40,133 nt of DNA from Gammaproteobacteria bacterium (lineage in GTDB: Bacteria > Pseudomonadota > Gammaproteobacteria > Pseudomonadales > Halieaceae). Where the stretch lies: assembly GCA_030428835.1 (NCBI GenBank), contig JAUIEP010000026.1, forward strand, positions 1 to 40,133. The letters run 5' to 3'. Under the pieces are notes generated by a model that searched no databases, was not told the origin of the DNA, and saw nothing but the letters and a program-made list of their open reading frames with translations. Made by a program: the position numbers and the translations under genes. Every line of letters begins with the position of its first letter. Position 1 is the first letter of the stretch. Positions 1-40,133 of the stretch are shown piece by piece.

Positions 1-184
1 CCGTGAACGAAAGCTCTACCCGAACTTTCGGATCGATTCGGCGCTCGGGCCGAGGGATTGATCACAACGCCCTAAGGGGCGCTGTGACCCCTGCGGGGCG
101 CCTCCGCTGCGCTGCGGCGTCAAAATTGCTCCTGTGGTCGCAATTTTTCGAACGGGGTTCTCATCCAAATCCCACTCGCCACAA
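1..184. repeat. mosaic of short inverted repeats beside tRNA-Ser
   Basis: No convincing gene is present. The stretch is a string of small hairpins. One spans 61-88, with 12-base arms matching at 10 positions around a TAAG loop. Another has perfect arms at 122-129 and 140-147 (AAAATTGC/GCAATTTT). Open frames exist on both strands but their translations look like low-complexity arginine/glycine/proline-rich noise. From memory, similar mosaics follow tRNA genes in other marine gammaproteobacteria, which suggests a dispersed non-coding repeat; this is inference. Confidence 0.45.
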
Positions 185-228
185 TAAATGAAAAAGGGCC
201 ACCCTTGCGGGTAGCCCTTTTTCATTTA
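185..228 (-). terminator. terminator hairpin after tRNA-Ser
   Basis: A near-perfect palindrome with a stem of about 19 pairs, one mismatch and a 4-base loop. The outer arms are TAAATGAAAAAGGGC and GCCCTTTTTCATTTA. It begins at the base next to the tRNA 3' CCA, so it is placed to end the tRNA transcript. The A-run and T-run on the two arms make it look like a two-way intrinsic terminator. Confidence 0.8.
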
Positions 229-320
229 TGGCGGAGAGCGAGGGATTCGAACCCTCGATAGGGTATAAGCCTATACACCCTTAGCAGGGGTGCGCCTTCA
301 GCCACTCGGCCAGCTCTCCG
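229..320 (-). tRNA. tRNA-Ser (anticodon GCU)
   Basis: On the minus strand this 92-base segment starts GGAGAGCTGGCCGAGTGG after a C and ends TCCGCCA with an encoded CCA. The acceptor stem pairs GGAGAG with CTCTCC. The anticodon arm is CACCC-CTGCTAA-GGGTG, giving anticodon GCU. There is a long variable arm (TATAGGCTTATA), which is typical of class II serine tRNAs, and a normal T-arm with GGTTCGAATCC. It lies downstream of csrA in the same direction, as in Pseudomonas. Confidence 0.95.
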
Positions 321-425
321 GAAGGTCAGATTCTGCGGCAAATACGGCGCGAAACGCACCCGGCCACAGGCGCGGCATCATACCACAATCGTCATGGAAT
401 CAAAGTGTTGCGGGTGCTGGCCGCC

Positions 426-620
426 CTATTCCGGGCCCTTCTTGGACTCCGGTTCCTCGCCGCCCTGGATGCGGCTGTAGATCTCTTCGCGGTGTACCGC
501 GACGTCGCGCGGCGCATTCACGCCGATCCGCACCTGGTTGCCCTTGACGCCCAACACCGTCACGGTGATGTCATCGCCTACCATCAGGGATTCACCCACT
601 CTGCGGGTCAGTATCAGCAT
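426..620 (-). CDS. csrA: carbon storage regulator CsrA/RsmA
   Basis: A 64-residue RNA-binding global regulator that binds GGA motifs in mRNA leaders and changes translation or stability; it works as a homodimer. The sequence opens [17 protein letters not shown], nearly invariant in the family, and has the conserved VHREEIY segment containing the critical arginine. The C-terminal tail after the core ([12 protein letters not shown]) is charged and variable, as usual. The ATG is preceded by GGAG at a suitable spacing. Gene order alaS - lysC - csrA - tRNA-Ser supports the identification. It lies 168 bases downstream of lysC, so it probably has its own promoter in the gap. Confidence 0.97.
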
Positions 621-725
621 CGGTTCTCATCTCCAGTCGGGCAATTCGCAGCGGTTCCCGACTCGTCCCTTACGGCTAATCCGGCCGTAATACTTGCGGT
701 GCACTACTAGTTGTAGTCAACATCC

Positions 726-764
726 GGGCAAACGCAATATTGGGAAATATCGCTTTATTTGCCC
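726..764. other. inverted repeat between lysC and csrA
   Basis: Outer arms GGGCAAA and TTTGCCC enclose a second paired block (AATATT with AATATT-type arms around a short loop), with a 3-base bulge. It starts 25 bases past the lysC stop on the minus strand. No T-run follows, so it is not a textbook intrinsic terminator. It could be an mRNA 3' stabiliser or part of the csrA upstream control region. Confidence 0.4.
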
Positions 765-788
765 TTGCACATCAATCACTTGCAGAGC

Positions 789-2027
789 TTAGTCCAGATT
801 CTCGGCTTCCGGTTCCTTGTCGAGCCCGAATGATGAATGCAGCGCGCGGACCGCGAGTTCCAGGAACTTCTCCTCGATGATCACGGAGATCTTGATCTCG
901 GAGGTCGTGATCATCTGGATGTTGATGCCCTCCTCGGCCAGCGCGCGGAACATCTGGCTGGCCACACCGGCGTGGGAGCGCATGCCGACACCGACCACCG
1001 AGACCTTGGCGATCTTCGCGTCGGAGCTCACTTTCTCCGCGTTGATCTCCTTCGCCACGGCGTTGAGCACGTCCTCGGCGCGCGGCAGGTCGCCCCGGCT
1101 CACGGTGAACGTGAAGTCGGTCGTGTTGTCGTGGCTGACGTTCTGCACGATCACGTCCACCTCGATGTTGGCTTCGCCCACGGGGCCGAGGATGCGATAG
1201 GCCACGCCGGGCATGTCCGGCACGCCCTCGATGGTGAGCTTGGCCTCGTCGCGATTGAAGGCGATGCCCGCGATCGTCGGGGTTTCCATGGCGCTGTCCT
1301 CTACTGTGATCAGGGTGCCGGGGCCGTCCTGGAAGCTGTGCAGGACGCGCAGGGGCACGTGGTATTTACCGGCGAACTCCACGGCGCGAATCTGCAGCAC
1401 CTTGGAGCCCATGCTGGCCATTTCCAGCATTTCCTCGAAGGTGATCTGCGACAGCCGGCGCGCGCCGTCCACGACGCGCGGGTCGGTGGTGTACACGCCG
1501 TCCACGTCGGTGTAGATCTGGCACTCGTCCGCCTTCAGGGCGGCGGCCAATGCCACGGCAGTGGTGTCGGAGCCGCCGCGGCCGAGGGTGGTGATGTTGC
1601 CGTGTTCATCCACGCCCTGGAAGCCGGCGACCACGAGGACGTAGCCCTTCTCCAGGTCCGCGCGCAGGCGTGCGTCGTCGATCTCGCGGATGCGCGCCTT
1701 GGTGTGGGCGCTGTCGGTGAGGATGCGCACCTGGCTGCCGTTGTAGGACTTGGCCTTCTGGCCGCGCTTGGCCAGGGCCATGGACAGCAGCGCGGTGGTG
1801 ACCTGCTCGCCGGTGGACACGAGTACGTCCATCTCGCGCGGCACGGGGCGGGGCTGGATCTGGTGGGCGAGGTCGATCAGGCGGTTGGTCTCGCCCGCCA
1901 TGGCGGAGACGACCACGACCACGTCATGGCCGTCGGCGCGGAAGCTGGCCACCTTGTCGGCGACCTGCTCGATGCGCTCGATGCTGCCGACCGAGGTGCC
2001 GCCGAATTTTTGGACGATTAGGCTCAT
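789..2027 (-). CDS. lysC: aspartate kinase LysC
   Basis: Phosphorylates aspartate with ATP, the first step to lysine, threonine, methionine and diaminopimelate; cytoplasmic. The 412-residue length fits monofunctional class. The N-terminal kinase domain begins SLIVQKFGGTSVGS (the KFGGTS signature) and has GRGGSDTTA and TDVDGVYTTDPR substrate/nucleotide motifs around residues 150-190. Two ACT regulatory domains follow (about 265-412), the site of feedback inhibition by lysine and/or threonine. Like other genes of this type it may contain an internal start for a beta subunit; none is assigned here. It lies between alaS and csrA in the common gammaproteobacterial order. A large palindrome lies just upstream of its start. 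Confidence 0.96.
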   Translation of the reverse strand: MSLIVQKFGGTSVGSIERIEQVADKVASFRADGHDVVVVVSAMAGETNRLIDLAHQIQPRPVPREMDVLVSTGEQVTTALLSMALAKRGQKAKSYNGSQVRILTDSAHTKARIREIDDARLRADLEKGYVLVVAGFQGVDEHGNITTLGRGGSDTTAVALAAALKADECQIYTDVDGVYTTDPRVVDGARRLSQITFEEMLEMASMGSKVLQIRAVEFAGKYHVPLRVLHSFQDGPGTLITVEDSAMETPTIAGIAFNRDEAKLTIEGVPDMPGVAYRILGPVGEANIEVDVIVQNVSHDNTTDFTFTVSRGDLPRAEDVLNAVAKEINAEKVSSDAKIAKVSVVGVGMRSHAGVASQMFRALAEEGINIQMITTSEIKISVIIEEKFLELAVRALHSSFGLDKEPEAENLD

Positions 2028-2050
2028 TGACTCAATTTGCTTGCTCTAGC

Positions 2051-2124
2051 CGTCGCCCCCGCGCAGGCGGTGGCCCAGTGACTTGTGGCAAGGTCGCTGG
2101 GTCCCCGCCTGCGCGGGGACGACG
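2051..2124. repeat. large REP-like palindrome upstream of lysC
   Basis: Two 32-base arms, identical at 28 positions when one is reversed and complemented, surround a 10-base loop. The arm core CCCCGCGCAGGCGG belongs to the widespread type of GC-rich dispersed palindrome with sense CCCCGCG(A/C)AGGCGGGG. It fills part of the alaS-lysC gap, 23 bases before the lysC start, so it may terminate alaS transcripts or shape the lysC leader. The rest of the gap (2125-2255) shows no gene. Confidence 0.75.
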
Positions 2125-2255
2125 GGACCGGGCACAACCCCAAACAAGCGGGGCTACCCAAAAAGGGGCGCCATTAAACACCAAAGCGCTGAAAGTTTAA
2201 ACAGTAACAAGCACTTAGAGGCTTATTTGGGTCACGGGCCGCGGTGGTGCGAGCC

Positions 2256-4856
2256 CTACCCCAACTGCCCCGCCACCCACTCCGGCACGGCCTTCAGGGC
2301 CTCCGGCAGGCCCGCCACGTCGGAGCCGCCGCCCTGGGCCATGTCCGGGCGGCCGCCGCCCTTGCCGCCCAGGCGCTGTGCGAATTCCTTCATGAGGTCG
2401 CCCGCTTTCAGGCGGTCGGTGAGGTCCTTCGTCACCCCCGCCGTGAGGGCGATCTTGTCGTCGTTCACCGCCGCGAGCAGGATCACGGCCGAGCCGAGCT
2501 TGTTCTTGCACTGGTCCATGGTGTCGCGCAGGGATTTGGCGTCGGCGCCGTCGACGTTGGCGGCGAGCACCTTCACGCCGGACACCTCCACGGCATCGGC
2601 CGTCAGGTCGCCGCCGGCGGAGCTCGCGAGTTTCTGCTTGAGGCGCTCGATCTCCTTCTGCAGGTCGCGGTTCTCGCTGCGCAGGGCCGCCACCTTGTCC
2701 GTCACGTTGGACGCGTTGCCCTTGACCACCTCGCAGACTTCCGCGAGTTGCCGCTCCACCGCGTCGAACTGCGCCAGCGCGCCGGCGCCGGTCACCGCCT
2801 CGATGCGGCGCACGCCGGCCGCCACGCCGGACTCGGACACGATACGCATCAGGCCGATGTCGCCCGTGGCCGCCACGTGGGTGCCGCCGCACAGTTCGAC
2901 CGAGTAGTCGTTCACGCCCATCGAGAGCACGCGCACCTCGTCGCCGTACTTCTCGCCGAACAGCGCCATGGCGCCGGCCGCCACGGCGTCGTCCATCGAC
3001 ATGATGCGCGTGGTCACGGGCGTGTTCGCGCGCACCTGGTCGTTGACGATGGTCTCGATGCGCTTCAGTTGGTCCGCGCTCACCGCCTCGGGATGGGAGA
3101 AGTCGAAGCGCAGGCGCTGCGAGTCCACCAGCGAACCCTTCTGCTGCACATGCTCGCCGAGTACCTCGCGCAATGCGGCGTGCAGCAGGTGCGTGGCGCT
3201 GTGGTTGAGCCGCGTGCTCTGGCGCACGCTGGCATCGACCTGCGCATTGAGTGTCATGCCCGTGGAGACATTGCCGGACAGGACCTTCACGTGGTGCAGG
3301 TGCTGGTCGGAGGCCTTGGTGGTGTCCGTGACCTCAACCTTGACACCGTCTGCCTGCAGGTAGCCGGTATCGCCCACCTGGCCGCCGGACTCGCCGTAAA
3401 ACGGCGTGCGGTCGAGCACGATCACACCGCTCTCGTCGGCGCCCAGGCTGTCGACGGCCTCCCCGTCCCTGAGCAGCGCGGTCACCGTGCCTGCGCCGCT
3501 GAGCCCGTCGTAGCCGGTGAACTGCGTACTGCCCTCCAGCGTCAGTACGTCGTTGAAATCGACCTTGAAGCTGCCGCTCTCCTGTGAGCGCGACCGCTGC
3601 TGCGCCATGGCGGCCTCGTATCCCGCCTCGTCGAGCGTCAGGCCGCGCTCGCGCGCGATGTCGTTGGTAAGGTCCAGCGGAAAGCCGTAGGTGTCGTAGA
3701 GCTTGAACACCACGTCGCCCGGGATCACGGTGCCTGCGAGCCCGTCCAGCGCCTCTTCCAGGATCTGCATGCCGTTGTCGAGCGTCCTGGCGAACTGCTC
3801 TTCCTCGGTCAGCAGGGCCTTCTCCACCTGCGCCTGCGCTTTCGCGAGCTCCGGGTAGGCCTCGCCCATCTCGCCCACCAAAGTGGCCACGAGCTTGTGG
3901 AAGAACGGGCCGGTCGCGCCGAGCTTGTTGCCGTGGCGCACGGCGCGGCGGATGATGCGGCGCAGCACGTAGCCACGGCCCTCGTTGCCGGGCAACACGC
4001 CGTCGGCCACGAGGAAGGCGCAGGAGCGGATGTGGTCGGCAATCACGCGCAGCGACTTGTCCTCGAGGTCGCTCACGTCCAACAGCTTCGCTGCGGCGCC
4101 GATCAGCGCCTGGAACAGGTCGATCTCGTAGTTGCTGTGCACGCCCTGCATCACGGCGGCGATGCGCTCCAGCCCCATGCCGGTGTCCACCGAGGGTTTG
4201 GGCAGGTCATGCATCGTGCCGTTCGAGTCGCGGTTGAACTGCATGAACACCAGGTTCCAGATCTCGATATAGCGGTCGAGATCGTCGTCCTTCGAGCCCG
4301 GCGGGCCGCCGGGCACGTCCTCGCCGTGATCGTAGAAGATCTCGCTGCAGGGGCCGCAGGGGCCGGTGTCGCCCATCTGCCAGAAGTTGTCTTCTTCCAG
4401 GCGCGAGATGCGCTCCTTCGGGAAGCCGATGTCGTTGACCCAGATGGCCTCGGCCTCGTCGTCCGACACGTGGCAGGTCACCCACAGTTTTTCCGGGGGC
4501 AGGCCCAGCGTCACGGTAAGGAATTCCCAGGCGAAGCGGATGGCGTCCTGCTTGAAGTAGTCGCCGAAGCTGAAGTTGCCGAGCATCTCGAAGAACGTGT
4601 GGTGGCGCGCGGTATAACCCACGTTTTCGAGGTCGTTGTGCTTGCCGCCCGCGCGCACACAGCGCTGGCTGGAGGCGGCGCGGGAGTACGGGCGCGGGTC
4701 GGTGCCCAGGAACGTGTCCTTGAACTGGTTCATCCCGGCGTTGGTAAACAGCAGCGTGGGGTCGTTGGCGGGCACCAGCGAGCTGGAGGCCACACGCGTG
4801 TGTTCCTGCTGTTCAAAGTAGGCCAGGAAGGCCTCGCGAATCTCTCCGGTCTTCAT
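2256..4856 (-). CDS. alaS: alanine-tRNA ligase AlaS
   Basis: Charges tRNA-Ala and edits mischarged Ser/Gly. The 866-residue length is normal. The class II catalytic domain at the N-terminus begins [20 protein letters not shown], with [20 protein letters not shown] (motif 1 region) and [19 protein letters not shown] (motif 2). The editing domain carries [11 protein letters not shown] and the zinc-binding CGGTH. A Gly-rich C-Ala domain ends the protein ([16 protein letters not shown]). I chose the ATG at MKTGEI over upstream in-frame codons because the extension (46 residues, Ser/Thr/Pro-rich) has no counterpart in the family and overlaps the region just past the HIT gene. No N-terminal part is missing. 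Confidence 0.97.
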
Positions 4857-4905
4857 ACTGTGTTCCAGGTTCTGCGAAAGGCGGCCGCGAGTGCGCGGCG
4901 GGTGC

Positions 4906-5244
4906 TCAACCGATCCCGAAGCTCCTCCCGGACAACAGGTGGATGTGCAGGTGGAAGACGGTCTGCCCGGCGTCTGCGCCGTTGTTGATGACAATGTTGC
5001 AGGCCTCGTCCACGCCCAGTTGCTCGGCGACCTTCTTCGCCGCGAGCAGCAGGTGACCCAGCAGAGCCTGGTCTTCGGGGCCCGCGTCGACCAGCCGGGG
5101 AATCGGTTTGCGCGGAATGACCAGCACGTGCACCGGCGCCTTGGGGGCGATGTCGTTGATGGCCACGCAGTGCTCGTCCTCGTAGACGAAGTCCGTGGGA
5201 ATCTCGCCGCGGGTGATCTTGCCGAATATCGTGTCTTCTGCCAT
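4906..5244 (-). CDS. HIT family nucleotide hydrolase (HinT-like)
   Basis: A 112-residue histidine-triad protein, the size of HinT, which hydrolyses purine nucleoside phosphoramidates and aminoacyl-adenylates. The catalytic triad motif is plain near the C-terminus (VFHLHIHLL). The N-terminal [20 protein letters not shown] is typical of the family. The ATG at MAEDTIF is used because AGGGG lies just upstream; longer in-frame starts would run into the Trm112-like gene. It ends only 49 bases before alaS and follows the Trm112-like gene closely, so the three may be co-transcribed. HinT acting on aminoacyl-adenylates would fit next to a tRNA synthetase, but this is only context. Confidence 0.93.
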
Positions 5245-5260
5245 GCCCCTGTCCCGGTTT

Positions 5261-5446
5261 CTAGCCCAGTTTCTCGTCGGCGGTGAGTTGTCGCGCCTCG
5301 CTCTCGAGCATGACGGGGATGCCGTCACGGACCGGGTAGGCAAGACCCGAGGCCTTGCAGATCAGCTCTTCTTTCTTCTCGTCGTACTCCACCGGCGCCT
5401 TGCTCACGGGGCACACCAGGATACTGAGCAGCTTCTTGTCAATCAT
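5261..5446 (-). CDS. Trm112 family protein (YcaR-like)
   Basis: A 61-residue protein of the small Trm112/UPF0434 family. It begins [21 protein letters not shown] and has the characteristic [15 protein letters not shown] segment. Eukaryotic and archaeal Trm112 proteins activate methyltransferases acting on tRNA, rRNA and release factors; bacterial members are less studied and a similar partner role is only an expectation. Only one cysteine of the usual zinc sites is clear at the start plus one at LICKASG. It sits 16 bases upstream of the HIT gene in the same direction. Confidence 0.9.
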
Positions 5447-5566
5447 CGGTTCTTTGGACGCGCAAACGGAGCGCCATTATACGGCCTTTTGGCCCCCGTG
5501 GGGATGACCGGGTGCGGCCGGGGAACGACCGCCTGCGCCCGCCTGGCGGCGGGTTCTCCCGGCCAA

Positions 5567-6103
5567 TCACGGCCCCGCCGGGGCAGGGTTGGCGGGCGTC
5601 GCCGGGGTGGTTGCGGGGCGCTCGCGCGTGCAGGCAAATTTCCTGCCCCCGGCCTCGATCATGGCCTCGCTCCCCTTGTTCCAGAAGCTGACGCCCCCGG
5701 CAGAATACTTCGCGCCGGAGGCCGTGCGCTCCCGCGCGAGGACATGGCGCTTACCCGCGAACAGCAACTCCATGGTTTCGGGACCGGCGAACCGTGTGCC
5801 CGCGGTGCCCGCCACACCGCAATCGAACAAGATGCTCACGCCGGAAGGCAGGTCAAGGGGTTGCGGCTGATCGACGTCCTCGGTCTGCCGGCCAAGGTCT
5901 GCGCCGGGCGCCGCCGAGGCAGTCGGTAAGCGCTCCTGTGCATGTACACAGCCGCCCAGCAGCAGGAGAACGCCCACACCCGCAACCGGGCCATTGATGC
6001 AAAGACCTCGTCGCAAGCACCACAAAGCGTGGATCACACCGCCACTGATTGCGGGTATGGCGCTGCGGGTTGGCCGCACCTGCCCCGGAAAATTCGCCAG
6101 CAC
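5567..6103 (-). CDS. MliC-type lysozyme inhibitor lipoprotein
   Basis: The C-terminal 90 residues match the MliC fold: a short beta-strand with a cysteine (SILFDCG), a central ETMELLFAGKRHVLARE stretch, a GGVSFWNKGSEAMIE segment and a closing cysteine (KFACTRE). MliC proteins block C-type lysozyme in the periplasm. A lipobox is visible (LLLLGGC). The start is uncertain. The ATG given is 9 bases after the upstream gene's stop but leads a sequence unlike a signal peptide. Internal starts, GTG at 6037 or TTG at 6016, would give a compact lipoprotein signal (the latter MRRGLCINGPVAGVGVLLLL). I think one of these is the true start. The tail is Ala/Pro/Thr-rich. Confidence 0.8.
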   Translation of the reverse strand: MLANFPGQVRPTRSAIPAISGGVIHALWCLRRGLCINGPVAGVGVLLLLGGCVHAQERLPTASAAPGADLGRQTEDVDQPQPLDLPSGVSILFDCGVAGTAGTRFAGPETMELLFAGKRHVLARERTASGAKYSAGGVSFWNKGSEAMIEAGGRKFACTRERPATTPATPANPAPAGP

Positions 6104-6112
6104 CGGCGCCGG

Positions 6113-8371
6113 TTACCGGCGCAGTCGCGTGCGCGACATCTGGGGTCGCGCACGTTCCCGCGCCATACCCCGTTGCCGCGCGAGGTTCGCGCGATCCATC
6201 GCGGCGCGGTCGAAGTGCCCCTGGCCCGCCCGGTCATGTACCTGCGAGCCGCCGCCCTGCCATTGTCCCGTCGCGGTCCTGCCCAGCGTATCGGCGGAGC
6301 GGTCGCGCGCGGCTGCGTTGCCGGGCACCTGCCAGTCGCCGCCGCTGCGCGTCTTCCAGCCGTCCTTACCGCGCTGCGCGATATTGCCATTGGCGTCGGC
6401 AAACACGTTGTTCGCGCGGCCCGTCGCGGGCCTGGCCTGCTTGAGGCTCTTGCGCGCGCTCGTGGCATCCGCGAGGCGCGCGCGGTTGTCGCTGTTGTGG
6501 TAGATATTCTGGCGGCTGTTGTCGAGTCTCACCCGGTCCCCGCGATCGATGCGATTGCCGATATTGGTGCGGTTGCCCACGTTGACGTTGTTGCCGATGT
6601 TGATGTCGCCCGTATTGATGACCACGGGGCCGCGATAACCGCCGCCATACCAGCCACCGCAGCAACCGCCGTAATGGTAGCCACCACCCCAACTCACGCC
6701 GAAGGTGAAAAAGCCGGTGGAGTAACTCAACCCGAAACTCCAGCCGGTCCAGGGGTTGTAACCCACGTTGAAGCCCCAGGTGGGGGGGCGCGGGTAGTAG
6801 TAGCGGCCGTAGTAGGGAGGGTAATACCAGCCCGTGCCGTATACCGGCACGCCGTAATAGGGGAAGCTCCACATGTAGCCGGGGAGGTAGCCCACGTACA
6901 CAATGTCCGGCGTCGACTCGTACACATGCACGTAGGTGGTGTTGTACACGGGTGAACTCGGGGGAATCTTGCCGATTTCCTCCTCGGGGATGCTGTCGGC
7001 TACCTGCCACGGCCCGGTCGCGGAGCCGGCCGTAAACCAGACCCCGTTGTCGACCGCGTAGTAACGCTTGTCGATGAGCAGCACCTGCGTCGCGGTATTC
7101 ACCGCGTAGGAGACTGACGTGCCCGTAACCTTCTCGAATTTGGGCTTGCCGTCGTACTCGACCTCGAGGGTCGCGGCATCGCGCTTGATCGCGGCCGTCT
7201 GGGGAATCTGCGCATCGAGCAATGCGTCTTCCGCCTCGGGCGTACCGGCGACGGCGGTGCGCAGGCCGCCGATGTCGGAGTCCGGCGGTATGTCGCGAAA
7301 CTCCGCGGGGAGTTCGTCCGCCGGCACGAAAGTCCAGGGGCCCTTGTCGGACTTGGCGCGATACCAGCGGCCGGACAGCAACAGGTACATATTGCCGTTG
7401 GAAAGATACCTCAGCCACGGGGATTCCGTGTTGTTGACGTAGAGAATGGCGCCGCCCTGCAGTGACTTCCAATCGGGCTTGCCCTGCGTCACGATCAGCT
7501 CCGTGGGCTCATCGACCGCCACGATCGCGGGCGGGCTGTCGGGCTGCTCTGCATCGGTCGCGGCCTGCTGCAGCATCTTCTCGAGGTCCGCCGGCGGGTT
7601 ATCCGTCACCTTCCAGGGCCCCATGGCGTTGTCCGCCCGGTACCAGAACTTGCCGCTGGACAGCCAGTATTCCCTGCGCTTCTTGCCCGCCACGACGGCC
7701 AGGGGCGTATTGAGCACTCGCTCGTAGGGGCTGTTGTCCAGCTCGGCGTAACGCGGCTCGCCGTCGTACAGCAACAACACCGCCGGCTCCTCCCGGAACA
7801 GGATCTGCGGCGGTTCGTGCTTCAGTTCCCTGAGGCTGTCCTGCTCGATTTCCGCCACCTTCAGGCTGGCCGACAGCCGCTCCAGGGAGATCGTGAACCC
7901 GTTCTCCGGGATAGCGGCTTCGACGACCGCGGTGAAGCGCTGTTCACCGGCGTCCTTCGAATCGGGCCAGCGCACCTGCGTGACTTTCAGGTCGCGAATC
8001 TGCGCCGTGCCGGCCGCACGGTCAGTGTCGATTTTCGCCTCGAACCAGAAGGCGCCGAAAATTGCATCGGGCCTACCCTTCAGCTCCAGGGACATCGCGG
8101 CGCGCCCCGTCAGCGTGTTGCCGTCGAGGGACTCCGGCTGGGGCTGGTAGACAATGATGGAGCCCTCCTGCGCCGTGACTTCCTTGGGCCATTCGAGCGA
8201 CGCGAACGCCGCCGAACTCAGCAACAGGCCCAGGACGAGCAACAGGCGCGGTGCCCATGCAGTCCCGCGCGGACGGCCGCCCGACGCGCCACGAAAGCCG
8301 CGGATGCCGCCGGTGCATTCGCGTGTTGTTTCCGGGCGCACCATTACGAGGTGCTGCAGGTGATTTCTCAT
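6113..8371 (-). CDS. large exported W/Y-rich repeat protein
   Basis: A 752-residue protein with a long basic N-region followed by a hydrophobic signal segment (LLLVLGLLLSSAAFA). Three related modules of about 30 residues each contain a W/Y-Y-x-A ... GPW signature: KFWYRADNAMGPW, GRWYRAKSDKGPW, and YYAVDNGVWFTAGSATGPW. A very aromatic, Gly/Tyr/Pro-rich region follows (about 480-600), then a polar Asn/Arg-rich tail with NIGNNVNVGNRTNIGN-type repeats that looks disordered. From memory, relatives are annotated as carbohydrate-binding family V/XII-like, but no catalytic motif is visible. Function unknown; surface or periplasmic location is inferred. The MliC-type gene follows within 10 bases. Confidence 0.75.
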   Translation of the reverse strand: MRNHLQHLVMVRPETTRECTGGIRGFRGASGGRPRGTAWAPRLLLVLGLLLSSAAFASLEWPKEVTAQEGSIIVYQPQPESLDGNTLTGRAAMSLELKGRPDAIFGAFWFEAKIDTDRAAGTAQIRDLKVTQVRWPDSKDAGEQRFTAVVEAAIPENGFTISLERLSASLKVAEIEQDSLRELKHEPPQILFREEPAVLLLYDGEPRYAELDNSPYERVLNTPLAVVAGKKRREYWLSSGKFWYRADNAMGPWKVTDNPPADLEKMLQQAATDAEQPDSPPAIVAVDEPTELIVTQGKPDWKSLQGGAILYVNNTESPWLRYLSNGNMYLLLSGRWYRAKSDKGPWTFVPADELPAEFRDIPPDSDIGGLRTAVAGTPEAEDALLDAQIPQTAAIKRDAATLEVEYDGKPKFEKVTGTSVSYAVNTATQVLLIDKRYYAVDNGVWFTAGSATGPWQVADSIPEEEIGKIPPSSPVYNTTYVHVYESTPDIVYVGYLPGYMWSFPYYGVPVYGTGWYYPPYYGRYYYPRPPTWGFNVGYNPWTGWSFGLSYSTGFFTFGVSWGGGYHYGGCCGGWYGGGYRGPVVINTGDINIGNNVNVGNRTNIGNRIDRGDRVRLDNSRQNIYHNSDNRARLADATSARKSLKQARPATGRANNVFADANGNIAQRGKDGWKTRSGGDWQVPGNAAARDRSADTLGRTATGQWQGGGSQVHDRAGQGHFDRAAMDRANLARQRGMARERARPQMSRTRLRR

Positions 8372-8682
8372 GACAGTTTTCTCTTCAGACGGCGTTGTGG
8401 ACCATCGCGTTGGCCGGTTGCCCTGTGCACCCGCCTACCATTAACCAACCCGGTCGCGATGGCGACCGATGCGAGGCAGCGCGGCACCCGGGCCGGCCCG
8501 GCGGCCAGGCTCTTCCTGCCAAAAAGATAGACCAGGTTTGCAGCGGATGGAAATGGCACGTGTGCTTCAGATAGGGCACACGGCGCAGCGACATACGCAG
8601 CGCGTGGCGCCGCCCTCTCGCACTGGCCCGCGCAGGTGCATTTGATTAGCATAGGCCGCGTAACGCGAGAGAGTGCATCGCC
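8372..8682. other. divergent intergenic region
   Basis: A 311-base gap between the divergent W/Y-rich gene and the DUF6268 barrel gene. Open frames here have no family features and I call none. One small hairpin with perfect 7-base arms (CGGTCGC/GCGACCG) lies at 8451-8468. The promoters of both flanking genes should be in this stretch but I see no strong consensus pair. Confidence 0.6.
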
Positions 8683-9645
8683 ATGCCGCCAGCAGCAATC
8701 AAATTCCGGATACTGGTAGCCAGTGTCTTGTTCGCGCTCCAATCGACCGTGACATGGTCCGAAGACGCCGGGTTTATCGCGCAACAGATCGACGCGTTCC
8801 GCGACAGCGACTTCAACGTCAAGCGCGCCGATTCCAACACCCCTTTCATACCCCTCGCTTTCGTCGGCGCCAGCCGGTACGGGAGGGCCGAAGTTGAGGC
8901 GGACAAGCGCGGCGTGAAAACCGCCTACGATATCAGCAGCCTCTCCCAGGGCGCGTTCGTCCCTTATATCCTGAACGAACGCGACCTGTTCGGTGTCGGC
9001 GAATATGTCAGTTTTTCCAGTTTTCGCGTCGAGGACGGACCCGTCGAGAATTTCGAGGTGACGACGATCGGCGTACCGCTGGGGTGGGCGCGACAGATCA
9101 ATCCCGAATGGCAGGCCATGAGTTTCGTCATGCCCATGGGGCACGACAACACGCTGGAGACCGGAGGTTGGACATGGCAGACGCTGGGCGGCGCGTTCAC
9201 CCGGTGGACCCAGAACGAGGAGGTATGGTGGGCGTTCGGCGTCTACTTCGATGTGGGGTCGCAGGAGAGCTTCGCACTGCCCTACATCGGCGCCTCCTGG
9301 CTGATCAACGAGGCCTGGACGGTCAGCGCGATACTCCCGTGGCCATCCATCAACTACTCCCCGAACGACAGGTGGCTGGTCAGGTTCGGAGCCTCCCCTT
9401 CCGAGGCGTCATGGTCCATCAGCCCCGAGGACGGCAACGCGACCCTGAACCTCGACGCCTTCGATTTCGGCATCGGCGTCGAGCGCAGGCTGTCACGCCT
9501 GCTCTGGCTGAGTGGCGAGGTCGGTGTGGGAGGCCTGCGCAACTTCAGGGTTTCGGACACCCAGATTGACGAGCCCGATTTCGACGCGGGCTCAAGCTGG
9601 TACGCCGGCATCGACATCAAGCTCAGGCCGCCCAAGCTGCTGTGA
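8683..9645 (+). CDS. DUF6268-like outer-membrane barrel protein
   Basis: A 320-residue exported protein: a signal peptide (FRILVASVLFALQSTVTWS) followed by alternating beta-strand sequence with many aromatic residues. The pattern (RYGRAEVEADKRGVKTAYD, PLGWARQINPEWQAMSFVMP, MGHDNTLETGGWTWQTLGG) is that of DUF6268 proteins, predicted transmembrane beta-barrels of unknown function. It does not end in phenylalanine, so barrel assembly is not certain from the C-terminus. It stands alone, divergent from the W/Y-rich gene and convergent with the M23 peptidase gene. Confidence 0.78.
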   Translation: MPPAAIKFRILVASVLFALQSTVTWSEDAGFIAQQIDAFRDSDFNVKRADSNTPFIPLAFVGASRYGRAEVEADKRGVKTAYDISSLSQGAFVPYILNERDLFGVGEYVSFSSFRVEDGPVENFEVTTIGVPLGWARQINPEWQAMSFVMPMGHDNTLETGGWTWQTLGGAFTRWTQNEEVWWAFGVYFDVGSQESFALPYIGASWLINEAWTVSAILPWPSINYSPNDRWLVRFGASPSEASWSISPEDGNATLNLDAFDFGIGVERRLSRLLWLSGEVGVGGLRNFRVSDTQIDEPDFDAGSSWYAGIDIKLRPPKLL

Positions 9646-9680
9646 GGCGCGTCTGGTGCTCCGGGTCTAATGTTTAGGGT

Positions 9681-10541
9681 CTAGGACTCCGGCATCGGCG
9701 GCACGAGGAGCTGCGGATCGATGCGCTCGCCGCGCCAGCTCATGCGCCAGTCCAGGTGCGGGCCGGTGGCGCGCCCCGTGGCGCCGATCTCGCCGATCAG
9801 GTCGCCTGTGCGCACCTCCTGCCCGACTTCAACCAGCACTTTCGACAGGTGCAGGAACGACGAGGACAGGCCGTAGCCGTGATCCAGGATGATCGTGCCG
9901 CCGGAATAGAACAGGTCGTCCTCCGCCAGCGTCACCACGCCGGCACTCGGCGCGCTCACCGGGCTGCCCGTGGGCAGCGCCACATCGACGCCGTAGTGGG
10001 GACTGCGCGGCACGCCGTTGTAGAAGCGTTGGCTGCCGTATACGCCGGAGATGGGTCCCACGGCCGGCCAGGCGAAGCCGTCCAGGGCAGCGCGCAGCAG
10101 GTCGGGGCGCTGCAAGCGCCGCCCCTTCGCGGCGGCCACCAGCTCGCGCTCGCGGGCGATACGCGCCTGGCGTTCGGGTGGCGGCGTCACGGTTTCCTGG
10201 GGCACACCTTCCACGCGCTGGATCACGTAGTCGCGCTGCGCGATGGCGAGCTGCACGGAGCACGGCGCCGGCCCGGTGACCGTTAGCTCCGCGGCGGGCG
10301 CGGCGTCGCGCCCGAAACCGGCGAAGAAGGTGCCGTCGGGGAGCACATCCAGGTCGGCGCCACCGAGGGAGACCGCGCTGCCCGGCGGGACTCGCCCCGC
10401 GACCAGGCCGCCCTGCACGAGATCACCACTCAGCGCAGGGCACCCCGCCGCCGGCGCCGGGCTTGCCAGCAGGGCCAGCAGCAGCGCGACGCAGCAGCGC
10501 TGCCAGCGCGCCGGGACGGCTCTATGTCGTTTCTGGTTCAT
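9681..10541 (-). CDS. M23 family metallopeptidase
   Basis: A 286-residue exported zinc peptidase expected to cut peptidoglycan cross-links. It has a signal peptide (RCCVALLLALLASPAPAAG), an Ig-like middle section, and a C-terminal LytM domain with the zinc motifs SPHYGVDVAL (H-x3-D), SSSFLHLSKV and GPHLDWRMSW. The HLD in place of the usual HLH in the last motif is common in this subfamily. The start MNQKRH lies inside the 3' end of the DUF5666 gene (20-base overlap), at the edge of the 9-bp repeat tract; more in-frame ATG codons occur in the repeat itself. Translation is probably coupled to the DUF5666 gene. Confidence 0.88.
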   Translation of the reverse strand: MNQKRHRAVPARWQRCCVALLLALLASPAPAAGCPALSGDLVQGGLVAGRVPPGSAVSLGGADLDVLPDGTFFAGFGRDAAPAAELTVTGPAPCSVQLAIAQRDYVIQRVEGVPQETVTPPPERQARIARERELVAAAKGRRLQRPDLLRAALDGFAWPAVGPISGVYGSQRFYNGVPRSPHYGVDVALPTGSPVSAPSAGVVTLAEDDLFYSGGTIILDHGYGLSSSFLHLSKVLVEVGQEVRTGDLIGEIGATGRATGPHLDWRMSWRGERIDPQLLVPPMPES

Positions 10542-12216
10542 CGGGTTCGTCCGGCTCGTCGGGTTCGTCAGGCTCATCCGGTTCATCCGGTTCATCCGGT
10601 TCATCCGGTTCATCCGGTTCATCCGGTTCATCCGGTTCGTCCGGCTCATCCGGTTCATCCGGTTCATCCGGTTCATCCGGTTCGTCCGGTTCATCCGGTT
10701 CGTCCGGTTCGTCCGGTTCATCCGGTTCATCCGGTTCATCCGGTTCGTCCGGTTCGCGACTCTCAAACTCGTGATTCCCATCCAGCCCTGTCGCGGACTC
10801 GAACTCCACCTCGTCGGCAACGCCGTCAGGAGAGCGTTCATCTTCAACTTTGACCAGCGCGCCGATCTCCAGCGCCGCGTAAAATTGCGCAGCCGAAACA
10901 TCCTCGTCGTCGCTGGTCTCGAATTCTGCGCCGCGGGTGGCGAACTGGATACCCAGTACCGTGAGGCTGACACCGTCGACAAACGCCTCGACCGGCGCCT
11001 GGATGACGTCGTCATCGGGTTCCCCGCGATCGATGCGCGTTGCCAGGAGCGCATCGCCCGACATGATCGCCTCGACCTCGAGGAAGTCCCCGACGCGCAG
11101 GTCGGCGAGGCGCAGGGGATTCGCCCTGCCGGTATCATCTTCGAACTGGGTGCGCGCGTCGATGTCGACGGTCACCGAGCCGCCGAAGAACTGCAGCGTG
11201 ACGCGGCGCGCTGCGGCGTCGATGGCAGCCACGGCCGCCTCGACCTCGATACGACCGCGACGCACTTCGACTTCTTCCGCGCGCAGCACGCGGCCGACGA
11301 CAACCCCTTCCACCTCCACGATAACGCCATTCTCAAGCGTGAATCCCGCCGGCGTAATTTCCGCGCGGGAGGCGTCGACCGTAAAGCCGCTGACGCTAAA
11401 ATTGCCCGGCCCGGCGAAATTGGCGATCGTCCCCTGTACGCTGATCTCGTCGCCATCGCGCGCCTGGTCACCGATGTCATCTTCGCGCTCCACCCTCGAC
11501 GCCTGCAGGACACCGTCGACCAGGACGCCGCGAACCTCCACAAACTGGCCGTCTGCCAGTGTGCCGCCGGGCACGTCGCTGAGGTCTGCGTTGGAGTAAT
11601 CCACCAGCGTACCGTCCAGTTCGAACGTCGTCGGGGTCAGGTTCGCAATCCTGGCTTTCACCTCGACCTGCGTGACACCGCTGACAAACTCCCCCGTCTT
11701 CGCCACGCGGGTCGCGCGCAGTTGCCCCGCGCCGATGGCAAATCCCGAGATTTCCAGCACATCCCCGACTGCAAGGGCGGCGAAGTCCACGTTGGCAAAC
11801 ACCGTGCCGGTGCGCTCAACGATGACCTCCGTACCCAGAATGGTGAGCAGCGCACTGTCACCGTCCCGGCTGAACTCGATGGTCTCCAGCGGCCCCTCGA
11901 GGTCATCGTCGAAGACCACACGGTCGGCGGTGCCGGTAAGGCCGTCAGCACTGCGTGTGCCGAATACGGTAACCACCATGCCCAGACCCAGCTGCGACTC
12001 CTGCGCATTAACGCCATCGATCTCGATCGCCGCGCCGGCGGTGTCGTACTCCACGCCGTTGACGAAGATACTGCCGAAGCCGTCGATCGTACCCGATGAG
12101 ACCAGCCCGCTGCCGCCGATGCCTCCGCCGCCACCACCGCTGCTGCCACCGCAGGCGCTGAACACGAGCAGGAAAACAAGCAGTGGTGCGAGGCGCAATC
12201 TGGACAGGGACATCAT
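10522..12216 (-). CDS. DUF5666 lipoprotein with (Asp-Glu-Pro)n tail
   Basis: A 564-residue lipoprotein with a lipobox (LVFLLVFSACGGSS) and a Gly-rich linker. Several OB-like DUF5666 modules follow, each with a pattern such as VSSGTIDGFGSIFVNGVEYD or a G-x-V-x-G-x-I segment followed by a VGDFLEVEA type strand. The C-terminus is a tract of roughly 24 Asp-Glu-Pro repeats ending ETT, encoded by a 9-bp DNA tandem repeat. Function of DUF5666 is unknown. The gene overlaps the DUF6502 gene by 4 bases (ATGA) and the M23 gene by 20 bases, so all three appear to be one translation-coupled unit. The acidic proline-rich tail could span the wall or bind cations, but that is speculation. Confidence 0.85.
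   Translation of the reverse strand: MMSLSRLRLAPLLVFLLVFSACGGSSGGGGGGIGGSGLVSSGTIDGFGSIFVNGVEYDTAGAAIEIDGVNAQESQLGLGMVVTVFGTRSADGLTGTADRVVFDDDLEGPLETIEFSRDGDSALLTILGTEVIVERTGTVFANVDFAALAVGDVLEISGFAIGAGQLRATRVAKTGEFVSGVTQVEVKARIANLTPTTFELDGTLVDYSNADLSDVPGGTLADGQFVEVRGVLVDGVLQASRVEREDDIGDQARDGDEISVQGTIANFAGPGNFSVSGFTVDASRAEITPAGFTLENGVIVEVEGVVVGRVLRAEEVEVRRGRIEVEAAVAAIDAAARRVTLQFFGGSVTVDIDARTQFEDDTGRANPLRLADLRVGDFLEVEAIMSGDALLATRIDRGEPDDDVIQAPVEAFVDGVSLTVLGIQFATRGAEFETSDDEDVSAAQFYAALEIGALVKVEDERSPDGVADEVEFESATGLDGNHEFESREPDEPDEPDEPDEPDEPDEPDEPDEPDEPDEPDEPDEPDEPDEPDEPDEPDEPDEPDEPDEPDEPDEPDEPDEPETT
10534..10757 (-). repeat. 9-bp tandem repeat, about 24-25 copies
   Basis: The minus-strand unit is GATGAACCG with third-position changes (GAC, CCC, CCT). 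It encodes Asp-Glu-Pro in the DUF5666 frame and Met-Asn-Arg in the next frame, which is the M23 peptidase frame. The third frame has a stop in most units. Copy-number change would keep both frames. Variation at third positions suggests selection on the peptide and not purely recent slippage. Confidence 0.95.
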
Positions 12217-13028
12217 GACTCCTCCGACCGGGGCCGGTAATCCGAGTAGTAAATGCCGACAGCGACGTACCGTGGTTCGACATCGTCATCTACGTCGATC
12301 TCGTGCTCCGACAGGAACCGGTGGTACTCCTCCAGCAATTCCTGCGAACGCTGGTTGGACAGTTCCTTGAAAGGCTCAATTGCATCGGGATGCACAAGCA
12401 CGTTAAACACCTTGCGCTGGAAGTGGAGGTTGTTCTCTTCCGCCTGCAGGTTGTGGCCGATCGTCGCGATGAGTTCGGCAACGTCGTGGCCAAGGATGTT
12501 TACCTTCTCGAGGGGTGTCGCCACCGGTACGTAGGCACGGGCGAGCAGTTCGACGCCCTCCTGCCGCACCGCGACCGTGCCGCTCGCTTCCAACACCTTG
12601 AGCATGGCAACCGGCGGTATGTCTCCGCTGTACTCGCGCACGAGCGCGGCGAAGCTCGCCTCATCGCCCTCCATGGGCAGGATACGCGGGCGGCCGTCGG
12701 TATCGAGGTAATCCCTGTTGATGGTCCAGCCGGAAATCACTCGCACGGCGCGGTTGTAGCGCTGTGAGGAGGCCTCGTCGTCCAGGCCCTCCTGCTCGCG
12801 CAGGCGCTTGGCCTCCTTGCGCGTGAGGCCCGTGAGGGCGGATACCCCGGAGATACTGGGACGCTTGCCGGAGCCGGCCATCTGGTCAAACGCCTCGTCC
12901 ACGTACACCTTGCGCGCAAGCTCCGCGAACGTGCCGTAGGCCATGCCGTGACGCAGCAAAACCGCGACCAGCGGGCGCAAAATGCGGATGACGGCTGCAC
13001 TGAGGGCATTGTGCAGGGAATCGCTCAT
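12213..13028 (-). CDS. DUF6502 family protein
   Basis: A 271-residue cytoplasmic protein of unknown function. The N-terminal half (ILRPLVAVLLRHGMAYGTFAE, then a GVSALTGLTRKEAKRLRE segment) reads like a helix-turn-helix type DNA-binding region, and the family is often found next to DUF5666 genes, as here. A transcription-regulator role is inference. I use the ATG at MSDSLHN: a perfect TATAAT on the minus strand (plus 13036-13041) ends 7 bases upstream, so the longer GTG start at 13055 would lie upstream of the -10 box. The mRNA may therefore be leaderless. Its stop overlaps the DUF5666 start. Confidence 0.82.
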   Translation of the reverse strand: MSDSLHNALSAAVIRILRPLVAVLLRHGMAYGTFAELARKVYVDEAFDQMAGSGKRPSISGVSALTGLTRKEAKRLREQEGLDDEASSQRYNRAVRVISGWTINRDYLDTDGRPRILPMEGDEASFAALVREYSGDIPPVAMLKVLEASGTVAVRQEGVELLARAYVPVATPLEKVNILGHDVAELIATIGHNLQAEENNLHFQRKVFNVLVHPDAIEPFKELSNQRSQELLEEYHRFLSEHEIDVDDDVEPRYVAVGIYYSDYRPRSEES

Positions 13029-13035
13029 GTTTGGG

Positions 13036-13041
13036 ATTATA
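13036..13041 (-). promoter_or_regulatory. -10 box (TATAAT) just before DUF6502 start
   Basis: Minus-strand TATAAT sits inside GGGAATATAATCCC, 7 bases from the ATG. No good -35 hexamer is seen at 17 bases, so activity may depend on an activator. It separates the DUF6502-DUF5666-M23 unit from the cytochrome cluster upstream. Confidence 0.5.
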
Positions 13042-13128
13042 TTCCCTTTCTCCACCCGACTCCCGCGAATTCCGGCAAAAATTCGGCCGCACTACAGGAG
13101 AACCCGCCGCAGCGCTTCGCCGCGCGTG

Positions 13129-14832
13129 TCAAAAACGCCTGCGCACACCCAGGATGAGAAAGCCCTGCTGTACCTCGAAGTCCTCGCTGCCGAACTCCTG
13201 CAGCAGCCACTCGTAGCCGAACTCAGCCTCCAGGAAGAGGTCCCTGTTGAACTCGTAATCCAGCCGCACACCCGGGCGCGCCAGCACGGCGTCCTGGTCT
13301 ACCTCGTCCAGGGTCCGGCGCGAGGCCTGCAGGCGCAGTGTCACCGTGAGTCCCCGCGACGCGTAGACCCGTTCGTCCGTGTAGATACTCAATACTTCGC
13401 TGGTATCGCCGGCGGTGTAACGCAAGCCGACACTCAGGCTGTCGCTCGCGAACACCGCATCGGGCCAGACATACTGCAGGCCGTAAGTGGTATTGGCGTC
13501 GGAGTCCGGCGCATCCGGTGAAAATTCGTAGCGCGGCAGTTCGCTCAGTTCAAAGTGGTAGACCTCCGCGATCAGGCGATGGCCGTTGTCGAGTTCCCGG
13601 TTCAGGACGACGGACGCGTAACGACTGAGAGCCGTCTTGTCGAGCGCGGCGTCGTAGACATCGCGGCCGGGGTCCAGCGTGTCGATGTACTCGTCGAGAT
13701 TGACGCCGTACTCGCCGATAATCGCGTTGCTGGCACTGAGGAAGGGACTGCGCTGGTAGCCCAGCGTCGTGGACAGGTTCGTGGCCGCCCCGACATCCCA
13801 GCTACCGTTAAAGGTGAAGTTGTTGAGTTCCCCGAACTCGACGTCGTAGTCCAGCACCGCGAAGTAGCGCGAGGTGTCATTGAACCAGGAGAGTTGCCCA
13901 CCCAGCGCCCTGCGCTCGGTCAGGCCGTCGAACTCCTGCTCCACGATGTAGCCCTGCAGGTTCAACGCGGATTTATCGGGCGCGAACTCAGCGCCCAGCG
14001 CGTACACCAGCCGGTCGCTGTCGCCCTGCTCGCGGCTCGAGGATGAAGGGAGTCCAACGGTGGCCAACAGCGACACGCTGCCGGCAAGCGGCACGCTCAG
14101 GGACGCCCCATCCAGGTAGCCGTAGACGCCCAGGTCCCTGCTGCGCCGGCGCCCCACGACAAGCTCCGTCCCGCTGCGCCGGTGGGTCACACCCATATAA
14201 AGATTGCTCACACGTCCGTCGGAGTCGCCGCGGTCGCCGTGATCCGACAGGTAGCCGCCGTTGACCCGGCCACGCCAGAGCCAGCCGTCACTCTGCCCGC
14301 GCAGGTGCAGGTCGACATCCCCCGCGATCGACGAGATGGGTGTCTCCCGGTCCTGGCCGTCGACTTCCCGGACGAGGCCGCGGTAGCGCATCGAGGCGCT
14401 GCCGTAGACCTGGGTGTCCCTGCCGGGCCGTCGCGCCGCGGCCAGCCTGGGTTGGTCGCTCGCGGTCCGCACCGCCAGCAGGCGCTGCCTGACACGCCCC
14501 TCCCCGACGCTCCGCGGGTAGGATTGCAGCCACTGTTCATACACCGCGCCCGCGCCGGCGAGGTCGCCCTGCTTTTCCAGGCACACGCCGTAGAGTTCAT
14601 ACGCCCACGCCGCCTGTTCCGGGTCCTGCGCGGCGCTCAGCTCCAGGTACATTGCGGCCGCGGTGCTGAAGTCATCCTCCGCGAACAGCCGCGCGGCCTC
14701 CTGCAGGCGCACGGCCACCTCTTCCCTGTCGCCCGGGACTTCCGCGACGGCACCCGCGACAAGCGCGACGCCGAGTAACGTGGCCAACAACGACCGCCGC
14801 ACGCCCCTGCACACTGCTCTCGACTTAATCAA
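13129..14832 (-). CDS. TPR plus outer-membrane beta-barrel protein
   Basis: A 567-residue exported protein: signal peptide (LLATLLGVALVAGAVA), a helical region with TPR-like units at about 36-125 (EAARLFAEDDFSTAAAMYLE, AWAYELYGVCLEKQGDLAGA), then about 430 residues of alternating beta-strands ending in GVRRRF with the terminal phenylalanine used for barrel insertion. The barrel size would allow roughly 16-22 strands; this is an estimate. It starts with TTG (ATG absent) and overlaps the 3' end of the 31-heme cytochrome gene by 8 bases. That coupling suggests it works with the cytochromes, perhaps as the outer-membrane pore or dock of a conduit. It does not resemble MtrB in any motif I can see. 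Confidence 0.8.
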   Translation of the reverse strand: MIKSRAVCRGVRRSLLATLLGVALVAGAVAEVPGDREEVAVRLQEAARLFAEDDFSTAAAMYLELSAAQDPEQAAWAYELYGVCLEKQGDLAGAGAVYEQWLQSYPRSVGEGRVRQRLLAVRTASDQPRLAAARRPGRDTQVYGSASMRYRGLVREVDGQDRETPISSIAGDVDLHLRGQSDGWLWRGRVNGGYLSDHGDRGDSDGRVSNLYMGVTHRRSGTELVVGRRRSRDLGVYGYLDGASLSVPLAGSVSLLATVGLPSSSSREQGDSDRLVYALGAEFAPDKSALNLQGYIVEQEFDGLTERRALGGQLSWFNDTSRYFAVLDYDVEFGELNNFTFNGSWDVGAATNLSTTLGYQRSPFLSASNAIIGEYGVNLDEYIDTLDPGRDVYDAALDKTALSRYASVVLNRELDNGHRLIAEVYHFELSELPRYEFSPDAPDSDANTTYGLQYVWPDAVFASDSLSVGLRYTAGDTSEVLSIYTDERVYASRGLTVTLRLQASRRTLDEVDQDAVLARPGVRLDYEFNRDLFLEAEFGYEWLLQEFGSEDFEVQQGFLILGVRRRF

Positions 14833-17251
14833 AATCGCCGTCTCCCACCCGGTGCTCGCCGGGCCTGAAATCCTTGATCGTCGTCAGGGTGCTGTCCTGG
14901 TACACGTGGCAGGAACCGCTGCAGTCGCGCAGTTCGGACACGTTGTAGTTGCGATCGGGATTCTCGTGCTTCCTGTGCGGCCCGCTTTCAAAATCGGAAG
15001 CGTGACAGCCGGCGCAGGAACCCGCGTAAGCCGCATGGGGCCACGGCAGGACCTGCGCGTTGGTCCGGTGGCAGTCGGTGCAGTCCAGGGAGCGCCGGTG
15101 CTCGCCGGGGTAACCCGGCGAGGTGTGACTGAAGGTATCGGGCGTCCAGCCTGTGGTCCGGTGGCAGCCGGCGCAGTCCAGGTTGGTCTGGAAATGGCCG
15201 TTGTCCTTGCCCGGTGCGGCAACGCCGTCGTGGCAGCTCGCGCAGTTGCCGGTGATACCCTGGTGACTGAAACCGGCCGGCGTCCACGCCACCGTGGAGT
15301 GACAGGCCACACAGTCCAGCGTCGTGGGCAGGTGATCACCGGGTTTGCCGTCCTCGATGCTGTTGTTGTGGCAGCTTGTACAGTTGCCCGTGATGCCCTG
15401 GTGCGTGAAGCTCGCCGGCTCCCACGCCACCGTCGTGTGGCACGCCACGCAGTCCTGGCTGGTCGGCAGGTGGTCGCCCGGTTTGCCTTCCTCGATCACG
15501 TTGTTGTGGCAGCTCGCGCAGTTACCCGTGATGCCCTGGTGCGTGAAGCTCGCGGGCAGCCACGCTAAGGTCGTGTGACAGGCCACGCAGTCCAGCGAGG
15601 TGGTGATGTGATCCTGCGGCTTACCCTCTTCCGTCACATTGTTGTGGCAGCTTGCGCAGTTACCGGTGATGCCCTGGTGCGTGAAATTCGCGGGCTGCCA
15701 CGCGACCGTCGTGTGGCACGCGTTGCAGTCCAGCGAGGTGGCGATGTGATCCTGCGGCTTGCCCTCCTCCGTCACGTTGTTGTGGCAGCTCTGGCAGTTA
15801 CCGGTGATGCCCTGGTGCGCGAAGTTGGCCGGCGTCCACGCGACGGTTGTGTGGCACGCGTTGCAGTCCAGCGAGGTGGTGATGTGATCCTGCGGCTTGC
15901 CCTCCTCCGTCACATTGTTGTGGCAGCTCTGGCAGTTACCGGTGATGCCCTGGTGCGTGAAATTGGCGGGCTGCCAGGCGACCGTCGTGTGGCACGCGTT
16001 GCAGTCCAGCGAGGTGGCGATGTGGTCCTGCGGCTTGCCCTCCTCCGTCACGTTGTTGTGGCAGCTTGCGCAGTTACCGGTGATGCCCTGGTGCGTAAAA
16101 TTCGCAGGCTGCCAGGCGACCGTCGTGTGGCACGCGTTGCAGTCCAGCGAGGTGGCGATGTGGTCCTGCGGCTTGCCCTCCTCAATCGCATTGTTGTGAC
16201 AGGCCTGGCAATTGCCGGTGATGCCCTGGTGCGCGACGTTCGCAGGCTCCCACGCGACCGTCGTATGACAGGCCACACAGTCCTGGCTGGTCGGCAGGTG
16301 ATCGCCTGGCTTGCCTTCCTCGATCACGTTGTCATGGCAGCTCCCACAGTTGCCCGTGATGCCCTGGTGCGTGAAGCTCGCCGGCGTCCACGCGACCGTC
16401 GTATGGCACGCCACGCAGTCCTGGCTGGTCGGGAGGTGGTTACCCGGCTTGCCTTCCTCCGTCACGTTGTTGTGACAGCTCGCGCAATTACCCGTGATGC
16501 CCTGGTGCTCGAAGTTTGCAGGCGTCCAGGCAACGGTGGTGTGGCAGGTGACGCAGTCCTGGCTGGTGGCCAGGTGATCGCGCGACTTACCTTCCGCCTC
16601 GACACCGTTGTGACAGCTCTCGCAACTGCCCGTAATGCCGGCGTGATCAAACCGGGCAGGGAGCCAGGCGAAGGTCGCGTGGCAGTCCTGGCAGTCCCGG
16701 TTCGTCTGGATGTGCTTCGCGGGTTTGCCCGCAGCCTGGATGTTGTTGTGGCACGTGGCACAGGGCTGGGTGACATTGCTGTGATCAAACGTCGCGGGCG
16801 CGAAGGCGAACACCGAGTGACAGTTTTCACACTGCTCGCCCGAGGTAACATGGTCAGCCGGCTTGCCCGGCGCCCGCGAGCCGTTGTGGCACAACACGCA
16901 GGCCCCCGGAAGCTGGCTGTGATCGACTCGCGCGACCTCCTGCCAGTTGAATGTGTTGTGGCAGTTCTCGCAGTTGCCGCCGACAGGAATATGGTCATTG
17001 GGCATAAACGAGTTGGCCATGATCGCGCCCGGCTGGTGGCAGATCGCGCACTCGCGCGGCGTGCCGCCGAACATCCGCCGCTGGTGGCAACTCTCGCACT
17101 GCAGGTCGCGATGCGCACCGCGTAGCTCGAAACCGGTACGAAAGTGGTCGAAGCTTTTACTTTCCGCCAGCGCAACCCGCGCGGGCAGCAGCAGGATTGG
17201 CAGCAATAGCAACAACCACAGGCCCGGCCTGCGAAAAACTGGCGTCACCAT
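14825..17251 (-). CDS. 31-heme c-type cytochrome built of 46-residue repeats
   Basis: An 808-residue periplasmic multiheme cytochrome with a Sec signal peptide (LWLLLLLPILLLPARVALA). I count 31 CxxCH heme sites plus one CxxxCH (CSGSCH) near the C-terminus. The middle is a run of 46-residue units, each with two heme motifs and the marks HQGITGNC, EEGKP, DHxxTSxDC and CHTTVAW. Ten units carry HQGITGNC and more degenerate ones flank them. His residues spaced between motifs could be distal ligands. There is no lipobox, so it is soluble periplasmic or exported. I chose the ATG at MVTPVF, which overlaps the upstream 21-heme gene by 7 bases. Expected role: long-range electron transfer. The specific acceptor is unknown. 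Confidence 0.92.
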   Translation of the reverse strand: MVTPVFRRPGLWLLLLLPILLLPARVALAESKSFDHFRTGFELRGAHRDLQCESCHQRRMFGGTPRECAICHQPGAIMANSFMPNDHIPVGGNCENCHNTFNWQEVARVDHSQLPGACVLCHNGSRAPGKPADHVTSGEQCENCHSVFAFAPATFDHSNVTQPCATCHNNIQAAGKPAKHIQTNRDCQDCHATFAWLPARFDHAGITGSCESCHNGVEAEGKSRDHLATSQDCVTCHTTVAWTPANFEHQGITGNCASCHNNVTEEGKPGNHLPTSQDCVACHTTVAWTPASFTHQGITGNCGSCHDNVIEEGKPGDHLPTSQDCVACHTTVAWEPANVAHQGITGNCQACHNNAIEEGKPQDHIATSLDCNACHTTVAWQPANFTHQGITGNCASCHNNVTEEGKPQDHIATSLDCNACHTTVAWQPANFTHQGITGNCQSCHNNVTEEGKPQDHITTSLDCNACHTTVAWTPANFAHQGITGNCQSCHNNVTEEGKPQDHIATSLDCNACHTTVAWQPANFTHQGITGNCASCHNNVTEEGKPQDHITTSLDCVACHTTLAWLPASFTHQGITGNCASCHNNVIEEGKPGDHLPTSQDCVACHTTVAWEPASFTHQGITGNCTSCHNNSIEDGKPGDHLPTTLDCVACHSTVAWTPAGFSHQGITGNCASCHDGVAAPGKDNGHFQTNLDCAGCHRTTGWTPDTFSHTSPGYPGEHRRSLDCTDCHRTNAQVLPWPHAAYAGSCAGCHASDFESGPHRKHENPDRNYNVSELRDCSGSCHVYQDSTLTTIKDFRPGEHRVGDGDFD
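15174..16691 (-). repeat. 138-bp tandem repeat in cytochrome gene, 11 units
   Basis: A marker string (CAGTTACCGGTGATGCCCTG and close variants) recurs on the plus strand at 15243, 15381, 15519, 15657, 15795, 15933, 16071, 16209, 16347, 16485 and 16623. Every spacing is exactly 138 bases with no insertion or deletion. The central units (15657-16210) are almost identical in sequence, the outer ones diverge. This shows recent duplication or gene conversion in the middle of the array. Confidence 0.97.
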
Positions 17252-18819
17252 GTGATGTCTCCGAAAGTAGTTCCTTTGTGGCAGTGGTCGCACTGCAGGC
17301 CGAACTCACCGTTATGACGGTCATCCGCCGCGTGGCAGCCGCCGCACGTTGTCGGTGGGCTGTCGCCGGCCAGCCGGTGGCAACCGGCACACGCGACGTC
17401 CGCATGCACGCCCTCGAGTTTGAAACCGGTCTCCTGCCCGTGGTCAAACCGCCAGAGCGCCCAACCGTTGGGCGTATGGCAGCTCGCACACTCCCCGCCC
17501 AGCTTGCCGTCGTGTGCGTCATCCACGGCGTGGCAGTCGTTGCACGCACCTGGGGCCTGCGCAAACCGGTGATCGCGGTGGCACGCGAGGCAGGGAGCCA
17601 GTCCGTGCATGCCCTCGAGTGGGAACCGGGTCAGCTCGTGATCGAAACCCGGCGTACCACGCCATTGCACCGGGCTGTGGCAGAGGGCGCAGTCGTCGGG
17701 TTGCTCCTTGCCGTGAATGTCGTCAGCCCGGTGGCAGCCGCGGCAGGTCGCGTCGAGTTCATCGGTAAGGTCGCCGTGGTGACACTGCCTGCACGACAAC
17801 TCGCCGTGTCCCCCGGGCAGGGCCCAGCCCGCCTCCCGCGCGTGATCAAACGCGCCCGTATCCCAGCCCTGTTCACTGTGACAGGCGGCGCAGTCGTCAC
17901 CGTGGCGCCCGGCGTGCACGTCTACACCCTCGTGGCAGGTAACACACGCGGGGTCCTCGGGCAGCGCACTTGCGCCGCTGTGGTGGCAGGCCGCGCACTC
18001 CTGCCCGGCATGGGCGCCGCGCAGCGTAAAGCCCGTCTCCACGCTATGGTCGAAGCGCGTTTCATTCCAGCTCGCCTCGCTGTGGCAGGACTCGCACTGC
18101 GCACCGAAGACGCCGAGGTGAACATCCCGCACGCGGTGGCAACTCACGCAGTCGAGCGACTCGAATGTATAGCGCTCACCCGCGTGACAGGCGCCACACG
18201 CCAGCTCATCGTGCGCGCCGCGCAACGCAAACCGGGTGGCGCCGTGATCAAACTTTCCCCCCTCCTGCCAGCCCCGCGGGGTGTGGCAGCCGCCGCAGTC
18301 CTCCCCCAGTGCGTCGCCGTGGGGACTGTCCTGTTCGTGACAGCTCACGCATTCCGCGGGTGCGTCACGGTACTTGTCACCCGGCGCGTGGCAGCCGGCG
18401 CACTCGACGTCGCGGTGGCCGCCCGACAGCGGGAAATCGGCCAGGGTATGGTCGAAGGTGTCCGGGTCCAGCGCCTGGTCGACGAAATCGGGGCCGCGAT
18501 GTTCGGTGTGGCAGGTAGTGCAGCGGCCTGCGGTGCCCCCTGGCAGGCGGCCGTGCATACCCGTGCCATTCGACCGGTCCCCGGCCACGGCCTCGTGGCA
18601 GTCCAGGCAGAGGTCGTCCTGCGCCTGCTTGTCCAGCCCGCTGTGACAGGCGTCGCAATCGTTCTCGTGCTCGGCATGCGCGCTGGACAGGGGGCCGGGC
18701 GACAGGATCACTGACTTAAGTCCGCGTTCCACCGCGCTCGCGCTGGGCGCCGATGTACCGCCTACTGCCATAACCAACACCAGCAGTAGCAGGCACGGGA
18801 TCGAAGGCGCGTGACGCAC
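17245..18819 (-). CDS. 21-heme c-type cytochrome
   Basis: A 524-residue exported cytochrome with a signal peptide (LLLLVLVMAVGGTSAPSASA) and 21 CxxCH motifs. Its units differ from the neighbour's: each block reads roughly CxxCH ... G-W-x-x-FDH ... FxLxGxHxxxxCxxCH (for example GGHRDVECAGCHAPG and RGAHAGQECAACHHSG), resembling cytochrome c7/c3-type doubled modules. The start codon is GTG, 4 bases after the stop of the membrane cytochrome b gene. The next gene (31-heme) begins inside its last codons. The arrangement implies joint synthesis and a shared electron path from the membrane protein into the periplasm. No lipobox is present. Confidence 0.92.
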   Translation of the reverse strand: MRHAPSIPCLLLLVLVMAVGGTSAPSASAVERGLKSVILSPGPLSSAHAEHENDCDACHSGLDKQAQDDLCLDCHEAVAGDRSNGTGMHGRLPGGTAGRCTTCHTEHRGPDFVDQALDPDTFDHTLADFPLSGGHRDVECAGCHAPGDKYRDAPAECVSCHEQDSPHGDALGEDCGGCHTPRGWQEGGKFDHGATRFALRGAHDELACGACHAGERYTFESLDCVSCHRVRDVHLGVFGAQCESCHSEASWNETRFDHSVETGFTLRGAHAGQECAACHHSGASALPEDPACVTCHEGVDVHAGRHGDDCAACHSEQGWDTGAFDHAREAGWALPGGHGELSCRQCHHGDLTDELDATCRGCHRADDIHGKEQPDDCALCHSPVQWRGTPGFDHELTRFPLEGMHGLAPCLACHRDHRFAQAPGACNDCHAVDDAHDGKLGGECASCHTPNGWALWRFDHGQETGFKLEGVHADVACAGCHRLAGDSPPTTCGGCHAADDRHNGEFGLQCDHCHKGTTFGDITW

Positions 18820-18823
18820 AGCA

Positions 18824-19669
18824 TCAATACCAGTGCACGACGATCACGTGCACAACCGCACAGATCACCATGAGCAGGAAGATGGGAATGTGGAATACAT
18901 GCCAGGCCGAGAACAACCGCTCACACACGCGCAGGCCGGCGAGACGTCGCAGGGTCGCGGCGAAGCCCGTCAGGGTGGCGCGCACCTCGGGGTTGTCACG
19001 AGCGATCGCCGCCACCGACCGCCGTTGCCGCAACAACCAGCGGCGCTGCCGCAGCAGGCCGAAAAATGATACGTCGCCCTCTGCCTGTCGCCGGGCGATG
19101 GCGTGGCAACCCGCGTACAGTTGCGCCAGCCTCTCCTCGTCGCCGCTGTCCAACAACCCGCTGGCCATGGCGGGGCGAAACGCCTCGAAGTCGGAGAGTA
19201 TCTGCTTGAGCCGGACTTCCTCGCCGTACAGGCCGTAGTGGAATTTGCCGTAGAGGTAACGCCCGAACAGTCCGCTGCCCGCAACGAGCAGCATGGAGGT
19301 GAGGGCGATGGTGCTGTTGGTGGACCCCAACTGGAAATTGCTGTGCAGGATGATGCAGAAGGGACCGAGGATGCCGAGCAGCATGTGTGTGCGGAACCAG
19401 CCGGAGAGACGGCCCCAGCGCTGCATGGCAGCCACCCGCTTGCGCAGGGGGTACAGCAGGAGCAGTACCATCAGGCCGGCCCCGACGATCCCGAGGGCGT
19501 ACCCCATGCCGGATTCCGCGTGGATGTAGCGGTAATCGCGACTCGTCCAGGCCAGCAGCGTGACCGCGGCAATGGTCGCGACAAACAGGTAAAAGGCGAG
19601 CCTGGACGCGAACCATCCGCCCGCGGTTGGTGCGGGGTTCCCGGCCGGATTCAATACCTCGGTGCTCAT
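18824..19669 (-). CDS. di-heme transmembrane cytochrome b (ferric-reductase-like)
   Basis: A 281-residue inner-membrane protein with about five hydrophobic helices: 24-42, 55-77, 95-111, 120-138 and 258-279. Two pairs of histidines are spaced H-x13-H, H95/H109 in helix 3 and H260/H274 in helix 5. This is the bis-heme pattern known for the ferric reductase/NADPH oxidase membrane domain. The loop between helices 4 and 5 is long, charged and helical. No fused FAD or NAD(P)H domain follows, so an outside flavoprotein must supply electrons. The divergent 4Fe-4S/FAD gene is the obvious candidate. It is the first gene of the leftward cytochrome cluster. Confidence 0.8.
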   Translation of the reverse strand: MSTEVLNPAGNPAPTAGGWFASRLAFYLFVATIAAVTLLAWTSRDYRYIHAESGMGYALGIVGAGLMVLLLLYPLRKRVAAMQRWGRLSGWFRTHMLLGILGPFCIILHSNFQLGSTNSTIALTSMLLVAGSGLFGRYLYGKFHYGLYGEEVRLKQILSDFEAFRPAMASGLLDSGDEERLAQLYAGCHAIARRQAEGDVSFFGLLRQRRWLLRQRRSVAAIARDNPEVRATLTGFAATLRRLAGLRVCERLFSAWHVFHIPIFLLMVICAVVHVIVVHWY

Positions 19670-19739
19670 GCTGAAATTCTCATTGGGAATTTTTAATTAA
19701 TCTAGTGATTCCGGCAGATTATTTCTTTACAATAATATA

Positions 19740-19771
19740 CACAATATTGGGATATATGTCCCAATTGTGTG
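19740..19771. promoter_or_regulatory. palindromic operator in divergent promoter region
   Basis: A 32-base inverted repeat: CACAATATTGGGA, a 6-base spacer, then TCCCAATTGTGTG; the arms match at 11 of 13 positions and the inner ATTGGGA/TCCCAAT is perfect. It lies in the AT-rich gap between the cytochrome b and the oxidoreductase genes, so one regulator could control both directions. A second ATTGGGA half-site occurs at 19682. Next to it, TGTGATCATTCACA (19768-19781) is another short palindrome with CRP-like halves but a 4-base centre. The binding protein is unknown. Confidence 0.55.
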
Positions 19772-19803
19772 ATCATTCACATTATTTTTTGTGGGGACTT
19801 CCA

Positions 19804-21108
19804 ATGCCTTCGACGCTGGCGATCGTGCTGCTCTACCTGAGCCCCGGCGCGCTGCTGATCGCCGGCTACGTGTGGCACAAGTCGCGCGGGGAGCGTGAGG
19901 CAAAACGCATCTACCGCGAATCGGTGGCCATCGGCCTGACCGAACCGGCGTCACTGCACCCGGTTATCGACAACACGCGCTGCCTGGGCTGCGCCACGTG
20001 TGTCCGCGCCTGCCCGGAAAAGGAGGTGCTCGGTATCGTGGAGCAACGCGCCAGGCTGATCACGCCCGCTTCGTGCATCGGCCACGGCGCCTGCAAGGCG
20101 GCCTGCCCCACCGGTGCAATCGACCTCGTGTTCGGCACCGCGACGAGGGGCGTCGATATCCCCAATGTCGGCGCCGATTTCCAGACCAACGTGCCCGGCA
20201 TGTACATCGCGGGTGAGCTCGGCGGCATGGGCCTCATCCGCAACGCTATCGAACAGGGCGTGCAGGCCATCGACGCCATCGCCGGCAACGGTCGCTGCGG
20301 GCGGGCAGGACACTATGACGTCGCCATCGTGGGTGCGGGTCCGGCCGGTATCAGCGCCGCCCTGGCCGCGCAGGAAAAAGGCCTCGACTACATCGTGCTG
20401 GAGCGGGACAGCGTGGGCGGCACGATCGCGCACTACCCGCGCGGCAAGGTGGTTATGACAGGTCCCGCGCGTCTGCCCATGGTCGGTGAGTTCCAGTTCC
20501 GCGAAACGCGCAAGGAGGATCTTGTCTCATTCTGGACGGACACCATCACGCAAACGGGGATCGAGATTCGCACCGGGCACGCAGTGGAGGACATCACCGC
20601 GGAAGACAACGGCTTCATTCTGCAGGCTGGCCAGGCGTACAGGGCGAGCAACGTCCTGCTCGCGATCGGCAGGCGCGGCACACCGCGCAAGCTCGGGGTG
20701 CCGGGCGAGGAACTGCCAAAGGTGGTGTACCGGCTTTGCGATCCCGAGCAGTACCGGGGTCAACACGTGCTGGTGGTTGGGGGCGGTGACAGTGCGCTGG
20801 AGGCGGCCATGAGCCTGGGCGAAGAACCTGGCACCACGGTGACGCTCAGCTATCGCGGCGCGGCGTTCAACAGGGCGAAGCAGAAGAACCGCGAACGCCT
20901 CGAAGCGGCACAGCGTGCGGCGAGCGTTATCGTGGCAATGGAATCCGAGGTGGAGCGTATCGGCGCGGACGAGGTGGTGCTGAGCACGTGCGGCGCCATT
21001 CCCAACGACACCGTCATCGTCTGCGCGGGCGGCATCCTGCCCGACGCCTTCCTGCGCACCATCGGCATCGAGGTGGCGACCCACTTCGGGCGCGTACCGG
21101 TGCAATGA
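19804..21108 (+). CDS. membrane-anchored 4Fe-4S/FAD NAD(P)H oxidoreductase
   Basis: A 434-residue flavoprotein. An N-terminal helix (residues 4-24) should anchor it in the inner membrane. A ferredoxin domain follows, with C60-x2-C63-x2-C66-x3-C70-P and a second site C91-x2-H94-x2-C97-x3-C101-P in which histidine replaces the second cysteine. Then comes a stretch typical of the end of pyridine-nucleotide oxidoreductases (TNVPGMYIAGEL), placed here before the FAD motif GAGPAG (177-182). The NAD(P) motif GGGDSALE is at 326-333. There is no redox CxxC as in thioredoxin reductase. ATG chosen for the GGGGA 7 bases upstream. It probably feeds electrons from NAD(P)H to the divergent cytochromes; this is inference from context. 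Confidence 0.85.
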   Translation: MPSTLAIVLLYLSPGALLIAGYVWHKSRGEREAKRIYRESVAIGLTEPASLHPVIDNTRCLGCATCVRACPEKEVLGIVEQRARLITPASCIGHGACKAACPTGAIDLVFGTATRGVDIPNVGADFQTNVPGMYIAGELGGMGLIRNAIEQGVQAIDAIAGNGRCGRAGHYDVAIVGAGPAGISAALAAQEKGLDYIVLERDSVGGTIAHYPRGKVVMTGPARLPMVGEFQFRETRKEDLVSFWTDTITQTGIEIRTGHAVEDITAEDNGFILQAGQAYRASNVLLAIGRRGTPRKLGVPGEELPKVVYRLCDPEQYRGQHVLVVGGGDSALEAAMSLGEEPGTTVTLSYRGAAFNRAKQKNRERLEAAQRAASVIVAMESEVERIGADEVVLSTCGAIPNDTVIVCAGGILPDAFLRTIGIEVATHFGRVPVQ

Positions 21109-23051
21109 TGTTGCGCACCTGCGCCGCGCTACTGTGCTGCCTCGCCTGCACGCTGGGCTATGCGCAGGATCTCGAATCCGGCTACGGGGCGCTGCGGCGC
21201 GGCGACCTGCAGGCTGCCATGGCCGCCTTCGCAACCGCGGCCGAGGCAGGTTCCGCCGAGGCCCAGCACCAGCTCGGCAAACTCTACCTGCTGCATGCTG
21301 GTGACGGGGAGGACCGCGCGAGCGGATTACGGTGGCTTGAACAGGCCGCCGACGCCGGAGAGACGGGGGCCCAGTACACACTCGGGCTACACCTGGTGGA
21401 GCATGGTCAACGCATCGAGGGTGAAAGGTGGCTGCAGCGAGCCGCCGCCGGCGGATCCACACAGGCTGCGCGCTACCTTGAGGTCGCCGCGCAAAATGAA
21501 CCGGGGTTGACGCCGACCGAACTGGCAGCCCGCTGGCGCAGCGCGGGCAAGGGTTGCGACGCACAGGAACTCGCGGAGCTGCTCGAGGCCGGCGCTGACA
21601 TCGATATCACGGACAACCAGGGGCGCACCGCGCTGCACCACCTGGTCGAGTGTGACGACGCACGAGGCGTGGAACTCCTGTTGCAGCACGGCGCCGACAC
21701 GAACAGGAGCGACCGGTACGGCGAGACGGCGCTTTCCCGCGCGGTGGCACGCGAAAACGCCGCGATCGTTGCGCGCCTGGTGGCCGCGGGGGCCGACGCC
21801 ACGGGCACGAACCAGGCCGGTTCCACGCTTGTGCACGAGGCGGTCCATCGCAACGCACTGTCCACACTGTCCGCGCTGCTGGCCGGGCGACCGGCGCTCG
21901 ACCGGGTCGATGCCCAGGGCTACACCGCGCTGGACCGGGCAATACAGCAGGACCGTCAGGAGGCCGCGCGCCTGCTGCGGGCATCCGGCGCGCGCCGCGG
22001 CAAACGCCTCGACACCGGCGCTGGGCAGGACATCGCCTCCCACCTGGTTTCCGGCGGGACGGACACCTGGGACACGGCGCGCCAGGCGGCGCAGCAGGAT
22101 GCGAAGCGCGCACTGGAAATACTTCTCGAGCACGGCGGCGACAACCTGGTCACCGCGGTCGACGACAGCGGCTACAGCCTGCTGATGTACGCGGCACAGG
22201 CGAACGCCCCCGCAGCGCTCGCCCTGTTGCTCGAACACGGCGCGGATGCGGACCTCGTCAATGCGGAGGGCCTGGGCGCCCTGATGCTGGCGACGCGGAA
22301 CGGCCACGCGCAAATCACGCTGCACTTGCTGCACAGCGGCGCGGACCCACTACTCACGGACAAGGCCGGCCGCGACGCGATCATGCACGCGCTGCTGTCC
22401 GACCACGACGGCATCGCAAACACGCTGCTGGTAGAGGCCACACCGCAGTCCCCTGAACGCCTCGCAGAGTACCTGCGACTGGCTATCGCGCGCGGCGCCG
22501 CGACGAGCGCTGCGTGGCTGGCGGCGCGGGACACCAACACGGACATCGCCGACGCGGCGGGGCGCGCGCCGCTGTGGTACTCGGCAAAACACTGCGATGA
22601 AACCGTGGCGCGCACGCTGCTGCAGCGCGGGGCGGATGTGCGTCGCGTCGACCGGAAGGGACAGAACGCCCTGCACATCGCCGCGCGCGAAAACTGCCCG
22701 GCCGTGGTTGCGCTGCTGCTGGACAACGGGGCGGCGATCGATGGTCGCTCGCAGCTGGGGAACACGCCGCTGCTGCTGGCGGCCACACACGGCGCTACCA
22801 GCAGTGCGCTATTGCTCACGCACCGCGGCGCGGACACGCGCCTGGCCAACAGCGTTGGTGAAACGGCACTGATGTACGCGGTACGCGGTGACAACCGCGC
22901 ATTGATATCCGCGCTACTGGAACAGGGCGCCGACCCGTACCGGCGCAACGACCTCGGTGACTCCGCCCTGACCCTCGCCCAGGCGCGGGACCCTGCGGTG
23001 CTGGAACTGCTGCGCGCGCGCAGCCCTTTCCGCCTGCCGCTTCTCGATTAG
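21105..23051 (+). CDS. exported Sel1/ankyrin repeat protein
   Basis: A 648-residue protein with a signal peptide (MMLRTCAALLCCLACTLGYA). Two to three Sel1/TPR-like units follow (ALRRGDLQAAMAAFATAAEA, AEAQHQLGKLYLLHAGDGED). The rest is about twelve ankyrin repeats, recognised by GxTALHHLVE, LLLQHGAD, LLLEHGAD, LLLDNGA and similar strings. Ankyrin arrays bind proteins. In the periplasm they are less common; AnkB of Pseudomonas, linked to a catalase, is a known example. The ATG overlaps the stop of the oxidoreductase gene (ATGA), so the two are translation-coupled, and a scaffold role for the electron route is plausible. Confidence 0.88.
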   Translation: MMLRTCAALLCCLACTLGYAQDLESGYGALRRGDLQAAMAAFATAAEAGSAEAQHQLGKLYLLHAGDGEDRASGLRWLEQAADAGETGAQYTLGLHLVEHGQRIEGERWLQRAAAGGSTQAARYLEVAAQNEPGLTPTELAARWRSAGKGCDAQELAELLEAGADIDITDNQGRTALHHLVECDDARGVELLLQHGADTNRSDRYGETALSRAVARENAAIVARLVAAGADATGTNQAGSTLVHEAVHRNALSTLSALLAGRPALDRVDAQGYTALDRAIQQDRQEAARLLRASGARRGKRLDTGAGQDIASHLVSGGTDTWDTARQAAQQDAKRALEILLEHGGDNLVTAVDDSGYSLLMYAAQANAPAALALLLEHGADADLVNAEGLGALMLATRNGHAQITLHLLHSGADPLLTDKAGRDAIMHALLSDHDGIANTLLVEATPQSPERLAEYLRLAIARGAATSAAWLAARDTNTDIADAAGRAPLWYSAKHCDETVARTLLQRGADVRRVDRKGQNALHIAARENCPAVVALLLDNGAAIDGRSQLGNTPLLLAATHGATSSALLLTHRGADTRLANSVGETALMYAVRGDNRALISALLEQGADPYRRNDLGDSALTLAQARDPAVLELLRARSPFRLPLLD

Positions 23052-23156
23052 GTGCCCGGGCGCAGTACGACGCGCGCCCGCTCGCGACCCGCGGGCAGTT
23101 CCGGCCTCGCATGATAACTGCTCGCGTACCGGCCGCACCGGGAGACAGGTTGGGCG

Positions 23157-23186
23157 CTGACCGGCCGCAACATTCAGCGCTAGAAT
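23157..23186 (+). promoter_or_regulatory. greB promoter, possibly leaderless
   Basis: A -10 hexamer TAGAAT (23181-23186) and a -35-like CTGACC (23157-23162) are 18 bases apart. The -10 ends 6 bases before the greB ATG, so transcription would start at or next to the A of ATG. No Shine-Dalgarno sequence is present. The -10 sits in the perfect hairpin GCGCTA-GAA-TAGCGC (23177-23191). Confidence 0.5.
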
Positions 23187-23192
23187 AGCGCC

Positions 23193-23693
23193 ATGGGACG
23201 TTACCGACCGCCGCGCAGGCGCGGCTCACGCTATATCACCCCCCAGGGCGAGCAGGCCCTGCGGGACGAACTGCACCAGTTGTGGAAGGTCGAGCGGCCG
23301 CAGGTGACCGATGCGGTGCACGAGGCGGCCAAGAACGGCGACCGCTCCGAAAACGGCGATTACATCTACGGCAAGCGCCGGCTGCGCGAGATCGACTCCC
23401 GCATGCGCTTCCTCAACAAGCGACTGGATGAACTCGAGGTAGTCGACCGCGCGCCGGACGACCGGACGAAGGTTTTTTTCGGCGCGTGGGTGTCACTGGA
23501 GGACGAGGCCGGCGCGGAACACGAGTGGCGCATTGTCGGGCCGGATGAGTTTGATATCGAGCAGCGCAGGCTCAGTATGGACTCACCCATGGCGCGCGCG
23601 CTGCTCGGCAAGCGCCTGGACGACGAGGTGGAGGTGCGAACCCCGTCCGGCGTGCAGACCTTTTGCATTATCGGCATCACGTACGAATCCTGA
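23193..23693 (+). CDS. greB: transcript cleavage factor GreB
   Basis: A 166-residue RNA polymerase secondary-channel factor that stimulates cleavage of backtracked RNA. The N-terminal coiled coil holds the acidic tip KNGDRSENGDYIYGKRRLRE, with the GDRSEN-type motif that carries the catalytic acids, and the basic start (GRYRPPRRRGSRYITPQG) typical of GreB. The C-terminal FKBP-like domain ends PSGVQTFCIIGITYES. The length suits GreB. It follows the ankyrin gene by 141 bases and appears to have its own promoter. Confidence 0.94.
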   Translation: MGRYRPPRRRGSRYITPQGEQALRDELHQLWKVERPQVTDAVHEAAKNGDRSENGDYIYGKRRLREIDSRMRFLNKRLDELEVVDRAPDDRTKVFFGAWVSLEDEAGAEHEWRIVGPDEFDIEQRRLSMDSPMARALLGKRLDDEVEVRTPSGVQTFCIIGITYES

Positions 23694-23711
23694 CGCGGGC
23701 CGCCGCTCCGT

Positions 23712-24067
23712 GTGGGGTCGAATTTATTCGACCGGGGGCGCTGCCCCGCCGTCCGAAGGTCGAATGAATTCGACCCCACAGATAGCGGCGCGTGTTTCCA
23801 TAATCGATATTAACAGCGGTAGTTTCCGACATCACAGGTGACGGCGCTCTATCTCCGTCCCTGTAGGGTCGAATTCATTCGACCTGGCACACGCTCTCAA
23901 TACACACACGGGTGCAACGAGAGAACGCTGTTCCGCGTCGAATACATTCGACCCTACGTGGGTTCGCCGCACAACACCCGGCAGACCCGCAAAACCCTGT
24001 GGGGTCGAATTTATTCGACCGGGGGCGCTGCCCCGCCGTCCGAAGGTCGAATGAATTCGACCCCACA
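23712..24067. repeat. REPIN-like palindrome array 1
   Basis: The 419-base gap between convergent greB and the PepSY gene holds six 16-base palindromes GTCGAATNNATTCGAC, at 23718, 23760, 23868, 23937, 24004 and 24046. They form three inverted pairs. The outer two pairs (23712-23781 and 23998-24067) are exact 70-base copies of one another, each with 23-base arms (one mismatch) around a 24-base GC-rich loop. The middle pair (23862-23957) is a variant beginning TGTAGGGTC with a longer loop. No real gene is seen; open frames crossing it translate the repeat. Confidence 0.95.
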
Positions 24068-24112
24068 TCGATTCGCTAAGGTTGGTACTCGAAACTGAGG
24101 AGAGACGACCTG

Positions 24113-24865
24113 CTAATTGCCCCGCGAGCGCCGGCGGTGGTGGAAAGCCCACATCGTCAGGCCGCTGAAGGCGATACAGATCAGCAGCACACCCACGGCA
24201 TCCACTAGCCACACGCCCGCCCTGCCGACCAGGCGGCCGCTGTGCACGTCCAGCAGCAGGCGCTCCCAGGTCAGCCATTGCTCCGGGGCGGGGATCGCGT
24301 CGCGTATGGCAGTGGGCAACCGCCCCGGCGACACCTGGACGATCTCCGTGCCGCCCGGCTGTCGCGCGAATTCCAGCGCGTCCAGGTCCACCGACCACCA
24401 GCGCTCGCCCGTGGACAGCAACACCCCCGACTCCGCCCGCCCGAGCCCGACAACCGGGACCGGCAGGCCGGTGCTCGCGTTGACGGTCTCGATCAACTCA
24501 CCGGCCGGCGTCACCAGCAGCAGTTCCTGCGTACAGGCCGCCAGCAACATGCCGTCGGCCGCGAGCGCGCCCACGAGGTCACCCAGGCAGGAGGCCACCT
24601 CGACGGTATCCACGTAAACGTAGCCGCTGGCGCTGCGCGACAGCCAGAGCTCGCCGAGCCGGTAAGCGGGCAGGTCGCGCTGCCCCTCCTCGTACAGGCT
24701 CATCAGCCAGCGCGACTGCACGAGACGTGCGTCAAGGCCGAAGTCGGACGTGTGGTTAAGCACCACGCCGGTCGCGGCGAGCACGATAAGAAACAGGAAG
24801 ATGGCAACGCCGGTGCGCCGGTGCCAGCGCCACAGCAGGCCGACCAGCCGTTGGCCGCGCCGCAT
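24113..24865 (-). CDS. PepSY-associated transmembrane protein
   Basis: A 250-residue inner-membrane protein of the PepSY_TM type. Its N-terminus LLWRWHRRTGVAIFLFLIVLAATGVVLNHTSDFG contains the first helix with the conserved histidines (WHRRTG, NHT). A periplasmic domain follows at about 40-205, then LLLDVHSGRLVGRAGVWLVDA and a second helix ending in the WAFHHRRR tail. Related proteins accompany siderophore uptake systems and are thought to help ferric reduction. The start overlaps the stop of the FMN-binding gene, giving an operon of three genes under a Fur-like box. Two helices and not four mark it as the short form. Confidence 0.85.
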   Translation of the reverse strand: MRRGQRLVGLLWRWHRRTGVAIFLFLIVLAATGVVLNHTSDFGLDARLVQSRWLMSLYEEGQRDLPAYRLGELWLSRSASGYVYVDTVEVASCLGDLVGALAADGMLLAACTQELLLVTPAGELIETVNASTGLPVPVVGLGRAESGVLLSTGERWWSVDLDALEFARQPGGTEIVQVSPGRLPTAIRDAIPAPEQWLTWERLLLDVHSGRLVGRAGVWLVDAVGVLLICIAFSGLTMWAFHHRRRSRGN

Positions 24866-25398
24866 CAGCCCTGGACCCGGTCGTCCAGCCAGAGCGCGAG
24901 TCGCGCCACGCGTTCGACGGCGCGCACAGAGAGAGTGGCGCCGGTGATGCCGTCAATCGGCGCGGAAAGGTAGCCGTCGTCGGCCAGGCGCAGGCCGGAA
25001 AACTGCCCCGTGAAGAAGGGATAGCGGATCTCCCAGCCGCGGCTTTCGCGGAATGCGAGCACCTCGACGCGTTCAATCTGCTCACCGCAGACCACCACGC
25101 CGAGCGTGATGGGTTTTTCCTTGCCGATGTCCTCGAGTATCCACGCCGTGCGCTCGCCTACCCGCCAGTAACGCACGCGCAGGCCGCGCGGCGTCCAGCC
25201 CACCGCCTTCTGCGCGGCGCCGCGGGATTCATCGGTCAGCCAGAACGTGTGCATCGCGGGTTGCGCGTCGCCGAACGCCAGTGACAGGAAGGATTCCCTG
25301 TCCATGTATTCGTCGCCATAGGCAAAAAAGGCTGCCATCGAGAGGATGGCAGCCATAGCGTAGCGGCAGAGCCGCTTACGTCCGCTTCTTGCGTGCAT
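24865..25398 (-). CDS. FMN-binding domain protein with flavinylation motif
   Basis: A 177-residue exported protein with a signal peptide (YAMAAILSMAAFFAYG). The C-terminal FMN-binding domain contains DGITGATLS, matching the D-x-x-(S/T)-G-A-T motif where ApbE attaches FMN covalently to the threonine. The domain is related to those of NqrC and RnfG. It probably carries electrons on the outer face of the inner membrane, next to the PepSY protein whose gene overlaps its stop by one base pattern (TGATG). The porin gene's stop overlaps its start in the same way. An apbE gene is not in the window. Confidence 0.87.
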   Translation of the reverse strand: MHARSGRKRLCRYAMAAILSMAAFFAYGDEYMDRESFLSLAFGDAQPAMHTFWLTDESRGAAQKAVGWTPRGLRVRYWRVGERTAWILEDIGKEKPITLGVVVCGEQIERVEVLAFRESRGWEIRYPFFTGQFSGLRLADDGYLSAPIDGITGATLSVRAVERVARLALWLDDRVQG

Positions 25399-26624
25399 CA
25401 GAAATTGAACCCTACCCCCAGGTTGAGTCCTTCCAGTTCCCTGGTGTTGTCCGGCACATCCTGCACCTGGTAATCAACCTTGAATACCACGTTGTCCTCG
25501 AGCCAGTAATTCAGGCCCACGTCGTACTGTGTGTACTCGGTGTCGCCGCCACCGCCGGCCTGGTTGTCCCACTCGCTGTAGCGCGCGAACACGCCGAGGT
25601 CGCGCGTGAGCTTGTAGGAGGGCTCGACATACCAGCCCTCCTGCGTGTCGGCGCCGACCTGGATGCGCTCGATGTCGTTGTCGATATCCCAACTCGCCGC
25701 CAGCGCGCGCAGGCCGAAGGGGCCGTTCGTGTAAGCCGCGTGCAGTTCCACCAGCAGCGCGTCGATGTCTTGACTAAAGTTGCCCTGGTAGATGTCCTGC
25801 TGGTAGTGCACGGCGCCGCCGATCTCGAGGCCGGCGATACCGGTGTAACTCATGGCGGCGGTGAAGGCGCCCTTGGAGGCGTCCGCCTCCGACACCTTCT
25901 GGCGGCCGTCGCGGATCTTGAACTTGCCGGCATCCGCGTCGAGCGCGAGACCGGAGGTGAACGCGACGTCGTAGTTCACTCCCGGCGCAAGTTCGCCGTT
26001 CAGCGCCAGGCCGCCCTCCCACCACGTGGTCGGGATGATCGCGCTCTCCACGGAGTTGCGCTCCACGCCGTAGAACGTGGGTGGCTCATGCGTCTCGTTC
26101 AGCATGCCCACCGGCACCAGGAACAGGCCGGCCCGCAGGCGCGTGGCGTCGTTCAGGTCGTGCTCGATAAACGCCTGCTCGAGTTCGACCTCGCCGTTCT
26201 TGCCGTCACCCGCCAGGGAGTGCTCGAGTTCCACCTCGGAGAAGAAGCGCGTGTCTTCCGAGTATTCGTGATTGATGAACAGCACGTAGCGGTGATAGTC
26301 GATCTCGTCCTTGTCGTTATCGCCGTTCTGGTCCTCGAGGTTGTTGTAGTGCATCTCGCCATAGCCGCCCAGCGAGGTGCGGCTCGCCCAGTCGGAGGCC
26401 AGGCTGCCGCCTGCGCCGCCTTCCTCGAGCAGGGTCGCCGTTGCCTCGATCTTCTCCGAGGAAAGCTGGACTTCCTCGTCCGTCTCCGCGAGGCGTTGTT
26501 TCAGCTCGGCGATCTCCGCCTGCTGTTGCTGGACCAGCTGCCACAGCTCCTCCATCGAGGGGGTCGCGGCGGTGGCGCCTGCGCTGAGTAGGCCGATAGC
26601 GAGGCCCGCGGTGGTACGTTTCAT
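25398..26624 (-). CDS. Fur-controlled outer-membrane porin with coiled coil
   Basis: A 408-residue porin of the OprO/OprP or DcaP-like type. A signal peptide (AGLAIGLLSAGATAATP) is followed by a heptad coiled coil (EELWQLVQQQQAEIAELKQRL, about 24-55), as in trimeric porins of this group. A beta-barrel then runs to the terminal GVGFNF. A WWEGG and repeated Y/F-ending strands are visible. Substrate cannot be told from sequence. It is the first gene of an operon with the flavinylated and PepSY proteins, and the upstream region has Fur-like boxes, so an iron-starvation role (uptake or reduction of an iron complex) is likely. AGGGA precedes the ATG. Confidence 0.9.
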   Translation of the reverse strand: MKRTTAGLAIGLLSAGATAATPSMEELWQLVQQQQAEIAELKQRLAETDEEVQLSSEKIEATATLLEEGGAGGSLASDWASRTSLGGYGEMHYNNLEDQNGDNDKDEIDYHRYVLFINHEYSEDTRFFSEVELEHSLAGDGKNGEVELEQAFIEHDLNDATRLRAGLFLVPVGMLNETHEPPTFYGVERNSVESAIIPTTWWEGGLALNGELAPGVNYDVAFTSGLALDADAGKFKIRDGRQKVSEADASKGAFTAAMSYTGIAGLEIGGAVHYQQDIYQGNFSQDIDALLVELHAAYTNGPFGLRALAASWDIDNDIERIQVGADTQEGWYVEPSYKLTRDLGVFARYSEWDNQAGGGGDTEYTQYDVGLNYWLEDNVVFKVDYQVQDVPDNTRELEGLNLGVGFNF

Positions 26625-26684
26625 CGGTGTCCCTTATGTGAGTCTGCGAGTGGTGTTGCCTTGATCGGCTGAACCGCATACTAA

Positions 26685-26728
26685 TGCGAATCATTCTCAA
26701 GAACAATACCAAATGCGACTAATTATCA
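26685..26728 (-). promoter_or_regulatory. two Fur-like boxes in porin promoter
   Basis: Box 1 (26685-26699, plus TGCGAATCATTCTCA) matches the TGATAAT-N-ATTATCA inverted repeat at about 11 of 14 positions. On the minus strand it reads TGAGAATGATTCGCA, a familiar Pseudomonas-type Fur site, and lies between a TTGTTC -35 and a TAGTAT -10 spaced 17 bases apart. Box 2 (26714-26728, TGCGACTAATTATCA) matches slightly less well. The overlap with the promoter predicts repression by iron-loaded Fur. Confidence 0.75.
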
Positions 26729-26825
26729 TTTAAGTGTAGAAAAGGATGCCGGGAAGCGCAAGGCGGGGATTTGCGGTGGTTCACAGAATGGCAATGCCCG
26801 GGACAGCGCCGCCGCATCCTGTGGG

Positions 26826-27590
26826 GTCGAATCTATTCGACCTTTGAGTGGCAGGACCAGAAACCCTGTGGGGTCGAATCTATTCGACCTTTGGGTGGCA
26901 GGACCAGAAACCCTGTGGGGTCGAATTCATTCGACCTGCGAATGGAGGAGCTACGCCCCGTGGTCGAATGAATTCGACCCCACAGGTTGGGCTCCACGTA
27001 GGGTCGAATTTATTCGACGTGGAACCTCGCTCGCTCGTCGCACCATCGCCGCCATTGCGAACGCCGGCCAGGTCGAATGAATTCGACCCTACCGGGTGCG
27101 GTCCGGGCATGCATGAATTCATCCCGACAACGCCGCCGCATCCCGTGGGGACGAATTTATTCGACCGGCGGATGGCGCCACCAGAAACCCTGTGGGGTCG
27201 AATTTATTCGACCTGCGGATGGCGCCACCAGAATTCCTGTGGGGTCGAATTCATTCGACCTGCGGATGGCGGGGCTACGCCCCGTGGTCGAATGAATTCG
27301 ACCCCACAGGTTGGGCTCCACGTAGGGTCGAATTTATTCGACGCGGAACTTCGCTCGCTCGTCGCACCATCGCCGCCATTGCGAACGCCGGCCAGGTCGA
27401 ATGAATTCGACCCCACAGGTTGGGCTCCACGTAGGGTCGAATTTATTCGACGTGGAACTTCGCTCGCTCGTCACACCATCGCCGCCATTGCGAACGCCGG
27501 CCAGGTCGAATGAATTCGACCCTACCGGGTGCAGGGCAGGCGCGCATGAATTCGCGCCACAACGCGCCGCGAACGGTCGCTCGAATTCGA
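26826..27590. repeat. REPIN-like palindrome array 2
   Basis: The 968-base gap upstream of the porin promoter contains 14 copies of GTCGAATNNATTCGAC (one with T to A), at 26826, 26873, 26920, 26963, 27003, 27072, 27150, 27197, 27244, 27287, 27327, 27396, 27436 and 27505. A degenerate copy lies at about 27578. Two block types alternate: short ones flanked by TGTGGGG...CCCCACA, and about 90-base ones flanked by GTAGGG...CCCTAC or CCCCAC. The second block type is repeated with a 109-base period (27327 and 27436). Larger segments are duplicated (26914-27087 resembles 27238-27411). No real gene is seen. Confidence 0.95.
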
Positions 27591-27592
27591 CC

Positions 27593-29734
27593 CTACTGCG
27601 CGCCGGGGACGTAACCGTCGGTAGTGCACGGCAGCGCGGGGTCGCAGGTATCGACGAAGGCGCCCACGCCGTCCGGCATCAGCCACGCGGACTTCTGCGC
27701 CTGGGCGTTGGGATCCTTGCGCGGCAGGCTGTGGGGGTCCTCCCCGAAGTCCGGCTCAAAGGGCGAGGTGTTGTTGCTCGGCGGCGCGGCGGTGCCGCCG
27801 CCCCCGGCGCCGCCACCCACGGGGCCGTTGTCCCAATACGTGAGCACAGAGCCGGTGAACATTCCCGCGGGCACCGGCTCGATATTCACGAACGGATTGC
27901 TGTCCGGGTGACGCCCGGGCTCAAGGGCCGGCACGCGCAGCTTCGCGCCGATGGCCCGCGCCATGAGTTCCGCCGCCCAGTGAGTCACCTGGTGGTCGCC
28001 GAAGGCGACCTGCAGCAATACGGAGTGCGAGGGCGTATTGGGCAGCGTGTTGTTCTCGATGTGGTAGGCGTAACCGTTGGCCTCGGCGCGATCCCAGAGC
28101 ATCTGGGCGAGCGACAGGACGATAGTCTGGTCCTTCACGCTCGGGTAGCCGCCCTGCCCCAGTTCACCGCTGAGAAACAGCGAATACTGCTCGAAGTCGA
28201 TGCTGCGGCGCAGCAGCAGGCTGTAGTTCATGCCCGGCACACCGAGCACGCCGCGCGTGACATCCTGGATAACGCCCATCAGGGCGCCGCCGAGAATACC
28301 GCCCTGGCTGTTGCCGTCGTAATACACCACGCTGTTGTCGAACACGGGCACGCCGCCCGCACGGAACGCCTCATGCCCCGCAAACCCGTCGTCGTGCTTG
28401 AGCAGTCGGCCGAGGAACATGAAATTCAGCATGCCCTGCTGGGTGCGGTCGAAGAAGGCCTTGATGTTGCTCATGTCCTGCAGCCCCTGGATGGCCTGGC
28501 CGACGTCGTCCTCGGCAAAGCCGGCCCAGTCGGTAGCACAGAACATCATGTTGTGGTCGCTGGACATGATGTTGATATTGCCGCCCGTGCCGCGGCGCAC
28601 CTCGCCGGCGCTGCCCAGCAGGCCGTGGCCATACAGCGACGGCCGCGCCTGCTCAGCGGGCGGCACAGCGTAGTCGGCGACAGTGGAGCGCGCGATGCGG
28701 CAGATGAAATTGGCCTCGAACAGGTTGTCGCCGCCGATGCGGTCCGGCAGCCCGTCATCCGGCTCGTCGTAGAAGAACGCGGAGCCGGGGTCACCCGAAT
28801 CGGAGTCGAGGAAGTTGGGCACCATGAACGTGCCGTTGACCTCGCGGGACATCAACTCGTTCTCGCCGTCGCCGCAGCCGTCGTCGCCGCAGGGGGCGAA
28901 GTCGATCACCTCGTTCACGGTGAACGCGGGCGCGGCGGCACCCAGCGCGGCAAAGGCCTCGTCGCGGATGTGCAGGATACGCTCGGTGATGTTGCGTACG
29001 CTGGCGACATTGAAGTCCCAAGCGAGATACAGGCCGTCGCGCTCCACGCCCGCGTCATCCAGGATGTCGAAGATATCTTCCATGGCGTCACGGCGCGCCT
29101 CGATCGCCTGGTTGGTGGTGCGCACGCGATCGCGCAGTACGCGAAACACCTCGGGCGGTTCGATCAGGTCGCCGCCCGCATCGCGCAGGTTGCTCAGGGC
29201 GACGATGTAACGCTCGCCGCGCTCGAACTGCGCCTGCGGGCGGATGAGGAAGGTCTTCTCCACCGGGTCGTCGGTATTCTCGTCCAGTTCGGAGAAGATC
29301 AGGTGGCGCTCGCCGGTGCTCACGCGTATGACCTGCACGGGCGAGTCCGCGCTCAGCGAGGCCGTCAGGTCCCCGAGGCGGGGCGCGCCGGTCTGGTCGA
29401 GATCCAGCCCGGGCACCTGGGTGACGATGAGCTGCGATGGCGAGAAGCCGTCGTTGCGGTTCCACTCCGCCGGGTCCACGGGCACGTCCTGCTTGTTACG
29501 CGGCATGGAGTCGATGTGCAGGTTGACGCGCCAGCCGGTGTCGGTGGTGTCGTCCTCCACGAGGTAGGCGTTGCTGGGAAACGGGAGCAGGCAGTTGGCC
29601 TGGTCCAGTATTTCGCAGCGGCCGGCATCGGTGGTTTCGACGTCCACCCGGCGGCCGCCATTGTTGTTGTCGTTGAGACAGGCCGTGAGGGCGAGAGTGG
29701 ATACAAGGAGTGCAAATATACTGCGGGTACGCAT
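27593..29734 (-). CDS. large lipoprotein, alpha/beta-hydrolase-like
   Basis: A 713-residue lipoprotein (lipobox STLALTAC). The N-terminal part (CLLPFPSNAYLVEDD ... GFSPSQLIV) resembles the N-terminal domain of bacterial virulence-factor lipases such as VolA. A catalytic elbow YDGNSQGGILGG around residue 490 fits the G-x-S-x-G rule of alpha/beta hydrolases, so it is probably a surface esterase or lipase; the acid and histidine are not assigned. A Gly-rich linker (GGGAGGGG) lies near the C-terminus, and cysteines there may form a disulfide. The ATG at MRTRSIF is chosen because only it gives a signal peptide. The stop codon lies at the edge of repeat array 2. Confidence 0.82.
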   Translation of the reverse strand: MRTRSIFALLVSTLALTACLNDNNNGGRRVDVETTDAGRCEILDQANCLLPFPSNAYLVEDDTTDTGWRVNLHIDSMPRNKQDVPVDPAEWNRNDGFSPSQLIVTQVPGLDLDQTGAPRLGDLTASLSADSPVQVIRVSTGERHLIFSELDENTDDPVEKTFLIRPQAQFERGERYIVALSNLRDAGGDLIEPPEVFRVLRDRVRTTNQAIEARRDAMEDIFDILDDAGVERDGLYLAWDFNVASVRNITERILHIRDEAFAALGAAAPAFTVNEVIDFAPCGDDGCGDGENELMSREVNGTFMVPNFLDSDSGDPGSAFFYDEPDDGLPDRIGGDNLFEANFICRIARSTVADYAVPPAEQARPSLYGHGLLGSAGEVRRGTGGNINIMSSDHNMMFCATDWAGFAEDDVGQAIQGLQDMSNIKAFFDRTQQGMLNFMFLGRLLKHDDGFAGHEAFRAGGVPVFDNSVVYYDGNSQGGILGGALMGVIQDVTRGVLGVPGMNYSLLLRRSIDFEQYSLFLSGELGQGGYPSVKDQTIVLSLAQMLWDRAEANGYAYHIENNTLPNTPSHSVLLQVAFGDHQVTHWAAELMARAIGAKLRVPALEPGRHPDSNPFVNIEPVPAGMFTGSVLTYWDNGPVGGGAGGGGTAAPPSNNTSPFEPDFGEDPHSLPRKDPNAQAQKSAWLMPDGVGAFVDTCDPALPCTTDGYVPGAQ

Positions 29735-29855
29735 AAATAGCTCCGGATAGTTGTAGTTATGAGCCAACCTGTAGTCCCCGCGTACGCAGTGGTACGACGG
29801 CCCGGGACTCAGCGTCGTCTGGGGCCCACCGGGCCCCGCGATGGCGGACCACCGC

Positions 29856-29890
29856 CTTCGCGGGGGCGACGGGCAATCGCCCCCGCGAAG
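29856..29890. repeat. GC-rich palindrome after serine hydrolase gene
   Basis: Perfect 14-base arms CTTCGCGGGGGCGA and TCGCCCCCGCGAAG around a 7-base loop. It lies 58 bases downstream of the serine hydrolase stop and belongs to the same GC-rich dispersed family as the palindrome before lysC. It may end transcription or protect mRNA ends. The rest of the 213-base gap shows no gene. Confidence 0.75.
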
Positions 29891-29947
29891 CAAGATAAGT
29901 GTAGCTGCAACGCACGCAAATGCGCCAGCCGCATCGCCAGGATGCAC

Positions 29948-31165
29948 CTACTGCAACGCGGCGTACACGATATTTTCCAGTTGCCCCCGGAAGTTGAAGG
30001 TGCTCGAGGGCATCAGCTGCGTCATGAAGATCACGACCAGCTCCTCCACCGGGTCCACCCAGAACAGCGTACTCGCGAGCCCGCCCCACAGGTAGCTGCC
30101 CACCGACGCGGGGTGACCGTTGCGCACCGCGTCCACCTTCGTGGCAAACCCGAGCCCGAAGCCCACACCTTCGTAGGCCGACTCGGAAAAGCTGCCCGTG
30201 GCGAAGTCCGACATGTCGGCACCGTTCGGGATGTGGTTACGCGTCATGAAGTCCAGGGTGCGAGCGCCGATGATACGCTGCCCGTCGAGGCTGCCGCCGT
30301 TCAGGAGCATGGCGCAGAAGCGGTAGTAGTCGCCCACGGTGGAGATCAGTCCGCCACCACCGGAGTGGAAATCGACGTCGCGATAGCGACTGTCCTGGCC
30401 GTCATCCTGCAGCACCATCTCCCTGGCGAGGTTGCGCTCGTAGCAGGAGGCGAAGCGCGCGACCTTGTCCGGCGCGATCTCGAACGCGGTATCGCGCATG
30501 CCCAGCGGCTCGAAGATTTCCTCGCGCAGGAAGTCCGGCAATGACTTGCTACTCAACACCTCGATGAGGTAACCGATGACGTCGACGGAGACCGAGTAGT
30601 TCCAGCGCTCACCCGGCGAGAATTCGAGCGGCAACTGCGCCAGTTCCCCGATCATATCTCGCAGGGTGTAGCCCGGCCGCGGCCTGCCCACGCCCACCTT
30701 GCGGTAGGCGTAGTCGATGTTGCTGGCGCGCAGGAAATCGTAGGTCAGGCCCGAGGTGTGCATCAGCAGGTCGCGCACGGTCATCGGCCGCTTGCAGGGC
30801 TCGGTGGCGAACAACGGGTAGGAGCCCGCCGTCCACACGCGCAGGTCGCGGAACTCGGGAATAAAGCGGTGGACCGGGTCGCCCAGGGCAAACAGTCCGC
30901 GCTCGTGCAGCGTCATCAATGCGAGTGAGACGATGGGCTTGGTCATCGAGTAGATGCGCAGGATGCTGTCCTCGCTCATCGGCGTGCCGCGTTCCACGTC
31001 GCGCTCGCCCTGAATGTCGAGAAAGCAGGCCTGGCCGCGGCGCGCGACCAGGGTGATGGAGCCGGGAATCTTGCGCGGCTCGACATAGCGTGTGCGCAGG
31101 TGCTCGGCCGCGCGTGCCAGCGCGGCGCTGTCGATACCGACCGATTCGGGGCTGACCAGGTCCAT
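29948..31165 (-). CDS. serine hydrolase, class C beta-lactamase family
   Basis: A 405-residue enzyme of the beta-lactamase/transpeptidase fold, EstB-like. The active-site SxxK is in RIYSMTKPIVS (SMTK) and the YxN-type motif is YSVSVDVIGY. The third box is probably around GWGGLAST-like SYLWGGLASTLFW. It lacks an obvious signal peptide, so it is likely a cytoplasmic esterase and not a resistance beta-lactamase. The ATG at MDLVSPESVGID is used; the upstream in-frame part is arginine/alanine-rich and overlaps the glycosylase gene. It follows the glycosylase gene by 65 bases in the same direction. Confidence 0.9.
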   Translation of the reverse strand: MDLVSPESVGIDSAALARAAEHLRTRYVEPRKIPGSITLVARRGQACFLDIQGERDVERGTPMSEDSILRIYSMTKPIVSLALMTLHERGLFALGDPVHRFIPEFRDLRVWTAGSYPLFATEPCKRPMTVRDLLMHTSGLTYDFLRASNIDYAYRKVGVGRPRPGYTLRDMIGELAQLPLEFSPGERWNYSVSVDVIGYLIEVLSSKSLPDFLREEIFEPLGMRDTAFEIAPDKVARFASCYERNLAREMVLQDDGQDSRYRDVDFHSGGGGLISTVGDYYRFCAMLLNGGSLDGQRIIGARTLDFMTRNHIPNGADMSDFATGSFSESAYEGVGFGLGFATKVDAVRNGHPASVGSYLWGGLASTLFWVDPVEELVVIFMTQLMPSSTFNFRGQLENIVYAALQ

Positions 31166-31230
31166 CGTGTTTCTCTCTCGGAAAAAAGGCCCCCAGTGAT
31201 ACCGACAGGCCGGGCAAAACGCAAGCGCGT

Positions 31231-31830
31231 TCAGTCGAACAGGCCGGTCACCCTGCGGCGCAACTCCGGTACCACCTCGGCCTCGAACCAGGCGTTGCGC
31301 TTCAGCCACAGCGTATTGCGCGGCGACGGGTGCGGCAGCGGGATGAAGCGCGGGCCGAAGTCGCGCCAGCGCCGCACCCGCGCGGTGAGCGTCTCGCGAC
31401 CCCCGCCCAGGTAATGCTGCTGGGCATAGCTGCCGACCAGCAGCACCAGGTCGACGCGCGGCAGGTACTCGAGGATGCGCGCGTGCCACTTCGGCGCGCA
31501 CTCCGGCATGGGCGGCAGGTCGCCCGACCTGCCCTTGCCCGGGTAGCAGAAACCCATGGGGACGATGGCGATGCGCGACTCGTCGTAGAACGTGTCGCGG
31601 TCCATGTCGAGCCAGTGCCGCAGGCGGTCGCCGCTGGGGTCGTTCCAGGGAATGCCGCTGGCGTGCACCTTCGTGCCGGGCGCCTGCCCCACGATCAGCA
31701 GGCGCGCACTGGTGGCGGCCCGCAGGACCGGCCTGGCGCCCAGCGGCAGCGCTGGCTCGCAGTGGCGGCAGGCGCGAACCTCCTCCAGCAGATCGACAAG
31801 TGCGATGTCGGCAGCGGACCTGCGCGCCAC
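31231..31830 (-). CDS. uracil-DNA glycosylase family protein
   Basis: A 199-residue protein of the UDG superfamily. Motif 1 is [21 protein letters not shown] and motif 2 is [12 protein letters not shown], as in families 4/5 and the related YqfC-like group. Cysteines CRHC near the N-terminus and FCYPG ... PEC with 15 residues between give the C-x2-C ... C-x15-C pattern of a 4Fe-4S cluster seen in family 4. It may remove uracil or a related base from DNA; the exact activity is unproven. It is divergent from gcvP. Confidence 0.85.
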
Positions 31831-32017
31831 GATATCCCCCGGGGTGCGGGCCTCGCCAGTGCGAGCCCGGTCACAGTATCAAACGGTACGGCGAGAAATT
31901 GCCGCCATTTACCCCGATTATTGCCCGTACTTGAGCACTCTTGCTACCATCGCTTGCTGGCTAGCCAACCCGCTATTTTCAGCACCGAACTCCTACCCGG
32001 CCGACCACGGAGCAACT

Positions 32018-34921
<2,904 letters not shown>

Positions 34922-34982
34922 CGACGGCCGCGTAGCGCCGCGGCTCATCACTGCCGCCGTTCCCAAACGGGCGCCGACACGC

Positions 34983-35582
34983 CTAGATCCAGCGCCGCAC
35001 CTCGCGGCGGAAGCGGTTGTAGTCCTCGCCATAGGCTTTCTCGAGAAATTCCTCCTCGATACTCACCTGTACCTGGACCAGGACGAGATCGAGCAGCATG
35101 ACAGCGAGCGTCAGCGCGTTGGGCAATACCAGGAAATAGCCGAGGACGCTGAGGAGGATGCCGAAGAAGATCGGGTTGCGGGAGTAATTGAACAGGCCGC
35201 GGCGGACCATCGGGCCCGGTGTGTCGTGGTCCACGCCGATCCGCCAGGATTCGCGCATCTGCGCCTGCGCGACGACGATCCAGGCCAGCGCCGCGGTCAT
35301 CAGCACCAGCCCCACGGCCTGCGTGCCCCGTCCCTCGAGCCAGGTAATGGGCGCAAGCAGCGCATAGTGTTCGGGCCAGCCGACGTACACCACGACCACC
35401 GTGAGGGACAGCAGCGGCATGAGGCGAAAGTAGCGCCCGACCACCTGTTCGGGGCCCGGCCGATCGCTCAGCTTGTAGGGATTGAGGCCCGTGCGTCGCC
35501 AGGTCAGCCAACTGCGCAGCACGAAGACGAGGCCCAGGAAAAGGGCGAAATAGACGATCAGGTAAATGTCCAGCGGTGTCAT
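34983..35582 (-). CDS. isoprenylcysteine carboxylmethyltransferase family protein
   Basis: A 199-residue membrane protein with four or five hydrophobic helices. The C-terminal PEMT/ICMT signature is visible: GLFNYSRNPIFFGILLS, then EEEFLEKAYGEDYNRFRREVRRW, where the acid pair and the Y-x-x-Y/F motif help bind SAM. Bacterial members methylate phospholipids or unknown small substrates. It is convergent with gcvP and divergent from the dioxygenase gene, so it seems to be a single-gene unit. Confidence 0.88.
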   Translation of the reverse strand: MTPLDIYLIVYFALFLGLVFVLRSWLTWRRTGLNPYKLSDRPGPEQVVGRYFRLMPLLSLTVVVVYVGWPEHYALLAPITWLEGRGTQAVGLVLMTAALAWIVVAQAQMRESWRIGVDHDTPGPMVRRGLFNYSRNPIFFGILLSVLGYFLVLPNALTLAVMLLDLVLVQVQVSIEEEFLEKAYGEDYNRFRREVRRWI

Positions 35583-35762
35583 GAGTCGGCTCTCCCGTGA
35601 GCAGCAGTCACAAGCACTCTAGGGCTTCCAGCGGGGGGAAGGTCAAACCCGAATAGCGCATATCCCCGCGCGTCGCCCGCTGCGCCGCGGGGCGCCCAAC
35701 TTGTTGCGCCACGGTTCCTTGGTTACATTGCGCCGTACCGAGACAGGGGACATCTTACGACC

Positions 35763-36500
35763 ATGCAACTGACGCGCCCGCCCTGGACGATGGGCCGCAA
35801 CGATCCGTGTTTCTGCGGCAGCGGTGAGCGCTACCGCCGCTGCTGCGGCTCCACGCAGCCGGACCGGCGCATTCCCCACGGCATCGTGGTGCAGGAAAAC
35901 TTCCTGTCCCTGCAGGAGTGCCGCGAGGTCACGGAGTTCGCCGCGCAGCAGTCATCCTCGCGGCTGCAGATCATGGACAAGAAGAAGAGCACGGCGGACA
36001 CGGTGGTGCGCAGCTACCACGACAGCCGCGTCACCCAGCGGGTCGACATGTCCGCGCGGCAGGACCTGCTGGACGAACTCGTGCTGCGCGCCATCCGCAC
36101 CCGCATCGAGCCGGACATGGACTGTCGGGTGGAGTGGTTCGAGCAGCCGCAGCTATTGAAGTATGAACAGGGCGGTTTCTACAGCACCCACGCCGACAGC
36201 GAGAACTTCATCAGGGAGCAAAACCACTGGCAGCGGGTCATGGACCGGGATGTCAGCCTGCTGCTGTACCTCGACGACGACTACGAGGGCGGGGAGTTGT
36301 CGTTCCGCAATTTCGATTACCAGTTGCGCCCGCGCGCGGGCATGCTGGTGTACTTCCCGTCGGACAGCCGCTACAAGCACAAGGCGATGGAAGTGACGTC
36401 GGGGGTACGCCACGCAATCGTGTCGTGGATGTCGCTCATGGGAGTGGAGAAACTGCGGCCCATGCCGGACAACGCCCGGCTGGTCGAGCCCGGACCCTGA
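35763..36500 (+). CDS. SEC-C plus 2-oxoglutarate/Fe(II) oxygenase
   Basis: A 245-residue fusion. At the N-terminus is a SEC-C zinc motif (GRNDPCFCGSGERYRRCCG, C-x-C-x8-CC). The remainder is a prolyl-4-hydroxylase-like double-stranded helix: iron ligands H-x-D in STHADSE and a distal H in YKHKAM, plus the 2-oxoglutarate arginine in GVRHAIVSW. It is expected to hydroxylate a protein residue, with SEC-C binding the target or a chaperone; the substrate is unknown. A TTGTTG / TACATT promoter pair with 17-base spacing lies at 35701-35729. Confidence 0.9.
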   Translation: MQLTRPPWTMGRNDPCFCGSGERYRRCCGSTQPDRRIPHGIVVQENFLSLQECREVTEFAAQQSSSRLQIMDKKKSTADTVVRSYHDSRVTQRVDMSARQDLLDELVLRAIRTRIEPDMDCRVEWFEQPQLLKYEQGGFYSTHADSENFIREQNHWQRVMDRDVSLLLYLDDDYEGGELSFRNFDYQLRPRAGMLVYFPSDSRYKHKAMEVTSGVRHAIVSWMSLMGVEKLRPMPDNARLVEPGP

Positions 36501-36514
36501 GCGCCCCCGCTGGG

Positions 36515-37195
36515 CTACTTCGGTTCCAGGTGGGACAACGCGTCCGGCGGCGCCTCGCGGCCGGAGTAGTCGAAACGAATGTCCACCGCCTCGGCCTTGC
36601 CCGACTCGTCGCGCAGGTTACTGAGTCCCGCGAAGCGCATGAGCTGGCGCTCGTCGCGCGAATAGCTGACATCGATCGGGTCCGCGATCAGGCCGAGGAA
36701 CCATGACTTCACAGCCACGCGCACACAGAGCAGTTCCCGCGGGCAGTCGGCGTCATCGCGCACCTCGGCCTTCATTTTCACCGGCCGGTCGATGCCCAGC
36801 ACGCGGAACGGGAAGATGACATCCTCTCCCGCCAGCAGGTCGTCCCAGCGCATCCGCACGTAGTTGTCGAAGCCCGCGTCGACAACGACGTCGTCCCGGG
36901 TTTCGGTGTCGAGGCTGTGTTCCAGGTCCGCACGCAGGTCGCGCATGTACAGCGCCGGACCCTTGCGGTTCTCGCTGTAGTCCAGGCTCTTGAACGCGAT
37001 CACCCTGCCGTCGGGGTCGCGGTATTCGACTTCGCAGTGCTTGCGGTCTTCGGCGCAGTAATGCCACTCCGAATAGACCTCTCGGCCCGACTCCGCGCTG
37101 AAAGCGGTCCCCACCGTCATCAGGGGAAGGAGCGGTTCAGCCCGGGCGAACAGGGGCAGCAACAGCGCGACACCGGCCATCCACTTACGCATCAT
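36515..37195 (-). CDS. exported protein of unknown function
   Basis: A 226-residue protein with a signal peptide (WMAGVALLLPLFARA) followed by mostly beta-strand sequence rich in charged residues (YCAEDRKHCEVEYRDPDGRV, CPRELLCVRV). Two cysteine pairs may form disulfides. I do not recognise the family. It overlaps the DUF2878 gene by about 10 bases (tandem ATGATG start) and is the last gene of the leftward set, so it probably acts with it, perhaps in the periplasm on lipids. Confidence 0.8.
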   Translation of the reverse strand: MMRKWMAGVALLLPLFARAEPLLPLMTVGTAFSAESGREVYSEWHYCAEDRKHCEVEYRDPDGRVIAFKSLDYSENRKGPALYMRDLRADLEHSLDTETRDDVVVDAGFDNYVRMRWDDLLAGEDVIFPFRVLGIDRPVKMKAEVRDDADCPRELLCVRVAVKSWFLGLIADPIDVSYSRDERQLMRFAGLSNLRDESGKAEAVDIRFDYSGREAPPDALSHLEPK

Positions 37196-37793
37196 TGCGC
37201 AACTCCTCCATAAAGCGCGCGGCCAGCCGCAGCAGCAGCGGGAACATCACGGCCCAGGTCACCCCCAGCGCGATGGGACCCAGCAGCGGGTCCGCGAAGC
37301 CGACGTCGCTGAGCCGCGTGCCCGCGACGTAGGAGCCGCCGCCCCCGATGCCGCCAACGAGCGCAGCGGTCACGGTCCGGGTGCGAAACCCGGCGAACGC
37401 GTGGCCGAGAGTCGTGGCGAATACCGGCCACAGGCAACTCAGCCAGAGCGGCCCGAGGGAGCGGGCGCCGTCCACCACGAACACGCCCAGGGCGAACTGC
37501 ACCTGGTCAAGCGCGGCACCGATGGCCGTGACCAGCGCGATGAACCGCGCCTCGGCCATACCGCGGCCCAGCAGGCTGAAATGCACGGCGAGATGCACGG
37601 CCACCACCAGCGGGGCAATGTAGGGCGAGTGCGTGAGGACGATGGCGAACCAGCTGATGTTGAACAGCGTGCCGTTGAGCACGATGCCCCACACACCGTC
37701 CAGGGGAAAGCGTTGCGTGCCTGCCAACCGGGCCTCCGTCAAAGCCACCACCTCTGTCGCCTCAGGCGAGGAATTCCGCCCGCGTCCGCGCAT
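37185..37793 (-). CDS. DUF2878 membrane protein
   Basis: A 202-residue membrane protein with six or so hydrophobic helices and the DUF2878 pattern ([39 protein letters not shown]). Function unknown. In other proteobacteria this family lies in stress-response clusters with DUF1365 and CFA-like enzymes, as here. The long start overlaps folE by 32 bases. A TTG at 37742 with GAGG seven bases upstream would remove the overlap and is a good alternative. Confidence 0.83.
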
Positions 37794-38442
37794 CGTTCTT
37801 GAACTGGCCGCCGAGCGCCGTGGTGCGTGTGCTGGAACCCGCGTCCATCACGCCGCGGGCCTTCACGCAGTAGTGTACGGCATCGATCATCACCGCGACA
37901 TCCTCGGTTTCCAGCAGCGTTTGCAGGGCGACCAGCACCTGCTGCGTGAGCCGCTCCTGCACCTGCGGTCGCTGAGCGAAAAAGCGCACGATGCGGTTGA
38001 CCTTGGACAGGCCGATGATCTTCGTTGACGGGATGTAGGCCACGCTGGCCTTGCCGTCAATGGTGATGAAGTGGTGCTCGCAGGTGCTGACCACACCGAT
38101 GTCGTTGATACGGACCATCTCCTCGACGCCCATCTTGTTGTCGATGGCGGTTGCCTTGGGGAACCTGCCGTACTCGAGTCCCGAGAAGATCTCATCCACG
38201 TACATGCGCGCGATACGCTGCGGCGTCTCGCACAGGCTGTCGTCGCGCAGGTCCAGGCCGAGTGTGGCGGCGATATCCGCGAACGACTCACGAATCCGCT
38301 CGTACTTCTGGTCGCGGTTGAGACCGTTGTCGATCAGCGGCGTTTCCAGGCCGCGCTCGACCAGCGCCTTGCGTACGCGGCGGGCATCGTCGGAAATGGC
38401 GAGCGGTGCCGGCGCGACCGATTCCATAAGGGCAGTTTTCAT
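37762..38442 (-). CDS. folE: GTP cyclohydrolase I FolE
   Basis: Converts GTP to dihydroneopterin triphosphate, first step of folate/tetrahydropterin synthesis; cytoplasmic homodecamer. The 226 residues include the zinc ligands in [12 protein letters not shown] and [10 protein letters not shown], the GxxTP-like [11 protein letters not shown] and the [12 protein letters not shown] region. This is the zinc-dependent IA type. Its place in the middle of a lipid-modification set is odd for a folate gene and suggests a pterin cofactor need under stress. 64 bases separate it from the CFA-like gene. Confidence 0.95.
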
Positions 38443-38506
38443 GTGGACTCCCGGTGAGTGTGGTGGATGCGTTGGGTACGCACCGCGGCCGTTATCAGAT
38501 TACCGC

Positions 38507-39757
38507 TTACCGGAAGCGGTAATCCGGCTTGGCGAAGGCAAGCTGCACGGTGCTGATGATGCGCTCGCGAAAACCGCCCTCGCAGTAGCACAGGTAGTAC
38601 TCCCACATGCGGATGAACTCCTCGCTGAACCCCTGGGCACGCACGCTGGGCAGCGCCTCGAGAAAGCGCCGGCGCCAGTGATCCAGGGTGATCGCGTAGT
38701 CCTCGGTGATATCCCGCAGGTGCACCATCTGCATGCTGGTGTGGCGCGCCAGGTTGTCGGCGATCACGGCGACGGAGGGCAGACAGCCGCCCGGAAAGAT
38801 ATAGCGCTTGATATAGTCCACCGAGTCGCGCGCGAGCGTATAGCGCTGGTCCGCCACCGTGATGGCCTGGATCACCATCTTGCCGTTGGCCTTCAGCAAC
38901 CGGTCACAGGTCGCAAAGTAGTCGCGGTAGTATTCATGCCCCACCGCCTCGATCATCTCGACGGACACGAGCTTGTCGTACTGTCCCTCGAGGTTGCGGT
39001 AGTCTTCGCACAATACGGTGATGCGTTCCTCCAGTCCCGCCGCACGCACCCGCTCCCTGGCGTACTCGTACTGTTCCGCGGAGATCGTTGTCGTGGTCAC
39101 GCGGCAGCCGTAGTTCTGTGCCGCGAACAGGGCCATTCCGCCCCAGCCCGTGCCGATCTCCAGCAGGTGATCGGACGGCGTCAGTTCCAACTGCCGGCAG
39201 AGCTCGTCGAGCTTCGCCTCCGACGCCGCCTCCAGGGTCATGCCCGGGCGCACAAACAGGGCAGACGAGTACATCATGCTGCGGTCGAGGAACAGCGAGA
39301 AGAAATCGTTGCCGAGATCGTAGTGGGCGCTGATATTGTCGCGCGACCCTTCGCGGGTGTTGCGGTTGAACCAATGCGCGATGTTCAGGCCGAGGCGCAC
39401 GAACAGCGACTGGCTGTCGTCCATACCCTGCAACACGTCGAGGTTGGCGCTGAACAGGCGGGTAACCGCCACGGGGTCCGGCGAGGACCAGTAGCCGCGT
39501 ATGTAGGCCTCGCCCGCTGCGATCGACCCACCGGTCAGCAGCAGCCCGAACACCGCGGGGTCGTGCACCTGCACCTCGGCGCGCAACGGGTCGTCCGGCC
39601 GCCCGAAGGAACGCGTCGCCGTGCCCTCGTGCACCGTCAGGTAGCCTGCCTCCAGCCGGTTCAGGAGCCCGTAGATCGCGTCCCTGGCAATCTTCCGGGC
39701 CATGCGCGTGCCGCGCGCTCGCGGCAGGTGGACCCCGCCGATACTGACTTCACTCAT
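38507..39757 (-). CDS. cyclopropane-fatty-acid synthase family methyltransferase
   Basis: A 416-residue SAM-dependent enzyme acting on unsaturated acyl chains of phospholipids. It has SAM motif LEIGTGWGGMALFAA, the conserved SAHYDLGNDFFSLFLD, YSSALF and SVEMIEAVGHEYY, and YIFPGGCLP. Length and motifs match CFA-like proteins such as UfaA1, so true cyclopropane or other acyl methylation cannot be separated by sequence alone. The start overlaps the stop of the DUF1365 gene by 8 bases. The N-terminal ARKIARDAIYGLLNRL is normal for the family. Confidence 0.92.
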   Translation of the reverse strand: MSEVSIGGVHLPRARGTRMARKIARDAIYGLLNRLEAGYLTVHEGTATRSFGRPDDPLRAEVQVHDPAVFGLLLTGGSIAAGEAYIRGYWSSPDPVAVTRLFSANLDVLQGMDDSQSLFVRLGLNIAHWFNRNTREGSRDNISAHYDLGNDFFSLFLDRSMMYSSALFVRPGMTLEAASEAKLDELCRQLELTPSDHLLEIGTGWGGMALFAAQNYGCRVTTTTISAEQYEYARERVRAAGLEERITVLCEDYRNLEGQYDKLVSVEMIEAVGHEYYRDYFATCDRLLKANGKMVIQAITVADQRYTLARDSVDYIKRYIFPGGCLPSVAVIADNLARHTSMQMVHLRDITEDYAITLDHWRRRFLEALPSVRAQGFSEEFIRMWEYYLCYCEGGFRERIISTVQLAFAKPDYRFR

Positions 39758-40133
39758 GCCTTGCTCCTATGGCCTGTTTAGCGGGATGTGCGTGAAAGGG
39801 CACGCCCTTGAGGAACAGCCTCAGGGCCTGCCAGTAAATCGCCAGGCCGACCCTGGCAGTCATGAACGGGTAACGGGCGAGCAGTCGCGCCATGCTGGCC
39901 GCGGTCAGCGGCCGGGCGGTGAGGGCCATGGTCGCGTCGAAGACTTTTTCCCCGTCGGCGTGGTTTTCCAGGTGCAGCGACAGGCGCTCGCCGGGCAGGT
40001 TGCTGCGCCAGTGATAACGCATGTCCATCGGGTTGAAGGGCGACACATGCATGGCCTTGTCGAACTCGGTGCGCAACCACTGCCGGTCGGGCCCGGGGCC
40101 GCGCAGCACGTAGCTGTGGCGCTCCTCCCACGG
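39750..40133 (-). CDS. DUF1365 protein, 5' part outside window
   Basis: The last about 127 residues of a DUF1365 protein. The frame runs open to the window edge (…WEERHSYVLRGPG). The family signature KAMHVSPFNPMDMRYHW is clear. DUF1365 proteins are linked with CFA-type enzymes and FAD amine oxidase-like desaturases in light/oxidative-stress regulons. The stop overlaps the start of the CFA-like gene, indicating coupled translation. Confidence 0.9.
   Translation of the reverse strand, partial: PWEERHSYVLRGPGPDRQWLRTEFDKAMHVSPFNPMDMRYHWRSNLPGERLSLHLENHADGEKVFDATMALTARPLTAASMARLLARYPFMTARVGLAIYWQALRLFLKGVPFHAHPAKQAIGARHE

Follow-up and report, generated by a model that had tools for sequence, protein, structure and literature searches.

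PCC3 is a little-studied, putative porin-cytochrome cluster described in 2017, which consists of a porin, a periplasmic multiheme cytochrome (MHC), a second MHC predicted to be extracellular, and an inner-membrane protein (IMP) (He et al., 2017; PMC5566968). In the main text of that paper the median heme numbers are 21 for the periplasmic and 34 for the extracellular MHC, and the IMP is given as a protein of about 300 amino acids with five transmembrane (TM) segments, a WX3HX13H motif in TM3 and again in TM5, and SGXXG in TM4. The model of its authors, which takes hydrogenase cytochrome b and bc1 as analogues, has the IMP quinone-active and electrons moving inward. PCC3 has been discussed, under a quinone-linked model, as a candidate iron oxidase of several iron oxidizers, and in a published table covering Sideroxydans ES-1 the names of Slit_1446-1449 run in the same PCC3 order. 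The main text of PMC5566968 names four components, and the words FAD, flavoprotein, ankyrin, TPR and tetratricopeptide are absent from it; text passages of the PCC3 papers gave no mention of a flavoprotein or an ankyrin protein as PCC3 parts, and a literature search found no biochemistry on the cluster.

The window considered here is a whole stretch of 40,133 nucleotides from a gammaproteobacterial genome. It contains a locus whose arrangement a preliminary description had regarded as resembling none known, a view that has to be withdrawn since four of the genes match the PCC3 of He et al. (2017; PMC5566968). The locus represents the full form of PCC3, as judged by motifs, gene order and heme numbers matched to the published description rather than to the protein sequences of ES-1 or Leptothrix. 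What is new is that a 4Fe-4S/FAD protein and an ankyrin protein belong to the PCC3 system.

The PCC3 genes of the window

Six genes stand in two divergent arms, one running IMP, 21-heme cytochrome (c21), many-heme cytochrome (c31) and porin, the other flavoprotein and ankyrin gene. Porin and c31 genes overlap by 8 bases, c31 and c21 by 7, flavoprotein and ankyrin genes by 4, and a gap of 4 bases separates c21 from the IMP gene. The six genes, motifs, heme counts and overlaps of the preliminary description were all found in the sequence.

Features of the locus and its surroundings in the window
Feature	Position	Strand	Basis
DUF5666 lipoprotein-like protein, overlaps the DUF6502 gene; accessory, not core	10522..12216	-	PF18914
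DUF6502 protein starting at ATG 13028; candidate regulator outside the core	12213..13028	-	PF20112, 185.9 bits
Second palindrome with one mismatch, immediately upstream of the DUF6502 start codon	13032..13047	.	
PCC3-type porin, 567 aa, signal sequence, TPR-like N-terminal domain, 22-strand beta barrel	13129..14832	-	AF2 model, DSSP, Foldseek
31-heme repeat cytochrome (c31), 808 aa, signal sequence, ATG at 17251	14825..17251	-	CxxCH count; counterpart of PCC3 'extracellular' MHC
21-heme cytochrome (c21), 524 aa	17245..18819	-	CxxCH count; counterpart of PCC3 periplasmic MHC
Di-heme b inner-membrane protein (PCC3 IMP), 281 aa	18824..19669	-	Five hydrophobic regions, motifs
Palindrome TGGGATATATGTCCCA, candidate operator in divergent promoter region	19748..19763	.	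Same site class in relatives
TM-anchored 4Fe-4S/FAD NAD(P)H-type oxidoreductase (flavoprotein), 434 aa	19804..21108	+	Domains, motifs, fold
Exported ankyrin-repeat protein, 648 aa, signal sequence, start at 21105	21105..23051	+	Ankyrin matches, adjacency

The PCC3 order of IMP, periplasmic MHC, second MHC and porin is found in the window and in most relatives; exceptions include L060, L074, L075, L076, L139, L149 and L153. In the sequence seen, L060 has porin, flavoprotein and ankyrin gene and no multiheme genes, and L139 is an IMP locus likewise without multiheme genes, with 10 kb downstream empty. The gene set is found again across Gammaproteobacteria and also in records with the label Alphaproteobacteria, Deltaproteobacteria, Emcibacter or Sphingomonadales, a recurrence that points to more than chance. 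A search for plasmid-borne named relatives gave a single remote match.

The IMP carries WX3HX13H at residues 91 and 256 and SGXXG at 132, and its size and its five hydrophobic regions, the fifth of which scored as two overlapping windows, agree with the published description. The two WX3HX13H motifs supply four histidines for two b hemes, and both are kept in 107 of 108 IMP loci. No Pfam family was recognised in the IMP at an E-value of 0.1.

With exactly 21 CxxCH motifs at 25 residues per heme, c21 has the heme number and the low residue count per heme of the periplasmic MHC of PCC3, its periplasmic site being predicted. Homologous frames numbered 99 in the 108 loci, and 84 of the 99 have 21 CxxCH and seven have 24. 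The larger cytochrome is built of repeats, with 31 CxxCH spaced about 23 residues apart (26 residues per heme) and one further CxxxCH, and its counterparts hold 7-43 CxxCH in 49 uncut frames of 80 named loci and up to 69 in a second locus set. The many-heme, repeat-built character of the second PCC3 MHC is observed in c31, and an extracellular site is predicted. The preliminary description had stated that no outer-membrane lipoprotein cytochrome is encoded, and the signal sequence of c31, checked by eye, indeed has no evident lipobox; because c31 is the counterpart of the MHC that He et al. predicted to be extracellular (PMC5566968), this does not mean that a surface cytochrome is absent.

Structure prediction covered the porin and the flavoprotein. 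The AF2 model of the porin (pLDDT 85.8, pTM 0.67) has a TPR-like helical domain and 22 strands by DSSP, a count from one model that may err by one or two where strands are short, and it bears out the earlier reading as a TPR/beta-barrel protein. Its best Foldseek matches are outer-membrane barrels (probability 1.00, TM by query length at most 0.42), and BBP2_2 and TPR matches are weak and below cut-off. On this model the cluster contains an outer-membrane beta-barrel porin gene, as PCC3 does.

The flavoprotein, the ankyrin protein and a candidate regulator

The flavoprotein has one N-terminal hydrophobic helix (79 of 98 sequences by a crude helix count) and two domains, one of Fe-S type and ferredoxin-like, the other Pyr_redox. 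It most likely starts at ATG 19804 rather than GTG 19705, since the alignment to most relatives begins at about residue 31-43 and positions 19748-19763 are taken up by the palindrome. The first Fe-S motif is CX2CX2CX3CP and the second CX2HX2CX3CP, whose His is present in all 97 rows of the alignment; the same rows show a GxGPxG FAD motif, a second motif GGGDSALE, and invariant R384 and R390, at what we take to be the position where TrxR-type enzymes bind NADPH. The CxxC of TrxR is not conserved in these rows, nor is there a conserved Cys at the FAD-loop position presumably used by YpdA, where one row of 97 has Cys (residue 211). Without a conserved disulfide-active Cys, the partner would be Fe-S or heme and not a disulfide. 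Its best matches in the PDB are YpdA/Bdr, TrxR and FNR-type reductases, with strong E-values and modest TM scores (at most 0.41 by query length), and from fold and motifs we infer that the enzyme uses NAD(P)H.

The other gene of this arm had been described as Sel1/ankyrin; its ankyrin matches are strong, and the Sel1 match is weak and below cut-off. In 74 of the 92 loci that allowed a test, it follows the flavoprotein gene immediately on the 3' side, and its product most likely acts in the periplasm as a scaffold or assembly factor.

A promoter and terminator scan of the locus gave nothing beyond the palindrome, whose form is TGGGA-N6-TCCCA. The same form stands ahead of many DUF6502 genes, as seen in 40 upstream regions chosen mostly from the top of a longer match list and not at random. 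This double occurrence, in the divergent promoter and before DUF6502 genes, makes the DUF6502 protein a candidate regulator, one that probably controls the locus in its own genome, judging by the sites. That genome has three palindrome sites against one for a control pattern. When one mismatch is tolerated, the 108 loci have 59 sites, of which 21 fall outside the upstream regions; these regions were set after the palindrome positions had been seen. Homologs of the DUF6502 protein occur in 10 of the 108 loci and those of the DUF5666 protein in nine; we found no known function for the DUF6502 family.

Linkage of the genes and the proposed electron route

Co-occurrence in other genomes had been named as the check on the gene set, and it was found. 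The flavoprotein is present in 100 of 108 non-redundant loci that were located through the IMP alone. Among 370 genomes of the class (own included), IMP and flavoprotein occur together in 38, each alone in one and neither in 330, at cut-offs of E<=1e-20 and E<=1e-80, respectively, picked after the lists had been seen; both are thus present in 38 of the 40 genomes with a strong match to either. Looser cut-offs blur the overlap (50 genomes for the IMP at E<=1e-6, 42 for the flavoprotein at E<=1e-40, 39 shared). In a phylum sample of 397 genomes the same six (own included) carry both at the strong cut-offs, and nine weaker IMP matches (E 1e-15 to 1e-23) are without a flavoprotein match. Three genomes (G069, G122, G301) have two strong IMPs on separate contigs and two flavoproteins each, and G372 has two flavoproteins and one IMP match. 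Apparent non-linkage in G111, G697 and perhaps G276 reflects contig ends and not real separation, so that co-occurrence without linkage is left with a single case, G037, where the IMP is placed in the middle of a contig and the flavoprotein on a different one. Gene-tree distances correlate (r 0.73-0.85 for 52 taxa, 0 of 999 permutations as high), as shared vertical descent alone could explain. Linkage, genome-level co-occurrence of IMP and flavoprotein, and these correlated distances support the view that the six genes form one system. That the flavoprotein and ankyrin genes stand beside PCC3 by chance is hardly credible and largely refuted by the 38 of 40 genomes and 100 of 108 loci; ankyrin proteins are promiscuous and the ankyrin gene is non-adjacent in 18 of the 92 loci, against which stand its adjacency in the other 74 and the correlated tree distances.

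A flavin enzyme and an exported repeat protein beside PCC3 suggest that the wire receives its electrons from the cell interior, and a route from NAD(P)H through flavin, Fe-S, heme b and heme c to the barrel, much as proposed earlier, remains the best fit, its direction and substrate being putative. Probably PCC3 in its full form is a split, NOX-like reductase fed by NAD(P)H and leading outward through the b hemes, the 21-heme wire, the barrel and the 31-heme protein. Anchored at the inner membrane by its one helix, with its domains in the cytoplasm, the flavoprotein would hand NAD(P)H electrons by way of FAD and two Fe-S clusters to the IMP, first to heme b on the n side and then, through the membrane, to heme b on the p side. 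The 21-heme wire would span the periplasm, and the TPR-barrel and 31-heme protein would take electrons through the outer membrane to an outside acceptor. Such a machine may be likened to a NOX/ferric reductase with its flavin and heme parts on separate genes, coupled to a porin-cytochrome conduit.

Redox potential and membrane potential alike favour a flow of electrons outward from NAD(P)H. Electron uptake, in which the 31-heme protein would oxidise an outside donor (Fe(II), a mineral or a partner cell), electrons would travel inward as far as the b hemes, and NAD(P)+ would be reduced by the flavoprotein with membrane potential or a very low-potential donor as the driving force, seems unlikely: the step from Fe(II) to NAD(P)H is uphill, and named hosts of the locus include Mangrovimicrobium and Paraglaciecola, genera not known, to our knowledge, as iron oxidizers. 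In favour of uptake, PCC3 is found in Fe(II) oxidizers and was modelled inward in the main text of PMC5566968, and the inner-membrane gene of PCC3 copy 2 is described as up when Sideroxydans CL21 gained iron oxidation (PMC12442390). The PCC3 genes of Sideroxydans ES-1, on the other hand, are described as down, not up, on Fe(II) (PMC8788666), and this, together with the hosts, we count for the outward direction. The quinone-linked model of He et al., with its hydrogenase cytochrome b and bc1 analogy (PMC5566968), would have the IMP trade electrons with the quinone pool and leave the flavoprotein ancillary (assembly, redox poise, or heme/thiol maintenance). We regard this too as unlikely, since an ancillary factor need not be so constant, and the two Fe-S motifs, with conserved redox-active cysteines lacking, suit a role in electron transfer. 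A nearly constant partner of NAD(P)H type would alter the quinone-linked model, with the pyridine nucleotide pool as the likely terminal inside the cell, and would help account for PCC3 in bacteria not known as iron oxidizers. As a serious though tentative proposal, PCC3 would be a six-gene, NAD(P)H-driven trans-envelope reductase, in which the b-heme protein of a split NOX would pass electrons, without recourse to the quinone pool, into a 21-heme wire across the periplasm and a surface cytochrome with as many as dozens of hemes, with a dedicated ankyrin scaffold holding the system, an Fe-S site with an invariant His in a Cys position, and DUF6502 control in part of its range.

Relation to known systems

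MtrCAB, MtoAB and PioAB likewise place a multiheme wire in an outer-membrane barrel, whereas the window has a 22-strand barrel model with a TPR domain and no CymA-type donor in the cluster. Membership in MtrCAB/MtoAB is rejected, as the DmsE/MtrA and OmcA/MtrC models score far below their cut-offs (TIGR03508, c31 97.8 and c21 21.7 bits against 192.2; TIGR03507, c31 37.9 against 209.3). The flavoprotein has the fold and FAD/NAD(P) motifs of YpdA/Bdr and FNR-type reductases and differs from these in its added TM helix and ferredoxin-like domain and in lacking conserved disulfide-active cysteines; with TIGR04018 (bacillithiol disulfide reductase) it scores 150.4 bits against a cut-off of 339.9. 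In NOX/ferric reductases, and in MsrQ with its separate flavin reductase, electrons of NAD(P)H pass by flavin and two b hemes across the inner membrane, whereas in the window a separate protein, TrxR/FNR-like and with Fe-S motifs, serves as the flavin part, and a c-heme wire is the acceptor. The ferric reductase TM domain PF01794 was not recognised in the IMP (Pfam, E 0.1), and only the HX13H pattern is shared.

Elsewhere in the same genome, locus L037 holds distant homologs of the flavoprotein (33%) and the IMP (25%); it differs in that its flavin protein is an 846-residue cNMP-binding/FAD/4Fe-4S fusion, its cytochromes are 10-heme proteins, and its IMP is only distantly similar. PCC4, in the main text of PMC5566968, also has a five-helix IMP with the PCC3 IMP motifs and a redox partner gene. 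PCC3 as described there shares with the window the porin, an MHC of about 21 hemes, a large repeat MHC, a five-helix IMP, the gene order and the low residue counts per heme, and differs in its four components and its quinone-linked inward model; to its parts list the window adds two parts and a candidate regulator.

A PCC3-type cluster with two further genes

The window lies on contig C10 of a 5.2 Mb genome and carries six genes in two divergent arms. They are joined by 8-, 7- and 4-base overlaps and one 4-base gap, as the preliminary description had it, and its heme numbers agree with the CxxCH counts, 21 in the smaller cytochrome and 31 in the larger, which also holds one CxxxCH. Its further claim that no such arrangement was known has to be given up, since four parts match the published putative porin-cytochrome cluster PCC3, which consists, in the portions available to us, of a porin, an extracellular multiheme cytochrome (MHC; median 34 hemes), a periplasmic MHC (median 21) and an inner-membrane protein (IMP), some 300 aa long with five TM helices, that carries SGXXG and two copies of WX3HX13H (He et al., 2017; PMC5566968). 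In the window the IMP shows five hydrophobic regions; its two WX3HX13H motifs lie at 91 and 256, its SGXXG at 132. In Sideroxydans ES-1 the order is IMP (1446), periplasmic MHC (1447), extracellular MHC (1448) and porin (1449), according to the part of PMC12016527 at hand, and the window has the same order. By motifs, heme numbers and gene order, four of the six genes are PCC3; the other two encode a flavoprotein, a TM-anchored 4Fe-4S/FAD oxidoreductase of NAD(P)H type, and an ankyrin-repeat protein.

Coordinates of the cluster genes, palindromes and neighbouring genes in the window
Feature	Position	Strand
Overlapping pair of long frames (752 aa, 258 aa)	6113-9144	minus
DUF5666 lipoprotein-like gene	10522-12216	
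DUF6502	12213-13028	
Second palindrome	13032-13047	
Porin	13129-14832	minus
31-heme protein	14825-17251	minus
21-heme protein	17245-18819	minus
IMP	18824-19669	minus
Palindrome in PCC3 promoter region	19748-19763	
Flavoprotein	best start ATG 19804, end 21108	plus
Ankyrin protein	21105-23051	plus
Porin_O_P, FMN_bind and PepSY_TM genes	24113-26624	minus

Relatives were gathered through the IMP alone, the flavoprotein not being used as a query. Two overlapping sets of IMP-found loci (40, and 80 named ones that are the best 80 of 301 confirmed) gave 120 loci. The IMP scored above 80 bits in 117 of them, and dropping near-identical ones left 108; three loci below 80 bits (L037-L039) represent another cluster type. 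Of the 108 loci, 107 have an IMP with both WX3HX13H motifs, and 106 one with all three motifs (W or L accepted at the first position). Among 99 frames homologous to the 21-heme protein, 84 have exactly 21 CxxCH, and contig ends cut several of the rest. For the second MHC, the 80 named loci gave 49 uncut frames, split-frame fragments among them, with 7 to 43 CxxCH; in the other set the number goes up to 69. The same six-gene set occurs in G023, the closest match among 37 genomes. The porin was modelled with AF2 (24 rows, mean pLDDT 85.8, pTM 0.67); five helices lie at 36-124, followed by 22 strands over 141 to 566. Its best Foldseek matches are outer-membrane barrels (probability 1.00, TM by query length at most 0.42), with no MtrB among the 50 matches listed; for PCC3 porins up to 42 transmembrane regions are given in the accessible text of PMC5566968.

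Linkage of the flavoprotein and the ankyrin protein

The flavoprotein is a core part of the PCC3-type system, and it is present in 100 of the 108 IMP-anchored loci. Four of the eight others have it elsewhere in the genome: about 11 kb off on the same contig (L059, G247), at the end of another contig together with a porin and an ankyrin gene (L054, G111; there L160), on a separate contig of a fragmented assembly (L072, G276), and on a different contig even though the IMP lies mid-contig (L067, G037). In the remaining four (L076, L112, L138, L139) the contigs are short or cut. Two IMP loci, L060 and L139, hold no multiheme cytochrome frames in the available sequence; L060 retains porin, flavoprotein and ankyrin gene, while in L139 all three, and any other PCC3 gene, are absent from the 10 kb 3' of the IMP, the upstream side being cut at 394 bases.

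The co-occurrence in other genomes on which the preliminary description had staked its case was borne out for IMP and flavoprotein. Among 370 class genomes, own genome counted, matches rated as strong (IMP at E<=1e-20, flavoprotein at E<=1e-80, limits set afterwards) occur together in 38, the IMP alone in one (G207, a 410-contig assembly) and the flavoprotein alone in one (G121, where a 3.5 kb contig holds a partial match). At the search cut-offs (IMP 1e-6, flavoprotein 1e-40) the numbers are 50 and 42 genomes, 39 of them common to both. Among 397 phylum genomes, the six with an IMP at E<=1e-80 are the six with a flavoprotein (own genome counted), and all nine weaker IMP matches lack one. Two strong IMPs and two flavoproteins apiece are present in G069, G122 and G301, and one IMP match and two flavoproteins in G372. 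As to phylogenetic pattern, five genes (those of IMP, 21-heme protein, flavoprotein, porin and ankyrin protein) have correlated tree distances (r 0.73 to 0.85; highest r 0.24 in 999 permutations) over 52 taxa, namely the window and 51 of 67 loci holding all four other genes. Shared vertical descent could give rise to such correlation in the absence of a functional tie.

In 74 of 92 testable loci (at least 1.5 kb of sequence 3' of the flavoprotein) the ankyrin gene comes immediately after the flavoprotein gene, in the same orientation. Among the 18 exceptions it adjoins a split flavoprotein in L046 and follows a 316-base gap in L052, is nearby on the opposite strand in L069 and L073, and is a shorter gene 3 kb further on in L075; the other 13 have none within the available locus sequence. 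It travels with the flavoprotein where the latter is displaced from the IMP start (for instance in L065, L066, L106, L115, L120, L133, L135, L155), and stands beside the IMP with no flavoprotein near in L067 and L072. The protein is probably exported, since a crude test recognises a signal sequence in 70 of 81 copies, misplaced starts accounting for some failures. TPR proteins adjoin the flavoprotein or IMP in two loci (L120:19774-20823 and L154:8955-9878); they look CcmI/NrfG-like, and among the 108 loci 21 and 18, respectively, hold members of their blast families, irrespective of position.

A palindrome, DUF6502 and other neighbours

The 134-base divergent intergenic region contains TGGGATATATGTCCCA. 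Exact TGGGA-N6-TCCCA occurs at 20 sites in 1.64 Mb, within 15 of the 108 loci, and 19 of these sites are located 5' of flavoprotein, IMP, DUF6502 or DUF5666, in regions that make up 3.4% of the bases and in which 19 permuted palindromes average 0.05 site (maximum 1). In the own genome the exact pattern occurs three times, against once for the control pattern: in the PCC3 promoter, on C46 about 640 bases from the genome's second DUF6502 gene, and on C298, where the core of the site is GC-rich. In 40 chosen DUF6502 upstream regions (up to 1.15 kb) an exact site is present in 22 and none in 11 even allowing one mismatch, and control palindromes gave no exact site in 18 of 19 cases and three in one. 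Between flavoprotein and IMP the palindrome (at most one mismatch) occurs in 8 of 36 PCC3 loci of class genomes, four exactly; all eight come from DUF6502-bearing genomes, and it is absent there in 15 further such genomes and in all 13 without DUF6502. DUF6502 is found in 26 of 39 PCC3 genomes versus 72 of 331 others, and near the cluster in 10 of 108 loci, on the ankyrin-gene side in seven. It is a candidate transcription regulator that may bind DNA at this candidate operator; a literature search found no paper naming the family.

The DUF5666 gene overlaps DUF6502 and has homologs in 9 of 108 PCC3 loci. Just past a greA/greB-type gene, the Porin_O_P, FMN_bind and PepSY_TM genes stand in a row and look like a separate extracytoplasmic flavin/redox operon; a search of the 108 loci at E 1e-6 gave no homolog of them. 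The two overlapping long frames have no Pfam match at 1e-5 and no homolog at 1e-6 in the same loci.

Proposed electron route and relation to described clusters

By Pfam the flavoprotein combines Fer4 and Pyr_redox domains, and its closest solved structures are YpdA/Bdr, thioredoxin reductases and FNR-type enzymes. In 97 aligned rows there is no conserved redox-active cysteine pair, and R384 and R390, at the positions that hold the 2' phosphate of NADPH in TrxR-type enzymes, are invariant. C-C-C-C makes up the first Fe-S motif (S or T at the second Cys in 5 of 97 rows). In the second, C124-H127-C130-C134 (numbering from GTG 19705), His127 takes the place of the second cysteine in all 97 rows, implying a possibly His-ligated or else three-cysteine cluster. 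One N-terminal helix precedes a basic stretch (crude count), so the domains would be cytoplasmic by the positive-inside rule.

All parts of the NAD(P)H-to-barrel route of the preliminary description are present, and each electron-transfer step is what we infer. Electrons would pass from NAD(P)H to FAD and two Fe-S clusters, then to the n-side and p-side hemes b, and through the 21-heme wire to the barrel, the 31-heme protein and an acceptor outside. This NAD(P)H-fed split-NOX reading, with flavin and heme b parts in separate genes, is the likeliest of those considered and somewhat favoured overall. Energetics favour outward flow from NAD(P)H, and in what is available of PMC8788666 both PCC3 clusters of Sideroxydans ES-1 show lower expression with Fe(II) than with thiosulfate; on these two grounds we take the direction to be probably outward. 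Against it speak the inward model of the PCC3 authors (PMC5566968, in part) and one PCC3 inner-membrane gene that is up with iron oxidation in CL21, as far as the excerpted PMC12442390 goes.

In the titles and abstract openings that a literature search returned, no flavoprotein or ankyrin partner of PCC3 is mentioned, and no paper combined ankyrin repeat, multiheme and extracellular electron transfer. In the main text of PMC5566968, FAD, flavoprotein, ankyrin and TPR are all absent and oxidoreductase appears six times; a neighbour of this kind may be shown in its figure 6 or supplementary tables. The portions searched lack flavoprotein, FAD and NAD in PMC13386937 and flavoprotein and FAD in PMC12016527, and the passages found in PMC10734462, with flavin and FAD once each, link neither to PCC3. 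The accessible text of He et al. notes a redox partner gene in PCC4 and other MHC-IMP clusters, and mentions porin-less MHC-IMP clusters (PMC5566968). The latter resemble a second IMP-type cluster of the own genome (L037, G000:C168:23000-42999, at 7429-19999), made up of an 846-aa cNMP-binding/FAD/4Fe-4S fusion, a distant IMP, a 10-heme protein and another 10-heme protein with an LVIVD match. The window cluster itself is a conserved, real system, in which four parts were already described and two parts and a candidate regulator are newly tied to PCC3.
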